Source: Chrysophaeum taylorii (lineage: Eukaryota > Sar > Pelagophyceae > Pelagomonadales > Pelagomonadaceae). Taken from it: DNA of 64,000 nt. Both the position numbers and the translations under genes were made by a program. Location: NCBI GenBank assembly GCA_029834535.1, contig JAQMWT010000585.1, positions 17,409-81,408 on the forward strand, written 5' to 3'. This document shows, in pieces, positions 1 through 64,000 of this stretch. Position 1 is the stretch's first letter; every line of letters starts with the position of its first letter. The notes beneath the pieces are model-generated. The model was not told the DNA's origin. It was given only the letters and a program-made list of their open reading frames with translations, and did no database searches.

Positions 1-1180
1 ACTCGTTCACCCTTGACTTTAATCTTCTTGCGTCCGTATACGACTTGGGTTCGATAAAAACAGATCCGATCGTGGGGGTAGTCCACGACGGCTCCTAAAA
101 CTCGGATATCGCGCCCTCCCAACAGGAAAAGATAATTGGTGTCGGCCACAATAGCGACAATGGGGGCGGCGATGTCGTCGGCGAGAGCGACCCGGATCGC
201 GATCCAACGATAGATCGTAGTCGTATTCAACCCCGATCCGTACAGCTTGCGCTTGATCGGAAGCTCGCCTTCATCGAAAATCAACTTATCATTGGCCAAG
301 TTTCTGACCATTTCGCGGCAAATAGAAGAAACATCTGCCATTCCATCGACACCGATTGTCGTCGAGAATTTCGGTCCGTCACGATTCCTGTAGATGTGAC
401 AGGCCATAAACGTAAGAGTACCCGTATCCAAACAACTGAGGGTAACCAAATCATCTTCGATAGTCTTGTCATCTCGCGGCGTTAACGAAGTGTGAGAACA
501 TTGGGCTCTGCCTCGCTCGTCGCCGGGGTTGGGCATCGACACCGCGGCTTGAGTTCTCGTATCATCTGTTGTCGGCGTCATCGACGCAGCGCTCGCGGCA
601 GCCTCTTTATCTGGTGGCTTCCGCTCTTCCTCCGTGACAATCTCGGAGGGAATCAATGCTGGTAGGGGATCCCGGTCTTCGGCGTTCTCGGAAGCAAAGG
701 ACCTCTCCCATAACTCGTACATTTCGTCTTTCCAGAATGCATCCGTAGATTCATTCGTCATCGGTTGATCATCACAGTCGGTACCGATCGGTTCCATGTC
801 GGCTGCGGCTTCGATTCCGTAGCTGAGCGGTCGTTCTGGTGGCTTCCTTAGCAAGAAGTTCCGAGTTCTCGTCCACCAATCCTGCAGGTTCCACGTCGGC
901 TCCTCTTCGTCCCAATCGAGAACGCTGCTAATCTTCTTCTTACATCCATCTTCTTCGGTCGGGTTCGGCTCGACTCCGGCAACGCCGTCACTGCTATCTT
1001 CTTCTGGCGGTGACAAACCCAGGCATTGCTCGATTGGATAAGCGTCCCTTTCATCTTTGGACCGTGCACGTAGCTTCTCGTCCGACGCATTATGCGATTT
1101 CGTATCCTTTTCTTCCGGCGGTGTATCCGTGGCTCGATCCGTCGTAACTGAAATCGTTTCAGGGGGGGTCCGCAGGAAAA
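1..1180 (-). CDS. Gypsy-0 pol N-terminus: acidic leader and retropepsin-like protease (partial)
   Basis: An open frame runs from about 1180 to the window edge and continues beyond it. The first 200 or so residues are acidic and low complexity. They match the leader of Gypsy-2 (31004-31768), including the shared KPPDK and LTPRD/LSPRD blocks. The last 150 residues read as an aspartic protease: a strand ending in VDGMADVSSI, where DTGA-type proteases have their catalytic Asp, and later FLLGGRDIRVLGAVVDY, the usual second half of a retropepsin fold. The canonical DTG is replaced by DGM. A DTGT lies about 27 residues upstream and could be an alternative site. The family assignment is inferred from these motifs and from its place before DNMT and RT in the sister copies. 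Confidence 0.65.
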
Positions 1181-1257
1181 GATGGCGTCGTCCCCGACGT
1201 CAACTCTATCGTAAGATCGTCGTCTGCATCACTCGCGATGGTCATCGTCTCATCTGG

Positions 1258-2103
1258 TTAATGATCATCCGTGCTATCGCTGCAGAAACCCATGTCTGGC
1301 TCACTGCCGGTCCGGTCGCCAAAGGTCATCTCGGGGGGATCCAAAGATAGGCCGATAGCGCCGAGGGCTTCCTCGTCAAAACCAAACGGTGGGTCGTCCT
1401 TGGACGACTCGTCAAGTAACGTAATCGAGGACACTGGTTCACAAGGCGCGGCTTCGTCGTCTTCCGAGTCCGAATCGCCTTCCCAGTATCGTGGAGCTTC
1501 GAGTTCATCGCTCGATTCGCCGGGTTCATCGCCCGACATTTCCTCGTAAATCCGTGTCAAAGACTGACGATCGGTCAGCACTTCGTTGGGTGGCTCGTCC
1601 GGCGGGGGGCGAGCACGATCTTCGAATGCGCCCGCGGCAAAGGCGTCGGCTGCGTCGTCGGAGCGGGTGTCCGTGTCCGGGTACATCATCACTCCTAATG
1701 GTAACTGTTGACCGCAAGGGGTCGTAAACGCGAACGTGGCTGACGAATGTCCCGAATCTTCTCGGTAACGTCCACCATCCGAATCGCGGTCGCGAGATCT
1801 TCGTCGCCGGCGTCGGCGCGAATGTCTGCTAGGGCTCCGGCTTTCTTTCCGTCGGCGCGAACGTGAGCTGTGACTGCGGCTCTTGTCGCGGCGTCGGGGG
1901 CTCCGGCTGTCTCGACGGCCCGGTCGTGTCGAAGACGATCGGCCGTGTCCATCTTTCAAGTGCTTCACGGAATCCATGACCGTGGTCAGCTGCGTGCCCA
2001 TGTCGTTGAGCCTGCTCTGAATATCATGAGCGGCGCTCGAACCGAGAGTGGCATTCGAACTGCCATCATCGCGCGACTGGGTATCCTTCTTCTGCTCTCC
2101 CAT
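1258..2103 (-). CDS. RS-rich (SR-like) protein encoded by Gypsy-0
   Basis: An intact 281-codon ORF with an ATG at 2103, lying between gag and protease. Residues 1-50 are polar with spaced hydrophobics. Residues about 55-110 form a dense Arg/Ser tract with many SRSRR, RSPS and RRRRSRDRD units, as in the RS domains of splicing factors. The remaining 170 residues are acidic (Asp, Glu, Ser) and contain no known fold that I recognise. A homologue starts at 32465 in Gypsy-2, so the ORF belongs to the element. RS domains normally mediate phospho-regulated protein-RNA contacts in the nucleus. A role in nuclear retention, RNA packaging or splicing evasion is only inference. It could also be a basic nucleocapsid substitute. 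Confidence 0.7.
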   Translation of the reverse strand: MGEQKKDTQSRDDGSSNATLGSSAAHDIQSRLNDMGTQLTTVMDSVKHLKDGHGRSSSTRPGRRDSRSPRRRDKSRSHSSRSRRRKESRSPSRHSRRRRRRRSRDRDSDGGRYREDSGHSSATFAFTTPCGQQLPLGVMMYPDTDTRSDDAADAFAAGAFEDRARPPPDEPPNEVLTDRQSLTRIYEEMSGDEPGESSDELEAPRYWEGDSDSEDDEAAPCEPVSSITLLDESSKDDPPFGFDEEALGAIGLSLDPPEMTFGDRTGSEPDMGFCSDSTDDH

Positions 2104-2148
2104 CTGCCTCGAGAGGGAGGTTTCTTATCGTTTTCGATGTACTTGCAC

Positions 2149-2238
2149 TAACTAACTAACTAACTTCAGACCTCTCCCGAGCATGGGAGCCAAGCCGAGT
2201 CCGGAATCACGGGCCTGTAGACGAGGGGCATACCGAAA
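2149..2238 (-). repeat. SINE-like insertion (5'-truncated) in gag, with 13-bp target duplication
   Basis: The insert is the 3' end of the dispersed family whose tail reads GGCTCCCATGCTCGG...(TTAG)n, here in minus orientation and beginning with (CTAA)n. It is flanked by perfect copies of GATGTACTTGCAC at 2136-2148 and 2239-2251. It matches the subfamily seen at 47738 and 57254 (shared GAATCACGGGCCTGTAGACG). It interrupts gag, so the last residues and stop of the gag frame are insert-derived. Confidence 0.85.
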
Positions 2239-3879
2239 GATGTACTTGCACATCGCCACATAATACTCATCGGGCCCGCGGTTGCAAATAACGCGGCTCC
2301 CAGGTTCATCCTTGTCGTGGGTCGAGAGGAAAAACCCACAATTCTTGCATGTGAGCTCGTACCACTTTTTCGGAATCTCTTCTAATCGCAGCGATTCGAA
2401 TTTCGTCTTCTTATCTTTCGGTCCCGTGGCTAGTGCTCGGCCTCCGCGTCCATGCGGCGGTTTCTGCGATTTCCCGTTCGACGGGTTCTTCGAGTTGCGG
2501 TCGTTCCGCTCTTCCAACGCGGTCGCGTAATCGTTCTCGAGCCGCGTAATCAGCGACAACGTCGACGTAAACGTGTCGTACGTAGTCGGGTGCCCGCTGC
2601 GCATGGTCCGCACGCGGGATCGTAAATCGCTGGACTCCAGCCCGCGTATCAAATAGGAAATAATCTCAACATCATTGAGGATTCGATCGGCCACAGAGCA
2701 GTAGGCCATCGCCTCGCTCTGGAATTTGGTGCAATAAGTGTGCACATGGCGTTCCCCAGGTCTTTTCGGAACGGATGCCTGGATCGTACTCTGAAGTTTT
2801 CGTAGTAACTCCTCTGTCGTCATAGGCAAAGGGCAACTCGATCGGAAATATTTCAAAACCTTGATGCAGCACTCTCTGTTCAGTCGTCGCAGTCGTCGTA
2901 CCACTGAACCGTACTCGTCATCGTCGACGTCCCGACGTAAATAAAAAGACGCCGGATGGTCGAGATCCTTGCACTCTTCTTTGTATTTCTTCAAGTGCTC
3001 TCGGAAAATCGGTGCGACCGTGTCGCGTAAGCTTACCGGCAGTAAATACCGCAGCTTTTCCATGCTGTAATGGTCGTCGGCCAGCGTGCTCATCACGGCA
3101 TCTGCATCTAAATCGAACTGGTCCTGGTCGCGACCATCAAGAACCAATTTAAACGTTTCAGTCTTCAATCCGGAGGTTGATCGCCGATCCTTACTGCGAT
3201 CATGCTTAGCTAACGCGCTGGCGAACCGGTCAGTGAAGTCCATGAGGAACTTCTGGTCGTTGACCTTCCCGTCGTCTCGCGTCTCCTCCTTAGTCTCGTA
3301 ATCATCGTCGTCGTAGCGCGGTTTCCTAACTTTAGCGCGTGTTCGCGTAGGCGGCGGCTCTTCCTCGGGTCGGGACCCCGGACTGCTCGCTCGCCTCGAG
3401 CGACTCGTACGTAATTCGTCCCTCTCCCGGGTTAGTAGCCGTACTTGTTCGTGGAGTTCCTCCGTCAGAGCGTTTGCTTTCCGCAGTTGCTCTCGCATAT
3501 CGTCCAGCTCCTTCTGGCGTAGCCGTTCAAGCCGCTTGTTTTCTTCTTCTATCTGCTGTAGAATGCTCTCTTGCGCGCGTTCGTTTTCTCGGCGTAACTC
3601 GCGTAGATGAGCCTCGAAAATCTCGTTCATGATCGGTGCTTCGGTGTTTCGTGCACGTGTCGACTGAGCTGTCGGTTGCCTCGCCTGCGGCGCTTCCAAC
3701 TGTTCGTCGCCGTTGTAGTTCAGCTCTTCTTCATTGTCATCGTCTTCGGTAGCATGTTCATCATCATCATTATCATCAACATCGTCTTCATCATCATCGT
3801 TCCGCTCGTTCGTCCCCTCGGGACGACTTGAAGGTTCAATTTCTCGTATCTGCTCGTCAGCAGCCTCATCGTCCTCCAT
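2152..3879 (-). CDS. Gypsy-0 Gag-like polyprotein
   Basis: The first ATG of the frame is at 3879; the frame stays open to 3900 without an ATG. An acidic N-terminus rich in Asp/Glu/Asn is followed by a Glu/Arg/Leu heptad stretch (about residues 85-160) that should form a coiled coil. The middle 200 residues look like a retrotransposon Gag capsid region (YCTKFQSEAMAY and LIRGLESSDLRSRV resemble the capsid C-terminal helices). A cysteine cluster, CKNCG...C, near the end may bind zinc, but there is no classical CCHC knuckle. The frame ends inside the SINE at 2149-2238, so the native C-terminus is lost. Gypsy-2 lacks this ORF. Confidence 0.7.
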   Translation of the reverse strand: MEDDEAADEQIREIEPSSRPEGTNERNDDDEDDVDDNDDDEHATEDDDNEEELNYNGDEQLEAPQARQPTAQSTRARNTEAPIMNEIFEAHLRELRRENERAQESILQQIEEENKRLERLRQKELDDMREQLRKANALTEELHEQVRLLTRERDELRTSRSRRASSPGSRPEEEPPPTRTRAKVRKPRYDDDDYETKEETRDDGKVNDQKFLMDFTDRFASALAKHDRSKDRRSTSGLKTETFKLVLDGRDQDQFDLDADAVMSTLADDHYSMEKLRYLLPVSLRDTVAPIFREHLKKYKEECKDLDHPASFYLRRDVDDDEYGSVVRRLRRLNRECCIKVLKYFRSSCPLPMTTEELLRKLQSTIQASVPKRPGERHVHTYCTKFQSEAMAYCSVADRILNDVEIISYLIRGLESSDLRSRVRTMRSGHPTTYDTFTSTLSLITRLENDYATALEERNDRNSKNPSNGKSQKPPHGRGGRALATGPKDKKTKFESLRLEEIPKKWYELTCKNCGFFLSTHDKDEPGSRVICNRGPDEYYVAMCKYIFRYAPRLQARDSGLGLAPMLGRGLKLVS

Positions 3880-4315
3880 GTCGGCTTCGGCTCGCTCCAA
3901 TCGGCCGAAGTCTGAACGGGTCCAAAGTGGTTGAGTCGTCGTCGTTTTCGTATCCTGCGACTCTGGGACTTCTACTCGTCCCCGTCACGCGTAATTCGTC
4001 GCCGGGTGCGTCTTGTACCGACTGATCTATCAGATACGGCGGGCGGCAGAATTCGTCTCTGCCCGGCAATCAATGACTCGGCGAGTTGCGATCTCACTCC
4101 GCTCGCCTGCGGCAGCTGTACCCGGGTTGCGCGTCGGCTCGAACCGATCCGCGCGTCGTCACCTCCGACGACTAACGTATCCGGCCGGGGATCTTTCCCA
4201 CGGCGATGGTCCCTCTAGAACTCTTCGTCGGCGCGCTTGATCAGGGCGCGCACGGCTTGTCCGGACCGTGTAGAGAATGCAAGATGCACTCGTCCGCTGC
4301 GACCGATATGGTCGC

Positions 4316-4337
4316 TCGAATCTCATATCCTCCACCA
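4316..4337 (-). other. Primer binding site of Gypsy-0
   Basis: Two bases inside the LTR the minus strand reads TGGTGGAGGATATGAGATTC. Its complement ends in CCA and contains TCGAATC, so it has the layout of a tRNA 3' end: T-loop, T-stem, acceptor strand, discriminator A, CCA. The complementarity covers about 22 bases, more than the 18 usually needed. Gypsy-2 keeps TGGTGGAGGAT at the same place. The tRNA identity is unknown. Confidence 0.7.
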
Positions 4338-4339
4338 CC

Positions 4340-4750
4340 TGTGGCGTCAGGGAAATTATGCCTACCTGGCTCACCTTCGAATCTAGGCTCGCCGCTCACG
4401 TCCGCGCTCTTGGTCGAGTCACTGGACGAGGAAGGCCGTTCGCTCGCCACACAACCACAAACAACTTCCGTGCCTGGTCCTCACAACTTGAGGATCGGCT
4501 GTTGCTTTATGATTAAGATACTCTCGAATCACAGAAATCAGGATGACGCGTGTCACGGAAAAGGAAGATGATGTCATAGAGAAAACTGACTTATCAGAAC
4601 GAATCACAGAAATCAGGGTGACACATGTCACGGAAAAGGAAGATGATGTCATAGAGAAAACTGACTTTATCAGAACGGAGTAGGGTGCCCCTGATAAGGG
4701 GGGGGGGTTCAAGGAGGGGTAAGCCTTAGGAGGCGGGAGTTTCCGCCACA
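4340..4750 (-). repeat. Gypsy LTR (5' LTR of Gypsy-0)
   Basis: 411 bp with terminal inverted repeat TGTGGCG/CGCCACA. Homologous LTRs lie at 32502-32817 and, as a solo copy, at 52813-53150. They share CTCCTAAGGCTTACCCC near the start and CTCAAGTTGTGAGG in the middle. Its low side abuts a tRNA-like primer site; its high side abuts decaying pol sequence of Gypsy-1 with no polypurine tract. Confidence 0.85.
4526..4676 (-). repeat. 75-bp tandem duplication inside the gypsy LTR
   Basis: Two near-identical units, 4526-4600 and 4601-4676, each with the block GAAGATGATGTCATAGAGAA and a palindrome-like TGACRCRTGTCA. The solo LTR at 52813 has a single unit. Duplicated upstream units in LTRs often hold enhancer or transcription-factor sites. 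That role here is inference. Confidence 0.8.
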
Positions 4751-5080
4751 AGTGATACTGTTGTTGACCTTGGACTTGTCGGTGAAACTGCGACCGTCCA
4801 CGTCCTTGTATTTCGGCTTAAGCTTGCGAGTAGAGAGATGTGAGGTAGGCTTGTAGTAAGATACCTTGTCAAGGGGACCGAGATCGGCATAAAAATGCAG
4901 AGCGACTCGATCATTCACAAAATCATAGGGCTCATAAACTTCAGCCACGTAAATCTTCTTGCGCCAATCGGACCGTTTGCCCTCGGGGATCCGAAAGACA
5001 ACGAACTTACCGTGCTTGAAATCGTCCCGGGAGGTCTCCTTGGGTTTAGGCACGGCTCGATCAACCACCGGAGAAACCAT
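4751..5080 (-). CDS. Gypsy-1 pol C-terminal domain after integrase (possible chromatin-reader-like module)
   Basis: About 110 residues continue after the integrase in a shifted frame. The core reads GKFVVFRIPEGKRSDWRKK then IYVAEVYEPYDF, VALHFYADLG and SYYKPTSHL. The alternating strands with aromatic positions resemble small beta-barrel reader folds (BAH, Tudor or chromo type), which some gypsy chromoviruses carry after integrase to choose integration sites. I cannot assign a family, and the resemblance is weak. The frame runs into the LTR of Gypsy-0, so the true stop is lost. Confidence 0.4.
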
Positions 5081-6767
5081 CACAGGTGATCTGACTGACA
5101 TGAACACAGCGGCGTTCAGGAGGAGAATCAAGAGACTCAACCCTGTAAGTGACCGGAGACAAGCGTTCCACAATAATGAATGGACCGCGCCATTCCGGTC
5201 GAAGCTTATTCTGAAGAAAAGGGATGTAGAGCAAAACATGCGATCCTTCTTCATATTCCACATCGACATGATCCGCATTGTAAGCGAGACGTTGTTTACG
5301 AAGAGCCTTCTCGCGAGCTTCATTGACCGTAGCGGTGTAGAATTTCAACCTCTCGCGAGTCTCTGCCACAACATCGGAGCGAGTTTTCGGCAGGCGGCGG
5401 ACATCAAGATCCATGATCGTATAATCTGTCGGCAATAGAGGCTGCCGGTTGAGACGAAGCATGAAGGGTGAGATCTGAGTCCCCGGAATGAACTTACGAT
5501 TGTAGCAAAAAGCAATGTACTCCGCGAACTCGGGCCAGTCCGTGATCTTGCGGTCTTGAAGACATGCACGGAGGAAAGCCTTGATAAAGCGGTTGACCCT
5601 TTCCGCAGGATTAGCCTGAGCTTGATACGGAATCGTGGTACTATACCGAACATTGGAGAGATGACGAAACTCTTCCATCAATTTGTTGACGAACTCTTTC
5701 CCGTTGTCGGTGCGAATCCTCTGAGGTAGATAACTTTTGAGTAATATATTCGCGACAAAAGACTCGAGGATCGACTCAGCAGTCTTATGGTGCAGTACGT
5801 CAAGAATCAAGAAATGAGAAAATGGATCAAAAAAGATGATCAGATACGTCTCGGGACCGGCACTAGGCAAAGGTCCGAACAAATCCATACAAAGAACGGC
5901 GCAATCACCATCATACACAGGTTGCTGAAGAAGACCTGCTCTCTTTGGTTCAGGCGTGCGAGCTTTCTTGCACACTATACAACCAGCAATATAGGCACCC
6001 ACCTCATTAGACATGTGAGGCCACCAAAAACGTCCAAGTATCGACTGCACTGTACTTTGACGACCCATGTGAACACCATTGAGAGGTGTGTCATGGTGCA
6101 ATCGGATGATGCGCGTCCGTAAAGTCCGAGGTGCGACTATCATCGGGTGCAAGTCGGGTGCGGCACCGTAGAGGACTCCTTTCACCACTTGATAGCAATA
6201 ATTGGCTCCGTACCGACGAAGAGAGTGGCCTTGAGCCATGCGATAACGCATGTCCTCGCAAGTAGCATCAGTGATCTGCTCTTTGGCTATCTCTTCCAAA
6301 GTCTCTTTGGCTATCACTTCCAAAGTCAAATTATCCGGAATCTTGTCGATGTACTCTTGGTGATCATCGGCATCACGGAAAATACTAGGTTGGGTCTGCA
6401 GACGTTTCTTCTGACGTTGTCTCGTAGCGTGAGACGTGGCCAATTGCATCGGATCGTCGCGACCATCTTCTTCTTCCTCCGCAGGCAACTCAGTCGTAAC
6501 AAACGACAGAATGACATGGCACCCAGGTAAAGGTACTCCTTTATCATCAACAGGCCGAGGAAGTTCTTGGCACACTAAGTACGCGTGGTTCAAGGGTTCA
6601 CCAAACTCATCCGTCTCGATGACATGATCGATAGGATTGCGAGAGAGACAGTCAGGGATACTCAATCCCGGCAACTTCTTTGGTTTGTAACCCAATTCAG
6701 GATTAAAATTGGCGAGCCGCATCGCCCATCGAGCCAACTGCCCAGACGAGTGCGTCGCCTTTCGCAA
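5061..6767 (-). CDS. Gypsy-1 integrase (with end of RNase H)
   Basis: A long intact frame. The first 45 residues finish RNase H (LARWAMRL...PDCLSRNPID, the typical gypsy RNase H end). A linker leads to an HHCC zinc-binding module (LHHDTPLNGVHMG ... CIVCKKA). The DDE core follows with the first Asp in CMDLFGPLP, the second in RTDNGKEF and the Glu in NPAERVNRF. The C-terminal part has HVLLYIP and PEWRGPFIIVERLSP, the usual GPY/F-like module of gypsy integrases. The enzyme would insert the cDNA into host DNA. All catalytic residues are present, so this is the best preserved domain of the copy. Confidence 0.9.
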   Translation of the reverse strand: MRKATHSSGQLARWAMRLANFNPELGYKPKKLPGLSIPDCLSRNPIDHVIETDEFGEPLNHAYLVCQELPRPVDDKGVPLPGCHVILSFVTTELPAEEEEDGRDDPMQLATSHATRQRQKKRLQTQPSIFRDADDHQEYIDKIPDNLTLEVIAKETLEEIAKEQITDATCEDMRYRMAQGHSLRRYGANYCYQVVKGVLYGAAPDLHPMIVAPRTLRTRIIRLHHDTPLNGVHMGRQSTVQSILGRFWWPHMSNEVGAYIAGCIVCKKARTPEPKRAGLLQQPVYDGDCAVLCMDLFGPLPSAGPETYLIIFFDPFSHFLILDVLHHKTAESILESFVANILLKSYLPQRIRTDNGKEFVNKLMEEFRHLSNVRYSTTIPYQAQANPAERVNRFIKAFLRACLQDRKITDWPEFAEYIAFCYNRKFIPGTQISPFMLRLNRQPLLPTDYTIMDLDVRRLPKTRSDVVAETRERLKFYTATVNEAREKALRKQRLAYNADHVDVEYEEGSHVLLYIPFLQNKLRPEWRGPFIIVERLSPVTYRVESLDSPPERRCVHVSQITCDGFSGG

Positions 6768-7416
6768 AAAACGTCAAATTGCGATGATCCGTCTCAAGGA
6801 TCGTCTTGTGACCTTCGATATAAGAGCGAAAATGCTCAAGAGAAAGTATAACTGCCAGTAGCTCTAGCCGGCGGGGCTCATAGTTCCGCATCTCTTTCGG
6901 CGCAGCCCGGCTCCAATACTCAATCACTCGTTCCTCTCGTGTCACCTTGCCGGTGTCGTCCTTGACTTCCACGAGCTGAAAAAGATACGCGCCCAGACCA
7001 TCCTTGGAAGCATCCGGGCGGATCTGAAAAGGAAGATCGTAGTCAGAATGATAAACTCCGCGGGAGTCCACAAAACCTTCGATGATCGTGTCCCATGCCT
7101 TTTGGCACTCAGGCGTCCACTCAAACTTAACACCTTCAAGACACAATCGCCTCAGCGGCTCCACAATCTTCGAATAATTCTTCACATATCGGCGGCAGTA
7201 GTTGCTCTTGCGGATGAAGGATCGAATCCGAGTCTTCGGAGACGTGTTCGGCAGTGTACCGGGAATCGGCATCTGCTGCAACGCTTCTAACGTCTTTGGA
7301 TTCGGCTTCAAGCCTTTCGGAGTCGAAATTTGTCCCAGAAACTCGATTTCACCTATGATGAGGTGGAACTTAGAAGTTCGTCCACTATATCCTCGCTGCA
7401 CTGAATTGCACAGCAC
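6703..7416 (-). CDS. Gypsy-1 RT thumb/connection and RNase H
   Basis: It starts with the RT end (EIEFLGQISTPKGL...NPKTLEALQQMP, the gypsy block before the thumb), continues with YCRRYVKNYSKIVEPL and LCLEGVKFEWTPECQKAWD, and then RNase H: PFQIRPDASKDGLGAYLF with the first catalytic Asp, ERRLELL-type RRLELLAVILSLEHFRSYIEG, and LETDHRNLTF. The frame is lost just before the integrase ORF by a small indel near 6760 (FFAKGDALVWA against the conserved FLRKA). Confidence 0.85.
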   Translation of the reverse strand: MLCNSVQRGYSGRTSKFHLIIGEIEFLGQISTPKGLKPNPKTLEALQQMPIPGTLPNTSPKTRIRSFIRKSNYCRRYVKNYSKIVEPLRRLCLEGVKFEWTPECQKAWDTIIEGFVDSRGVYHSDYDLPFQIRPDASKDGLGAYLFQLVEVKDDTGKVTREERVIEYWSRAAPKEMRNYEPRRLELLAVILSLEHFRSYIEGHKTILETDHRNLTFFAKGDALVWAVGSMGDAARQF

Positions 7417-7422
7417 TTCAAT

Positions 7423-8368
7423 CTAGACTTGTAGATGACGGTGGAGTTCCTCCGATCCCATCATAATATCGTCGACAAACGCGACCAAGTCCATATACAT
7501 CCATGTTGGCAGATCGCTAGCCATCTGCTTACAGAAGAGAGCTCCTGCTGTTTTCACTCCCAGAGGCAAGCGCAAGAAACTATGTGCTCCAAGTGGGCTA
7601 ACCATCGTGACGGCGTCCTGTACGGCGGCGTCCAAACGCCGGTTGTGGTAACCCCATCGAATATCAATGCACGTCCGCCAACGGCGCATGGCAAGAAAAG
7701 CCAACGCATCATCTTGACGAATATTCGGCCAAGTGTCATTGACCAGCTGATCGTTGAGCTGACGCAAGTCAACTGCAGCACGAAAAGCATTCGACGTTCC
7801 GACCTCTGCTCCCTTATTAGGCAGCAATAGTACAGGAAATCCCCACGGAAAATTCGCCGGTCAGATGATTTCATCGCGACACCACTCGGTGATCTGCTTT
7901 CTGAGACACTCAAGCTTTGCTGGCGTCAACCTGTAAGGTGTCATCTTAATCGGTCGTGGGTTTGCGTCTTTAAATCGTAGAGAAACCGGCGGCGAGTCCA
8001 CGGGTCTCATAATCGGGTCAAAAAAGGCCCACGCGTATTGCACGCAGTGGCTTAACATCATCTTCGCATCCTCATCCAGATGCGGGTTGTCGGGGATTCC
8101 CAGTTCTCGAACAACCTTCTCGACTTCTGCTTTCGTCGGAGTTTCGACTTTCATCGCCTGATTTTCCTTGACGTGCTCCGGAGTCTTGCGGTAACGGTGC
8201 ACCGTCCGCGTCGCGCGGCGCATCCTCCCATGGCACATGGAACTTTTCTTCGTATTTGAACCTCGCCTCAGGGTGGCTCTTATTGATCTTTTCACCTTTG
8301 ACGCGCACATTCGGTTCGCTCCTTACTTTCGGCTCCTGGTCAGGTTCAGGATCCGGCGGAACGTCCAC
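7423..8368 (-). CDS. Gypsy-1 reverse transcriptase (frameshifted)
   Basis: Reading passes through three frames. 8310-7861 holds MTPYRLTPAKLECLRKQI and ends at a stop (CRDEII*) just before PANFPWGFPVLLLP. 7827-7423 carries AAVDLRQLNDQLV, CIDIRWGYH (motif A), HSFLRLPLGVKTAGALF (motif B) and AFVDDIMMGSEELHRHL (motif C, FVDD instead of YVDD). These are Ty3/gypsy RT motifs in the right order. Upstream comes the DNMT, so the pol order is protease-DNMT-RT. Gypsy-2 gives the same protein at 22267-23950. Confidence 0.85.
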
Positions 8369-8371
8369 TTT

Positions 8372-9932
8372 TTATTGTCGGGGGGAGGCAGCAGAAGAGG
8401 CATGAGCCGTCCCCGGCGCATCTGTTGGAAGCGGAAGCACAGGTACTTCTGGCGGTTTCCATTTGGTGGGATCCTGGAGATCATCTTCTGACACCCACTT
8501 AACGACACGAATACGCGTATTCAACTGCGGCACCTGTACGTGACGAAGGGTGGTGTCGGCAATTCGCAAATACTGCTCAGAGGATCGATCTGTCGGGCGC
8601 AACGCGGTCGGCAGGACGTCGCCACTTTGGCGGAAACCTCTGGTCACGGAGTTGTGCAGATCGACTGCTAAAATCGCAAGAGTGTATGGAGGGACGACAG
8701 ACGCTAGGTGCTTGATCGAATATGTCTTAGACAGGCCAGCCCAATCATGGTCCATCGGCATCGTGAGCAACTCTGCCGTCATCTTGAGAGTCAAAGGCTG
8801 AGTGTCCGAGCGGTGCGGTCCCAAGCGAAGAGGAACTCGCGTAACGGTGCTAGCCGTATCTGTTGCGTCTCGAGACGAGCCTAGATTATTCAGCTGGAGC
8901 AGGTGGCGTTCATCTGCGCAACCTAATGCTGCAGCGAATTTCTGTTGCATGTTCGCACATGTCTTCTGAGCCTCTTGCAGGTGCAGTGGGTGACTAGAGA
9001 CCAACAACCGCACGCGAGATCTCATCAAAAGTGGGCGTGATGTCGTGAAAATTCTCGACGTACACGTAAGGGTATAAGCTCGCTATATAAGAAATAATGG
9101 ACGCCACCTGTTCAATCAGCCACATCATGAAGCCAGCCATTTTGCACAGCTTCATCGTCCAATTAGTGGCCGTAGCTCCCCTGCCAACATCTCTGGACGT
9201 CAAGTTGCAGAGTGCTGAATGAACGCAGGGCGGAGACGCGACACACATCGACGATGACCATTCCGATTCAGGCAAATAAGCCTTGATCAATCGGAGGGTC
9301 GTCTCATACCGTCCGCAGAACGTGTGCTGAACCACAGGTATCTTCGGAAAATTCTTCTGATGAATCTTGTTGGCAGCTGCTGAAGAGTCAAGAGCAAGGA
9401 CGACTCGAAACGACGTCCAGCACAACTCATTCGCTCGTTGCAGCCCTAAAGTACTGCCTCCGGCGCCGCTGAATAGCATCACAACCTTGCGATACGTGAT
9501 CGTCAGCCATTGGACCTTTTCAAATCCTCGGCGAATCTCGCCTTTTGTAGCCTCTCGGCACTTCATTTCCTCCTCGTCGGTTCGTCGGTCGAAAGCGTCG
9601 TTACCGAGCGATTCTTGAAGAGAGTTCCTATCCTTATCGGCAGAAGGAGCCGCCTTCTGCACCGAGCTCAAAAGCATCGGTTCGGGAACCGCGTCGCCTT
9701 GAGTCAGATGGCTTGCGACCGAAACAGTCAACGATAGATTGGCCTTGTCATATTCGGCTCCACAGTCCTTCGTTAATTCGTCGACCGTCGCAACGTTCAG
9801 CTCGTCATCAAAACACACAATATCGCCCAAAGCGAGAACTTCGCCTTGAGTAATCACAGTCGGCACATCCTGGGTAGAGGAGATCGCCACTCGAGCGGCG
9901 AACTTGTCGTGATCTTCGGGAGAAGAACACAT
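8372..9932 (-). CDS. Gypsy-encoded C5 cytosine DNA methyltransferase (DNMT)
   Basis: The first frame (9932-8994, 312 aa) has an acidic 145-residue N-terminus and then the DNMT core: motif I LFSGAGGSTLGLQRA (about residues 153-167), the acidic cofactor residue in VVLALDSSAAANKI, motif IV ASPPCVHSA with the catalytic Cys at residue 236, and motif VI YVENFHD (Glu-Asn). The second frame (9028-8372) continues with QPLTLKMTAELLTMPMDHDW (like motif IX) and LASVVPPYTLAIL (like motif X). One frameshift near 9000-9030 separates the halves. The enzyme would transfer methyl from S-adenosylmethionine to cytosine C5. It sits between protease and RT in pol. Known parallel: gypsy DNMTs in a charophyte. It may be inactive here because of the frameshift. 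Confidence 0.85.
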
Positions 9933-10827
9933 TCCATCGAATACCCCAAGTTGCTCGTATCAGAGGATGTAGCAACGAAAACCTGCCCGGTTTCCATGGG
10001 CTCTGAAAGAGTGACTGGCACGCACGCGTGTAAGTGCGCCCAGGCTCGACCTTCATCGTGCGCGCGGTATAGGCTACCACTTCATGGGCATCGCTGTTCG
10101 AGCATTGAGAAGGCGTATCTGTCGGGACTCCCCAAGTCGTCGAAGCCGCCGCTCGTTTTGGCGGTGGACGCTGGAGGTCTTCAATCTTGCACAAGCGAGC
10201 GTAAACGCGGTCCTCGACCGTGCTCAGGCTCTTCTGCATCGCATGGTGCTGTTGCCCGTATACTTGAACTACCACGGGGTTGCGCTCATCATAAGTTGAT
10301 CTGAACGTCAAAACCGGAGAATCGACTCGTCGATCCTGCACCCTTAACTTCTTGCGCCCATAGGCGACTTGTGTGTGGAGAAACGCAATGCGACTTCGCG
10401 GGTAGTCCACTATGGCTCCCAGCACCCGAATATCGCGCGCTCCCAGCAGAAATAAATGATTAGTATCGGCCATAATGGCAACCACTGGGACTGCCACGTC
10501 GTCCGCGAGCGCAATTCGCAATGCGACCCATTTGTGGATAGTCGTCTTATTCAATCCCGACCCGTACAGGGTGCGCTCGACTGGGAGATCGCCTCGGTCG
10601 AGGATTGTATTATCCTTCGCCAGTTTGTCGACCATCCCACGACAAATATAGGAGAGACATCCGCCATTCCACCAACGCCTAAAGTCGTTGCGAACTTCGG
10701 CCCGTCTCGTCGTCTGCAAATATGTCCAACTATGAACGTAAGTGTGCCAGGGTCCGGACAACCGATGGTGATGAGGTCTTGCTCGATCTTTTCCCCGTCG
10801 CGCGGCGAAAGGGCAGTATGATGGCAT
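9808..10827 (-). CDS. Gypsy-1 protease region
   Basis: It corresponds to the protease of Gypsy-0 and Gypsy-2: LYGSGLNKTTIHKWVALRIAL, HLFLLGARDIRVLGAIVDY, then a 100-residue linker (AHEVVAYTARTMKVEPG). The motif that holds the catalytic Asp in the sisters (VDGMADVS) reads VGGMADVS in another frame here, so the Asp is lost. A small insertion near 10030 shifts the frame before the DNMT, and the last 60 residues of this ORF are out of frame. It is a decayed domain. Confidence 0.65.
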   Translation of the reverse strand: MPSYCPFAARRGKDRARPHHHRLSGPWHTYVHSWTYLQTTRRAEVRNDFRRWWNGGCLSYICRGMVDKLAKDNTILDRGDLPVERTLYGSGLNKTTIHKWVALRIALADDVAVPVVAIMADTNHLFLLGARDIRVLGAIVDYPRSRIAFLHTQVAYGRKKLRVQDRRVDSPVLTFRSTYDERNPVVVQVYGQQHHAMQKSLSTVEDRVYARLCKIEDLQRPPPKRAAASTTWGVPTDTPSQCSNSDAHEVVAYTARTMKVEPGRTYTRACQSLFQSPWKPGRFSLLHPLIRATWGIRWNVFFSRRSRQVRRSSGDLLYPGCADCDYSRRSSRFGRYCVF

Positions 10828-11127
10828 GTCCCTCCGGATTCGCGTCGCCCGGCATCTGCATCGTCACCGCTGCCATCTCGGGCGTCCCGCGTCTCGCCTC
10901 TGAACCTACATTGGCGTCCGCCGCACTCTCTTTGTCTGGTGGCTCTCTTTTTCCATCGCGACCTCGGGTGGGCTCGGTGCCTCGGCTGCTTCCTCATTCC
11001 CAAGTTTCGCTGGCAACAAATTCTGACAATTCTCAATCGGAGGCACATATACTTACTCCTTCGTTTCCTCGGACGATACTCGCAATTTCTCGTCCATCAA
11101 ATTTTGCATTCCCGTCCACTCTCTTAG

Positions 11128-12208
11128 GTATGCGAGTAACGCGTACTGCCGATGGTTCTATTTCACAGGACTGTCAAGCTAAACTTGATGCCATCTTTGA
11201 GGAGCACTATACCTTGTTAAAATTACGACCATCTGGTCACTACTACAGTCCGTCGAAGACAAAGTTTGTGTCGTCACAAACCCCGAAGAACTTCTCGGAG
11301 TTTTCATTTAGTGTTTCGTTAATGATATTTCACATCAGACTCACACTTCCTCCCGTGAGATATTGCCGCCGATGGTGGAATACTTCCTTAACTTAGTCCC
11401 AGATCATCAGACCGCATTCAAGAATGTGCTTATCCAAGCTGGTTATCCCTCCGTAATAATAGATTCATTTTCAGACACTAAATTGTCCGAATTTCGAGCA
11501 AGAACATGAACATGCTGTGCTTACTCCTACAGCTGAACCTCTCGATAACGTACCCGAAACTTTGCGACTTTTAAAGGAGGAAATCCAGTCACTTTCTTCG
11601 CACATCGCCAAGCGTGATAAGCATCTGTCTGAACGTGACCAACGAATTTCCGATGCTTTGGAGACCATCACTCAACTTCAAAGTGCAAACGATGCTCTCA
11701 CCGCGCAATTAACTGGTAACACCAAGCATGTGTCACTCTTGGACGATTTGTTTTCTAACTACCAGATGCACCAGGATACCACCTTGCCCACCCTTGCTGT
11801 TTTAGCTCACCTTATTTCAAAGTCACTTATCACTTCAGTTGAACAGTCTCCTCCAAACACCTTTGAGGAGGCGCAACGACTTATAATCGAAAATACAGCT
11901 GTGTTGGTTTACATACCGCTATGTCTGATGCACAGGACCGTGTCATCCATGCAACAGAGTTGCGTTCTCTACCACCTGCTGCTGCTATGTCCTACCTGTC
12001 TTCTGTCATTTCCCCACTTGCGGATATCTGTGACGCGACGGCTGTGAACAACACTACTACTAACGACAATCTCGAAGACCATGTCACTTCCCCACCAGAA
12101 TCAACGAAACTGGAAGACAATAGTGATGATGAACTGGACCATACATCAGACACTGTGGATGCTGACTCGTCACGTAACGTAACAACACGTCCAACTTCCT
12201 CCTCCTAA
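11128..12208 (+). pseudogene. Coiled-coil 3' ORF of the second copia lineage (frameshifted)
   Basis: Three frames join: 11128-11396, 11390-11935 and 11921-12208. The middle part has a clear heptad stretch (LRLLKEEIQSLSSHIAKRDK through QLQSANDALTAQL), then LLDDLFSNYQMHQDTTLPTL. The end is acidic (DNSDDELDHTSDTVDADSS). The layout (globular part, coiled coil, helical segment, acidic end, then LTR) follows the intact ORF at 58049-59968. Function is unknown; it could be Gag-like. Frameshifts make it non-functional. Confidence 0.5.
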
Positions 12209-12339
12209 TGTTAATTGTAATGTAACCTCATCGTTTATGTTGTTGTTTTTGTTTAAGTTACTCGATGCTTTCATGTATCGTACACAAGCTTCACACTCAA
12301 GAGCGTCTGGAACGCATAAAGCCTTTCCCACACGCTGAG

Positions 12340-12771
12340 GGGGCCCAGCGAGCTACAGCTACACTAGAATGTGTACGACACTGGAGTTCTTCGCACATCT
12401 TTTCACACTCCTTATACTTGAGGGTTTTCTCTCCGTAATGCGGCTTTCCTTCATATCTCCCCCCTTCCTTACCCTTCCGCAATTATTACTTTCAAGACTA
12501 TGAAGAATTAGGTTTGAAGCTTTCTTCCAACAAGGAGAAATCCTCCAGGTGCGTACCGTCGGGTATGGGGTCTTCTGCTTAATTAGCAGAAGCTTCGTTC
12601 CTCGTTGTCAGTGGAAAAGCTTCTATGGGACCTAATGTTCTTAAGGAGTTAGGGCCTAAATCCCTACCTTGTGTAGTAGCATGTGACAAGCGGAATGGTC
12701 TGTGCGCGCCTAAGACCGCACGCGGTCTCTACCATGTACCCGGAGAGGGTCGAATCTCTCCAGGTTCACCA
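12340..12771 (+). repeat. LTR of the second copia lineage
   Basis: It aligns by eye with 48290-48690: shared GAGGGTTTTCTCTCCG, CAAGGAGAAATCC, CCTCGTTGTCAGTG, GCCTAAGACCGCACGCGGTC and the end GAGAGGGTC..ATCTCTCCAGG. The end in the 48.7-kb copy is followed by ATGGGCCCAG, a likely primer site; here it is followed by gypsy sequence, as expected for a 3' LTR. Exact start uncertain. Confidence 0.6.
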
Positions 12772-12833
12772 AACTCGTCCGTCTCGATAACGTGATCGAT
12801 GGGATTGCGAGAGAGGCAGTCAGGGATACTCAT

Positions 12834-13029
12834 TAGAGAACAGTAATTTCAACTGTGTTACCCTTCAGCAGAGCGTGGGAACAGTGGTAGTCTGTCCTCT
12901 AATCTGCCTCCTAAACGAGGACAGCCGGTGTGAATAACACAGCGTTTTCTTAAATCAAAAGGTGGCAAAGTTAAGGGGACTAACCCTAGAATAGGGGGTA
13001 CTAACCCTAATTCAGATTCCCTATCTCTA
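12834..13029 (-). repeat. 3' LTR of Copia-A
   Basis: 196 bp. On the plus strand it begins TAGAGAACAG and ends TATCTCTA, so the ends are TAGAGA/TCTCTA rather than TG/CA. It is nearly identical to 22066-22261. Just inside lies CGCCCTCACAGATTGAACTC, which on the element strand is a purine-rich GAGGGCG tract, the likely plus-strand primer. Confidence 0.9.
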
Positions 13030-13071
13030 CGCCCTCACAGATTGAACTCGGTGAGCGAAATCTGGATCAAA

Positions 13072-13524
13072 CTAAGCACGAAGCGTCTTACCATCGACAA
13101 GAACACAGAGAGTGTTCTGGACAGAGTCGTACGGTGGAAGAGTAGCTGAAAGAGTAAGCTGATGAGATGGTGGTGAGGAGGAGGTTGAGTGAACACCGTA
13201 GGCGTTTTTGAACTTGCGAAATAAATTGCGTGGTAGGAGCTTCGAAAAATGATCAGCGACCTGGTAGTGAGTAGGACACCAGAGAGGTCTAATGATCGAA
13301 TTAGCTTGGTAGTCACGAATGCGAAATTCTCGTAAATTGATATGACGAGAAGGAGCACTGACTTTAGGGTGATTAGCGACATGTAATGCGCTAGCGTGAT
13401 CAATAAGCAGGGGAATAGCGTGAGCTTGATCACACGAACACAGATAAGGGTGAGAGGAGAAAGGCCTGTAAAACCAGTGACATTCATCGGCGGCTGCGCT
13501 GGCGGCGATGAGTTCAGCTTCCAA
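13072..13524 (-). CDS. Copia-A RNase H
   Basis: A typical copia RNase H: EAELIAASAAADECHWFYR at the start (catalytic Glu region), LLIDHASALHVANHPK (Asp motif), SRHINLREFRIRDYQA and YQVADHFSKLLPRNLF (the AD-hFTK-like end). The frame is intact from 13524 to the stop at 13072. It ends in TLCVLVDGKTLRA, whose last residues recur in the Copia-B remnant at 56278-56350. It would remove template RNA during cDNA synthesis. Confidence 0.85.
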   Translation of the reverse strand: MEAELIAASAAADECHWFYRPFSSHPYLCSCDQAHAIPLLIDHASALHVANHPKVSAPSRHINLREFRIRDYQANSIIRPLWCPTHYQVADHFSKLLPRNLFRKFKNAYGVHSTSSSPPSHQLTLSATLPPYDSVQNTLCVLVDGKTLRA

Positions 13525-13702
13525 GGTGCTTTTGGCCGTAAGATTTTGTCGTTTGTGCTAGACCAAAATACGAGACTGCCAAAGACGAAGATACATGCAC
13601 CAGAGTTGGATCGCAAGCGAGGGTCGTAACGATCAGCAAAACTTGCATCAGTAAAACAAATAATGGGTGAACGAAGGTGATGCAGTTCGGGATAGCAGTT
13701 GA

Positions 13703-14910
13703 TCAGATGCTGAATAAAGGGGGTAGTAGAGGGGCTGTCGGATGCAGAATAAAGGGGGTAATAGAGGGGCTGTCGGATGAATAGTCGAGTGAATCATTCG
13801 GAGTACCCTTTAAGTAGCGAAGTAAAACATATAAGTGCAGAAGGTGGGTCTGATCAGGGTTGTGCATGCCCTTGCAGCATTTGTTGCACAAAGTGGTGAT
13901 ATCAGGCCGACATGTGACAGATAAGTAAATACTAGTGCCACAGTAGTGAGGAAAATTGTGGCGTAATACGTCTAAGGTAGGAGCCAAGTCTGAGAGAAGT
14001 TTAGCAGAAGGTTTTTGAATGAGGATGTCCGAATAGGGGACGTCCATACTATGTAGGTTGAGCTTATGCTCAGCAAGCATCTTGGTGATCTTCGCTGCTA
14101 CATTCATAGTGAGATGACCAGCGGAGACATTGTAGTGGACATCGACACCAAGAGAGGATCTGATGTTGTCATGCCATGTACCTTTGCCATATCCCTTCTC
14201 CATAGCAGTGCGAAGAGATGTAATTTTGGCAGTGTTGGTACCAGTGATCAATAGGTCATCGACTGAAACGGATAGTAGAACCCTTTTGTTGATAGATCGA
14301 TCCCAATTGATATAGAGGCAAGTGTCGACTTGTGAGCGGTCGAACTCATGTTGTCGAAGAAACGAGTCGAGTTTGATGTTCCACAACAAAGCTGACTGTT
14401 TGAGGCCATATAGAGCCTTGACGAGTCGGAGAGCGAGCTTCGACTCTGGATGGTTCTTCTGTATCTGCAGGATAAGATTTTGCGAGACACGTATTCCTCG
14501 AGGGAAGTCGATCATACTGGGCGATCGAGTGCCGATTGGATGAATGCCTGAGGAGTGTCCGCGTGCGCGACCGGGTGCTTGTGCTTCACAGCGATGGCGA
14601 GCAGTAGCCGGTTGCTGGCGAGCATTGCGGTTGGGGAGGATGTGGCTTAAAAGTCAATGCCTACACGTGCCAAGAAACCTCGGGCGGCTATACGAGCCTT
14701 ATGGCGGTCTGGAGTGCCGTCAGCAAAATACTCAATCTTCAGCACGAGTTTCGTAGAGATAGACGACCGGTCTGGCGTTAAAGGTTCAAGTTTAATGACA
14801 CCGCTGGAGGATAAGCCTTCAATTTCTTTACGAATCGAAGCAATGTGCTTTAGCTTATCTTCTTCGCCGAGTCCTTTGAGTTCGACAATCTTTTATGCGC
14901 ATAGACAATA
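13703..14910 (-). CDS. Copia-A reverse transcriptase
   Basis: The N-terminal part (about 14910-14640) reads SISTKLVLKIEYFADGTPDR, HKARIAARGFLARVGIDF, which corresponds to the copia wVfkiK...KARLVa.Gf block. A stop follows GIDF. The ORF 14515-13703 then has LVKALYGLKQSALLWNIKLD, DTCLYINWD and LSVSVDDLLITGTN (motif C, SVDD). These are Ty1/copia RT signatures. A stop and a frame change between the two parts show decay. The RNase H follows about 180 bp downstream. Confidence 0.85.
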
Positions 14911-15581
14911 TCTTCAGCGGTCACGAGCTGTAACACGGCATGGTCGATGTGCTGCAAGTCATAATCCGTGACTTCTTGGAGAATGTCTTGATTCGGATCA
15001 CTTTGACTTAGGAAGAGGTGTCCGAGTTCACCAGAATCATGCATGAAGGCATGCCTGTGACGAGAAGCTAAGTGGTAGTGCTGATGCGCTGAGATGTCCC
15101 AAAAAAGGGAGGAGCCCACACAACAGAATTCTTGATTCCATTGACGCGCATAATACTCTGCCGGTGACAGTTCGTCGTGGCACACATAGTTCTCGAGAAC
15201 AGAACTGTCGATGTCGAGGTGGTCAACCAATACAGATGAGTGGTACGGCTTCCTTGGGAAGTCTACGTGCAAGAGTTCTGCGTTGGTTTCTCTCTGCAAA
15301 TCCAGTGCGGTGCCGCCCATGATACCATAGTCGTGTGTGGTACTTGCTAGGCGACATCCTTGCGGGACATCATTTGGCGGCTTAGCATCTCTTCGAATGT
15401 TGAGATCAGATGCGATGCTGGCGGCGTGGCCCTGGTGCAGAGCGCTGACACTGATGAGGAACATCAATGTGTTGGACATGTTGGCTGCGGCGAGAGCCGT
15501 GGCTTGCTCCTGCTGGTATTTCCAATTGCTACCATACTCTGAGGCGATAGCGTCTGGTGAAGAGTTTTCCATCGTCGACAC
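14911..15581 (-). CDS. Copia-A pol linker between integrase and RT
   Basis: An open frame of about 220 residues that joins integrase to RT (IASEYGSNWKYQQEQATALA at the start, LVTAEDIVYAHKRLS at the end). I recognise no domain; it is His- and Asp-rich. In Copia-B the reading breaks off at the same IASEYG point. Probably an interdomain linker of the polyprotein. 15529-15581 overlaps the integrase frame, which points to a one-base shift. Confidence 0.5.
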
Positions 15582-17270
15582 GTTTCACGATATAGAGTTG
15601 ATCCTTAGGGATGCGAAATCCACGTTCGTCCTTGAGATCTGCCTTTAGCATATCGCTCTGGTTGCGATGATCACGAGAACTGGGGTAAAACCTGGATCGT
15701 CGAGAACAACCTTTATCTTTTCGTTTGGGCATCGGAATGCTACCATCCGGCGGGGGTGGCCGGTCGAGGAACGAAAAATCATGTTCAGGTGTCTCGTCGC
15801 TGACGGGACTTGAATCAGCAGCGGGAGTTGGATCCGGTTCTTTGTGTTCGTCGTCATCGTTCGGTTTATCATCCTGCTCGCCATCGTGAGTCTCGCCCTC
15901 ATTTTGCGATTCCTGTCTAACTTCCGCCATTTGCTGTTCGCTTATAGCTGGTAGCGGGTCCTCTTGCCGTGCCTCTGTTAGGATCTGTGCGAGTGCTTTG
16001 ATCCGTTCGATCTCCTTGTTGCGGTTGACTGGTATGTCTGCGTCAACATGAAAGTCGTTAGAGGTGATGATTTTCCCATATCGCCCCTGATGTACAAGCA
16101 AGATGGAGCTGTGAACATCACGGATCAATCGGTCCGTGCCGGGGAGGTTCGGGCGATAGTTGATACTGTGAAAGTAAGAGGCGGAGACGCTGGAGGGTCC
16201 CAGCTTGTGACTTTGAGGGTAGACGAAAGTGACAGGTTCGCCAAAGGGAAAGAGCTTCAAGAGCGGTGCCATGGGTGACATGATACGCCGGGGAACGGTG
16301 CGTGCCATGTTTGTGCGCGAGGGCAGTCCATGAGAGCGCTGGTTGTCGGCTTGGATCTTATGCAGTAGAGCAAATGGATGATAATACTGGGCGGCAATGG
16401 ACTTTCCTTCGATGCGTACACTGCGAAGATTGAGGAGGCGAACTACAGTGCCTCGGGTGTTTTCCTCTATGATGTTTTCCGCAAAATTCCGTTGGTGGAG
16501 GTGGCGACCAAGGATTTGAAACTGGATGCCAAGTTGCACCCTGAGCGGGTGGGGAGCTTCAGAGCGGAAAGTCGAGAATGCATCAGACGAGATGATTTTC
16601 ACATTGACATTGAATTCGACCTTAATCACATTGACCACATAGAGGATGCCGGCCAGAACATCCTGCGCGTCTAGTTTCCGCAGGAAATAGACCCACTTGT
16701 GTGCTAAGATAATACACACGAAATGCATGATGTAACGAAATCCACCGTAGCACTTGCTGATGCTCGGGTATGATACATCCATGTGGAGGTGTTGGCCAGG
16801 AGCATAGGCCAGTTCATCAGGTGACCAGGAAGTGTTCTTGTGACGGAAGCTGACATGCGATTGACAGCTCTTGCATTCGCTGCAGTCTTGCAGATACCGA
16901 TCATCACCTGGGCGAAGATTCGTTACATTAGCGGCAGTCGTTCGGCGAAGAATCTCGGGTTGCTGATGATGGATGCGGTGCCAGCGAGTGGCCAGAAGCA
17001 CTCTTTTAGCGTGCTGACTTGTGCCGGGCTTGTGCAAGGGGCGCAGTGCGGCGGTCGACGCGCTAGGGGGGCTGGGTCGCTTGTCAACTCGGACTTTGGC
17101 AACGGTTGCCTCGGCAAGAAGCGTCTCGAGGTTTTTCGATTTGCTTGGTTTGCGGATCGCATCATGGTGAGCTTCTGCAACAGCATTGAAGAGGGAGGTG
17201 AGGTTGAGGTCCTCCTCTACTAAGAGACGGCTGGAGATGCTCATGAAGAAGTCTGCAACCTGGGTGATGT
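15529..17270 (-). CDS. Copia-A integrase with acidic C-terminal extension
   Basis: A GAG-pre-integrase/HHCC-like module (RWHRIHHQQPEILRR then CSECKSCQSH) leads to the catalytic core: HLHMDVSYPS (first Asp), IISSDAFSTF (second Asp) and FAENIIEENTRG (Glu), then LRSVRIEGKSIAAQYYHPFA. The classical DNGxEF around the second Asp has become SDAFSTF. The last 200 residues are rich in Asp, Glu and Pro with a run of PPPPDGSIPMPKRK. The frame is open from the DNMT end through this region, as expected for one polyprotein. Confidence 0.75.
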
Positions 17271-19122
17271 CACCTGGGCTGGGGATGCCATTGCGTATTG
17301 TTGCCCATTCGATGTGAAAGTTCACGTGGTGGTGCGATTCGTGGAGTGCGAGAACAGCGCTGTACTTTGCCTGCAGCATATTGTGCGGGACGGCGTTGGC
17401 CAGTGCCCTATACGCGAAGTACGGCGGGTGCTCTTGGAACAGACGGGGCAGTTCCGGGTCCGAGTGGTGTCCAAACTTCGCGATTTCGTTGAGGGTCGTA
17501 TAGCGGATGTGGTCTGGAGAGATCAGCAGCAAGGCGTTGGAGTAGCTCGTGTTGGTTGGGTACGAGCCAGTGGCCGAGTGACACTTGGTGCTTTTCTGAA
17601 GCGTGTCTCCGATGTGGCCGACATAGTCCGCGTAAGTGGGACGTGCTTTGGACATAATGAGTCCCTTGGGGTCATCGAGAGTAATTCGCCCTCGTGAGTC
17701 GCGGCAAAGCCAGGATGCGAACGATTCATGTAGTGGACCCAAGTGGACGGGCGCGAGCAGCTGTGAGCGGCGGCCAAGGAGGTGGTGTAGGCGACGACCA
17801 GAAAGGCGGTGCCCTTGGGAACATCCAGGGAAAAGGCGTGCGTTGGGGAGAAGACTGCGGGTTGATGGGAACAGTCCAATATCTGAGGGGGCCTGGAATG
17901 TAGGGTGAGGGAGGCGCGCGGGAAGTAGCCACATGCGACGGCAGTAGCGGCGGTGCCGGTGATGGCTCCATCCTAATCGTAAGCACATTGAGACTCTGCG
18001 GCATGAAAACAGCGGAGGGTGTTCCATGTGGCGAGAGTGGGGTGTTGCGACAAATGGTTGTGCAGGAATGTGAAAACCAGAAGGTGGGAAATGGACGCCA
18101 TGGTGGCGTAGGGGGTGCCGTCGGCGTCTAGACCGAGATCCGCGAAGGGCTTGGTGAAGCGTGCGAGCATTTGGCAGACGCGGGCATTCTCGGAAAGCGA
18201 GAGTTTCGAGGCGCTGGCGGGCTTGTAGGAGTAGGTGGCCTTGTGCTGGTAGTAGTCCAAGGCGGAGCGGGGCACTGTACCACGAAGGGCGGGTTTGGCG
18301 ATCCAGAGATCGTCATGGATGGTGTGACTGGGGTCCAGGAGAGGTACCATGCTCGGAGGCGAGGTAAACCAAGTAGAAGCGGTTTTCTCGAGGTTGTAGC
18401 CGGTGAGCGGGTGTCGGGCATACACAGCGAGATAGCGTGTCTTGCTGATGACGTCACCAAAAGCAGAGGCATTGTAGACACCGGAGTGTCGGAAGTAGCC
18501 TAAGCGCTGATAACCTTTTGCGAGTTGAGCATACTCGTGATGAGTTCGGGGGTTGGGAGGTACGTTCTCGACAATGGCGTAGGTCGGGAGCGTGCAACGA
18601 ACAAAACGGATTTGTTCTTGGACATAAAGGTCGGCGTGACCGGAGTGGCTTAGTCGTCGTATTCTTGCATTAACTCAGATGTTGACAGGGCAATGTAAAA
18701 ACTGCCAAGTCGAATGGAGGTAGTCGTATTTTGCCGGTTTGGAGTGCGGCATTGAGCTTCCTTAGGTCCGCATAGTGCTGAGCGTGCGGAAAGAGTTGTT
18801 GCGCACGGGTGCGCATAATATGGTTAATTTCGCAGGTGACCACGACAGTAAGGCGTTTGTCGAATCGTTTGCGAAAAGTGTCGAAACCTTCTTGGTGAAG
18901 TCCACCTGCAATAATGGCTGTTTTGAGCGGAGGGGGTTGTGCTTGCACAGAGAGGTCTGCGGAGCCATTAAAGGCGTAGTGGACGACAGTATGTGGGAGG
19001 TTGAGCATTTCGGTTAAAAACAGGGAATGATTCTGTAGCTTGGCGAAATCAAGCGTGTGCGATTTAGAGCGTGTCTTGGCGACATGCTGTGTGATGTGTG
19101 CAATCTCATCCTTGAGTGACAT
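17271..19122 (-). CDS. Copia-encoded C5 cytosine DNA methyltransferase (DNMT)
   Basis: Motifs are in the canonical order over about 600 residues. 19122-18670: motif I TAIIAGGLHQEGF, cofactor motif VVVTCEINHIM, DLRKL and motif IV FTLPCQHLS (catalytic Cys). About 18575: motif VI AIVENVPPNP. About 18440: motif VIII SKTRYLAVYARHP. Then a variable 330-residue stretch in the position of the target recognition domain, and motif IX IRYTTLNEIAKFG with motif X ALANAVPHNML near 17370-17510. Frame changes occur after motif IV (a stop right after QHLS) and within the variable part near 17690 and 18000. It lies between protease and integrase of the pol polyprotein. Copia DNMTs are known in the dinoflagellate Symbiodinium. 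Confidence 0.8.
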
Positions 19123-19128
19123 TCGTTT

Positions 19129-19698
19129 TCATGTGTGGAAACCAAGCACAGTTGTAAATGTTTGCTTTGGATGGGACGGCAGGGACAACAGGCCGTTAGG
19201 TTTGCGAGTGGCGAGTACGACGGCGGTTCTTCCTAGGAGAGTCTTATAATCGTGCGGATCGAAGGTGGAGGACTTCATAGTTTCGTACAGATATGGCTCG
19301 CGGGGCAGTGGCGGATCGGTGGCTTGTACATGCAGAGATTTGAGCTGAGATGTCGCTATAACTTGGAGACCTCTCCTGAATTGCGGGACGACCATAAATA
19401 CGAGATATAAAGAGATATAAAGCGTGACCGGTTGAGTCATTTGTATCCTTTGAGGAGAGACCTGCAGCCTGCAAATACAACGGTTTAACACCGATGAAGT
19501 GGCTGGTAAGGGTGCCTCGTCCCATATGAGTGGTGTGTTCGGGAATCCGGCGTATGGACTCGGGAACAAAGTGTTGTATTGTGCGCGTAAAGCAAAAAGA
19601 TGCGCCACCGTCCACCAATGAAGCTCCAGTGCCGGGTCAATTGCATCCGTGCAGCGAGTTAGTCTTCTTCGAGGTCTTTCCTGGAGTGTAAGTTGCAC
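19129..19698 (-). CDS. Copia-A aspartic protease
   Basis: The frame starting near 19618 reads MVDGGASFCFTRTIQHFVPE: DGGAS stands where copia proteases have DSGAS/DTGAS. The block TLTSHFIGVKPLYLQAAG follows. After a frame change near 19440 the protein goes on with VFMVVPQFRRGLQVIATSQL and a 70-residue tail (AVVLATRKPNGLLSLPSHPK) which leads into the DNMT. Copia-B keeps the same residues in one frame from 51560 through the DNMT start, so protease and DNMT belong to one polyprotein. Confidence 0.65.
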   Translation of the reverse strand: MQLTLQERPRRRLTRCTDAIDPALELHWWTVAHLFALRAQYNTLFPSPYAGFPNTPLIWDEAPLPATSSVLNRCICRLQVSPQRIQMTQPVTLYISLYLVFMVVPQFRRGLQVIATSQLKSLHVQATDPPLPREPYLYETMKSSTFDPHDYKTLLGRTAVVLATRKPNGLLSLPSHPKQTFTTVLGFHT

Positions 19699-19749
19699 AA
19701 AGAAAATCTGCGACTCTAGGTGAGATGGTTGATGATGTCGGGAAATTCG

Positions 19750-21980
19750 TCATCGTGAGGCTTGGTGCCTGATTGAGCAAGATGTGGTTGGCGGCACAGG
19801 CGTCGTCGGCAACCATAAGCGAAAAAGCCGACTCTGGTGGAGAGCACGCATATAGTCACTGTGACGTTGTGCGTAGTCTTCGGCGGAGTCATCTTCATCA
19901 TTGATTTCGGGAATGGTGTCGTCGTATAGGTCTAGCTGACCGCTGTCGTCATAGAAACCGAGGTGTCCTTTTTCATCTTGTTCATCGGTTTCGGCTTCGC
20001 CCTCATCAGGTGGATCGTCCTGGGGATCGGACGTCAACATCTGGAGAAATTCGGCGGCATCGTTTTCGGCTTCGGAGAGAAGTATCTCGTCGGAGATGGT
20101 GGTGATGAGGTTGATTAGCTTGCTCATGCGCTCGGAGCTGGACGTATGTTGGCGACCGGCTTGGCTAAGATTCCGCATGGTTTGGAGCTTGCGACGGACT
20201 TCACGAAGGGGGACCTTGAAGCGTCGGTCAGGAGTAGATGGTTTGGGTGGATGAGGTTGATTGGGAAAGGCGACCTTGCGAAGATGCCGGTGCTCGCGTT
20301 TGTCAGGGGTGACAGGAGTAGCACGGGGATGTTACTTGGTCTTCCTTGGGGTGACAGGGGTGGCCATGGGCTTAGGACTGTCATTGATGTCGTTGTAAGA
20401 CGGGGAGAGAGGATTGGGAGGCTTTTTGCCAGGAGGGGGCTTCTTGGGGTGCCGCGAAATTTGCTTTTTGCGGTAGGCGTGGAGTTGGTGAGTGAGGTCA
20501 TTGTCTTCATCTTGGTCAAGGTTGGCCTCCGCGAGAAAAACAGCGGCGGGGTCGGTGTCTTCATCGGGATCCGGTGGGGTGTCATCTTCAGAGGGAGAGG
20601 TGTCATCATCGTCTTCGGTGAGGTGGAGACCAAGACGGCGGGAGCGAAAACGGGGGTTGTCTTTGTCCTTTGTTGGCAGACGACCAAAGTCAGTGACGAA
20701 GCGCAAAGGCTTGAAGTTGAGAGTCGGGTGAGGCTTGAGGTGAGCCCAAAAGATGCGCTCAAACGTGGAGATGACTTTGATGCGAGCGATGAGCTTGGGA
20801 AGGTGGTTGATGACTTCCTTGTCTTCGTCGAGTAACAGCGAGTCGTTCGGAGTGCGCAGACAGTTAGCAAGACGCACAAGCCCTTGATGTGTGTTGGGGC
20901 GCGGGAGTCAAGCAAACTTGGAGGGTACTTAAAGCGAAGCAGTTCGTGGATTTCCTCGAGAATCTTGTCGTCGGAAAGTTGGAGAGAAGCATAATTTGTT
21001 ATCTGGCGCAGTTGCTGCTGGACATGGCGCATATATTCAATATAGTGCGCAGGCTCGTGGATCTCTGGGTAGAACAGCGTGTCCAGGAAGGCATTATAGA
21101 CGTAATGCGCATGGTGGACGTGGTTCTGGCCCGTGTGCTTGTCGAGTGCTAGGCGAACTTGAAGCACAAATTCGAGTCCTATCGGATGGGAAGATCCGAG
21201 TGCATCGATTTCGTCGCATGCTGGGTGCTTGACGGAGTCGCTACCGGCATGTAGGAAGCGGCGAAACAGGGGGTGCACGGTCTCGCGGAGGTATACGATG
21301 ACGTCGGCCTCTTTTCCTTGGAGATAAGGCTGGGTGATCGGATACAACTTGCCTTTTGTCATATCGGTCGGGTCCTTGTCTTTATCTTCAAGTTATTGGA
21401 GCTTTGGCTCGTAGACGTTCTCCAGGCAGTGTTTGCCGAATTTGCGGTACACACCCTTGTGGTAGACGTAACGGCCTTGGGGATCTTGCGTGTTCCCGGC
21501 GGTAGAGTGGTGGTCGGGGTCTTTATCGTATTCCTTGATGCAGTGGCTTAGAAGAGCGTCAGCGAGATCATTAGATCCGCGCAAGACGGATTCCCACGTG
21601 TAGAAGCCCTGTAGGAAGTATTGAGTTATGCCTGTTTCAGGCATCAGATGTTCGACGAACAACTGCATGACGCGAAACGAAAGCATTTGGGGCGTGACTT
21701 GAGCCGAGTCCATTGACTTGAGAACGGCGCTAGGTGGGTCACTAAAAGTGTTAGGTTTGTGCTTGGGGTCTTGTTGAGCTGGAGGGGGGGGTGGAGCCGC
21801 AGCAGCGACGGCAGGTGGTGGTGCTTGCGTTGCTTGCACTTGGGCGGCCAACGCGCTTAATTGAGCATTGAATTGTGCCATCAAGCGAGCTTCGTGGTCT
21901 TGCATCTCTTTTTGATGCCTTGCTTATAAGCGAGCTTATTGTTCTCGCATCTCCTTTTGGAGTTCTTGATTGGCAGGCAT
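19750..21980 (-). CDS. Copia-A Gag-like protein (frameshifted)
   Basis: It begins at an ATG at 21980 (MPANQELQKEMREQ, then a stop) and continues in frames 21905-21393, 21362-20880, 20877-20332 and 20178-19750. A Gln/Ala-rich start and a PPP tract are followed by QVTPQMLSFRVMQLFVEHL and FLQGFYTWESVLRGSNDLA, a helical capsid-like region. The second half is basic and Pro-rich, then RNLSQAGRQHTSSSERMSKL and an acidic end (DEDDSAEDYAQ). There is no CCHC zinc knuckle. Copia-B has the same protein at 49094-51311. Confidence 0.7.
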
Positions 21981-22065
21981 TTTGCTTGGGTTCAGGAACG
22001 TCAGTGAGCGGGACTCGTCTGGTAATCCTGAGGCTTTGCTGATACCGGGACTGGTGCCCAATACA

Positions 22066-22261
22066 TAGAGAACAGTAATTTCAACTGTGTTACCCTTCAG
22101 CAGAGCGTGAGAACAGTGGTAGTCTGTCCTCGAATCTGTCTCCTAAACGAGGACAGCCGGTGTGAATAACACAGCGTTTTCTTAAATCAAAAGGTGGCAA
22201 AGTTAAGGGAACTAACCATAGAATAGTGGGTACTAACTCTAATTCAGATTTTATATCTCTA
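22066..22261 (-). repeat. 5' LTR of Copia-A
   Basis: 196 bp, plus-strand ends TAGAGAAC and ATATCTCTA, followed by the target duplicate CTCAT. Inside the element the minus strand goes TTGGGCACCAGTCCCGGTAT, a candidate primer site that recurs as GGGCACCAGTCCGG after the Copia-B LTR. Confidence 0.9.
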
Positions 22262-22266
22262 CTCAT

Positions 22267-23112
22267 TCCCGGTGACTTCCCTCGTTTGTAGCCCAGTTCA
22301 GGATCAAAGTCGGCAAGTCGCATCGCCCATCGAGCCAACCGACCTGGCGAATGCGCCGCCTTCCGCAAAAACGTCAAATTGCGGTGATCCGTTTCGAGGA
22401 TCGTAGTGTGCCCTTCAATGTAAGAGCGAAAATGCTCGAGAGAAAGAATAACTGGCAGTAGCTCTAGCCGACGGGGCTCATAGTTCCGCATTTCTTTCGG
22501 CACAGCTCGGCTCCAATACTCTATCACTCGTTCTTCTTGTGTCACCTTTCCGGTGTCGTCCGTGACTTCCAAGAATGGGAAAAGATACGCGCCCAGGCCG
22601 TCCTTGGAAGCATCCGAACGGATCTGGAAGGGAAGATCGTAGTCCGGGTGATAGACTCCGCGAGAGTCCACCAAGGCCTCGATGATCGTATCCCACGCCT
22701 TTTGGCACTCGGGCACCCACTTGAACGGCACGCCCTCGAGACACAATCGGCTCAACGGCTCCACAATCTTCGAATAATTCTTCACATATCGGCGGCAATA
22801 GTTGCTCACGCCGATGAAAGGTCGAATCTGGGTCTCCGGAGACGTGTTCGGCAGCGTTCCGGGGATCGGCATCTGCTGCAGCGCTTCTAACGTCTTAGGA
22901 TTCGGCCTCAAGCCTTCCGGGGTCGAAATGTGTCCCAGAAACTCGATTTCATCTTCGAGGAGGTGAAACTTCGCTGTTCGTCCACTGTATCCTTGTTGTG
23001 CTAAGTGGCACAGTACTTCAATCAAGACTTGTAAGTGACGGTGGAGGTCGTCCGATCCCATCATAATATCATCGACAAACGCGACCAAGTCCTTATACAT
23101 CCATTCTGACAA
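22267..23112 (-). CDS. Gypsy-2 RT end and RNase H
   Basis: It starts in RT motif C (LVAFVDDIMMGSDDLHRHL), runs through AKFHLLEDEIEFLGHISTP, YCRRYVKNYSKIVEPLSR and RNase H (PFQIRSDASKDGLGAYLF, RRLELLPVILSLEHFRSYI, LETDHRNLTFLRKA, LARWAMRLADFDPELGY) without a frameshift. At 22262 the frame crosses into the Copia-A LTR and then meets a stop at 22090. Better preserved than the same region of Gypsy-1. Confidence 0.85.
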
Positions 23113-23165
23113 ATCGCTGCCATCTGCTTACAGAAAAGAGCTCCTACGGTTTTCACTCCCAGAGG

Positions 23166-23288
23166 CTAACTAAACTAACTTCAGACCTCTCCCGAGCATG
23201 GGAGCCAGGCCGGACCGGCAGGAGCCGGTACGGAATCACAGAGGAAAATCACGCAGCTGGGGCAGAGGCGAGGGACGAGGACGGACTC
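23166..23288 (-). repeat. SINE-like fragment inside Gypsy-2 RT
   Basis: A minus-orientation tail (CTAACTAAACTAACTTCAG, then CCTCTCCCGAGCATGGGAGCC) of the dispersed (TTAG)n family, cut at the 5' side. Compared with Gypsy-1 (7567-7590), gypsy bases next to the insert are missing, so insertion came with a small deletion. I see no clear target duplication. Confidence 0.75.
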
Positions 23289-23950
23289 AATAAACTATGG
23301 GCTCGGAGTTTGCTAACCATCGTGACGGCGTCCTGAGCGGCGGCATCCAAACGCAGGTTGTGGTATCCTCATCGAATATCAACGCACGTCCGCCAACGGC
23401 ACATGGCAAGAAAGGCCAACGCGTCGTCTTGGCGAATATTCGGCCAACTATCATTGACCAGCTGATCCTTGAGCTGACGTAAGTCGACTGCAGCACGAAA
23501 AGCGTTCGACGTCCCGATCTCCGCTCCCTTCTTGGGCAGCATCAGCACCGGAAATCCCCACGGAGAGTTCGCCGGTCGGATGACTCCATCGCGGCACCAC
23601 TCGGTGATCTGCTTTCTGAGACAATCGAGCTTCGCTGGCGTCAACCTGTAAGGCGTCATCTTACTCGGTCGTGGGTTTGCGTCCTTTAATCGTAGAGAAA
23701 CCGGCGGCGAGTCCACACGTCTCATAATCGGGTCCAAAAAGACCCACGCGTATTGCACGCAGTGGCTTAGCATCATCTTCGCATCCTCACCCAGATGCGG
23801 ATTGTCGGGAATTCCTAGTTCTCGAACAACCTTCTCGGCTTCTTCTTTCGTCGGAGTTTCGACTTTCATCGCGTCGTTGTCCTTGACGTGCTCCGGGGTC
23901 TGCGGCAGCGGCGCACCATCTGCATCGCGCGGCGCATCCTTCCACGGCAC
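23289..23950 (-). CDS. Gypsy-2 reverse transcriptase, N-terminal part
   Basis: One frame of about 190 residues: VVRELGIPDNPHLGEDAKMM, MTPYRLTPAKLDCLRKQITE, PANSPWGFPVLMLPKKG, AAVDLRQLKDQLVNDSW and CVDIR (motif A). It lacks the stop seen in Gypsy-1 after CRDEII. The SINE fragment cuts it before motif B, and RT resumes at 23112. Confidence 0.8.
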
Positions 23951-24035
23951 ATTGAACTTTCTTCGTATTCGAACCTCACTTCGGGATGGCTCTTGTTGAT
24001 CTTTTCACCTTTGACTCGCACACTCGGTTCGCTCC

Positions 24036-25636
24036 TCACTTTCGGCTCTCGATCAGGTTCAGGATCCGGCGGAACGTCCAATTTTGGTTGTCGGGGGGCT
24101 CCAGCAGAAGAAGCATGAACCGTCCCGGGCGCCTCTGCTGGAAGCGGAAGCAAAGGTACCTCTGGCGGTTTCCATTTGGTGCGTTCCTGGAGATCATCTT
24201 TCGACACCCATTAACGACACGGGTACGCGTATTCAGCAGCGGAACCTGTACGTGACGAAGGGTGGTGTCGGTAATTCGCAGATACTGCTCAGAGGGTCGA
24301 TCTGTAGGGCGCAACGCGGTCGGCAGGACTTCGCCACTTTGGCGGAAACCTCGGGTCACGGAGTTACGCAGATCGAGGGCTAAAATGGCCATAGTGTATG
24401 GGGGCACGACAGACGCCAGGTGCTTGAGCGAATCTGTATTGGACAGGCCAGCCCAATCATGGTCCAGCGGCATCGTGAGCAACTCTGCGGTCATCTTGAG
24501 AGTCAAAGGCTGAGTGTCCGAGCGGTGCGGTTCTAAGTTTAGAGGAATGCGCGTAACGGTGTAAGCCGTATCCATTGCGTATCGGGACGAGCCTAGATTG
24601 CTGCTGGAGCAGGTGGCGTTCATCCGCATAACCTAATGCTGCAGCGGATTATTGTCACATATTCGCACACGTTCTCGGAGCCTCTTGCAGGTGCAGCGGG
24701 TGACTGGAGACCAACAACCGCACGCGACAGCTCATCAAATTGGGCGTAATTTCTTGAAAATTGACGACGTACACGTATGTAAACGCGCAATATGAGAGAT
24801 GATCGATGCTTCTTGTTCAATCAGCCACATCAGGAAGCCCGCCATTTTGCACAGTTCATCGTCCAATGAGTGGCCGTCACTCCCTTGCCGACATCTCTCG
24901 ACGTCAAATTGCAGAGTGCTGAATGAACACGGGGCGGGGACGCCATGCACATCGACGACGACCATTATACTTCAGGCAAATAGCCCTTTATCAATCGGAG
25001 GGTCGTTTCATAGCGTCCGCATGGCGTATGCTGAACCACTGGCACCATAGGAAAATTCTTATAATGGATCTGGTTGGCAGCTGCGGAAGAGCCAAGAGCA
25101 AGGACGACTCGAAACGACGTCCCGCACAACTCGTTCGCTCGTTGCAGCCCTGAAGTGCTGCCTCCGGCGCCGCTGAATAGCATCACCACTTTGCGATACG
25201 TGATCGGGAGCCATTGGACATTTTCAAATCTTCGGCGAATCTCGCCTTCTGTAGCCTCTCGGCACTTCTTTTCCTCCTCGTCGGATCGTCGGTCGAAAGC
25301 GTCGTTACCGAGCGATTCCTGATGGGGGGTCACGTCGTTTTCGGCACACGGGGCCGACTTTTGTACCGAGCTCAAAAGCATCGGCGCGGGGGCCGCTTCG
25401 CATTGCGTCATATGACATGCGACCGAAACAGTGAACGACAGGTTGGCCTTGTCGTACTCGGCCTCACAGTCCTGCGTTAATTCTTCGACCGTTGCAACAT
25501 GCAACTCGTCATCAAAACGAATAATATCACCCAGAGCGAGTACTTCACCTTGAGTAATCACAGTCGGCACATCTCGGGTGGAGGAAATCGCCATTCGAGC
25601 GGCGAACTTGTCGTGATCATCGGAAGAGGAACACAT
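24036..25636 (-). pseudogene. Gypsy-2 DNMT, inactivated
   Basis: Homologue of 8372-9932. Motif I MLFSGAGGSTSGLQRA is intact (frame 25636-24965). The cofactor Asp in ALDSSAAAN is now Gly (ALGSSAAAN). A frameshift near 24965 follows GYLPEV. The catalytic motif reads ASPPRVHSA, with Arg for the catalytic Cys; the ENF of motif VI is lost. The last part (24629-24036) keeps QPLTLKMTAELLTMPLDHDW and LASVVPPYTMAIL in a separate frame. No methyltransferase activity can be expected from this copy. Confidence 0.85.
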
Positions 25637-25644
25637 GCCGTCGA

Positions 25645-26417
25645 CTACCCCGAGTTGCTCGTATCCAGGGGATGTAGCAACGAAAACCTGCCCGTTTTCC
25701 AGGGCTCGGAACGGGTGACTGGCACGCAGTAAGTGCGCCCAGGCTCGACCTTCATCATGTGCGCAGCGTAGGCCACCACTTCATGGGCAGCGCTGCTCGA
25801 AACTCGAGAAGGCATGACAGTCGAGACTCCCCAAGTCGTCGAAGCTGCCGCTCGTTCTGGCGGTGGACTCTGGAGGTCTCTAATCGTGCACAAGCGAGCG
25901 TAAGCGCGATCCTCGACCGTGTTCAGGCTCTGCTTCATCGCGGGGTGCTGGTGACCGTAAATCGGCACTACCACTGGGCTGCGCTCATCATAAGTTGATC
26001 TGAACGCCAGGATGGGGGAATCGACTCGTCGACCCTGCACCTTCAACCACTTGCGCCCATATGCGACTTGCGTGCGGAGAAACGCAATGCGATTGTGCGG
26101 GTAGTCCACCACGGCTCCCAGCACTCGAATATAGCGCGCTCCCAATAGAAATAAATGATTCGTATCGACAACGATAGCAACCACTGGGACTGCCACGTCG
26201 TCCGCAAGAGCGATTCGCAACGCAACCCATTTGTAGATAGTCGCCTTGTTCAATCCCGGCCCGTATAGGGTGCGCTCGAATGGGAGTTCGCCTTGGTCGA
26301 AGATTGTCTTATCCTTCGCCAGCTTGGCGACCATCTCGCGGCAAATATAAGAGACATCAGCCATTCCATCCACACCGATGATCGTTGCGAACTTCGGCCC
26401 GTCTCGTCTTTTGTAAA
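25645..26417 (-). CDS. Gypsy-2 protease region
   Basis: It reads FATIIGVDGMADVSYICREM, LNKATIYKWVALRIALADD, HLFLLGARYIRVLGAVVDY and a linker ending AAHMMKVEPGRTYCVPVTR. The candidate catalytic site is DGMA. The 5' end is separated from its leader (31004 onward) by the TIR element. A one-base change near 25700 shifts the frame before the DNMT. Confidence 0.65.
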
Positions 26418-26439
26418 TACAAGTGCAGGCCAGTAAGTT
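26418..26439 (+). repeat. Left terminal inverted repeat with subterminal 19-bp array
   Basis: Perfect 22-bp match to the reverse complement of 30982-31003. Four or five units of the AGTAAGTTSACCTGGTCC type follow at 26431-26515. Confidence 0.9.
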
Positions 26440-26570
26440 GACGTCCCAGTAAGTTGACCTGGTCCCAGTAAGTTGACCTGGTCCTAGTAAGTTCACCTGG
26501 TCCTAGTAAGGGCGGCTACCCGAGGACCTCGGCGTAGACGACAGTGCGCGTGTAGACGCCGGGGGGGGGC

Positions 26571-27117
26571 TTATCGGTATTGCGCGGCACGTGTGGGGTA
26601 GGGTGGAGTCGTCGACTCAGAAGAGCATATCCTCGGGGTTGCCGATCGACAGAGAGCCACGTAGAGCTGGACGTGGCAGAAGACGGGCTTGGGCAAGAGG
26701 ACGCCGACCTTGCGGGGCGTCTGCCCCTGGCTCTTGTTGATCGTTTGGCGTCGGTGGGGCTTAAGGGATACTGGTTGGAGGAGCCTCGGTGACACGACAC
26801 GATCGATGATGCATCGGGTGCCGTTGCAGTGGCCGTGCGACGGGTCGAGGTTGCGAAGACTTTAAGCTCGAGGTCAAAGTCAGCATGCCGTTGGTTGTCA
26901 GGGAGTTGACAACTCGACCGTAAAGAGCGAGGCGTCGTCTTCCGACCCAACCTAGTCGGCCAAAAAGAACTCCGACGCCTCGTCTCCGGGAAAGGCCCCG
27001 GTCATGCGCGCGTTGTCAGCATCGACGACATCGTTTCGACGGGGCGTGAGAATGGCGCGCTGAAAGAGCCGCCGCGGGTCGTGGAAATAGTCTGCGAGGT
27101 CGCCGTAGACGGCTTGG
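26571..27117 (-). pseudogene. PIF1/Helitron-type helicase C-terminal remnant, left arm
   Basis: On the minus strand the frame at 26795-26571 reads TINKSQGQTPRKVGVLLPKP, VFCHVQLYVALCRSATP, the signature end of PIF1 and Helitron helicases (TINKSQGQTL, pVFsHGQLYVALSR). The sequence upstream (27117-26950) corresponds to FQRAILSPRRNDVVDADNV of the right arm, but in shifted frames. Only the C-terminal quarter is present, so it is a fragment. Confidence 0.7.
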
Positions 27118-27124
27118 AGGATCA

Positions 27125-29739
27125 ATGTCTGGCTCGCGCGCCTACCTGATCCTTACCCTAAATCGGGGGACAAACAAACAAACACGGCCCCTTGTGCGTA
27201 GCCTCCACTCCGAGCTCTCTGAGGCACTGTACCCGATCAACGTTGCCGTCGGGGTCAAGGGCGGCCCCTCGCGCCTCGTCTTTGGCGTCCGCACCCACGC
27301 GGAGCAGTACCCCGACCAGGTCATCATCAAGCTGGACAAACGCAACGCCTTCAACGAGCTCAAGCGCCGGACCGTCGTGGACAAACTCGCAAAACCACGC
27401 CAACGCTAAGCTGCGTGCCTATGGCCACTTTATGTTCAAGCAATTACGGCCGGCATCCTGGGTGGCCCTCCACGGCCCCACCGGCCTCGATCGCGCCCCC
27501 TTCGACTCTCAAGAAGGCGGCCAGCAAGGCGACCCCACCTATCCACCGGCGTACTGTCTGGCAACGCATGACGCCGCTCAGGCCCTTGACACCCGCTTAC
27601 GTTCATGTGCCGGCTACGCCCGATTTGGCATGGACGACGGCGTCATCTCTGGTTCCCCTCGTGAGGTTGTCGACGCCCTCCTGCAGTACGCCCGCGACAT
27701 CCAAGCTAGCGGCGAGGAGCTCCGCCTCGACAACTGCGTGGCGTTCTGTCCGGCACTTGGCATGGGTCTTCTCGACCACCCCGATGTTCACGACCACGTC
27801 CAAGTTGCGCCTGACGGCACGCGTACTCTTGCTGGTATCCCCGTTGTCGCCGACGGCCTCGTAATCTACGGTGTGCCCATCGGCTCCCCCGGCCACGCCG
27901 GAGATGCCTATGTCGAAGCTACCTTGCAGCGCGAGGTTGACGCTCAGGTGAGCTACATGAGCCGTATTCGCACCAAGCTCCAGAACGTCTCCCTCCACTG
28001 CATGTACTCGTTGGGCCGCTACTGCATCGCCCCGCGCATGGACTACATCGCGCAACACTGCTACCCCACCAATGCCTTGAGCGCGCTCCGCCGCTTCGAC
28101 GTTGCCGTCCTCAGCTTCGTCGCCACAGCACTTGGCGCAGATCCGCGTCAGGTTTTTGACTCCACCGGCATCGTCCTCCAACGCCTCCGTCTTCCTGCTC
28201 GAAGTGGGGGTGGCGGCATTCGCTCCTGCGCCGACCTCAGCCCCGCCGCCTTTGTTGGCACGGCGGCCCAGGCCCTCCCACACCTCGTCGACCTTCGCGA
28301 TCCTACGGGTGCCGTGGAGGTCCCTGGCTACCTCCCCCCGCCTCGCCTCGGTCCTGGGTGCCACTTCTTTTCGCACAGGTAACGAGTTGCACCGTTGGCA
28401 CCACCTCCTCGCATCCGGCTGCCGCCTGGGGCGAGCACTCGAGACTGCGTGGGACGGACTTCGGGCTGATCTCCGTACCACGCTGGCTTCCCACGGCGGC
28501 GCTGGTTCCGGCGACCCCGCCAACGTTCATCTCGTCGACGGTCCTCTCTCCCACGAATTCGTCTCCATGGGCGTCCTCGTCGACCCCACCATCTCGACAC
28601 CCGTGCTCATACCCCAACTCCAGCGTGCTCTAACCTCCCAGCGCGAGACAGCTCGGGCCACTGCACTCCAGCGCCTTGCGGCCACCCTTCCCATCACCGA
28701 AGCACTTCGAGTAGCGGCGTCCTCATGGGATCGCTTCTCGACCACGTTCATCAGCTCGTGGCCCAGCTCTGCCCTTCAAATCCCCAACCGCTGCTGGGCT
28801 GAGATGTGTGCCCAGTACTTTGGCTACCCCTCTCCAGCTTGTTTGGGCCTCGTGGGCACTCGCATTCTGGGCACTGACGTCGTTCTCGACGCTCACGGCA
28901 AGGTGCTTCTCACGCAGGCCAACCTTGTCAACCGCGGAGGAGCGCGGACCACCTGGCACGACGGCCAGCTCGGGTGCGTCCTCGGCAGCGTCAAAGAGGC
29001 CGGCATCCCAGCCCTGTCCGAGGTTTTCGGCATCTTTGCTGACGTCGTCGCCCCTACCATTCGCACGCGCCTCTACGGCCGGTACCGAGGCAATCTCGCC
29101 CGACGCCAAGTCGTCCCAGACATCCTCACCACGCTCGACAACAAGGAGCAACTCTACGACATCAAAACCCTCGCTTGGGGTTCGTTGTACACCGCCCACG
29201 CCCTCCATCCCTCCCACCCGTCGCCTGTCGATCGGCGCGCAGCGCAAGTCCACTCCGAATTCCTTGCTCACGCCCGCGGCATCGACGCCATCATCCCCCA
29301 GCCGGGTACAGCACCACCGCCTGGCTTCTTGGGCCCTGTCGAACAGCGGCTACGTAGCTACGGCACCGTCGCCGGCCTCGTCTTTGGTGCCTTCGGTGAG
29401 GCCAGCGCGGCGTGCCACGCTCTCGCCCAAACATGCGCAGAGCGCATCGCTGCGCGAACCTGGGTGGCAAGCGGCTGCGCCAACTTCACAGAGGCAAAGG
29501 CGGCCCAAACTCGCCGCATCTACCGTGAGTGGGGGATCGCCAACACATTAGGCCGGGCTCGCTGGGCCCTCACCGCCCTCACCCATGTCGCCGCCTCGGG
29601 GAACCCCACCCAGGCCGCCCGATCCCAGCAGGACGTCACCCTTCGTCGCACATACGTCCGGCGGCAGCATGCGTACGACCTACGGGCGGGGCCCGTCCTC
29701 TCTTCGCCTGCCCCACGCCTCGGCGATGACCCCGACTAG
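27125..29739 (+). CDS. Reverse transcriptase with C-terminal restriction-like endonuclease motif (non-LTR type)
   Basis: Three overlapping frames. 27125-27409: AVGVKGGPSRLVFGV and VIIKLDKRNAFNELKRR (RT motif A). 27400-28382: QEGGQQGDPTYPPAYC (motif B, QGDP) and RFGMDDGVISGSPREV (motif C, MDD), then VIYGVPIGSPGHAGDAYV. 28380-29739: a 450-residue C-terminal part with a Cys cluster (CWAEMCAQYFGYPSPAC) and RRQVVPDILTTL...LYDIKTLAWGSLY, spaced like the PD-(D/E)xK nuclease of R2-like non-LTR elements. Two frameshifts, near 27400 and 28380. GC-rich codon use differs from the neighbours. It is 5'-incomplete, as motifs before A are short or missing. Confidence 0.7.
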
Positions 29740-29787
29740 GTCCCGCGTACTTATCTCCGCCCGTCAGGCACATCCCTCATACCCCAC

Positions 29788-29936
29788 AAACCCACCCACA
29801 TCCTTCATGCTCCCCACACACACCCCCCTCTTAGCAGTCGACATTTACAGACAAACAGTACCCACCCACATCCTTCATGCTCCCCACACACACCCCCCCT
29901 CTTAGCAGTCGACATTTAAAGACAAACAAACAAACA
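29788..29936 (+). repeat. Tandem duplication of about 73 bp followed by (CAAA)n
   Basis: CCACCCACATCCTTCATGCT through TCTTAGCAGTCGACATTTA occurs twice in a row, then a (CAAA) microsatellite runs to 29966. It lies just after the RT ORF, the usual place for a non-LTR 3' UTR and simple-repeat tail. Confidence 0.8.
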
Positions 29937-29966
29937 AACAAACAAACAAACAAACAAACAAACAAA

Positions 29967-30030
29967 CAGACAAACATCTGCCGATTAGTAGTCTTAACGT
30001 CTTAACTACTAATCGGCAGATGTTTGTCTG
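29967..30030. repeat. Perfect 26-bp inverted repeat (hairpin) with 12-base loop
   Basis: CAGACAAACATCTGCCGATT... at 29967-29992 pairs perfectly with 30005-30030 around CTTAACGTCTTA. The pairing goes on imperfectly through (CAAA)n against (TTTG)n. It marks the junction of the RT segment and the right arm of the TIR element. Confidence 0.9.
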
Positions 30031-30099
30031 TTTGTTTGTTTGTCTGTTTGTTTGTCCCTCGATTTAGGGTAAGGATCAGGTAGGCGCGAGAGCCAGACA

Positions 30100-30659
30100 G
30101 TGATCCTCCAAGCCGTCTACGGCGACCTCGCAGACTATTTCCACGACCCGCGGCGGCTCTTTCAGCGCGCCATTCTCTCGCCCCGTCGAAACGATGTTGT
30201 CGATGCTGACAACGTGCGCATGACCTCGGCCTTTTTTTCCCGGAGACGAGGCGTCGGAGTTCTTTTCGGCCGACTAGGTTGGGTCGGAAGACGACGCCTC
30301 GCTCTCAAGAGTCGAGTTTTCAACTCCCTGACAACCAACGGCATGCTGACTTTGATCGCGAGCTCAAAGTCTTCGCAACCTCGACCCGTCGCACGGCCAC
30401 TGCAACGGTACCAGATACATGATCGATCGTGTCGTTGTCACCGAGGCTCCTCCAGCCTGTATCCCTTAAGGCCCGCCGACGCCAAACGATCACCAGGAGC
30501 CAGGGCCAGACGCCCCGCGAGGTCGGCGTCCTCTTGGCGAAGCCCGTCTTCTGCCACGTCCAGCTCTACGTGGCTCTCTGTCGATCGGCAACCCCGAGGA
30601 TATCCTCTTCTTGGTCGACGACTCCACCCTACTCCACACATGCTGCGCAATACCGATAA
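30100..30659 (+). pseudogene. PIF1/Helitron-type helicase C-terminal remnant, right arm
   Basis: Inverted copy of the left arm. The frame at 30100 reads LADYFHDPRRLFQRAILSPR, NDVVDADNV, which matches the Helitron helicase block RaILxPxNxxVxxiN. The frame at 30429 reads TITRSQGQTPREVGVLLAKP and VFCHVQLYVALCRSA. The two blocks lie in different frames. The arms differ by scattered substitutions, so the inversion is not brand new. Confidence 0.7.
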
Positions 30660-30981
30660 GCCCTCTCCCAGCGTCTACACGCGCACTATAGGTTAACTTA
30701 CTGGGACCAGGTGAACTTACTGGAACCAGGTGAACTTACGGAGGTTAGAGATTGGGACTAGGTGAAATTAGTGACCAGGCGAACTTACGGAGACCAAGTG
30801 AACTTACTGGGGTTTTTAGAGTAAACTCAAAGGTTAGCGGCGTGTGCGGATCAAAGCAGCTTAGATTGGCGGGGGTGACGGCGACGAGTTCAAAGGAAAG
30901 TGGATGTGAGCACGAGTGGGTTTACGCCGAATTTACTGGGGTTAGAGATTGGGACTAGGTGAACTTAACGGGGACTAAGTG

Positions 30982-31003
30982 AACTTACTGGCCTGCACTT
31001 GTA
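30982..31003 (-). repeat. Right terminal inverted repeat with subterminal array
   Basis: Exact inverted match to 26418-26439. Degenerate units (AGGTGAACTTACTGGGACC type) are spread over 30689-30998. Confidence 0.9.
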
Positions 31004-31768
31004 AGGATGTAAAACTGTGAACGTAAGCGTGCCAGTATCCAAACAACCGATGGTGACGAGGTCTTCCTCGATCTTTTTCCCATCGCGCGGCGACAGGGCG
31101 GTATGATGGCATCGCCTCTTCAGATCCGCGTCGCCCGGCATCTGCATCGACACAGCTGCCATCGCAGGCGTCACGCGCCTCGTCTCTGGCTCTACATTAG
31201 CGTCCGCCGCACTCTTTTTGTCTGGTGGCTTTCTCTCTTTTTCCATCGCGACCTCGGGTGAGCTCGGCGTTTCAGCTGCATCCTCATCTCCAAGTTCCGC
31301 TGGCGCCTCTGGGTTCTCCCATATGCCGTTCATTTCGCCCTCCCACGATACTTCCATCGACTCGCCCTCGGATCGTCGCTCTCCACTACCGATTCCAGTC
31401 GGGTCTCGGCTCCTCGCGGCTTCTTCGCTGCAGCTCGGCGATCGACTCCTTCTTTGCGCCGGCGGTCTCTTCCGCAGGAAGCTCTGAGCCTTCGCCCACA
31501 ATTTCCGAAAGCTCCACCTTGTCTTATTTCCGCGAAAGCTGTACGACTTCATCCAGCTTGCGTGCCCATCAATCGTGCCCTTCTCAGCTTCATCGGCGCT
31601 TCGACTGTCATCATCGGTCACCGGCAGCGAGCTCCGACACTTCCCAATCGGCAAATTCACTTCCTCCTTCGCTTCATCGGACGTTTCCTGCAATCGCTCG
31701 TGCGTCCAGTTGGGCATTTCTGCCCACTTCTCCTCCATCGGCGCGCCTGTGGTCCGATCTGTGACCAA
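31004..31768 (-). CDS. Gypsy-2 pol leader (acidic, low complexity)
   Basis: An open frame of about 250 residues between the RS-rich ORF and the protease, rich in Glu, Ser and Arg, with RKPPDKKSAAD and HHTALSPRDGKKIEEDLVTI as blocks shared with Gypsy-0 and Gypsy-1. It contains a short basic Ser/Arg segment (AQRRSRSPSCSEEAARSR). No known domain. The TIR element truncates it at 31003. Confidence 0.6.
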
Positions 31769-32069
31769 AACCGTTTCGGGGGGCAGCAGGAAAAGAAGAC
31801 GTCGTAACCGACGTCAACTCGGTGAGTGTGACGTCGTCAGCGCGCTCGTCCCTGGACGACATCACATTGACAAATTGGGGGACACTGGATTTTGGAGCGC
31901 TGGGTCGTCTTCCTCTGCATCTGAGTCTCCCCAGTAGCGCGGAGATTCCAAATCGTCGGTCGATATTCCTTCCATAGTCGTTGTGGAGGGTCACAGAGCA
32001 ATCTGAGCGTCGGTGATCGTTTCCTCCGGTCGCAAACGATGGCTGCTCGGCGCGGCGGCATCGGCAATA

Positions 32070-32465
32070 TCATCGGAGGACTGGGCGGAGCGAATCTATG
32101 GGTAGACAACGACTCCCAATGGTAACTGCGCTTCGCACGGGGCCTGAAACGCAAAAGGTGGCGCTCGAATGGCCCTCACTATCTTGGTAACGTCCGCCGT
32201 CGTACTCCTCGGCGCGTGGTCGGCGTCGGCTGCGCCGGCGCGAATTTCGACTGGGGCTCCAGCTATTTCGGCGACGGCGGAGGCTCACACTGGGTGTTCG
32301 GCTGTTGACCCGCTGGTCGGGGCTCTTACTTCGGCGTCGGCGTGACGATAGAGTAGGTGACGAACGCTCGTCTCGTGGCCTCGTAGACGACGACTGGTCG
32401 TCCCTCATACTTCTAAATTCATCTCTCATCGACGCCATGGCGGATCCGATCTCGGAGAACGCCAT
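32070..32465 (-). CDS. RS-rich protein of Gypsy-2 (truncated)
   Basis: Homologue of 1258-2103. It starts MAFSEIGSAMASMRDEF at an ATG at 32465 and has an Arg/Ser tract (SRRRRSKSPDQR, SRRRSRRRPRAEE) and the conserved DGGRYQDSEGHSSATF. A frameshift near 32150 diverts the frame before the acidic half, which can be followed in another frame to about 31840. It follows the primer site by about 20 bp, where gag would be expected. Confidence 0.65.
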   Translation of the reverse strand: MAFSEIGSAMASMRDEFRSMRDDQSSSTRPRDERSSPTLSSRRRRSKSPDQRVNSRTPSVSLRRRRNSWSPSRNSRRRSRRRPRAEEYDGGRYQDSEGHSSATFCVSGPVRSAVTIGSRCLPIDSLRPVLR

Positions 32466-32482
32466 CTGAAGGTCGTGAGCGG

Positions 32483-32498
32483 ATTCCGATCCTCCACC
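32483..32498 (-). other. Primer binding site of Gypsy-2
   Basis: The minus strand reads TGGTGGAGGATCGGAA, sharing TGGTGGAGGAT with Gypsy-0, three bases inside the LTR. The T-arm part differs from Gypsy-0. Confidence 0.6.
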
Positions 32499-32501
32499 AC
32501 T

Positions 32502-32817
32502 TGTGGCCGCAAAAACGTTCCCGACCCGGGGTGACAGAGGGGGTACTCACCGACACGCCGGAGACCTCACTGCTCGAGGTCAATACGGACTCGGGGTCGG
32601 TTACGCTCGCCACAACACTTGCTCACGCTCACCAAGCCTCCCAACTTGAGGCTGGAGAGTTGATTTATGATAGCAAGATACCCTCTTATTGAGAGAGCAG
32701 GGCGGCGTTAGTAGGATAAAATCCCATGACATCATAAGGAAAGCAAGAAAAGGGTTCCGTCGAACGGGTGTAAGCATTGAGAAGCGGGGTAAGCCTCAGC
32801 GAGGAGATACCGCCACA
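32502..32817 (-). repeat. 5' LTR of Gypsy-2
   Basis: 316 bp from TGTGGCCGC to ACCGCCACA. On the element strand it shares TGTGGCGG, GAGGCTTACCCC, GATGTCAT and CCTCAAGTTG with the other gypsy LTRs but is clearly diverged. It lacks the 75-bp duplication. Confidence 0.75.
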
Positions 32818-33334
32818 CCACCCGCAGTTTGGACACTCTGTAAGGCCACGTTGTGACCGCCGGCCCGGCTACGAGGGGCGGGTGAAGAAGTGTCGACCAC
32901 AGAAGAACAAGACGAAGATACCGAGGTCGTTCACGTCGCCTAAGGCAAGAAACACAGAGCACCATCTACGGCGACTCCTCCTTCGTCCCGAAACGCAAAT
33001 GAAACTTAGAGCATCCGACCTAAGCAATAGCGGGCGGGGGGGCACGGAACTGACGGGGCGCGGCAGGGACCGGGGCAGGCGTAAAAAAAGTGGCGTTCAC
33101 TTCACCATTGTTCACTTTAGCCACGTCGGGCGCCCTGACCGTTTTCACTTCAACTCACTTCACGAGACGCGGGTGACGTGGTTCACGTTCATTGGTAGGG
33201 TTAAGTGAATTCCCAACGCTGGTTTTTACAATAACAGGTGGGTCGAGATCGGCGGCTCTCGGAATTCAATCCGCGTTTCTGGTCGAAACTGCTTGTAAGA
33301 GTAAAAAAAAAAAAAAAAAAGCGGAAAAGAGCTG
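32818..33334. other. Intergenic stretch, no gene seen
   Basis: No ORF with a recognisable product, no LTR. It contains an 18-base A tract at 33303-33320 just before the TRAPPC12-like gene. Base composition moves from GC-rich to AT-richer towards the gene. Confidence 0.6.
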
Positions 33335-34716
33335 ATGAGCACTGCAGCCGCGACGAAATGCGTCGTGGCCTTCAGCGAATACGCGCACCAGCACCCACTC
33401 GAGACAAAGACATGCAGTACTATTCGCCGCGAAGCAAGCGAGCCACTGCTGCGAACTTTAGCTGCAATGGCTAAACAGCAAGATTGGAATTCAGTAGGCA
33501 TCTTTTCAATTCACACACAGCCGTGGCAACGCCTTGTATTTAGGTTGTTAAAAGAACCAATGAGCTGCCTGCTGTGAAGCGAGCTTCGCACGGCGTTGAA
33601 GAGAACAAAAATTACCTGTGGTTGTCTGTTTTGCTGTGGAGACTGATGGCTCTCATTCGTGTCTACGTACCATTGCACAAATGTGAGACGATGCGTTTTC
33701 CTGTCGGTAGTTTAGACCACGTTGCATACAACCCTTTACAGCGCTTGGACCAGCAGAACACGTTGCTTCGTGTTGTACTGAATCTTGCATCAACACTACT
33801 GAGTTGTTTGAAGGAAACAAGTTGGAAGGTGCCATACGCAATGCACTGCAAAATCTTCCACGGCCACGATCTTAGTTATAGCTACCGAATGCACTTTGCT
33901 GCGAAAATTCTACTGCACCTTTCAAGAGCGGACTATCACATTTTACGTCAGCATTGGCGCCTTGCGCTTTGCGAAATAGTCGTCGGCAGGACTTCTGCAG
34001 CTATTGCCCTGCGAGGACAAAGTGATCCTGCTCAAAAAGCACTTGCTGCTTCTTGTTTCGCGCACTTGGATTCTTATTTGGCTCGCATTGCGCTTCAAAT
34101 GGGTTCATTGCTGTTTTCAGAGAGAGCCTTCGCGAGAGCCAAGAGGTGGTTAAAACTCGCCATAGGACTTTATGCTCATTTCAGTGGTTCACTAGAAGTC
34201 GTTGATGTTTGTCTTCCGAAAATGGAGCTATGTTCTCCTACTGTTGTTTGGCTTTTCCCTCGCGTAATGAGCAGTCCCCTCGTTGAACATGGCCTCACGG
34301 CATTTACTCTCGGGGACGTAAGTTCAGCTATTAACGCCTTTGGAGAGGCATTGGTGCATCCATGGCAATACCTTTTATGGCTATTTGACACCTACGATGA
34401 TGTTTGTCGACGTGGCAGTGTCATTCAAGGGCGGCTGGCTCGCCTCAAATCTTACTCTTTCGATGCGCTGAATAATCAAGCTCTGTGTTCGCTCTATGCG
34501 TGCGACGTCCACACGGCGGTAGCATTGCTCGAGAATTTTGTGCGATCGAACCCTGGACAAAATATTAACGGTGTAATCACATTCAATCTCTGCACCTTAT
34601 ATGACTTATCATTTGACACGGCTGTCGCTACGCAGCGGAAGCAAGGCTTATACAATTTAGCTATAGACTCTGGCTTACAGGCTGTGAACACGAGTTGGTT
34701 TCGTATCCGTTCATAG
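33335..34716 (+). CDS. TRAPPC12-like TPR protein (host gene)
   Basis: The only likely host gene. From the ATG at 33335, 80 codons are open to 33577; the frame then changes and runs to 34716. Resemblance to the C-terminal half of TRAPPC12 (TRAPP III tethering complex subunit, ER-Golgi traffic and autophagy): WRLMALIRVYVPLHKCETMR with FPVGSLD, TPR-like helix pairs (ALAASCFAHLDSYLARIALQ, ALVHPW), LNNQALCSLYACDVHTAVAL and the distinctive end ITFNLCTLYDLS...RKQGLYNLA. The frame change between 33541 and 33574 is either a very short intron or a frameshift. Its codon use is AT-richer than the surrounding elements. The N-terminal disordered half of animal TRAPPC12 is absent. Identification is by motif resemblance only. 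Confidence 0.6.
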
Positions 34717-35125
34717 CTAATGGCCGAAGCAGGCTATTCCCTTTGGCTGCTGGATCTTCAATCCATGCTACTAGGATCCAGTCTTCATTGTAATGATTAT
34801 ATGCGTGTCTCATCATATTGTATGTTCAGAAAATGAACTAATTTTGGTGGCCTATAATTCTACTGTAAGCCTCTCGAACGACATTGCTACCTCTCTATGT
34901 GGGAGGTTTTCGGGCAGCACAGTCCTCAGCCTCCGCGTAAATGCAAACAGCCAGATTATACGCTGCCAGGCACATATTTCATAATAGCTCCAGAGAGTTA
35001 TGCCAGTATTCAGGTATTATCTCGATGAGCTATTTTATACTCCGCACCTGGGGTCTTTACGACCACACCTTACTTTCCCTCATTGTGAGGGTTTTCTTTC
35101 TATTCCGCACGGCTTTCCCTCATCC
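34717..35125 (+). other. 3' flank of the TRAPPC12-like gene; copia LTR remnant
   Basis: 34717-34980 shows no gene. 34982-35123 (CTCCAGAGAGTTATG, then CCCTCATTGTGAGGGTTTTC and TTCCCTCATCCC) resembles the LTR start of the second copia lineage at 47635-47745. Confidence 0.45.
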
Positions 35126-35556
35126 CTTACCCCTGATCGCCAACCGTATGGTTGCGACGCAGGATGGTGCGTAACACGCTTGCTCCCCGCGCCGGCCCCG
35201 GGGTCCCGGAGTAAGACGGTGCCTGCTCGCCTCCCAGACTAGCTGGTTAGCACCGGAAAGTCTGCGCTGGGATGGGGTTCGCTCGGTTGTGCAGAACGCG
35301 ACGGACGGGTCGATTTTTCGTGGACCAAAACGTACGCGGCCTGCGACGCGACGAGCACGACCTCGCGCAAGACCGTGCGTAGTGGCGGTCCGCTATCAAC
35401 TCGTACTCGTCCCTCGCACCCTCTACGTACTCGTCCCTCGCATCCTCTACCCCAGCTGTGTGCTTCCTCCGTGATCCTGCACCGGCTCCTGTCGGCCCGG
35501 CCTGGCTCCCATGCTCGGGAGAGGTCTGAAGTTAGTTAGTTAGTTAGCTAGTTAGT
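35126..35556 (+). repeat. SINE-like element, subfamily A, near full length
   Basis: It starts CTTACCCCTGATCGCC, contains GTTCGCTCGG in the middle and ends GGCTCCCATGCTCGGGAGAG with a (TTAG)n tail. It has the same head and tail as the elements at 47738 and 57254 but a different middle. Copia-C inserted right at its tail. Confidence 0.8.
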
Positions 35557-35561
35557 TACCC

Positions 35562-35753
35562 TAGAGATGGAAAATTCCATTTAGGGTTAGGACACCCCCC
35601 CCCCCCTTTAGTCTCACACTCACACCGAAACACCCAAAATCGCTGTGTCGAACACCGGGCTGCTCTTTGTGTCGTTAGAGGACAGGACGAGAAGAGTGGC
35701 ACTACCCTGCCGCCATTCTCTACCAGAGGCACAGTGGTTTTTACTGTTCTCTA
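35562..35753 (+). repeat. 5' LTR of Copia-C
   Basis: 192 bp, TAGAGATGGAAAATTCC to TTACTGTTCTCTA. It has a (C)n run after TTTAGGGTTAGG. It is followed by GGTTTGGACCCAGTCC, a possible primer site related to that of Copia-A/B. Confidence 0.85.
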
Positions 35754-35890
35754 GGTTTGGACCCAGTCCGATACTGGTAGAGAAACGTCCTCCGAAAGAA
35801 ATCGATCTCGATCGACGTCTCGGACAAAGACTTCGGATTTCCAAGTAAGAGCATTCTCCTGAAGTTCCTGAAAGTTCTAAGACCGTAGAC

Positions 35891-36296
35891 GTACCCTAAC
35901 CCTGCGATCGCTAACCGTTGGTTGCGATGGAGGACGGCGCCTAACACGCTTGCTCCCTGCGGCGGCCCCGGCCGTCCCGGAGTGAGACGGTGCCTGCTCG
36001 CCTCCCGGGCTGGCCGGTTAGCACCCGGAAAGTCCGCGCTGGGATGGGGTTCGCTCGGTTGGGCAGAACGCGACGGACAGGTCGATTGTTCGTGGACCAA
36101 CACGTCCGCGGCCTGCGACGCTTTTGCACGACCTCGCACAAGACCGCGCGCAGTGGCGGTCCACCATCAACAAGTCCGTCCTCGTCCGTCGCCGTACCCC
36201 AACTGCGTGATTTTCCCCTGTGATTCCGTACCGGCTCCTGCCGGTCCGGCCTGGCTCCCATGCTCGGGAGAGGTCTGAAGTTAGGTAGTTAGTTAG
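35891..36296 (+). repeat. SINE-like element, subfamily A, inside Copia-C leader
   Basis: Starts GTACCCTAACCCTGCGATCG and ends with GGCTCCCATGCTCGG and the (TTAG)n tail. About 90% alike by eye to 35126-35556. It separates the LTR from the Gag-like ORF. Confidence 0.8.
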
Positions 36297-36381
36297 ACAA
36301 GCCTAATCGCTTGCTACTGGTGAACAAAGTGTGAAACGTGTGAAAGGAAAACAACAACGCGCAAAACGCAACCCCAAAACG

Positions 36382-37860
36382 ATGGCGACTCACGATCCAC
36401 AAGTTCCGAGTCTGGAAGTAGCGACGCAATTCGCTACACAACAAGCTCTCTTGCAGCAGTTCAAAGCCGATTTCTTTGATCACCTCGCCGCTGATTGCTA
36501 ACAGCTCAAAGCTAATTTCTTAGATCAACTCGCCGCTGATAACGCTGTCTTAAAAGCCAAAATCGCCGCTGATTACGCTGATCTCAGAGCCAAAATCGCT
36601 GCCGCGATCGAAGCTCGAGACGAGCAACTTGATCAAGACGTGCAACTCGATCAAGACGAGAAATTCGAACAAGCTTCCACCACAGCTGTTCTTACGCCCC
36701 CCCCCCCCCTTCTCACGAAGTCGCGACCCAAGAACCGATCATCTCGATGGTCACCCCCCCTCCTGCCGCCTACTCCGCCGGATGTCAAACGCCACAAGGC
36801 AAAAGTCTCAGACCCCACTGCCTTCCCTCCGGACCCAGGCATCGCCAAGATTACTCCACAACCTGGCACACCCATCATTCACGAGGACACTCCACCTTGT
36901 TCGAATATCGCACCAGCGATGTTGAACACTCCACCACCACTCAACAATAATCTCTTCACTACACCAACCCCACCAGAGCCTCCACCTCCTTCACTGGAGC
37001 CTAACTCCCCACTATCGTCGACTCCCACTTCACAATCTATTCAAGTTCCCCAACATCCTCGTCAGCCCCTTCGCCGCAACACTCATTTCCTTCCTGATGA
37101 TCATGCCACCTACGGCCATGACGGCCCCGGTACCGTCATCCCTGACCAAGCCCCCACCGCGGCTCAAGCTCCTGCCGCCCCACCGTCGGACCCTACTGTC
37201 CGATATCCATTATCTTCCGCAAGTCACTCTCCACAAGACTTTCATCTCCACCCACAAGACCATGCCACCTACGGCCACGACGGTCCCGGCACTTCCATTC
37301 CCACCCCAGCTCCTTCCGCGGCTCAAGCTACTGCCGCCCAACCATCGGACCATCCCGACCGACCTTCATCACCTTTCGAAAGTCGCTGTTCCCCCGATTT
37401 TCATCTCCACCCGCACGACTACGCACTCCACGGCTTCCACCACCCCCCTGTCTCCACCCAAGCAACACTCCACCTCCTTTCTCAAAGTTCCAATGCACCT
37501 CCGTCTGCGCTCCAACGCGAGTTGGCCACCACTCAGGCTGCATTCCGCTCCCAAACCGCTGACTTGGCCGCAACCAAGGCCATGCTCATTCGCAAGGACG
37601 ACGCTTTGTCCTCCACAGCCGCCAAACTCACCATAACCGACGCCGCCCTAGCTTTCGCCACCGCCCAGCTCGCCATCCAAGCCGACGAATTGGTCTACAC
37701 CCGCGCGGAACTCCATCTCACCCAAACCCAGTTCAAGGCACTCGAAACTGCCCACGCTGACATCCGCAACTCCCATTTTGAAACCAACGCCGTCCTCAAC
37801 ACCATTCTTACCTCCTTGGATGCCCCCCACCCCACCCAAGATGCTGCATCGCATCTTTGA
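36382..37860 (+). CDS. Copia-C Gag-like ORF (one in-frame stop)
   Basis: ATG at 36382, TAA at 36499, then open to 37860. The first 100 residues are 11-residue-like helical repeats (LKAKIAADYADLRAKI, EQLDQDVQLDQDEK). Next come a Pro-rich stretch and two copies of a 55-residue unit (DHATYGHDGPGT...DFHLHPQDHATYGHDG) at about 37100-37430. The end is an Ala-rich coiled coil (AATKAMLIRKDDALSSTAAK, LHLTQTQFKALETAHADIRN). No zinc knuckle and no resemblance to the Copia-A Gag core. The position directly after LTR and leader suggests Gag, but function is unknown. Confidence 0.5.
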
Positions 37861-38208
37861 CCTTCTTTTCCAATCCACAACCTACCTTCATCCCCTTCCG
37901 AACCAATTTCCAATACCTCTCTCCCGATCCCCCCCGAGTCTCATCACCACCTCCGCGGATGCCCCGGACCTGGTTCTCCTGGTTCACCACCCACTCCGTC
38001 TCTCTGTTCTCAACCCCCCGTCATCTCGGGCCCCTCCTCCTCTGCCAAACCACTCTTCGCCTCTCTGTCACCCCCTGAACCCCTTTGCACCCGCTCGCCT
38101 TATCAGCCACCTGGTTCATTCCAACTCGACCACATCCCCGCGCCCGAGTTACGAGGGCGTACATCCAACACCGGCGACCGTACCCCTACCACAAGCGACG
38201 ATCTCCAC

Positions 38209-39057
38209 GTGCAAAGTCCCACCAAGAATCAAGACCACCCACATCAAGAGTCGACAAGTTCCGAATTATCAAAAGACAGCTCTTTCCCTGATGGTCATGC
38301 TCACCATCATGCTGCCAAGACATGCACAAGGACGTATTCTCTCTTCGGACACAACGGCCCAGGAAGCAGTCTTGTCGAAAGAACACCAAGCCACCTCGTT
38401 CCCACTTTCGACAAGTCAAAGAACAAGACACCTTGGGATGTTCCCGAGTATTATGCCTACATCGACTATGGCAACCACACCCAAGAACCTAAGGCTCCGC
38501 CGTATTCTATGCCCCAGGCACAAGAGCCGCAGGCCACTGACAACATCCCCTCTGATTCAGCCCCCTGGTATGATGCATACAGCGAAGAAGCAAGACCCAC
38601 TTCACTAGCCTCGAAGATGGTCTTCCCGACCATTCCAGATCAGCCACCTGATCCAAGCACCATCACCAATGCCCCCGCAATGTCGTATGCACAAGGACAA
38701 GACACGCTGTCAACGGTCCCACGGTCAACATACTCGCAGGCGCTCACCGCACCCGCAAGTATCAGCTCAGATTCACCAGGCACTCCCGCCTTGTCCGATA
38801 TTTCTCGATCAGCCGCTCCCGATCACTTCGAAGCTGGTTCCACCTCGCTGCCTTCTCTCCCCGAAGACAGGCGCGCACTGCCGCTCACCGGCGCTTGCTG
38901 CTGCACCCACCATCCATCTTCTCGGCCGAATGCACTGGATGACACTGCTCAGCAGGTTGCATGGACCCATCTGCGATCACCATTTCACGATTCGATGGAC
39001 GTCTTCGCACGAGCATCAGTCGCAGCACATGATCACCCGCTCCCCAACTCTCAGTAA
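38209..39057 (+). CDS. Copia-C ORF, unknown (283 aa)
   Basis: A Ser/Pro/His-rich ORF with no known domain. SLFGHNGPGSSL echoes the YGHDGPGT unit of the upstream ORF, so the two were probably one reading frame broken between 37860 and 38209. No membrane segment or catalytic motif is visible. Confidence 0.35.
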   Translation: MQSPTKNQDHPHQESTSSELSKDSSFPDGHAHHHAAKTCTRTYSLFGHNGPGSSLVERTPSHLVPTFDKSKNKTPWDVPEYYAYIDYGNHTQEPKAPPYSMPQAQEPQATDNIPSDSAPWYDAYSEEARPTSLASKMVFPTIPDQPPDPSTITNAPAMSYAQGQDTLSTVPRSTYSQALTAPASISSDSPGTPALSDISRSAAPDHFEAGSTSLPSLPEDRRALPLTGACCCTHHPSSRPNALDDTAQQVAWTHLRSPFHDSMDVFARASVAAHDHPLPNSQ

Positions 39058-39125
39058 GAGGATGCACTCCTTTCGGCTGCCGATCCTTATGTCACACCGC
39101 GACCAAGCTTCTGGAAGCCTTCACC

Positions 39126-40916
39126 ATGGCCGCAGTAATAGACACAGATTTCGAGAGTTCTGAACGGCCCGATCAGCCGCAAACTATGCACGCCACCATT
39201 TCGACCATTTCGGTCCTTTATGCCCCCTTGCATAGCTCCCTTCTGGACGCCACACACTTGCGCTGCCTCCCGAAAATCGATGTTGCGCTCTCAGGAGACA
39301 TTCTCCGCGCACAATGCACAGACTCGCTCCACCTGAACCGCTTCTGTCAGTGCTTTCGCATCACTGGAATACACGACGAACGTTCCATGCCAGCTGCCGG
39401 CTCCACCACAAACATGCACCCAAATCACGCACGTTGTCTCCCTCAAAAGCGTCTTATCGCTCGGCATGTAACTCCTCAGTCGAGGACGCATGTCGCATGC
39501 CCGCACCTTCGAATGCCCGACACGCCTATGGGCAACCCTTGTCACTACGGCACTCACTGCTCTGGTCCTCGCATCTCCGCCATTGAGGATGCACCCAGCA
39601 GGACTTACCCTTCCATCGCCCTTGGTTCAAATGTACTCTACTTCGCCGATCCCCCTTTTCGAATTCCCGCACTGGACCCCAAGCGTTCCAGGCCGGATAC
39701 TCTCCACCACCGGATCTCAGCTCACGCTCCCATCTGCCCCACCTTGCAGACAGGCCAGCCGCGAGGCTCACCCCTTTTGGCACTGACTTCGGACCACCCG
39801 CATCACGCGCTTTTGCTCTCGGAGCATGACACGCTTTTCGATGCTCTCCGCGTCACCGCCTTTAACACCAAGACACTCGTCATTTCCACCGACGCTCCGC
39901 GACGCAACGTATCTCACGACCTTCAGATCACCAACATAAGTCGCTCGCGCCCGCACCACGTCGCGCACGCCTTACGAGGGCATAGTTCAATTGGTGACCT
40001 CACAGGTCTATCGACGCATTTTCCGACGTCCGACTTTGAACTTACGAGTCACTTTATGGCAATCCCCAATGCCAAGACGTCTGAAGCTGCGCAATCATGC
40101 CTCTGGAACTCCAAAGCCACAGAAACTGCCAGACAAGAAAGCACTCAGCTCTCCACAGCTGCTCAACAGCTACTTATAGTCTCGCACATAGCAACGAGTA
40201 CAATCCCGCAGTCTCTATTGGATGGCAAGACGAAAGATAAGACCACAACGACCAGGTACACCAGCCAGCCCACTGATACAGCAGACGAGACAATGCAAAC
40301 CAACTGCACAGCACGGTTCCAGAATATGCAGACGATGCTCAGGTCCAATGCTCAATTACTCGACCACGCACACGTTCTGTCACCTGACCTTGCACTGCTA
40401 CTGGCTCCTGTCTCATTCATAGCTGATGCACCCCATCCGATGGACCAGTCCTTCAGATATGTCCCGCTCACAGAAGCACCACTGCAGGACAAACAGGTAC
40501 ATCATGAAGATACAGGTAAACGCACCACGATCACGCGCACAAGCTCATTGCGCCTATCTGATCACGACGAGACGAAGCTACAGCTTTGCTTGTTCCCTTC
40601 GCCTCTGGAAGACAAAGGCCGCCTTCCAGCCCCCCAGGCACCTGACCCGTCCCTGTCGCTGCAATCCGCATTAGCACAGACGATCTCGCCTCCCTGCACG
40701 ACTGCAGATCATGCACAAGCAAATGTCGGTATTCTCCAGAGTTATGCGCACCCGCTGGAATCTTACCAGCACGGCCACCTCCGCCAGTCAGGTCACTGCA
40801 CCACCTCGATCTTCCCTGACACCAGGTCGACGCATCGCCCATTCGCGATTACCTCATGTCACCTATTGGACGACTATGATCTCGAGCATGAACTCATCGC
40901 AACGCTTGAGTCATAA
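39126..40916 (+). CDS. Copia-C long ORF, unknown (596 aa)
   Basis: 596 codons without a stop, starting at ATG 39126 in a strong initiation context (CACCATGG). The composition is Thr-, His-, Ser- and Pro-rich with scattered Cys (CQCFRITG, CHYGTHCSG). I recognise no domain. Such a long open frame is unlikely by chance, so it is either a real protein of the element or a recently broken part of a longer one. It has no counterpart in Copia-A or Copia-B. Confidence 0.4.
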   Translation: MAAVIDTDFESSERPDQPQTMHATISTISVLYAPLHSSLLDATHLRCLPKIDVALSGDILRAQCTDSLHLNRFCQCFRITGIHDERSMPAAGSTTNMHPNHARCLPQKRLIARHVTPQSRTHVACPHLRMPDTPMGNPCHYGTHCSGPRISAIEDAPSRTYPSIALGSNVLYFADPPFRIPALDPKRSRPDTLHHRISAHAPICPTLQTGQPRGSPLLALTSDHPHHALLLSEHDTLFDALRVTAFNTKTLVISTDAPRRNVSHDLQITNISRSRPHHVAHALRGHSSIGDLTGLSTHFPTSDFELTSHFMAIPNAKTSEAAQSCLWNSKATETARQESTQLSTAAQQLLIVSHIATSTIPQSLLDGKTKDKTTTTRYTSQPTDTADETMQTNCTARFQNMQTMLRSNAQLLDHAHVLSPDLALLLAPVSFIADAPHPMDQSFRYVPLTEAPLQDKQVHHEDTGKRTTITRTSSLRLSDHDETKLQLCLFPSPLEDKGRLPAPQAPDPSLSLQSALAQTISPPCTTADHAQANVGILQSYAHPLESYQHGHLRQSGHCTTSIFPDTRSTHRPFAITSCHLLDDYDLEHELIATLES

Positions 40917-43311
40917 CCAAGAAGGAATCCTACTTTGGAGTCACCTCAGCCACTCCCACGGGAACTTCGGCCACCAGACGCCACCCATGTGCTCGTGGTT
41001 TCTCCATTGGTTTCCTCCAGAGCTTTTGACTGCAGCAGAGACAAAATGCAACCTTCCCATGCGACTATACTCGCATTCTCGTTTGGGACACTGGCATGTA
41101 CTTCATGTCAGATGTTTACGCTCGTAGTACCGCGACACACGGCAACCAAGATAGAAGTGGACTGCGTTCCACCCTTATCTCTGAGCGCTACCCCCGGCAT
41201 GCTGCTCCCGGCACTACTAGCCAGTCCCATCACGTCTGATTCAGCTCCCATTGCTTTGTATGACGTCATATGTCATATTCCGATTACAGCTCAGACACCG
41301 CACAGGCTCCTATGCACTCGCGACGGCACGCTCACCGCCCCTCTGCGTTTAGACTACAAACATTGCGCCATACCCATGGTACACTCACAGTCAACTGAGA
41401 CGCACGCTCGCTTGTCGCACAGTACGATTCCCGAACACCCTTTGGTTCAGGATAAGCAGAACTGTGTCGTCTAGACACCGCTGACGCGCCCCCTCCGACC
41501 GCCGCCCGGCTCTGCGCTCGTTTCGCAACCACGGTCTCTCCGTCTCACAGGCAATTCGAAAATTAATTAGCCCAGTTCGAATTACGAGGGCGCATTAGTT
41601 TTCCACCGGCGACAAGAATCGTTTCGATTCGTATCAGTCATGCCTCCTATGGCTACTCTGGCTACATCGGAACTCACTTCAAGGCACGTACCGAAGTTCC
41701 TTTTTCTAAGGACCTCTGTAACACGCCATGACCTGGTGAGCACTCGTCGTTCCTCCCCGCTTCAACGCGACTCCCGACGACCAAATCCCCGACGATCTGT
41801 GATGACACTAAGTTCCGTCATCAATGCAATTCAGAGCCTCCCACGCTCTTCCGTCAGTCTCTTGCAGGTCACACCTCTCAAGTTTCAGCTCGCTCGATTT
41901 CATCCTGCATGCTGCCATATGCAAACGAAGTTCTGTCACGCCAACGCCACATGTCGCAGTTATCGCCAGTCTCGCGCAATAAATGCCCGCCACTACATGA
42001 TAGCCGCACGCAGAGTCCTTTGCTCGCCTCCTTTAACGTCCCTCCCAGCACTATGCTTGACGTTGAGGCTCTGCACCACTATGGTTCGGTTACAACACAA
42101 CTTCACACGACATCCTCGCCCAGTTCTGATCATGTTTCGCATCTGTCGCCATTACTGTCAGAATACTGCTTCGGACACAGCTCAGACTGCACTCGCGTAT
42201 TGCGCTCTTATGACGCATCCGGTTCGCTCCTCTCCGTTCACAATGCAGGTTCCGTCTTGCAGAACTCCGAGCCCACCAGCCGCCATTGCGATTCGCACCC
42301 AGTCGACACTTTCCGTAGCACCCGCGAGGATAACCCCCAATCTCCACAGGTTGGACACGCGCTCTGCTCCCAGCATTCTACCGGATGTCACTACCGCACA
42401 CCGCTAGCCCCACCCAGTTGTGTTGCGAATCCAGGGAAGTTAACTGCCATGCCTATCTACTTCTTCATTCCCACACACTCGCTGCTAGCCTCAATCTCGC
42501 TTGACTCATTGTCGGACAGTTCTCGCATTCTGGACATCACCTCACATCATGTTCATTCTTCGGACATCCTCCGTCAACAGATTAATCCTCTCTTGAAACA
42601 TACGCACCCTGCACGTCGTATACTGTACAGCTCTCGCATATCGACAACACCCTTCTGTCGAATGTCTCCCCTTTCGGTCACTGCACGATTCACCAGGGAT
42701 GCACCACGCTCCCTCGCGCTTGTACATCAAGGGAAGTTTGATTCTGGTGAAAACGACTCCGGATATGAAATGCATACTGGATCAGTCGATTGTCACAGTT
42801 CATGATTACTTTGCCGAATAAACACGAAAGATGCGACTTTGACCATACCCTCGACGTCCGCTCTCCCCCTGGCACGGACAATATCTTCAAGCAGTCCATC
42901 GCCTTCAGGCATTTTCTCCTGTTGCCCAACTCTTCGGCATTTTCTGCACAGGGCACTGACTCTTCAGCACAGGGCACACGTCTGTATCCACCATCATACG
43001 CGACACACTCGCAGGACACTCGCCTGTATCCACCATCATACGCGATACACTCGCAAACCTCAGTCCCAGCCCACTCATCTTTCGATGATAGCAATGGCGA
43101 CTTCCACCAGACCACAACTCCAAGTCTGCAGCAAATTTAGAGTTTTCATATTTATGGCCACCCCCAGACAACTTTATCCCGATATCCTAATAGCGCTACG
43201 ATTACTCGCATATTATCTTAGATGCTCATAGTTTAGCTTCAGCTGTCCCACGCTACACTCAGGACGACAGCTTCAACACGTATGTGACAGGCAATTCTGG
43301 TTCTCTCATCT
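40917..43311 (+). other. Copia-C interior with shorter ORFs, no identified gene
   Basis: Plus-strand open stretches at 40935-41474, 41640-42407, 41909-42805 and 42790-43140 overlap in different frames and show no known motif. They are probably decayed continuation of the 39126 ORF. At 42950-43060 a short tandem repeat (CACTCGCAGGACACTCGCCT, TCTGTATCCACCATCATACGC twice) is present. Confidence 0.4.
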
Positions 43312-43316
43312 TCCAG

Positions 43317-43535
43317 TAACTAACTAACTAAATTCGGACATCTCCCGAGCATGGGAGCCAGGCCGGACAGGCAGGAGCCGATCCGGAATCACAGAGGAAA
43401 ATCACGCAGTTGGGGCAGAGGCGAGGGACGAGGACTCGTTGATGACGGACAGCCACTGCGCGCGGTCTTGTGCGAAGTCGTGCAAAAGCGTCGCAGGCCG
43501 CAAACGTGTTGGTCCACGAACAATCGACCTGTCCG
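43317..43535 (-). repeat. SINE-like element, subfamily A, 5'-truncated, minus
   Basis: Reverse copy starting TAACTAACTAACTAAATTCGG and ending near GACCTGTCCG. A short duplication TCCAG flanks it (43312-43316, 43536-43540), shorter than for other copies and therefore weak. 43541-44370 holds no recognisable gene. Confidence 0.7.
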
Positions 43536-44370
43536 TCCAGGAACAGCTCCGCCTTACTCGCTATCATTACGACGATTACCTTACCATGTCGAAAACGATT
43601 AGGTTAAATGGTCTCATCTCTTCATGGGATAACGCTGTCGCTCAGTCACATCGTCACACCCTTACTAGCCCAACTTCAGTCACAATAGAATCTCATCCCT
43701 ACGGCCACTCTCACTATTCGCCTTTCGATCAACCTTTGGTCTGCTGCACAATTCCCGACTGCCTGACCCATGATCCCCACTGTTGTTAACAGTTAGACCA
43801 CCTGTTCTACTACGAGGATCCCCCAGTCACTTAGGATTTATCCACCCGCACGCACCTTCGCCTTACATCACGGAACACCCACGACTTAATGCGTACAACT
43901 TTCGACTTCAACTATGACGCTAGTACACTCGCTTGTTCTTCGCGATATTGTCATTCCATCCTTCTTTCATCAGTCGCTGAACAAGATGATGATCTGATCT
44001 CTCGTACAGAATTCGCCATACTTCGCCATTAGCCTACCTAGCATTTTTCTCCACGTATCCTCTTAGCATCTTCCTCCACATTTCTTCTTCCTTACGATCG
44101 ATGCTTCTTCCTTTCCTTGATCATTCGCCCCTTCTTTCAGTATCCTTTTCATTTGCTTCCCCTCTCAACCTATTCCCCGTTCAACTTCGCGCTCTTTCTC
44201 CTTTCTCACTCGCACTCACCTGCTATTCGGCTCTACTCTACCTCTCTCATGCACTTCGCAACCTTCTCTTTCGACGCCTCCTCACAACTCAACGTTTATT
44301 TGTCTCTGGCCAGACATTTGTTTTGTTTGTCCCAGATTTCGCTCATCACCGAGTTCAATCTGCGAGGGCG

Positions 44371-44556
44371 AAGAGATGGAAAATTCCATTTAGGGTTAGG
44401 AACCCCCCCCCTTAGTCTCACACTCACACCTAAACACCCAAAATCGCTGTGTCGAACACCGTGCTGCTCTTTGTGTCGTTAGAGACAGGGCGTCAGGGCA
44501 GCACTACCACTGCCACCATTCTCTACCAGAGGCACAGTGCTTTTTACTGTTCTCTA
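44371..44556 (+). repeat. 3' LTR of Copia-C
   Basis: 186 bp, AAGAGATGGAAAATTCC to GTTCTCTA, preceded by GAGTTCAATCTGCGAGGGCG, the putative polypurine region shared with Copia-A/B, and followed by TACCC. Confidence 0.85.
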
Positions 44557-44561
44557 TACCC

Positions 44562-44934
44562 CTTCTCTTTGTTCTTCGCTTTCACAGTTATGGGCCGCGC
44601 AAAGCTCGAAACAGGGCGCAGAGAAATCTGCAGTCTCTTACCTTTTATTCCGTCCGTCGAGAGCGCAGTCTCTTCCTTACCCTCCCCCTTCCCTTTTCAC
44701 CAAATCAATAGTTCTCTGATTTGTGCTCACGCTCATCATCATGGATTAGTGCGCCCCGTAGGTACGTAGGATTACATGTTAAACTAGGTGTAGTTCTATG
44801 TGTCGTCTGTCGTGTGCTGAGGCTAGGGGAACTAACCTGTTCTCTGAAAATAACCTGCCAGATTCACACGGCGAGACGGGATGGTTCTTCGGTGACTTTA
44901 TACCACTGCCTCGCGGAATACTCTGCAGGTTATG
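44562..44934 (+). repeat. LTR of the second copia lineage (5' type)
   Basis: Homologous to 57626-58048 in reverse: shared GCAGAGAAATCTGC, CTTACC...CCGTCCG, TGATTTGTGCTCA and TAGTTCTATRTG. It ends CTCTGCAGGTT and is followed by ATGGGCCCAGCGGGG, the same primer-like sequence that follows the LTR at 48690. A 5' leader (44935-45462) without ORF follows. Confidence 0.5.
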
Positions 44935-45462
44935 GGCCCAGCGGGGTCCTGAAGAATCATGTGTTGCATGCGCGTAACTGTTGGGTATTAGACTGTTATA
45001 CCGCGCCACTCTAGCCTCGCCATGCAACACGCTTGTATATATACGCCTAACATGGGTTGTACATAGCTACACCACACACGTTAAGACTGCGCAACTTTGT
45101 GTGTCTGTCTATATGTCGTTGTATTGTCGCTAGAGTGTTGATGTGTGTGTATTCTGTCTAACTGTACTGATTGCGTGCGCGCTATGGAATATTTCGGGTA
45201 TGTCCACCTGGACGCTCGACGGCGATACACTAACAGCTCTCTCCATATATAGAGCACAACTTAACAACAACTGCCAGTCAGTGCTAACCTCACACTGACT
45301 GGAATCACAGTTTGTACAGTTGCTATATATGCATCTTCCATCGTCTAACCGATGAGTGTACATAGACTCCCGATAGCCAGAGCCCCCTAGGATGTCTAGA
45401 GGTAGTTATTTAACTCTGCTCTGACAGAACCCATAGGTTCACGTCACAGTTCTCATGGCAGA

Positions 45463-45917
45463 ACGAGCAGCAAGAGTCGCACCCAAAGCAGTCACGGGTG
45501 CTGACATCTCAAACTGAGGCACCCGTTGTTGAGTTTCTTAATGACGGGAATCGCTTCCAACTTTAAAGCCGCAAGGTTTCACTCCAATTACTGCAAATTC
45601 GGCAGATGTTGCGGCTTCATCATGCCGATGCCCTCTTCGAGTACGAGTCGTACGAGGCCTATACAAAGTCCTGCGCTGACTATGAAGTCTTGCGCAATAG
45701 GATTCTTGACCAGGTCTTCCTCGAGTGGCAAAACGCCAAATTGGCGGAACTTAACCTGGGATCAGTTGATGATCCGCCTCCTGAATACCAGGTCTGGCAT
45801 TTCACTGCTGAAGCGCTCCCACGTCTTCCTGACCATGAAGTAGGACAGTTGGCCACTGTCTGCTATGAGAATGAAGTTCGTACGGTTCGCCCCGAAATAA
45901 ACGATCGCTTTAAGTAG
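45463..45917 (+). pseudogene. Gag N-terminal fragment of the second copia lineage
   Basis: ATGGCAGAACGAGCAGCAAG opens a frame (MAERAARVAPKAVTGADIS) that hits a stop after 20 codons. The protein then continues in another frame (APVVEFLNDGNRFQ) and, from 45606, as LLRLHHADALFEYESYEAYT, ILDQVFLEWQNAKLAEL and PEYQVWHFTAEALPRLPDHE to 45917. The acidic helical character and the position after LTR and leader suggest Gag. It is unrelated to the 640-aa ORF at 58049, which lies at the other end of such elements. Confidence 0.4.
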
Positions 45918-46059
45918 GGGGGATTAAGGAACCAGGTGGTTCCGTGCGCAGAACCCCCCTGCCGCTGAATGCCCGGGGAAAGTCGATAGACGTCGAAAGG
46001 GCCTTCCAACTGGCCAGCTCGCTCGTGAGGCCACTCTCGTAGCTCCCGCACTCGTGATT

Positions 46060-47180
46060 CTATGCTGCTTTATTTCCTAGAGCCCCGCTGATGAGCGTGA
46101 GCAGGAACCGGCTGCTCGAGTGTACGTAGAAATCCAGGTAAAAGCACATGAAAGCGAAACCACCCGACAATGTGGTTCCTCCGGAGAACTCCTGACGAGC
46201 ACACGGCGCGAAGTCGACCATTTGGGCGGCTGGTTGGCCGTCGGCGACAGACGGCCCGTCAATCGGCGAGCTCGTCGGTGAAAACGCCCATATCCTCTTA
46301 AAAAAAGGTGTCTCCCGCCGTTTCATCCACATCCTCGTCGTTTTCGTTGGTGTCGAGCTCGAAGCGCCAGGAGCCAAGTTCGGTGCCTTGAAAAAAGTCG
46401 GACGATTTGCTTTGAGCCAACCGGAGGAGCCATCGTCGTAGCCGAAGAATATCCATCCCGTCCCAAGTTTTCTGCGGCCGTCCTTTGCATTTGCATCCGA
46501 GACGGCCTCAATCTCGCCTGGCATCCAACAGGCCCCAGGTTTTCCCTCGAGCTCCCTCAACATCTCGACTCGCTGGCCAACAAGAGAGTCGAAAATCAAA
46601 GGCAGCTGGTCTCGTTTCGCCACCCGCCAGCGCTTGGCTCGCTTTGTCGCCAGAGCAGCCCCAGCTTTTTCCTTGAGCTCAGCGTCGCTCACAAGGCGCC
46701 GAGCGTCCAGGGCCTTGCGCTCCTGTGTTTCCGTACCATGCACTGGCGGCGGCCATCGCTGCGAAACAACAGGCTCAACCGTCAACGCCCGCCTCTCCAT
46801 TTTGATCTTGCGGTAGATCTGCTTGAGATGCTTGGTTAAAAAGGCAGCATTTGCTTCTGAACCAGACTGGCCGACCAGTGCGTCCTTTGTCGAAGTGGAG
46901 AACTTGGGCTTGAGGTCACCCATGCCCATTCCGTGGGTGTAGCGAGCAATGTTGCGGACGGGCGTCTTGCACCGACCACTGTTGCTACGGAGCTTGGCGA
47001 GTTCGGCGTCGAGCTTTCTTTCCAACTCTGCGAGCGTGGTTTGTCCCTCCAGCTCATGGTTGCTGACAATGGGGCGCCTTCTCGATGGCGTCCATGGCCC
47101 TCGCCCTGTCGTTTACGGCTCGATCGAGCGCCGCCGCGATCGTTTCGGCATTTCGCGCACGGTGCCGATCTATTATGACT
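46060..47180 (-). CDS. ORF with coiled coil and Tudor/Agenet-like segment, origin unknown
   Basis: From about 47180 the minus strand reads RNAETIAAALDRAVNDRARA, then after a frame change LEGQTTLAELERKLDAELAK (coiled coil). A basic middle part leads to GQRVEMLRELEGKPGACWMP, GEIEAVSD and GWIFFGYDDGSSGWLKANRP. The pattern (hydrophobic strand, W-PG-I, YDDG...W) is that of small Royal-family barrels such as Tudor or Agenet, which bind methylated histones. The C-terminus has a hydrophobic stretch (GFAFMCFYLDFYVH). It could be a host chromatin gene fragment or a transposon passenger. No terminal repeats were found around it. Confidence 0.4.
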
Positions 47181-47269
47181 CGCGCGGAAAAGAAAATGGA
47201 AACTTCTGTACACATTTCCGGAAATACGCGAGTCAGAACTATCTACGTCAACCATATGGGAAGGATCTG

Positions 47270-47583
47270 CTGTTGGACTATGATGTTAATGATAATCCAT
47301 TGCCGTCAGATATATCCTTTATCCGCAAGAGTCCTATCCTCGGAGACTCTGCTTCTGCTATCCACTTATCCAATAATCCGGATAGTGCGACCTAAGCTAA
47401 AGCCATCAGCACACAATGGTTTCGCATACGAGACTATGTACAGCTCAAACGTATACGTCTGCATAATATTTCTGGCACCCATCACGTTGCCGATGGGCTT
47501 ACTAAATCACTTGGAGCTCCCCCTTTTTCTACGTTTCGCACTTTGCTTGGTCTACCCCAGCCCATCGTCCAAGACGACGCTTA
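47270..47583 (+). pseudogene. Copia RNase H fragment (second lineage)
   Basis: PILGDSASAIHLSNNPDSAT then a stop, then AKAISTQWFRIRDYVQLKRI and HHVADGLTKSLGAPPF, FRTLLGLP: the copia RNase H end with the ADGLTK signature. The Lys/Arg-His motif before is degraded (AKAIST). It leads straight into an LTR, without the long 3' ORF seen at 58049-59968. Confidence 0.75.
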
Positions 47584-48690
47584 AGCATTATCCTCATCTT
47601 CATGTCCGCAATGACATTAAACTAGCCCTCGCAGCTACTCCAGAGAGTTGACTCATAATATGTACGACGCTCTGGGGCTATTCGTACCTTTCTTATACTC
47701 GATCATCATTAGGGTTTTCTCTCCGACATATTAAGGCCGACTGCGGTTGCGATGGAGGACGGTGCCTCATGAATCCTGAGCCTTGCGAGGGCATCCGCCC
47801 TCCCGGCGTAGGTTGGCACCTATTCGCCACCCGGGCGGGCCGGTTGGCAGCCGGAACGTTCGCAGTGGGACGGGGTATGGCCGGGGGGCGAAGACGGAAG
47901 GTTATCGGCGAGTTGGTTGTCAGTCACATCGCGGTCTCCTCGTCGCATTGCGACAAGCTTGATGGTCACTCTCCGCCGACCGACCTTTCGGCGCTCCTCG
48001 TCTACAGGCCCGTGATTCCGGACTGGCTCCTGTCGGTCCGGCCTGGCTCCCATGCTCGGGAGAGGTCTGAAGTTAGTTAGTTAGTTATATTAAGGCATTC
48101 CCTCATCCTTGCCATTCCCCTTCCGCATTCAATTCATTCTAGATATGAGATATCATCTACGTTTCGCACTTTGCTTGGTATACACCAACCCATCGTCCAA
48201 GACAACGCTTAAGCCTTATCCTCATCTTCATGTCCGCAATGATATTAAACTAGCCCTCGCAGCTACTCCAGAGAGTTGACTCATAATATGTACGACGCTC
48301 TGGAGCTATTCGCACCTTTCTTATACTCGATCATCATGAGGGTTTTCTCTCCGACATAATAAGGCATTCCCTCATCCTTGCCCTCCCCCTGCCGCATTCA
48401 ATTCATTCTAGATATGAGATGCCATCTGGAGTTTCTCTTCTGACAAGGAGAAATCCACCAGGTGCGTGCCGCAAGGTCCAGAGTCTTTTGCTTAATTCGC
48501 AGGAGTTCTGTCCTAGCAGGAGCTCTGTCCCTCGTTGTCAGTGTGAAAGCTTCTACGGGACATAATGCCCCTGTGAAGTTAGGAGCTAATTCCTGCCTTG
48601 TGTAGTAACACGTGACATGCGGATGATCTAGTACACGCCTAAGACCGCACGCGGTCTCTACCATGCACCCGGAGAGGGTCAAATCTCTCC
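47530..48690 (+). repeat. LTR of the second copia lineage with internal tandem duplication
   Basis: CTACGTTTCGCACTTTGCTTGG and about 250 following bases (47530-47727 plus 48097-48150) recur at 48156-48420. The LTR then runs on to CTCTCCAGGTT at 48694. Duplication of the RNase H end together with the LTR start suggests unequal exchange. The SINE at 47738 is inserted into the first copy. Confidence 0.65.
47738..48086 (+). repeat. SINE-like element, subfamily B, with 10-bp target duplication
   Basis: 349 bp between perfect copies of ATATTAAGGC (47728-47737 and 48087-48096). It starts CGACTGCGGTTGCGATGGAG and ends GGCTCCCATGCTCGGGAGAG with the (TTAG)n tail. It is the clearest proof that this family moves by target-primed insertion. 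Confidence 0.9.
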
Positions 48691-48814
48691 AGGTTATGGG
48701 CCCAGGGCGCGTAGGTGTGTTAGTCCAATTTTTTTGTGCGTTTAATGAAGTGATCAGTTCACGCCTGATTACGAGTACGATACGACAATTGTGTTTGGCG
48801 TTGGTCTACTGTAC

Positions 48815-49009
48815 TGGAGATAGAAAATTCGATTTAGGGTTAGTATCCCCCTATCCTAGTGTTAGCTCTCTCGTATTCACACTTTTAATTCAGAAAAACG
48901 CTGTGTTATTCACACCGTGCTGTCCTCGTTGTTAGAGCACAGGACGAGGGCAGACTACCACTGCTCTCACTCTGCTGAAGGGTAACACAGTTGTGATTAC
49001 TGTTCTCTA
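48815..49009 (+). repeat. 5' LTR of Copia-B
   Basis: 195 bp, TGGAGATAGAAAATTCG to TTACTGTTCTCTA. The first bases show TGGAGAT for TAGAGAT. It shares GTGTTATTCACACCG and CTGCTGAAGGGTAACACAGTT with Copia-A. GGTCACGGGCACCAGTCCGG follows. Confidence 0.85.
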
Positions 49010-49093
49010 GGTCACGGGCACCAGTCCGGTCTCGACAGAGTACCAGGATTTCCAGTCGAGTTCCGCTCCCTGACGTTCCTGAACCAAAACAAA

Positions 49094-51311
49094 ATGCCAG
49101 CAAATCAAGAACTCCAAAAAGAGCTACAGCAGCATGCTCAAGCAAGCAGTGAAAGTTCGAGAATTTCGCTTAGAGGCAAAGCATCGAAGGGAACTGCAAG
49201 CACCAGCTCTAGAGAACGACGCTCGCTTCCAGGCACTCGAAGCTAGAATTAACGCAATGCAGCCACCACCTGCCGTCGCCGCAGCGACTGCCCCCCCCAC
49301 TCCAGCTCAACAGGACCCCAAGAACAAGGCCAGCACCTTCAGTGACCCGCCAAGCTCTGTCCTCAAGTCCGTGGACGGCGCTCAAGTCACCCCCCAAATG
49401 CTCTCGTTTCGCGTTATGCAGTTGTTCGTTGAACATCTCATGCCCGAAACCGGCATCACGCAATACTTCCTGCAAGGCTTCTACACGTGGGAATCCGTCT
49501 TACGCGGATCTAACGATCTAGCAGACGCTCTCCTAAGCCACTGCATCAAGGAGTATGACAAGGACCCCGACAACTATGCCACAGCCGGCAATACTCAAGA
49601 TTCCCAAGGCCGCCTCGTCTACTATAAGGGCGTCTACCGCAAGTTCGGCAAACGCTTCCTTGAGACAGCACACGAACCAAAACTCCAATATCTCAAAGAC
49701 CAAGACAAAGACAAGACCGATACGACGAAAGGAAAGTTGTATCCGATCACGCAACCCCATCTCCAAGGAAAAGAAGCCGACTTCATAGTGTACCTCCGCG
49801 AGACCGTGCACCCCCTCTTTCGCCGTTTCCTGCATGCCGGTAGCGACTCCGTCAAGCACCCAGCATACGACGAGATTGATGCACTCGGATCCTCCTATCC
49901 GATAGGACTCGCACTCCAAGTCCGTCTCGCACTTGACAAGCACACGGGCCAGAACCACGTCCATCACGCGCATTATGTCTTCAATGCCTTCCTGGACACG
50001 CCGTTCAACCCGGAGATCCACGAACCAGCGCACTATATAGATTATATGCGCCACGTTCAACAACAGCTCCGTCAAATCACCGACGACCCTTCTCTCCAAC
50101 TCAGCGACAATACGATACAACAAGAAATCCACAAGATGCTCCGCTTCAAGTACCCCCCAAGCTTACTTGACTCCCGCGCCCCAACCCATATAAAAAGTTT
50201 TGCACGTCTTGCAAACTGCCTTCGTATCCCCAACGACTCGCTCTTGCTCGACGAAGACAAAGAAGCGACGAACAATTTGCCCAAGCTGATCGCCCGCATC
50301 ACGGTTATCTCCACCTTCGAGCGCAGCTTTTGGGCTCACCTCAAGCCTCACCCCACCCTCAACTTCAAGCCGTTGCGATTCGTCACTGACTTCGGTCGTC
50401 CGCCGACCAAAGATAAAGACAATCCACGTTTTCGCTCCCGCCGTCATGGCCTCGACCTCACCGAAGATGACGACGACACCCGCCCCCCTCTGAAGATGAT
50501 ATCCCACCGGATCCTGATGAAGCACCCCCTGAAGACACCGACTCTTTTGCCGTTTTTCTCACGGAAGCCAACCTCGATCCAGATGACGACACTGCTCTCA
50601 TCCAACATCTTCACGCTTACCGCAAGAAGCAACTCTCACGCCACCCCAAGAAACCTCCACCCAGAAAAGCCTCCATATCCTCGCTCACCGTCCTACTACG
50701 ACATCAATTACAGCCCCAAGCCCAAGGCCACCCCTATCACCCCATCCAAGAACAAACAACACCCCCGTGCTTCTCCCGTCACCCCTGACAAACGCGAGCA
50801 CCCGCACCTCCGCAAAGTCACCTTTCCTACCCAAACGCACCCCCCCAAGCCATCCACTCCTGACCAACGGTTCAAGGTCCCCCTCCGTGATGTTCGTCGC
50901 AAGCTCCAGACCATCCGGAACCTTAGTCAAGCCGGCCGTCAACACACCTCCAACTCGGATCGTATGACAAAGCTCATCAACCTCATCACCACTATCTCCG
51001 ACGAGATACTCCTCTCCGAGGCTGATTCTGACGCCGCCGAGTTTCTCCAGTTGTTATCATCCGACCCGCAGGATGATCCACCAGATGAGGGCGAAGCCGA
51101 CGACGCTGATGACCAAGGCCAACTCGGTTTTTACGATGATCATGGTCAACTATGCCTATACGATGATCAAATCCCCGAAATCGAAGACGAAGACGATTCC
51201 GCCGAAGACTACGCACAACGTCACCAAGACTATATGCGTGCTCTACACCGGAGCCAGCTTTCTCGACGAAGGTTGACGACGACGCCTGTGCCGCCAACCA
51301 AACTTTACTAA
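49094..51311 (+). CDS. Copia-B Gag-like protein
   Basis: The ATG at 49094 (MPANQELQKELQQHAQ) is followed by a one-base shift; from 49134 the frame is open for 725 codons. It has the same blocks as Copia-A: QVTPQMLSFRVMQLFVEHLM, FLQGFYTWESVLRGSNDLAD, PHPTLNFKPLRFVTDFGR, then a Pro/Lys-rich basic region, RNLSQAGRQHTSNSDRMTKL and an acidic end. Around 50490-50690 the frame differs from Copia-A (acidic DEDD replaced by basic residues), which shows compensating indels. No zinc knuckle. It would form the particle shell. Confidence 0.7.
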
Positions 51312-51399
51312 ATCAGGCACCAAGCCTCAAGATGACGAATTTCCTAACATCATCGACACTTTCCCCCAGAGTCGCAGAATTTCGTTGTGCCACTTACAC

Positions 51400-51950
51400 T
51401 ACAGGAAAGGCCCCCACCAAGACTAACTCGCTGCACGGGTGCAATGGACCCGGCACTGAAGTTTCTTTAATTGACGGTGGCGCATCATTTTGCTTCACGC
51501 GCACAATATAACATTTTGTTCCCGAGTCCATACGCAGGATTTCCGAACATACCACCCGCATGGGCAGAGGCACCTTAACCAGCCATTTCATCGGTGTCAA
51601 ACCGCTGTATTTGCAGGCTGCAGGTCTCTCCTCCAAGGATATCAAAGACTCTACAGGCTACGCATTATACTTAGTCTTTTTGGTCGTCCCGCACTTCAGG
51701 CCAGGTTTACAGGTTATAGCGACCTCTCAACTGAAAGCTCTGAACGTACAGGCAACAGACCCACCGCTGCCGCACGAACCGTACTTGTATGAACTTCTGA
51801 AAAACTCCACCTCAGATCCGCATGATTACAGAAAGCTTCTAGGCACAACCGCAGTAGTTCTCGCCAATCGCCAAACCAATGGTCTTTTGTCACTGCTCTC
51901 TCATCCAAAGCAAACATTCCGCGCTGTGATCAGTTTCCACACCGGAGCAA
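51400..51950 (+). pseudogene. Copia-B protease (in-frame stop)
   Basis: LIDGGASFCFTRTI then a stop (near 51507), HFVPESIRRISEHT, MGRGTLTSHFIGVKPLYLQA. DGGAS is the presumed catalytic triad. After 51560 the frame is open through FRPGLQVIATSQLKALNVQA directly into the DNMT start, which shows that the two domains are translated as one polyprotein. Confidence 0.65.
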
Positions 51951-51952
51951 CA

Positions 51953-54110
51953 ATGTCCCTCAAAGATGAACTTGCAAACATAACTCAGAAAGTAGCAAAG
52001 ACGCGCTCGCAATCTCACCTCGATTTCGCCAAACTGCAAAACCACTCTGCATTCCTGACGGAATTAATAGGACTGCAGCGTACTTTCGTCCAATATGCAT
52101 TCACTGGCACAGCAGACCTCGCTGTGCACGCACAGCCCCCTCCGCTACATACAGCCATTATTGCAGGTGGACTTCACCAAGAGGGTTTCGCCTCTTCGCA
52201 AACACTTCAACAAACGCATAATTGTCGTTGCCACCTGTGAAAGCAATCCAACTATGCGCGCCCGCGCGCAGCAACTGTTTCCGCAAGCTCTGCATTATAA
52301 GGATCTCAGAAAACTCACTGCCGCCTTGCAAGCCGGCAAATTACGACTACCTCAACTTGGCTGTCTTCACCTTGCCTTGTCAACACCTGAGTGTAATGAA
52401 ACCAGAGTGTACTGAAAGACTACGATGGCTATGCCACTCCAGCAACTGCCGACCTCTTCGTCAAAGAACATATTCGCTTTGTTCGTTGCACGCTCCCGAC
52501 ATACACCATTGTCGAGAACGTACCACCAAACCCGAAAACCCACCAAGAGTACGCCCAACTCGCAAAATGCTATCAAAGCATGGGTTACTTCCGACACTCC
52601 GGTGTCTACAATGCCTCCGCCTTTGGCGACGTCATAAGCAAGAATCGATACCTCGCTGTCTTCGCTCGGCACCCGCTAAACGGCTACAACCTCGAGAAAA
52701 CCGCTTCTTTCTGGTTAATATCTCCTCCGAGCATGGTCCCCCTCCTGGATCCAAGTCACACTATCCCCGACAATCTCTGGATAACTAACCCCGCTCTTCG
52801 CGGCACAGTGACTGTGGCGGCAACTCCCGCCTCCTAAGGCTTACCCCTCTTCTAGGGCCCCCCCTTATCAGGGCCACCCTACTCCGTTCTGATGATGTCA
52901 GTGTTCTCTATGACATCATCTTCCTTTTCCGCGACATGCGTCACCCTGATTTCTGTTTTTCGATATATCCTTGATCATAAAGCAACAGCCGATCCTCAAG
53001 TTGTGAGGACCAGGCACGGAAGTTGTTTGTGGTCGTGTGGCGGGAGAACGGCCATCCTCGTCCAGTGACTCCACCAAGGGCACGGACGCGAGCGGCGAGC
53101 CAGGATTCGAAGGCACGCCAGGTAGCCCCTGAAATTCTCCTTACGCCACAGTGACCACCCGCTCCGCCTTATTATCAGCACAATGCCATTTTCTGATATG
53201 AACCCGTCAATGCTGCCCAACTCTCGATTTCCGAGAATGCACGCATCTGCCAAATGCTTGCGCGCCTGAAGAAACCCCTCATGGATCTCGGTCTAGACGC
53301 CGACGGCACCCCCTGTGCCTCCCTCGATGACCACCATCCAAAATCTCTTGGTATTTACACTGCTGCAAAATCATTTGTCCCAGCACCCTACTCTCGCCGC
53401 CTGGAACACACCTCGCTGCTTTCACGCCTCCGAGTCACAATGTGCTTACCACCTGGATGGAGCCATCTCCGGCACTGCCGCCACCGCCGTCGCATGTGGC
53501 TACTTCCCGCGCGCATCCCTCACCTTGCATTCACGGCCCCCTCAGATATTGGACTGCTCACACCAACCCGCAGTCTTCTCCCCAACGCACACCTTCCCCC
53601 TGGATGTTCCCAAGGGCACCGCTTTTCTGGTCGTCGCCTACACCAACTCCCTAGCAGCCGCTCACAGCTGCTCGCGCCCCTCCACGTGGGTCCACTACAT
53701 GAATCGCTCGCATCCCGGCTTTGCCGCGATCGACTCACAAGGGCGGATAATTCTCGATGACCCCACGGGACTCATAATGTCCGAAGCACGTCCCACCTAC
53801 GCGGACTATGTTGGCCACATCGGCGACACACTCCAGAAAAGCACCAAGTGCTACTCGGTCACCGGCTCGTACCCAACCAACACGAGCTACTCCAACGCGC
53901 TACTGCTGATCTCTCCCAACCACATCCGATACGCGACTCTCAACGAAATCGCAAAGTTCGGACACCACTCGGACCCGGAATTACTTCGCTTGTTCCAACA
54001 GCACCCGCCGTACTTCGCGTTTAAGGCACTTGCCAACGCCGTCCCGCACAACATGCTGCAGGCCAAGTACAGCGCTGTCCTCGCACTCCACGAATCGCAT
54101 CACCACGTGA
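51953..54110 (+). pseudogene. Copia-B DNMT, split by a solo LTR and frameshifts
   Basis: Homologue of 17271-19122. Motif I TAIIAGGLHQEGF (near 52160), then a frameshift, VVATCESNPTMRARAQQLFP, motif IV FTLPCQHLS (near 52380), a frame change, motif VI YTIVENVPPNP (near 52510), motif VIII SKNRYLAVFARHP (near 52645). The solo gypsy LTR interrupts the variable region. Motif IX IRYATLNEIAKFG and X ALANAVPHNML lie near 53925-54060. Every signature residue is still legible, so decay is recent. Confidence 0.8.
52813..53150 (+). repeat. Solo gypsy LTR with 5-bp target duplication
   Basis: 338 bp, TGTGGCGGCAACTCC to CTTACGCCACA, flanked by GTGAC on both sides (52808-52812, 53151-53155). It shows the 5-bp duplication size of this gypsy family and confirms the LTR ends used for 4340-4750. 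Confidence 0.95.
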
Positions 54111-55239
54111 ATCTTCACATCGAATGGGCAACCATACGCAACGGCATCCCCAGTCCCGGTGACATCACTCAGGTTGCAGCATTCTTCTTGAACATCTCCA
54201 GCCGTCTCTTAGCAGTGGAGGACCTCCACCTCACCTCCCTCTTCGATGCTGTTGCAGATGCCCACCATGCTGCGATCCGCAAGCCACGCAAATCGAAAAA
54301 CCTCGAGACGCTACTTGCCGAGGCCACAGTTGCTAAAGTCAGAGTCGACAAGCGACCCAGCCCCCCTAGCGCTTCGACTGCAGCTCTGCCCCCCTTGCAC
54401 AAGCCCGGCACCACTCAGCACGCAAAAAGAGTGCTTTTCGTCACTCGCTGGCACCGCATACACCACCAGCAACCCGAGATTCTTCGCCGCACGATTGCTG
54501 CTAACGTGACGAACCTCCGCCCAGGTGATGATCGGTATCTGCAAGACTGCAGCGAATGCAAGCGCTGTCAATCGCATGTCAGCTTCCGTCATAAGAACGC
54601 TTCCTGGTCACAGTATGAACTGGCCTATGCTCCTGGCCAACATCTCCACATGGGCGTATCCTACCCGAGCATCAGTAAATGCTATGGTGGATTCCGCTAC
54701 ATAATACACTTCGTGTGTGTTATTTCGGCACGCAATTGGGTATACTTCCTGAGATATGTATTTTGTTGTACTTCCTGAGGAAACTGGACGCGCAGGACGC
54801 TCTTGCTGGCATTCTCTACGTGGCCAACGTGATTAAGGTCGAATTCGATGTAAGTGTGAAAATCATCTCATCTGATGCTTTTTCCACATTCCGCTCCGAA
54901 GCTCTTCACCCGCTCAAGGTGCAACTTGGTATCCAGTTTCAAATCATTGGTCGCCATCTACACCATCGGAACTTAGCGGAAAACATCATCAAAGAAAATA
55001 CTCGGGGCACTGTCGTTCGCCTTCTTAATCTGCGCAGCGTCCGCATTGAAGGACAGCCCATTAGCGCCGAGTATTACCGCCCGCTTGCTCTGCTGCATAA
55101 GATCCAAGCAGACAACCAGCGCCCTCATGGATTGCCCTCGCGCACTCACATGCCCTGCACCGTCTCCAGGCGCATTATGTCATCCACGGCACCACTCTTG
55201 AAGTTCCTCCCCTTTGGCGAACCTGTCACATTCGTATAA
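54111..55239 (+). CDS. Copia-B integrase
   Basis: RWHRIHHQQPEILRR and CSECKRCQSHVSFRH (HHCC-like), HLHMGVSYPS where Copia-A has HLHMDVSYPS (first catalytic Asp replaced by Gly), a short duplication and frameshift near 54740-54790 (two copies of FLR), then IISSDAFSTF and LAENIIKENTRG. The lost Asp and the frameshift make it inactive. Confidence 0.7.
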
Positions 55240-55926
55240 CCGCAAAGCCAAAAACTGGAACCCTCCAGCGTCTCCGCCTCTTATTTCCATAGCAACAACT
55301 ACCAACCGAATCTCCCTGGCACGGACCGATTTATCCGCGATGTTCACAGCCCTATCCTGCTTGTACATCAAGGGCGATATGGAAAATTCGTCACCTCGGA
55401 CGACTTCCACGTTGATGCGGACATGGTAGTCAATCGCAACAAAGAAACCGAGCGCATTAAAGCACACGCACAGTTTCCAGCAGAAGCACGGCAAGAGGAC
55501 CCGCTTCCAGCTATAAGCGACCAGCCAATGCCGGAACTTAGACAGGAACCGCAAAATGAGGGCGAGACTCATGACAACAACCATGATGACAAACCCGATG
55601 ACGAAGACAAGGATAAGGAACCAGATCAAAACTCTGTTACTGGTCCAAGTCCCGTCAGCGACGAGACACGTGAACAGGACTTCTCCTTCCTCAACAGGCC
55701 ACCTCCGCCGGATGGAAGCATTCCGATGCCCGAGCGAAAAGGTCGCTTAGACGTTGTTCTCGACGATTCAGGTTCTACCCCAGTCTTTGTGCATCGCAAC
55801 CAGAGTGACAAACTCAAGGCAGATCTCAAAGACGAGCGCGGATTCCGCATCCCCCAAAACCAACTTTACATAGTGAAGCGTGTTGACTATGGAGAACTAT
55901 TCCTCAGTCGCATTATCGCATCTGAG
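55240..55926 (+). CDS. Copia-B pol linker (acidic)
   Basis: Matches the C-terminal extension of the Copia-A integrase: VNRNKETERIKAHAQFPAEA, DFSFLNRPPPPDGSIPMPER, GFRIPQNQLYIVKRVDYGEL. It ends at IASEYG, where Copia-A continues to RT. Frame changes near 55250 and 55410. Confidence 0.6.
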
Positions 55927-55938
55927 TATGGTCGCAAC

Positions 55939-56272
55939 GCCCGTCCCGGAGTGAGACGGTGCCTGCTCGCCTCCCGGGCTGGCCGGTTAGCACCCGGAAA
56001 GTCCGCGCTGGGATGGGGTTCGCTCGGTTGGGCAGAGCGCGACGGACAGATCGATTGTTCGTGGACAAACACGTCCGCGGCCTGCGACGCTTTTGCACGA
56101 CCTCGCACAAGACCGCGTGCAGTGGCGGTCCACCATCAACAAGTCCGTCCTCCCCCCTCGCCTCCGCCCCAACTGCGTGATTTTCCTCGGTGATTCCGTA
56201 CCGGCTCCTGCCGGTCCGGCCTGACTCCCATGCTCGGTGGAGGTCAGAAGTAAGTAAGTTAGTTAGTTAGTT
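55939..56272 (+). repeat. SINE-like element, subfamily A, at the RT deletion of Copia-B
   Basis: It starts CCCGTCCCGGAGTGAGACGG (5'-truncated) and ends with the (TTAG)n tail. It sits exactly between the pol linker and the last codons after RNase H, so RT and RNase H were lost at or before insertion. No target duplication is visible. Confidence 0.8.
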
Positions 56273-56277
56273 ACTAC

Positions 56278-56413
56278 TCTTCCACCGTGCAATTCCGTCC
56301 AGGACACTCTCCACATCCTTGTCGATGGAAAGTCGCTTCCTGCTTAGTTTGATCCAGATTTCGCTCACCGAGTTCAATCTGTGAGGGCGTAGAGATAGAA
56401 AATTTGATTTATG
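56278..56413 (+). other. 3' end of Copia-B: last pol codons, 3' UTR, start of LTR
   Basis: VQDTLHILVDGKSLPA and stop match the end of Copia-A RNase H ORF. GAGTTCAATCTGTGAGGGCG precedes TAGAGATAGAAAATTTGATT, where the LTR starts; after about 22 bp it breaks into unrelated sequence. Confidence 0.75.
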
Positions 56414-56700
56414 CCGAGCCGCAGGCCGCCAACGGCTAGCAGCGCGCGACCGTCGGCGACATGGTCGCCACAAACGCCGACTAAACACCCACTGTCCCAG
56501 CGTTCGCCTCTCCGGCCGAGCGGGTGGTCGCAAACATCTCTGCCGAGGCCGCCGAGGCCGCCGAGGCCGCCACCGACATGGCGACCGACGACGCCAACGA
56601 CGACGACATGGACACTCGCCCGTCCGCCGACCACAAGCGGGCGCACCCCGCCGAATTCGACGACGTCGCCGACTAGATCGAGGTGGTCTAGAGGAAATAA
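56414..56700 (+). other. GC-rich fragment with acidic reading frame
   Basis: A frame reads ANISAEAAEAAEAATDMATD, DANDDDMDTRPSADHKRAHP to a stop, with a GCCGCCGAG triplicate. It interrupts the Copia-B LTR. Origin unknown; probably the 3' end of a transposon ORF. Confidence 0.35.
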
Positions 56701-57022
56701 TTGGCTTGCCATTGACCACATAGAGGATGCCGGCCAGAACATCCTGTGCGTCTAATTTCCGCAGGAAATAGACCCACTTGTGTGCTGAGATAATACGCAC
56801 GAAGTGCATGATGTAGCGAAATCCTCCGTAGCACTTGCTGATGCTCGGGTATGATACATCCATGTGGAGGTGTTGGCCAGGAGCATAGGCTAGTGCATCT
56901 GGTGACCAGGAAGTGTTGTTGCGACGGAAGCTGACATGCGATTGACCGCGCTTGCATTCGCTTGAGTCTTGCAGATACCGATCATCACCTGGGCGAAGAT
57001 TCGTTACATTCGCGGTTAGTAC
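56701..57022 (-). pseudogene. Copia-A/B integrase fragment, inverted
   Basis: Minus-strand TANVTNLRPGDDRYLQD, CKRGQSHVSFRRNNTSWSPD, HLHMDVSYPSISKCYGGFRY, WVYFLRKLDAQDVLAG match Copia-A at 16640-16930. It ends abruptly at both sides, so it is an inserted scrap and not part of Copia-B. Confidence 0.8.
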
Positions 57023-57033
57023 CACCCGTAGTC

Positions 57034-57110
57034 AGGGCGTAGAGATGGAGAATTTGATATAGGGTTAGTACCACCCTATCCTAGGGTTTTAGGATTAAAC
57101 TCGAAGGTTA
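57034..57110 (+). repeat. Copia LTR remnant
   Basis: CAGGGCGTAGAGATGGAGAA and TAGGGTTAGTACCACCC: a polypurine-like region plus LTR start of the Copia-A/B type. It continues only to about 57110. 57111-57241 has no recognisable gene. Confidence 0.6.
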
Positions 57111-57253
57111 GCGTACCTTATCCTAGGGTTAGCACTCTTACTTCTTGCAGAGCATTTAGCATGCAGTGGTAAGTCACCTGGGAAACCATCCCGTCTCGTC
57201 ATGAACGTCTGGAAGTATTTAATTCGGGGAATGAAGGTTATGTTCCCAATATC

Positions 57254-57613
57254 ACTTACCCTGATCGCCGACTGCGGTTGCGATGGAGGACGGTGCCTCA
57301 TGAATCCTGAGCCTTGCGAGGGCATCCGCCCTCCCGGCGTAGGTTGGCACCTATTCGCCTCCCGGGCGGGCCGGTTGGCAGCCGGAGCGTTCGCAGTGGG
57401 ACGGTGTATGGCCGGGGGGCGAAGACGGAAGGTTATCGACGAGTTGGTTGTCAGTCACATCGCGGTCTCCTCGTCGCATGGCGATTGATGGTCACTCTCC
57501 GCCGACCGGCCTTTCGGCGCTCCTCGTCTACAGGCCCGTGATTCCGGACTGGCTCCTGTCGGTCCGGCCTGGCTCCCATGCTCGGGAGAGGTCTGAATTT
57601 AGTTAGTTAGTTA
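57254..57613 (+). repeat. SINE-like element, subfamily B, full length, 12-bp target duplication
   Basis: 360 bp between perfect copies of GTTCCCAATATC (57242-57253 and 57614-57625). It begins ACTTACCCTGATCGCCGACT and ends (TTAG)n, which fixes both ends of the family. Confidence 0.9.
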
Positions 57614-57625
57614 GTTCCCAATATC

Positions 57626-58048
57626 CTCAGAACACGACAGGCGGCATATAGAACTACACGAGAAAGGTTAAGTGTATAGTGCTACATACCTCGGGGCGCG
57701 CTAGACCATGACGATGAGCTTGAGCACAAATCAGATGACTAATTGACTGTGTAGAAAGGAAGAAGAAGGGTAAGGAAGAGATCACGTTCTCAACGGACGG
57801 ATAAAGGGTAAGAGGCAGCAGATTTCTCTGCACCCCCTCGAGATGTCTTAAGCGCAAGGTGCGACTATAGAACATCTCTTGAGAAAGATGATGATGAAGG
57901 AAATAAAGAAAAGAAAAAAAAAGGAGAATACAGTCTTGATGGTCGCAGAGGTCACATACGAAGCATCAATAGTGTAGCAGGGTGTCTTAGGGATTCGGGC
58001 TTGGACTTGGTGGAGCTGCGAGTCGACTTGACGCTTTTGAACAGAGCA
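57626..58048 (-). repeat. LTR of the second copia lineage, minus, after the 3' ORF
   Basis: Reverse homologue of 44562-44830. It follows the stop of the 640-aa ORF in the same orientation, as a 3' LTR would. Ends are not sharply defined; the SINE at 57254 is inserted near it. Confidence 0.5.
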
Positions 58049-59968
58049 TTACGAACACAGGTACGACAGACAGTGTGTTAAGGCTATCTGAGGTGGTGGA
58101 TATCGTTTATATGGTTCGAGAGTATCTGTATCGTCTTCGTCAGCTTCTGCTGTCAGGTGGTGAACACCAATAGCAGAATTGTGTGGTACCATACGAAATG
58201 TGAGTGCAAGTAAAGCATTCAGTATGGATGGCACCAGCGAGTCAAGTTGTAGGGTGTCCAGTTGGTTTTCCAAGAAGTTGGACTCAGCGAACGGATCCGA
58301 GAAGATTGAAGCGTCTTCCGATTCACATGCTAAGGGAATGCTTTGACGACACGAGAGCAGATTGTCACGCAGATGATGGAGGTGATCGTCCGGGGAGGAG
58401 TGATTGGCGGCATATTGGTCATGAGCTGTAAGAGTTAAGCGAGACAGCAGCTCTGTGATCTTGTACAGTGTTATGAGTAACACGTGTGCATTGGCTGTAG
58501 GAGGAAAGAGCCGGTTCTCCAGGGAGGTGATTGAAGCAATGGCAGCCTGCAGATCTGTGCGCAGAGATAGATTCTCAGCACTGAGGGTGTTGACCTTGCG
58601 GATATGTAGGCGAAGAGTTTCCTGGAGTTGCTCGACTTGTTGACGCAAGGCATCGACATCATCAGGCGAGGCAGAAGGAGCAGGGTGTGTCGATGGCGAA
58701 GACTTTCCCAGAGTAGGTTCTGATGTGGAGAGTGAGTAGTTTAACGACGTTTCGGTCAACACATGCTGTGCAAGTAGGGGGTGTTTCGCGTTTAGAAAGC
58801 GCAGAAAGTCTTGATGTTCTGCCTGAGTATAAGTGGGGCCAAACATTACATCCAGGAGTGACGGCGGTTTTGTATCATCTGAAGATGATACGTAGTCGTC
58901 AAGATGTTGTACCCACGATTGGGCAACAGTAGTAACCACGTGGTGGAATTTGGAGGGCTTGAACATAGCCTGAGCTTTGCGACTCTGTGTTCGAACAAGA
59001 GTTACAAGAAAGTTAAGATGCTCAAGGTGCATCTGTGTTATAAGCCGAAGATCCAGTGCGAATGGCAATTGTGTGGTGGGATCTGTGGCTGTATCGGATA
59101 CAGATAAGACTAAATTAACAAGTGACGGGTGTTGTGTTAGTATGCTAGTCAAAAGAGTATATAACTCCTTTGGCAAATGATAGGTGCGTATGATGTTGGC
59201 GCGTATATGAGCAGCTGAGCGCGCATCACAAGGGAATTGGAAGGAAGTATCATTGCGAGCACGTACGGTAGGTTGTAAAGGCACCTGATCAGTATTGTGA
59301 CAAGCAAGGCAAATTTCCATGGTAATAGCAGAGATGGGGATGTGACCATTCTTCTTATGGTCGTCCGTGTTGAGGTGACTCAGCACTTCGGTGGGGAGTT
59401 CACGAGGTGTTTGTGCCTTGGAACTGTACGTGGTCGAGACAAGGAAAGTCGGTTGTCCCAGATTATTGAGGCATTGCGTACAAAAGGACGACAAAATGAA
59501 ACGTTCGCGTTTGGGGCCTCTGTAGCAGCCAATAGAAGCAATAGCAGGAGCAGCTTCCCAAGGTATAGTAATAGGTAAGCGCATGGATATGAATGTTGTC
59601 AGTTCCACAAACAATGAAAGGTCAGTAGACTCATAGATAGAGTTGAGTGCAGTGATAAGTTCCACTCGCATAAAAGAAGAGAGAAATGGGGTGACAGGGA
59701 CACGGAAGTTCTCAAGGAGAGAGATTCCCCGTCCGAACAGAGCATAATCGATGCTGAGGCCGTCCTGGAGTGTGAGCGATTGAGGTAGGGTATGTTCGGC
59801 TGGTGTCGGTGCAACAACAGCAGCCTGTGAGGTTGCAGTAACAGCGGTCATGGGTTGACGCTTTTGCGACAACCTGGGAGAAGGTTCGGCCGTGGAGAGC
59901 GAGCGTGGGACTGTCCTTCGAACGACTGGGGAGATGCCGCGGCCACGGGAGTGCCAAGAAAAGGACAT
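58049..59968 (-). CDS. 640-aa ORF located 3' of copia RNase H
   Basis: An intact frame from ATG 59968 to 58049. An N-terminal basic, Ser/Pro part is followed by a helical globular region with two CxxC pairs (CTQC, CLAC) that may bind zinc, SAAHIRANIIRTYHLPKELY, then a strong coiled coil (VDALRQQVEQLQETLRLHI, SAENLSLRTDLQ), an acidic part and a Tyr/Pro end. No membrane segment, so it is not an env-like protein. It starts 96 bp after the stop of a copia RNase H (60064) on the same strand and is followed by an LTR. A decayed homologue lies in the same place before the LTR at 12340. Function unknown. Confidence 0.6.
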   Translation of the reverse strand: MSFSWHSRGRGISPVVRRTVPRSLSTAEPSPRLSQKRQPMTAVTATSQAAVVAPTPAEHTLPQSLTLQDGLSIDYALFGRGISLLENFRVPVTPFLSSFMRVELITALNSIYESTDLSLFVELTTFISMRLPITIPWEAAPAIASIGCYRGPKRERFILSSFCTQCLNNLGQPTFLVSTTYSSKAQTPRELPTEVLSHLNTDDHKKNGHIPISAITMEICLACHNTDQVPLQPTVRARNDTSFQFPCDARSAAHIRANIIRTYHLPKELYTLLTSILTQHPSLVNLVLSVSDTATDPTTQLPFALDLRLITQMHLEHLNFLVTLVRTQSRKAQAMFKPSKFHHVVTTVAQSWVQHLDDYVSSSDDTKPPSLLDVMFGPTYTQAEHQDFLRFLNAKHPLLAQHVLTETSLNYSLSTSEPTLGKSSPSTHPAPSASPDDVDALRQQVEQLQETLRLHIRKVNTLSAENLSLRTDLQAAIASITSLENRLFPPTANAHVLLITLYKITELLSRLTLTAHDQYAANHSSPDDHLHHLRDNLLSCRQSIPLACESEDASIFSDPFAESNFLENQLDTLQLDSLVPSILNALLALTFRMVPHNSAIGVHHLTAEADEDDTDTLEPYKRYPPPQIALTHCLSYLCS

Positions 59969-60063
59969 GAGCGACACTCACACGCGTACAAAAAAATTTG
60001 TGGCAAAAGAAGGTAGGGCCAGGGCTAGTTTAACGACGTTGCGGTCACTAGGGCTAGGCATCT

Positions 60064-60250
60064 TCAATCCCGTAAAGGCTTGTCGTCAGAGGCATGATGC
60101 ATACCGAGTAGAGAACGAAAAGCGGAGAACTCAGCAGCAAGTGGCTTTGTAAAACCATCCGCCACGTTTAGCTTGCCGGGAACATGATGGACTCGAATTT
60201 TCTGTAGCGAGATGTACTCGCGGATCTTAAACCTTAATAGTCGACGAACC
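60064..60250 (-). pseudogene. Copia RNase H C-terminal fragment (second lineage), minus
   Basis: LLRFKIREYISLQKIRVHHV and LNVADGFTKPLAAEFSAFRS, LLGMHH: the ADGFTKPL signature of copia RNase H. The sequence after its stop (GTCGTTAAACTAGCCCTGGC) matches that after the RNase H at 47583. Upstream it is cut at about 60250-60290, where plus-strand copia sequence begins, so two truncated elements meet there in opposite orientation. Confidence 0.75.
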
Positions 60251-60281
60251 TTGGACGCAGGTCTTTCCTGACATACCATTC

Positions 60282-61805
60282 GTGTCCACACCTAAAACCT
60301 ACAATATTTTCAGTCGTACAGGATCCGTGCGCTTAACTGTGACTGAGCTTGAAACCTTAACTATGCTGTTCCTTCGTCTGCACTCTAATAAAACAGTCGA
60401 ACATCCCAGTCAAGATGAAATGGAGGGCATTTCTAACTTTCGCCTGGGATTCTTGACTAATTCAAGAAAACCACTTGCTTGCATGAGATCCCCTATTGAA
60501 CTCAAAGCTTTTGTGCTCCTCTATAATATTATGGGACGATTATTCCCTAAATCCATCACATTACCTGTGTCCTTTCGTATTACAACTATCGAATCTAACC
60601 AACCATCTCACAGGTTATTCTTAAATAAATCCGCTGCTTCATCCATCATTTACATCACCGGTGGAAGACATACAGGCGGAGACATAACAGTTTCTAACTC
60701 TTCTTCTAAATACCAGGCACACATAAATGCTCTTGGCGAAACCTACACCCTCCTAACACACGATGCCGGAATCGATAAGACTGCTTCTCTCGAACCAGTT
60801 ACCGGTTTTCTTTGGCTTTGCCAAGCATACCATAATAATAATGAAAATCAAGACACGCGTCGTCTAGTACAAGCACTGGTTTCCTATACCTCTCCTGTAT
60901 TTCACGATTCTTTTGTCTTCTACCCTCAGGAAAATCGTCTCGAATTTATCGACAAAATGTTTGCTTTAAGTGACATGCATTTGTCCCAAAGCAGATATTT
61001 GGGCTTTATAACATCAAGCGATAGGAAGATGGGTGCCAAAGTTCATTCTATATACACTCCCACTCCTACCATTCGTGGATTTGCTAATATGCTGGTGTAC
61101 GATCCACGACTCGATCGCATTCGACACTACTCAACTCGCGAATTGGCACGCGCCAATAACTTCACAGCGTACCAAATCAATTTTCTTTTGTCTTTGTCCC
61201 CTGACCTATGCTGTGATATCATCGCAAATGCTATTCCAGCTGGAACATATCATACAATTTATAAACTTTTATGCCAGCTTGTTTATGACTTGCGTATTTT
61301 AACGCTATCACCATCGTTTGACCCTGATCACGCTCCTCTAACCAAATACTATAGGTCAACCTTCTTCACAAATATATGCCCAACAGATACATCCTTAACA
61401 TTACACCAGAGTTCCATTACAATGTTCTACATCTCCAATAAAAAACTCTTATGTTGTGATACTATCACTTCTAACCACGAACTTCCTTCTTTTCATATTG
61501 ATTCAGTAGCTCATGCTTTCCTCTCTAACATCTCATCCGCAGATATATCATCTCCTACTAAAGAAAAACAAATACCCCTTATAACGCCAAGACAGCTCCA
61601 TGAGAAGCATGCGCCCTTCGATAAGAAAGTCCATGCCAGGGGCACCCTCGCATTTCGAGATGCGCAACAACGAGCTACCAATTTTCACAACATTCACCAT
61701 TCCAGTGATTCTCAAGCCATAAAAGCTGTTCAGGTTATTGCCAGTCCTGGACACCACCCATCTGACGTACCCTACCGTAAGTTCTGTGGATTGTACGATT
61801 CATAA
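60282..61805 (+). CDS. Divergent DNMT-like domain of the second copia lineage
   Basis: An intact 508-codon frame without a true ATG start (5' end truncated at the junction). DNMT-like motifs in order: IIYITGGRHTGGD (about residue 122, like motif I IIAGGLHQEGF of Copia-A), GFLWLCQAYHN (about 175, motif IV, Leu in place of Pro before the Cys), LSQSRYLGFITSSD (about 234, motif VIII), IRHYSTRELARANNF (about 280, motif IX) and DIIANAIPAG (about 313, motif X). Motif VI Glu-Asn is not recognisable (FHDSFVFYP). Only about 40 residues separate VIII from IX. The tail (about 180 residues) leads to integrase. Assignment rests on motif order and spacing, so it is moderate. Confidence 0.55.
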   Translation: MSTPKTYNIFSRTGSVRLTVTELETLTMLFLRLHSNKTVEHPSQDEMEGISNFRLGFLTNSRKPLACMRSPIELKAFVLLYNIMGRLFPKSITLPVSFRITTIESNQPSHRLFLNKSAASSIIYITGGRHTGGDITVSNSSSKYQAHINALGETYTLLTHDAGIDKTASLEPVTGFLWLCQAYHNNNENQDTRRLVQALVSYTSPVFHDSFVFYPQENRLEFIDKMFALSDMHLSQSRYLGFITSSDRKMGAKVHSIYTPTPTIRGFANMLVYDPRLDRIRHYSTRELARANNFTAYQINFLLSLSPDLCCDIIANAIPAGTYHTIYKLLCQLVYDLRILTLSPSFDPDHAPLTKYYRSTFFTNICPTDTSLTLHQSSITMFYISNKKLLCCDTITSNHELPSFHIDSVAHAFLSNISSADISSPTKEKQIPLITPRQLHEKHAPFDKKVHARGTLAFRDAQQRATNFHNIHHSSDSQAIKAVQVIASPGHHPSDVPYRKFCGLYDS

Positions 61806-62712
61806 ACGCTTCCTCATCCACACCACCTTATCAAGCAACCATCATTCGAAAAAAATTTTCAACCTGGTGAAGCCTGGGCATGTGACGGTGGTTACGTATC
61901 TGTGCTCTCGGAATGGGGATCCTTTCGACATATCATTGTTTTCAAGTGTCTCATTTCTAAATTTCTGTTAGTGTACTTTTGTCGTAGCACTAACTCCAGC
62001 GAATTTTGTAACGCCCTTGAGTTTGTCCGCAATTTTGTTCTACTTATGTTCATGTACAACTAAAACAAATCTATTGTGATTCCTTTAAACCCTATTTATC
62101 TCAGCATGTTACAACCCCCTTCCGTGTGGAACATGGTATTAATATGTCCGCGTTCCCCCCTTACTTACATGTCTTTAATCATGAAGTCGAAGCCGCTGTT
62201 GGTCACATAGCCACTGCCGCGTCTACACGACTCCGGCATATGCTTAATGTATCCTATAAAGGTCACCCTATCAGATCCGGCACCACACTACCCGTGGGCT
62301 GTTATACATGCTATCCAATCGTATAATCTCCTCCCTAACGTTAAATCGAACGTATTTACCATAAAGTCCTAAGCACCCAACAAGTTTTGTTAGACCAGTG
62401 TAATGTTCCCCAACAAGACTACCTCAAACCTTTGGTTCTGTTTGTTATCTGCATTTGGAACCTAACGAATTTCATAAATATGAACCCCGATGTCGTTCCT
62501 ACATCTACTTATGCGGTGCTAACATTATAAACCCTTTAATAACACCCCATGTTAATCATTTAGCCGATGTTGTCCTTAACCCTGAAAACGGCCAAGTCCG
62601 TGTTTCCTCTAAACTGACTTTTCCTCATCTTATTTCAAATCTCCTGATTATGAACAGCATCCACCTCCGCACCTTCACCCGACATTCCCTTCTCTGTTCA
62701 GCACCCCAATGA
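61806..62712 (+). pseudogene. Copia integrase remnant (second lineage)
   Basis: Frames with stops: GEAWACDGGYVSVLSEWGS (first Asp), FRHIIVFKCLISKFLLVYF, then VEHGINMSAFPPYLHVFNHE, VEAAVGHIATAASTRLRHM (Glu region), and from 62446 YLHLEPNEFHKYEPR, YIYLCGANIINP, VRVSSKLTFPH (integrase end). The order DNMT-integrase-RT is the same as in Copia-A. The HHCC finger is not clear. Confidence 0.55.
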
Positions 62713-63054
62713 TGCGGCGCAGAGGGGGAATGCTATGCCTACCGACACTGACCATGAGAGGGGACTCCTTCTTCTCATCTCCATGCTCCCTCTCCCGCTC
62801 CCGCATGTGCACCAGCTGCTCCTGCTCCCGCTACTTCCGCCACCACACCTACATCTGAAGTGTCTTTCGACACTCTGCCACTTTTACCATCTTATCGGTC
62901 TCTCTGTTCCCAGGATGTCCTCCGTCTCACCCGTGGTCCTCATCACCCTCAGCCTCGTCGCAAAACCAATCTCAAGGATGTTCTTACTCGTATTGCTTCG
63001 CCTACGGTTGCCGCTTATAAACAAGCCGGTGGTACGCTTGCCGACTTCAAGTAA
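62713..63054 (+). other. Pol linker of the second copia lineage
   Basis: A Ser/Pro/Leu-rich stretch; the frame from 62860 (RRKTNLKDVLTRIASPTVAA, YKQAGGTLADFK) ends at a TAA at 63052, after which the RT frame opens. No domain recognised. Confidence 0.35.
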
Positions 63055-64000
63055 GACCTCTCCAAGGAGTACATAACGTTCTGCGACCCTACACTCCCTT
63101 CATCTCGCTCATGGCACCCACTGGACGGCTATACCTCTAGAGGGGGAATTTACACCATCCCTTCACCTTCCCTGCACCAAGCGATTTCACAGTCCTCTTC
63201 AGTTATGTGTCATAGGAGCCATAGCCACCCATCGCCTGATGCTCCCCATGTTCACTTCTGCGACAACATGAACCTTGCAGACTTTCACCTTCCTCAAGCT
63301 CTCGTTGATTTAATTTCTGAACATGCCCGCGCCTTTCAAGTTCCTCCCGCTCAATATGCTTATGCTTTGTTCACGCCCCACTCCCTTTTGGATCATAATG
63401 ACGCTTCTTATGGTGCCTCCGAGCCTCATCTCTCCGCCATCGAAGACTATATCACCGTGCAATCGCATTACATTGAGGCCCACCTTGGTGATGCTCCTCT
63501 ACTAGTTGTTCAACTCGTCGAAGATCCCGATCACACTCATCTCCACGATAATGTCGCTTCTTACGCAACTACTCATCTGACGACGACTCAGGACCCCAGC
63601 ACGGTTGGTTCGGACGAATACAAGATTCAAGCCAAGGATATCAAAATCGATGAATATGAGTTGAACTGCCTCAAAGGTCCCTCCGACGCTGATCGCAAAG
63701 CTTATGTTGCTGCTATCTCCAAGGAGATTTTTGATATTGTTAAGTTTGGCTGCTTTAAACTAGCGCTGCCAATGGTCAACTCAAAGCCTATTGACACCCG
63801 TCTCGTCCTACGTATAAAAAACAACGCTGCTGGTGAGTGCATTAAACATAAAGCACGCCTGGTCCTACGAGGATTCTTAGCCTCTCTGGGCACCGATTTC
63901 TTCAACACATTCAGCCCTATGGCAGAGCTTACCGGCATCCGTTGTGTTTTGGCGCTAGCAGCTCATCTACGACTTCCCGTCTACCAACACGTCCCTAACG
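63055..64000 (+). CDS. Copia reverse transcriptase, N-terminal part (second lineage)
   Basis: Open from 63055 to the window end, in frame with the preceding 62860-63054 ORF except for the TAA. The first 180 residues are His/Asp-rich linker. Then ADRKAYVAAISKEIFDIVKF, GCFKLALPMVNSKPIDTRLV, LRIKNNAAGECIKHKARLVL, RGFLASLGTDFFNTFSPMAE: the copia RT start (trWVfkiK.n.G...KARLVa.Gf.q..G.Df..TFsPv). The catalytic VDD lies beyond the edge. Well preserved, so this copy may be fairly young at its 3' side. Confidence 0.85.

Follow-up and report, generated by a model that had tools for sequence, protein, structure and literature searches.

Retrotransposons with captured DNA methyltransferases (DNMTs) were described by de Mendoza et al. 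(2018; PMC5890265). In the available text of that report, the DNMT-bearing elements of Symbiodinium are LINE and DIRS retrotransposons, its Copia elements are devoid of a DNMT, and the element of the charophyte Klebsormidium is a Gypsy retrotransposon with a Dnmt3. The initial annotation of the DNA studied here attributed the dinoflagellate captures to copia elements, which disagrees with the text of the original. A 2025 paper (PMC12344493), in the part available to us, also cites de Mendoza et al. for 'LTR Copia and DIRS', contrary to the original. Apart from this disputed citation, we found no published copia element with a C5 methyltransferase (MTase) in the literature searched, which excludes most subscription papers and all preprints. 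The accessible text of a 2019 opinion paper (PMC6338049) refers to Ty3/Gypsy and DIRS elements that encode DAM and DCM, including those of stramenopiles, and does not distinguish between the two kinds of enzyme. The available passages of PMC9998398 and PMC3145265, which treat stramenopile DNMTs, name no retrotransposon-borne enzyme from a pelagophyte, and within the same literature we found no published C5-MTase retrotransposon in pelagophytes.

Chrysophaeum taylorii is a pelagophyte whose genome paper gives 71 Mbp and 702 contigs; in its main text, as available to us, no word starting with 'transpos' or 'repeat' occurs (PMC10366177). The sequence that we searched amounts to 70.8 Mb in 697 contigs, and the window, i.e. 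the whole stretch of 64,000 nucleotides analysed (C585:17409-81408), carries three Ty3/gypsy copies, called A, B and C, as well as Ty1/copia copies. The presence of a captured C5-MTase domain in gypsy elements is real, and the finding is richer than first claimed, with several subfamilies, many genomic places and a second, copia-borne capture. The mechanism initially proposed, in which the element methylates its own cDNA, needs revision. A stramenopile is thereby added to the hosts of DNMT-capturing retrotransposons, described from dinoflagellates and one charophyte.

In copy A, the strings FSGAGG, ALD, SPPC, VENF and VVPP from which the domain had been recognised are all found on the minus strand in the order claimed (Table 1), in two reading frames because the frame breaks near 9027-9049. 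The gypsy-type pol was also correctly identified: RNase H and integrase exceed their Pfam cut-offs, the RT-RNase H-integrase order is confirmed, and the RT, slightly under its cut-off in copy A (26.7 bits vs 29.6), is clear in the uninterrupted copy at locus L009. The protease reported to flank the domain is a by-eye reading, with no Pfam protease match in any of the eight window ORFs scanned, nor in the 3067-aa frame of L009. With that frame as the query, tblastn did not find the gag or 5' part of copy A. As for membership of the DNA_methylase family, the window ORF alone falls short (PF00145, E 5e-4, 19.9 bits, for a curated cut-off of 22 bits), whereas the domains of 14/14 uninterrupted copies match the profile. 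The MTase of copy B (L031:8229-9368) and its 3' LTR (L031:4085-4355) both lie outside the window.

Table 1. Features of the window (positions counted from its first nucleotide).
Feature	Position	Strand	Basis or remark
Ty3/gypsy copy A, coding remains, frame broken	4748..10951	-	tblastn of the L009 3067-aa frame, residues 962-3018 in pieces
C5-MTase-derived domain of copy A, over two frames	8684..9575, limits approximate	-	Pfam, string positions
Motif I, FSGAGG	9473-9456	-	26/26 aligned rows
ALD	9395-9387	-	string position
Motif IV, SPPC	9236-9225	-	26/26 aligned rows
VENF	9059-9048	-	private to copy A; Val for Glu in 25/25 others
Motif X-like VVPPY	8684..8698 (VVPP 8698-8687)	-	profile support for IX-X weak, 0/100 shuffles as good
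Reverse transcriptase of copy A	7423..7860	-	RVT_1, E 5.5e-6, under curated cut-off
RNase H of copy A	6703..7422	-	RT_RNaseH_2, E 1.5e-21
Integrase of copy A	5061..6773	-	H2C2, E 1.6e-15; rve, E 6.2e-10
Single LTR between copies A and B (3' LTR of A, 5' LTR of B)	4340..4750	-	82-90% to L009 LTR, two pieces
Gag and N-terminal part of gypsy copy B	1..3984	-	alignment, tblastn; continues into L031
Ty3/gypsy copy C	22261..26442, resumes 12833-12762 past copia insertion	-	tblastn
Decayed MTase of gypsy copy C	about 24210-25408	-	reads YVVNF at the initially proposed motif VI
Ty1/copia element inserted into gypsy copy C	12834..22261	-	LTR comparison
C5 MTase of inserted copia (PCQ, ENV), frame interrupted	17988..19095	-	alignment
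Integrase and RVT_2-type RT region of inserted copia	14006..17151	-	alignment to L024
Second copia copy	49644..55944	+	tblastn/alignment
Decayed MTase of second copia copy, ENV kept, PCQ lost	51980-53440	+	alignment
Lone gypsy-family LTR within second copia MTase	52813..53150	+	94% to L009 LTR

Uninterrupted copies are present in the same genome. L009 (C5:520000-529999) has a single uninterrupted Gag-Pol frame of 3067 aa comprising DNA_methylase, RT, RNase H and integrase, in which the Pfam MTase match (residues 1446-1501) lies upstream of the other three; another place in the genome has a frame of 3063 aa. Together with the PF00145 matches of the 14 domains, the L009 frame shows that this Ty3/gypsy family bears, upstream of RT, a domain derived from a C5 MTase. 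The L009 element is 10.3 kb long overall, with LTRs of 336 bp that have TG...CA ends and are 100% identical, which we read as a sign of recent movement. In this copy, the only one examined in that respect, the flanks differ and show no target-site duplication, which recombination could explain. Past the integrase, the L009 frame has a C-terminal extension (residues about 2900-3000) whose sole Pfam match is a weak p58_C at its start.

The domain recurs in many other copies. By tblastn, the window ORF gave 124 copies scored among 956 candidates, and a domain of the second subfamily gave 113 scored among 1091. The union of the two lists, into which 122/124 rows of the former were entered, comprises 173 distinct MTase places in two subfamilies, possible haplotype duplicates (e.g. 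C10/C297) included. A decayed fragment just outside the window, L031:2876-3115 (C585:10285-10524), represents a divergent gypsy-type MTase. It matches 150 scored places among 519 candidates, 137 of which, itself included, are at least 52% identical to it; some of these places lie within open frames as long as 2129 aa. Seven of the 13 remaining rows correspond to places already in the two subfamilies, at 39-51% identity, and the 136 more distant fragments (the 137 without the query itself) therefore represent further subfamilies.

An MTase place is located 295-1090 bp upstream of RT at 58/101 scored RT places, and four more were found by further comparison, which leaves 39/101 without a demonstrated MTase. 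We had considered MTase-less sister elements, on the basis of 43/101 RT places without a listed MTase, but as four of these 43 apparent cases proved to carry one, we do not claim any MTase-less element. An RT frame of 1233 aa is common to the gypsy copies on C331, C388, C486, C122 and C14; in the first four the MTase is in a separate frame, which suggests a shared break or a frameshift point between MTase and RT. Outside this genome, no relative of the Gag-Pol region was found among 1624 candidate proteins (only those 0.55-1.75 times its length being eligible), the viral contigs searched with the gypsy-domain and copia-MTase alignments gave no confirmed match, and the phage search with the gypsy domain gave one match, with an E value of 0.3.

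Sampled loci provided 16 domain-length matches, 14 of which were used, L031 being omitted for its stops and L005 as a repeat of L004. All 14 match PF00145 (E values up to 1, best 1.5e-6; 25.6 bits for the L009 domain), and each also matches two families of DNA methyltransferases in PHROGs (best 4.8e-8). We compared them with a mixed C5 profile built from nine phage, five DNMT2 and one DNMT5-like sequences. Columns 30-126 (motifs I-IV) gave a profile-profile probability of 97.5%, which 0/100 column shuffles equalled. For columns 255-325 (IX-X) the probability was only 5.8%, yet the match scored above 100/100 shuffles and lay at the right place in the profile. The region V-VIII (columns 126-239, with the QxRxR motif VIII and the target-recognition domain) could not be told from shuffles, 14/100 of which did as well. 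All copies sampled thus keep the SAM-binding half and the Cys motif (I-IV) unchanged, whereas IX-X is weak, and V-VIII and the target-recognition domain are unrecognisable. A single-sequence fold of the window fragment had a mean pLDDT of 38.9.

Among PDB sequences, the only MTases retrieved by hmmsearch at E values of 10 or less were DNMT2 chains (E 0.33-0.35, not significant), and only about 75 columns of the domain align with the DNMT classes. A similarity ranking placed DNMT2-search proteins at the top for the gypsy domain, but phage MTases for the copia MTase, which is only a hint because the comparison set consisted of 120 DNMT2-search and nine phage proteins. Chance resemblance, i.e. 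a region not derived from an MTase at all, would fit the fact that only I-IV score strongly and that the PDB sequence match is not significant (E 0.33), but it is hardly credible, being contradicted by the 14/14 matches in both Pfam and PHROGs and by the 0/100 shuffles. On the strength of these profile matches, the gypsy domain is to be considered a C5 methyltransferase by descent. Its capture looks like a separate event, as had been suggested as a possibility, the host belonging to a different class from those described and the DNMT2 chains being the only, non-significant, MTase hits among PDB sequences.

In C5 MTases, the Glu of the motif VI ENV is a catalytic residue. We aligned 26 rows of the gypsy domain, namely window copy A and 25 copies from two subfamilies; L001 (copy A itself), L005, L029, which is partial, and copy C were left out. 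FSGAGG (motif I) and SPPC (with the motif IV Cys) are present in 26/26 rows. VENF, which had been taken for motif VI, did not withstand this comparison: at that position the 25 other copies have Val for Glu, reading YVVNF in 24 cases and YVVNL in one. Only copy A reads YVENF, and its ENV-like motif is therefore a substitution peculiar to this decayed copy. Applied to one gypsy domain from each of the two subfamilies, a block scan derived from 13 reference ENV sites found no position with a positive score for motif VI; the copia control scored 11.1-16.1 at its ENV. By eye, VVNF appears strand-like. When a global profile alignment is forced, the ENV Glu falls on E160 (LIEQ), a residue invariant in 14/14 domains that lies 38 residues past the SPPC Cys, the spacing found in several reference enzymes; LIEQ scores poorly in the block scan. 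Because neither the VVNF nor the E160 site scores, we describe motif VI as not recognisable and do not state that the Glu is lost. The gypsy family likely does not have the catalytic Glu, although E160 could be a stand-in for it.

Selection was assessed by median Nei-Gojobori dN/dS values between and within subfamilies. Between subfamilies, MTase motifs I-IV have a dN/dS of 0.071 (154/154 pairs), and the value falls to 0.048 towards the C terminus of the MTase (22/77 pairs, dS being saturated in the rest); these ratios are rough because dS is 1.4-2.6, near saturation. The values are 0.152 for the linker (25/25 pairs), 0.09 for the protease-like stretch (40/40 pairs) and 0.147 for the pre-MTase stretch (60/60 pairs), with the proviso that the automatic split placed L018 with the other subfamily in the latter two stretches, and L030 as well in the protease-like one. 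RT and integrase were set aside, as the split did not reproduce the subfamilies. Within subfamilies, the MTase has a dN/dS of 0.14-0.23. The whole domain, including the part in which motif VI is not recognisable, is under purifying selection. A functionless, decaying passenger might account for the broken state of the window copy and several others, but it is very improbable, being contradicted by between-subfamily dN/dS values of 0.05-0.07 and by the occurrence of the domain at 173 places, which belong to two subfamilies and often have an open frame. What persists under selection is thus a captured domain whose catalytic centre is unrecognisable.

The footprint expected of CpG methylation was sought in the base composition. 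The observed/expected CpG ratio ranges from 1.17 to 1.41 over 10 gypsy stretches and from 1.01 to 1.07 over seven copia stretches; it is 1.40-1.49 for the two DNMT genes of the host and 1.32-1.34 for the sequence flanking the L009 copy. TpG/CpA values are 0.91-1.03 for gypsy and 1.13-1.16 for copia stretches. None of the 10 gypsy stretches shows CpG depletion of the kind described for SymbioLINE in the available text of PMC5890265. The proposal that the element methylates its own cDNA is not supported: the motif VI on which it drew is private to a broken copy, V-VIII are undetectable, and CpG is not depleted. Canonical CpG self-methylation by the gypsy elements is possible but poorly supported. 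In the copia stretches, the relatively lower CpG and slight TpG/CpA excess resemble a mild deamination-like pattern, whose source might be the element itself, the host DNMT5 or composition.

The host encodes a DNMT5-like protein with DNA_methylase and SNF2 domains (L020:3968-10000, C621) and a DNMT2 (L019:2322-3401, C634) identical to CTAYLR_008533. Contig C697, which has psbA and psbD-type genes, also encodes the large subunit of a RuBisCO that is nearest, among solved structures, to enzymes that we take to be of the red type.

What, then, might the gypsy domain do? It is evident from the copies compared that the family acquired a C5-MTase domain upstream of RT, within one Gag-Pol frame, and kept it while diversifying. 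Beyond this, we lean slightly towards a captured and selected domain, with invariant motifs I-IV and unrecognisable V-VIII, in which catalysis or targeting would be altered or lost and which would aid replication or evasion of silencing. The domain would be released with Pol inside the particle, where it may bind SAM as well as RNA or cDNA of the element itself; its catalysis or choice of target would differ from those of canonical DNMTs, or be lost, and it might serve replication of the element or evasion of host DNMT5-type silencing. As a counterpoint, the invariant SPPC fits continued methyltransfer, and we would describe the gypsy domain as a selected descendant of C5 MTases, without a recognisable motif VI, that may or may not still transfer methyl groups.

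Alternatively, the domain might be an active 5mC methyltransferase acting on the element's cDNA, as was proposed for the Symbiodinium and Klebsormidium elements, with E160 or another residue as motif VI. The motif I and motif IV Cys invariance, the conservation and spacing of E160, and the precedent with de novo CG methylation in the available text of PMC5890265 all speak for such an enzyme. We regard it as possible but rather unlikely, given that shuffled V-VIII columns do as well as the real ones in 14/100 cases, that the block scan finds no motif VI, and that gypsy CpG values are near those of host DNMT genes and L009 flanks (1.3-1.5).

A slightly more doubtful alternative is a catalytically dead pseudo-enzyme that would bind SAM or act in regulation, for instance by serving as a decoy for the host DNMT5 or by modulating it. 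DNMT3L would be a comparable case. Motifs VI and VIII are unrecognisable although the domain is under selection, and a DNMT5-like enzyme is present in the host; yet a catalytic-type Cys is found in 26/26 rows, and the invariant Glu could partner it. Our slight preference stays with altered or lost catalysis or targeting in a selected domain. Whether such a domain is kept for DNA methylation or for another purpose are questions that are usually merged, and the gypsy family splits them.

A PF00145 search of the genome gave 57 matches. Beyond the host DNMT2 and DNMT5-like genes, it revealed one further MTase family, at L021-L030, the 10 of the 55 remaining loci that were examined. This family is borne by Ty1/copia elements, RVT_2 being detected by Pfam in all three copies scanned (L023, L024 and L028). 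In L024 the order is DNA_methylase (349-475), rve (1016-1110, E 0.006, under the cut-off) and RVT_2 (1686-1933, E 1.6e-38). A direct search for the copia MTase gave 121 matching stretches from 114 scored among 666 candidates. PCQ and ENV are invariant in 9/9 aligned copies, all nine of which match PF00145 (best 3.3e-10); decayed copies such as the plus-strand one of the window are without PCQ. Motifs III-VIII gave a probability of 96.2%, with 0/100 shuffles as good. The copia MTase is divergent too, because its motifs I-II (11/100 shuffles as good) and the region from the target-recognition domain to motif X (21/100) are unrecognisable. Among copies, its dN/dS is 0.13-0.145, vs 0.087-0.089 for integrase and RT. 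No relative was found elsewhere among 7998 proteins scored. The copia MTase is a better candidate than the gypsy domain for actual 5mC formation.

In the window, the copia element inserted into gypsy copy C has LTRs (12834-13030 and 22066-22261) that are 94.9% identical, and CTCAT flanks it on both sides, which by eye reads as a 5-bp target duplication. The window also contains a sequence related to the gypsy Gag region but belonging to a different family of elements (30992-32155, minus strand, 33% identical) and a relative of the copia RT (63625-63981, plus strand, 43% identical).

In a profile-profile comparison, the gypsy and copia MTases gave 0.8%; they are unrelated at this level, and two captures, by Ty3/gypsy and Ty1/copia elements of a single genome, are therefore favoured. 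It is tempting to go further and to imagine that the gypsy domain is a selected DNMT3L-like pseudo-enzyme that disturbs or redirects host DNMT5 silencing, and that the copia MTase is an independent, catalytically plausible capture. We consider this combination improbable, but if true it would mean that methylating and anti-methylating retrotransposon strategies coexist within one genome. As C. taylorii has been cultured in the laboratory for the genome work (PMC10366177, available text), its methylome and both MTase domains are directly testable.

The closest described system is KnitGypsy-Dnmt3 of Klebsormidium nitens, which, in the available text of PMC5890265, likewise has a C5 MTase in a Gypsy Pol polyprotein, several copies and a signature of purifying selection. 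It differs in that its domain is of Dnmt3 type with conserved key residues, in a charophyte element with DIRS-like repeats, whereas the C. taylorii gypsy domain is unclassified, has no recognisable motif VI and belongs to a stramenopile element with ordinary LTRs in the L009 copy. As far as the same text goes, SymbioLINE-Dnmt and SymbioDIRS-Dnmt3 also are captured DNMTs in retrotransposons of high copy number; unlike the C. taylorii elements, they are LINE and DIRS elements with conserved key residues, and SymbioLINE is CpG-depleted. With DNMT2 and the other C5 methyltransferases of PF00145, the gypsy domain shares motifs I-IV and, weakly, IX-X, without recognisable V-VIII or target-recognition domain. 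Finally, the two C. taylorii families are alike in being LTR elements with an MTase, in the same genome and nested in the window, but the copia MTase is unrelated, precedes the integrase and retains PCQ and ENV in all nine aligned copies.
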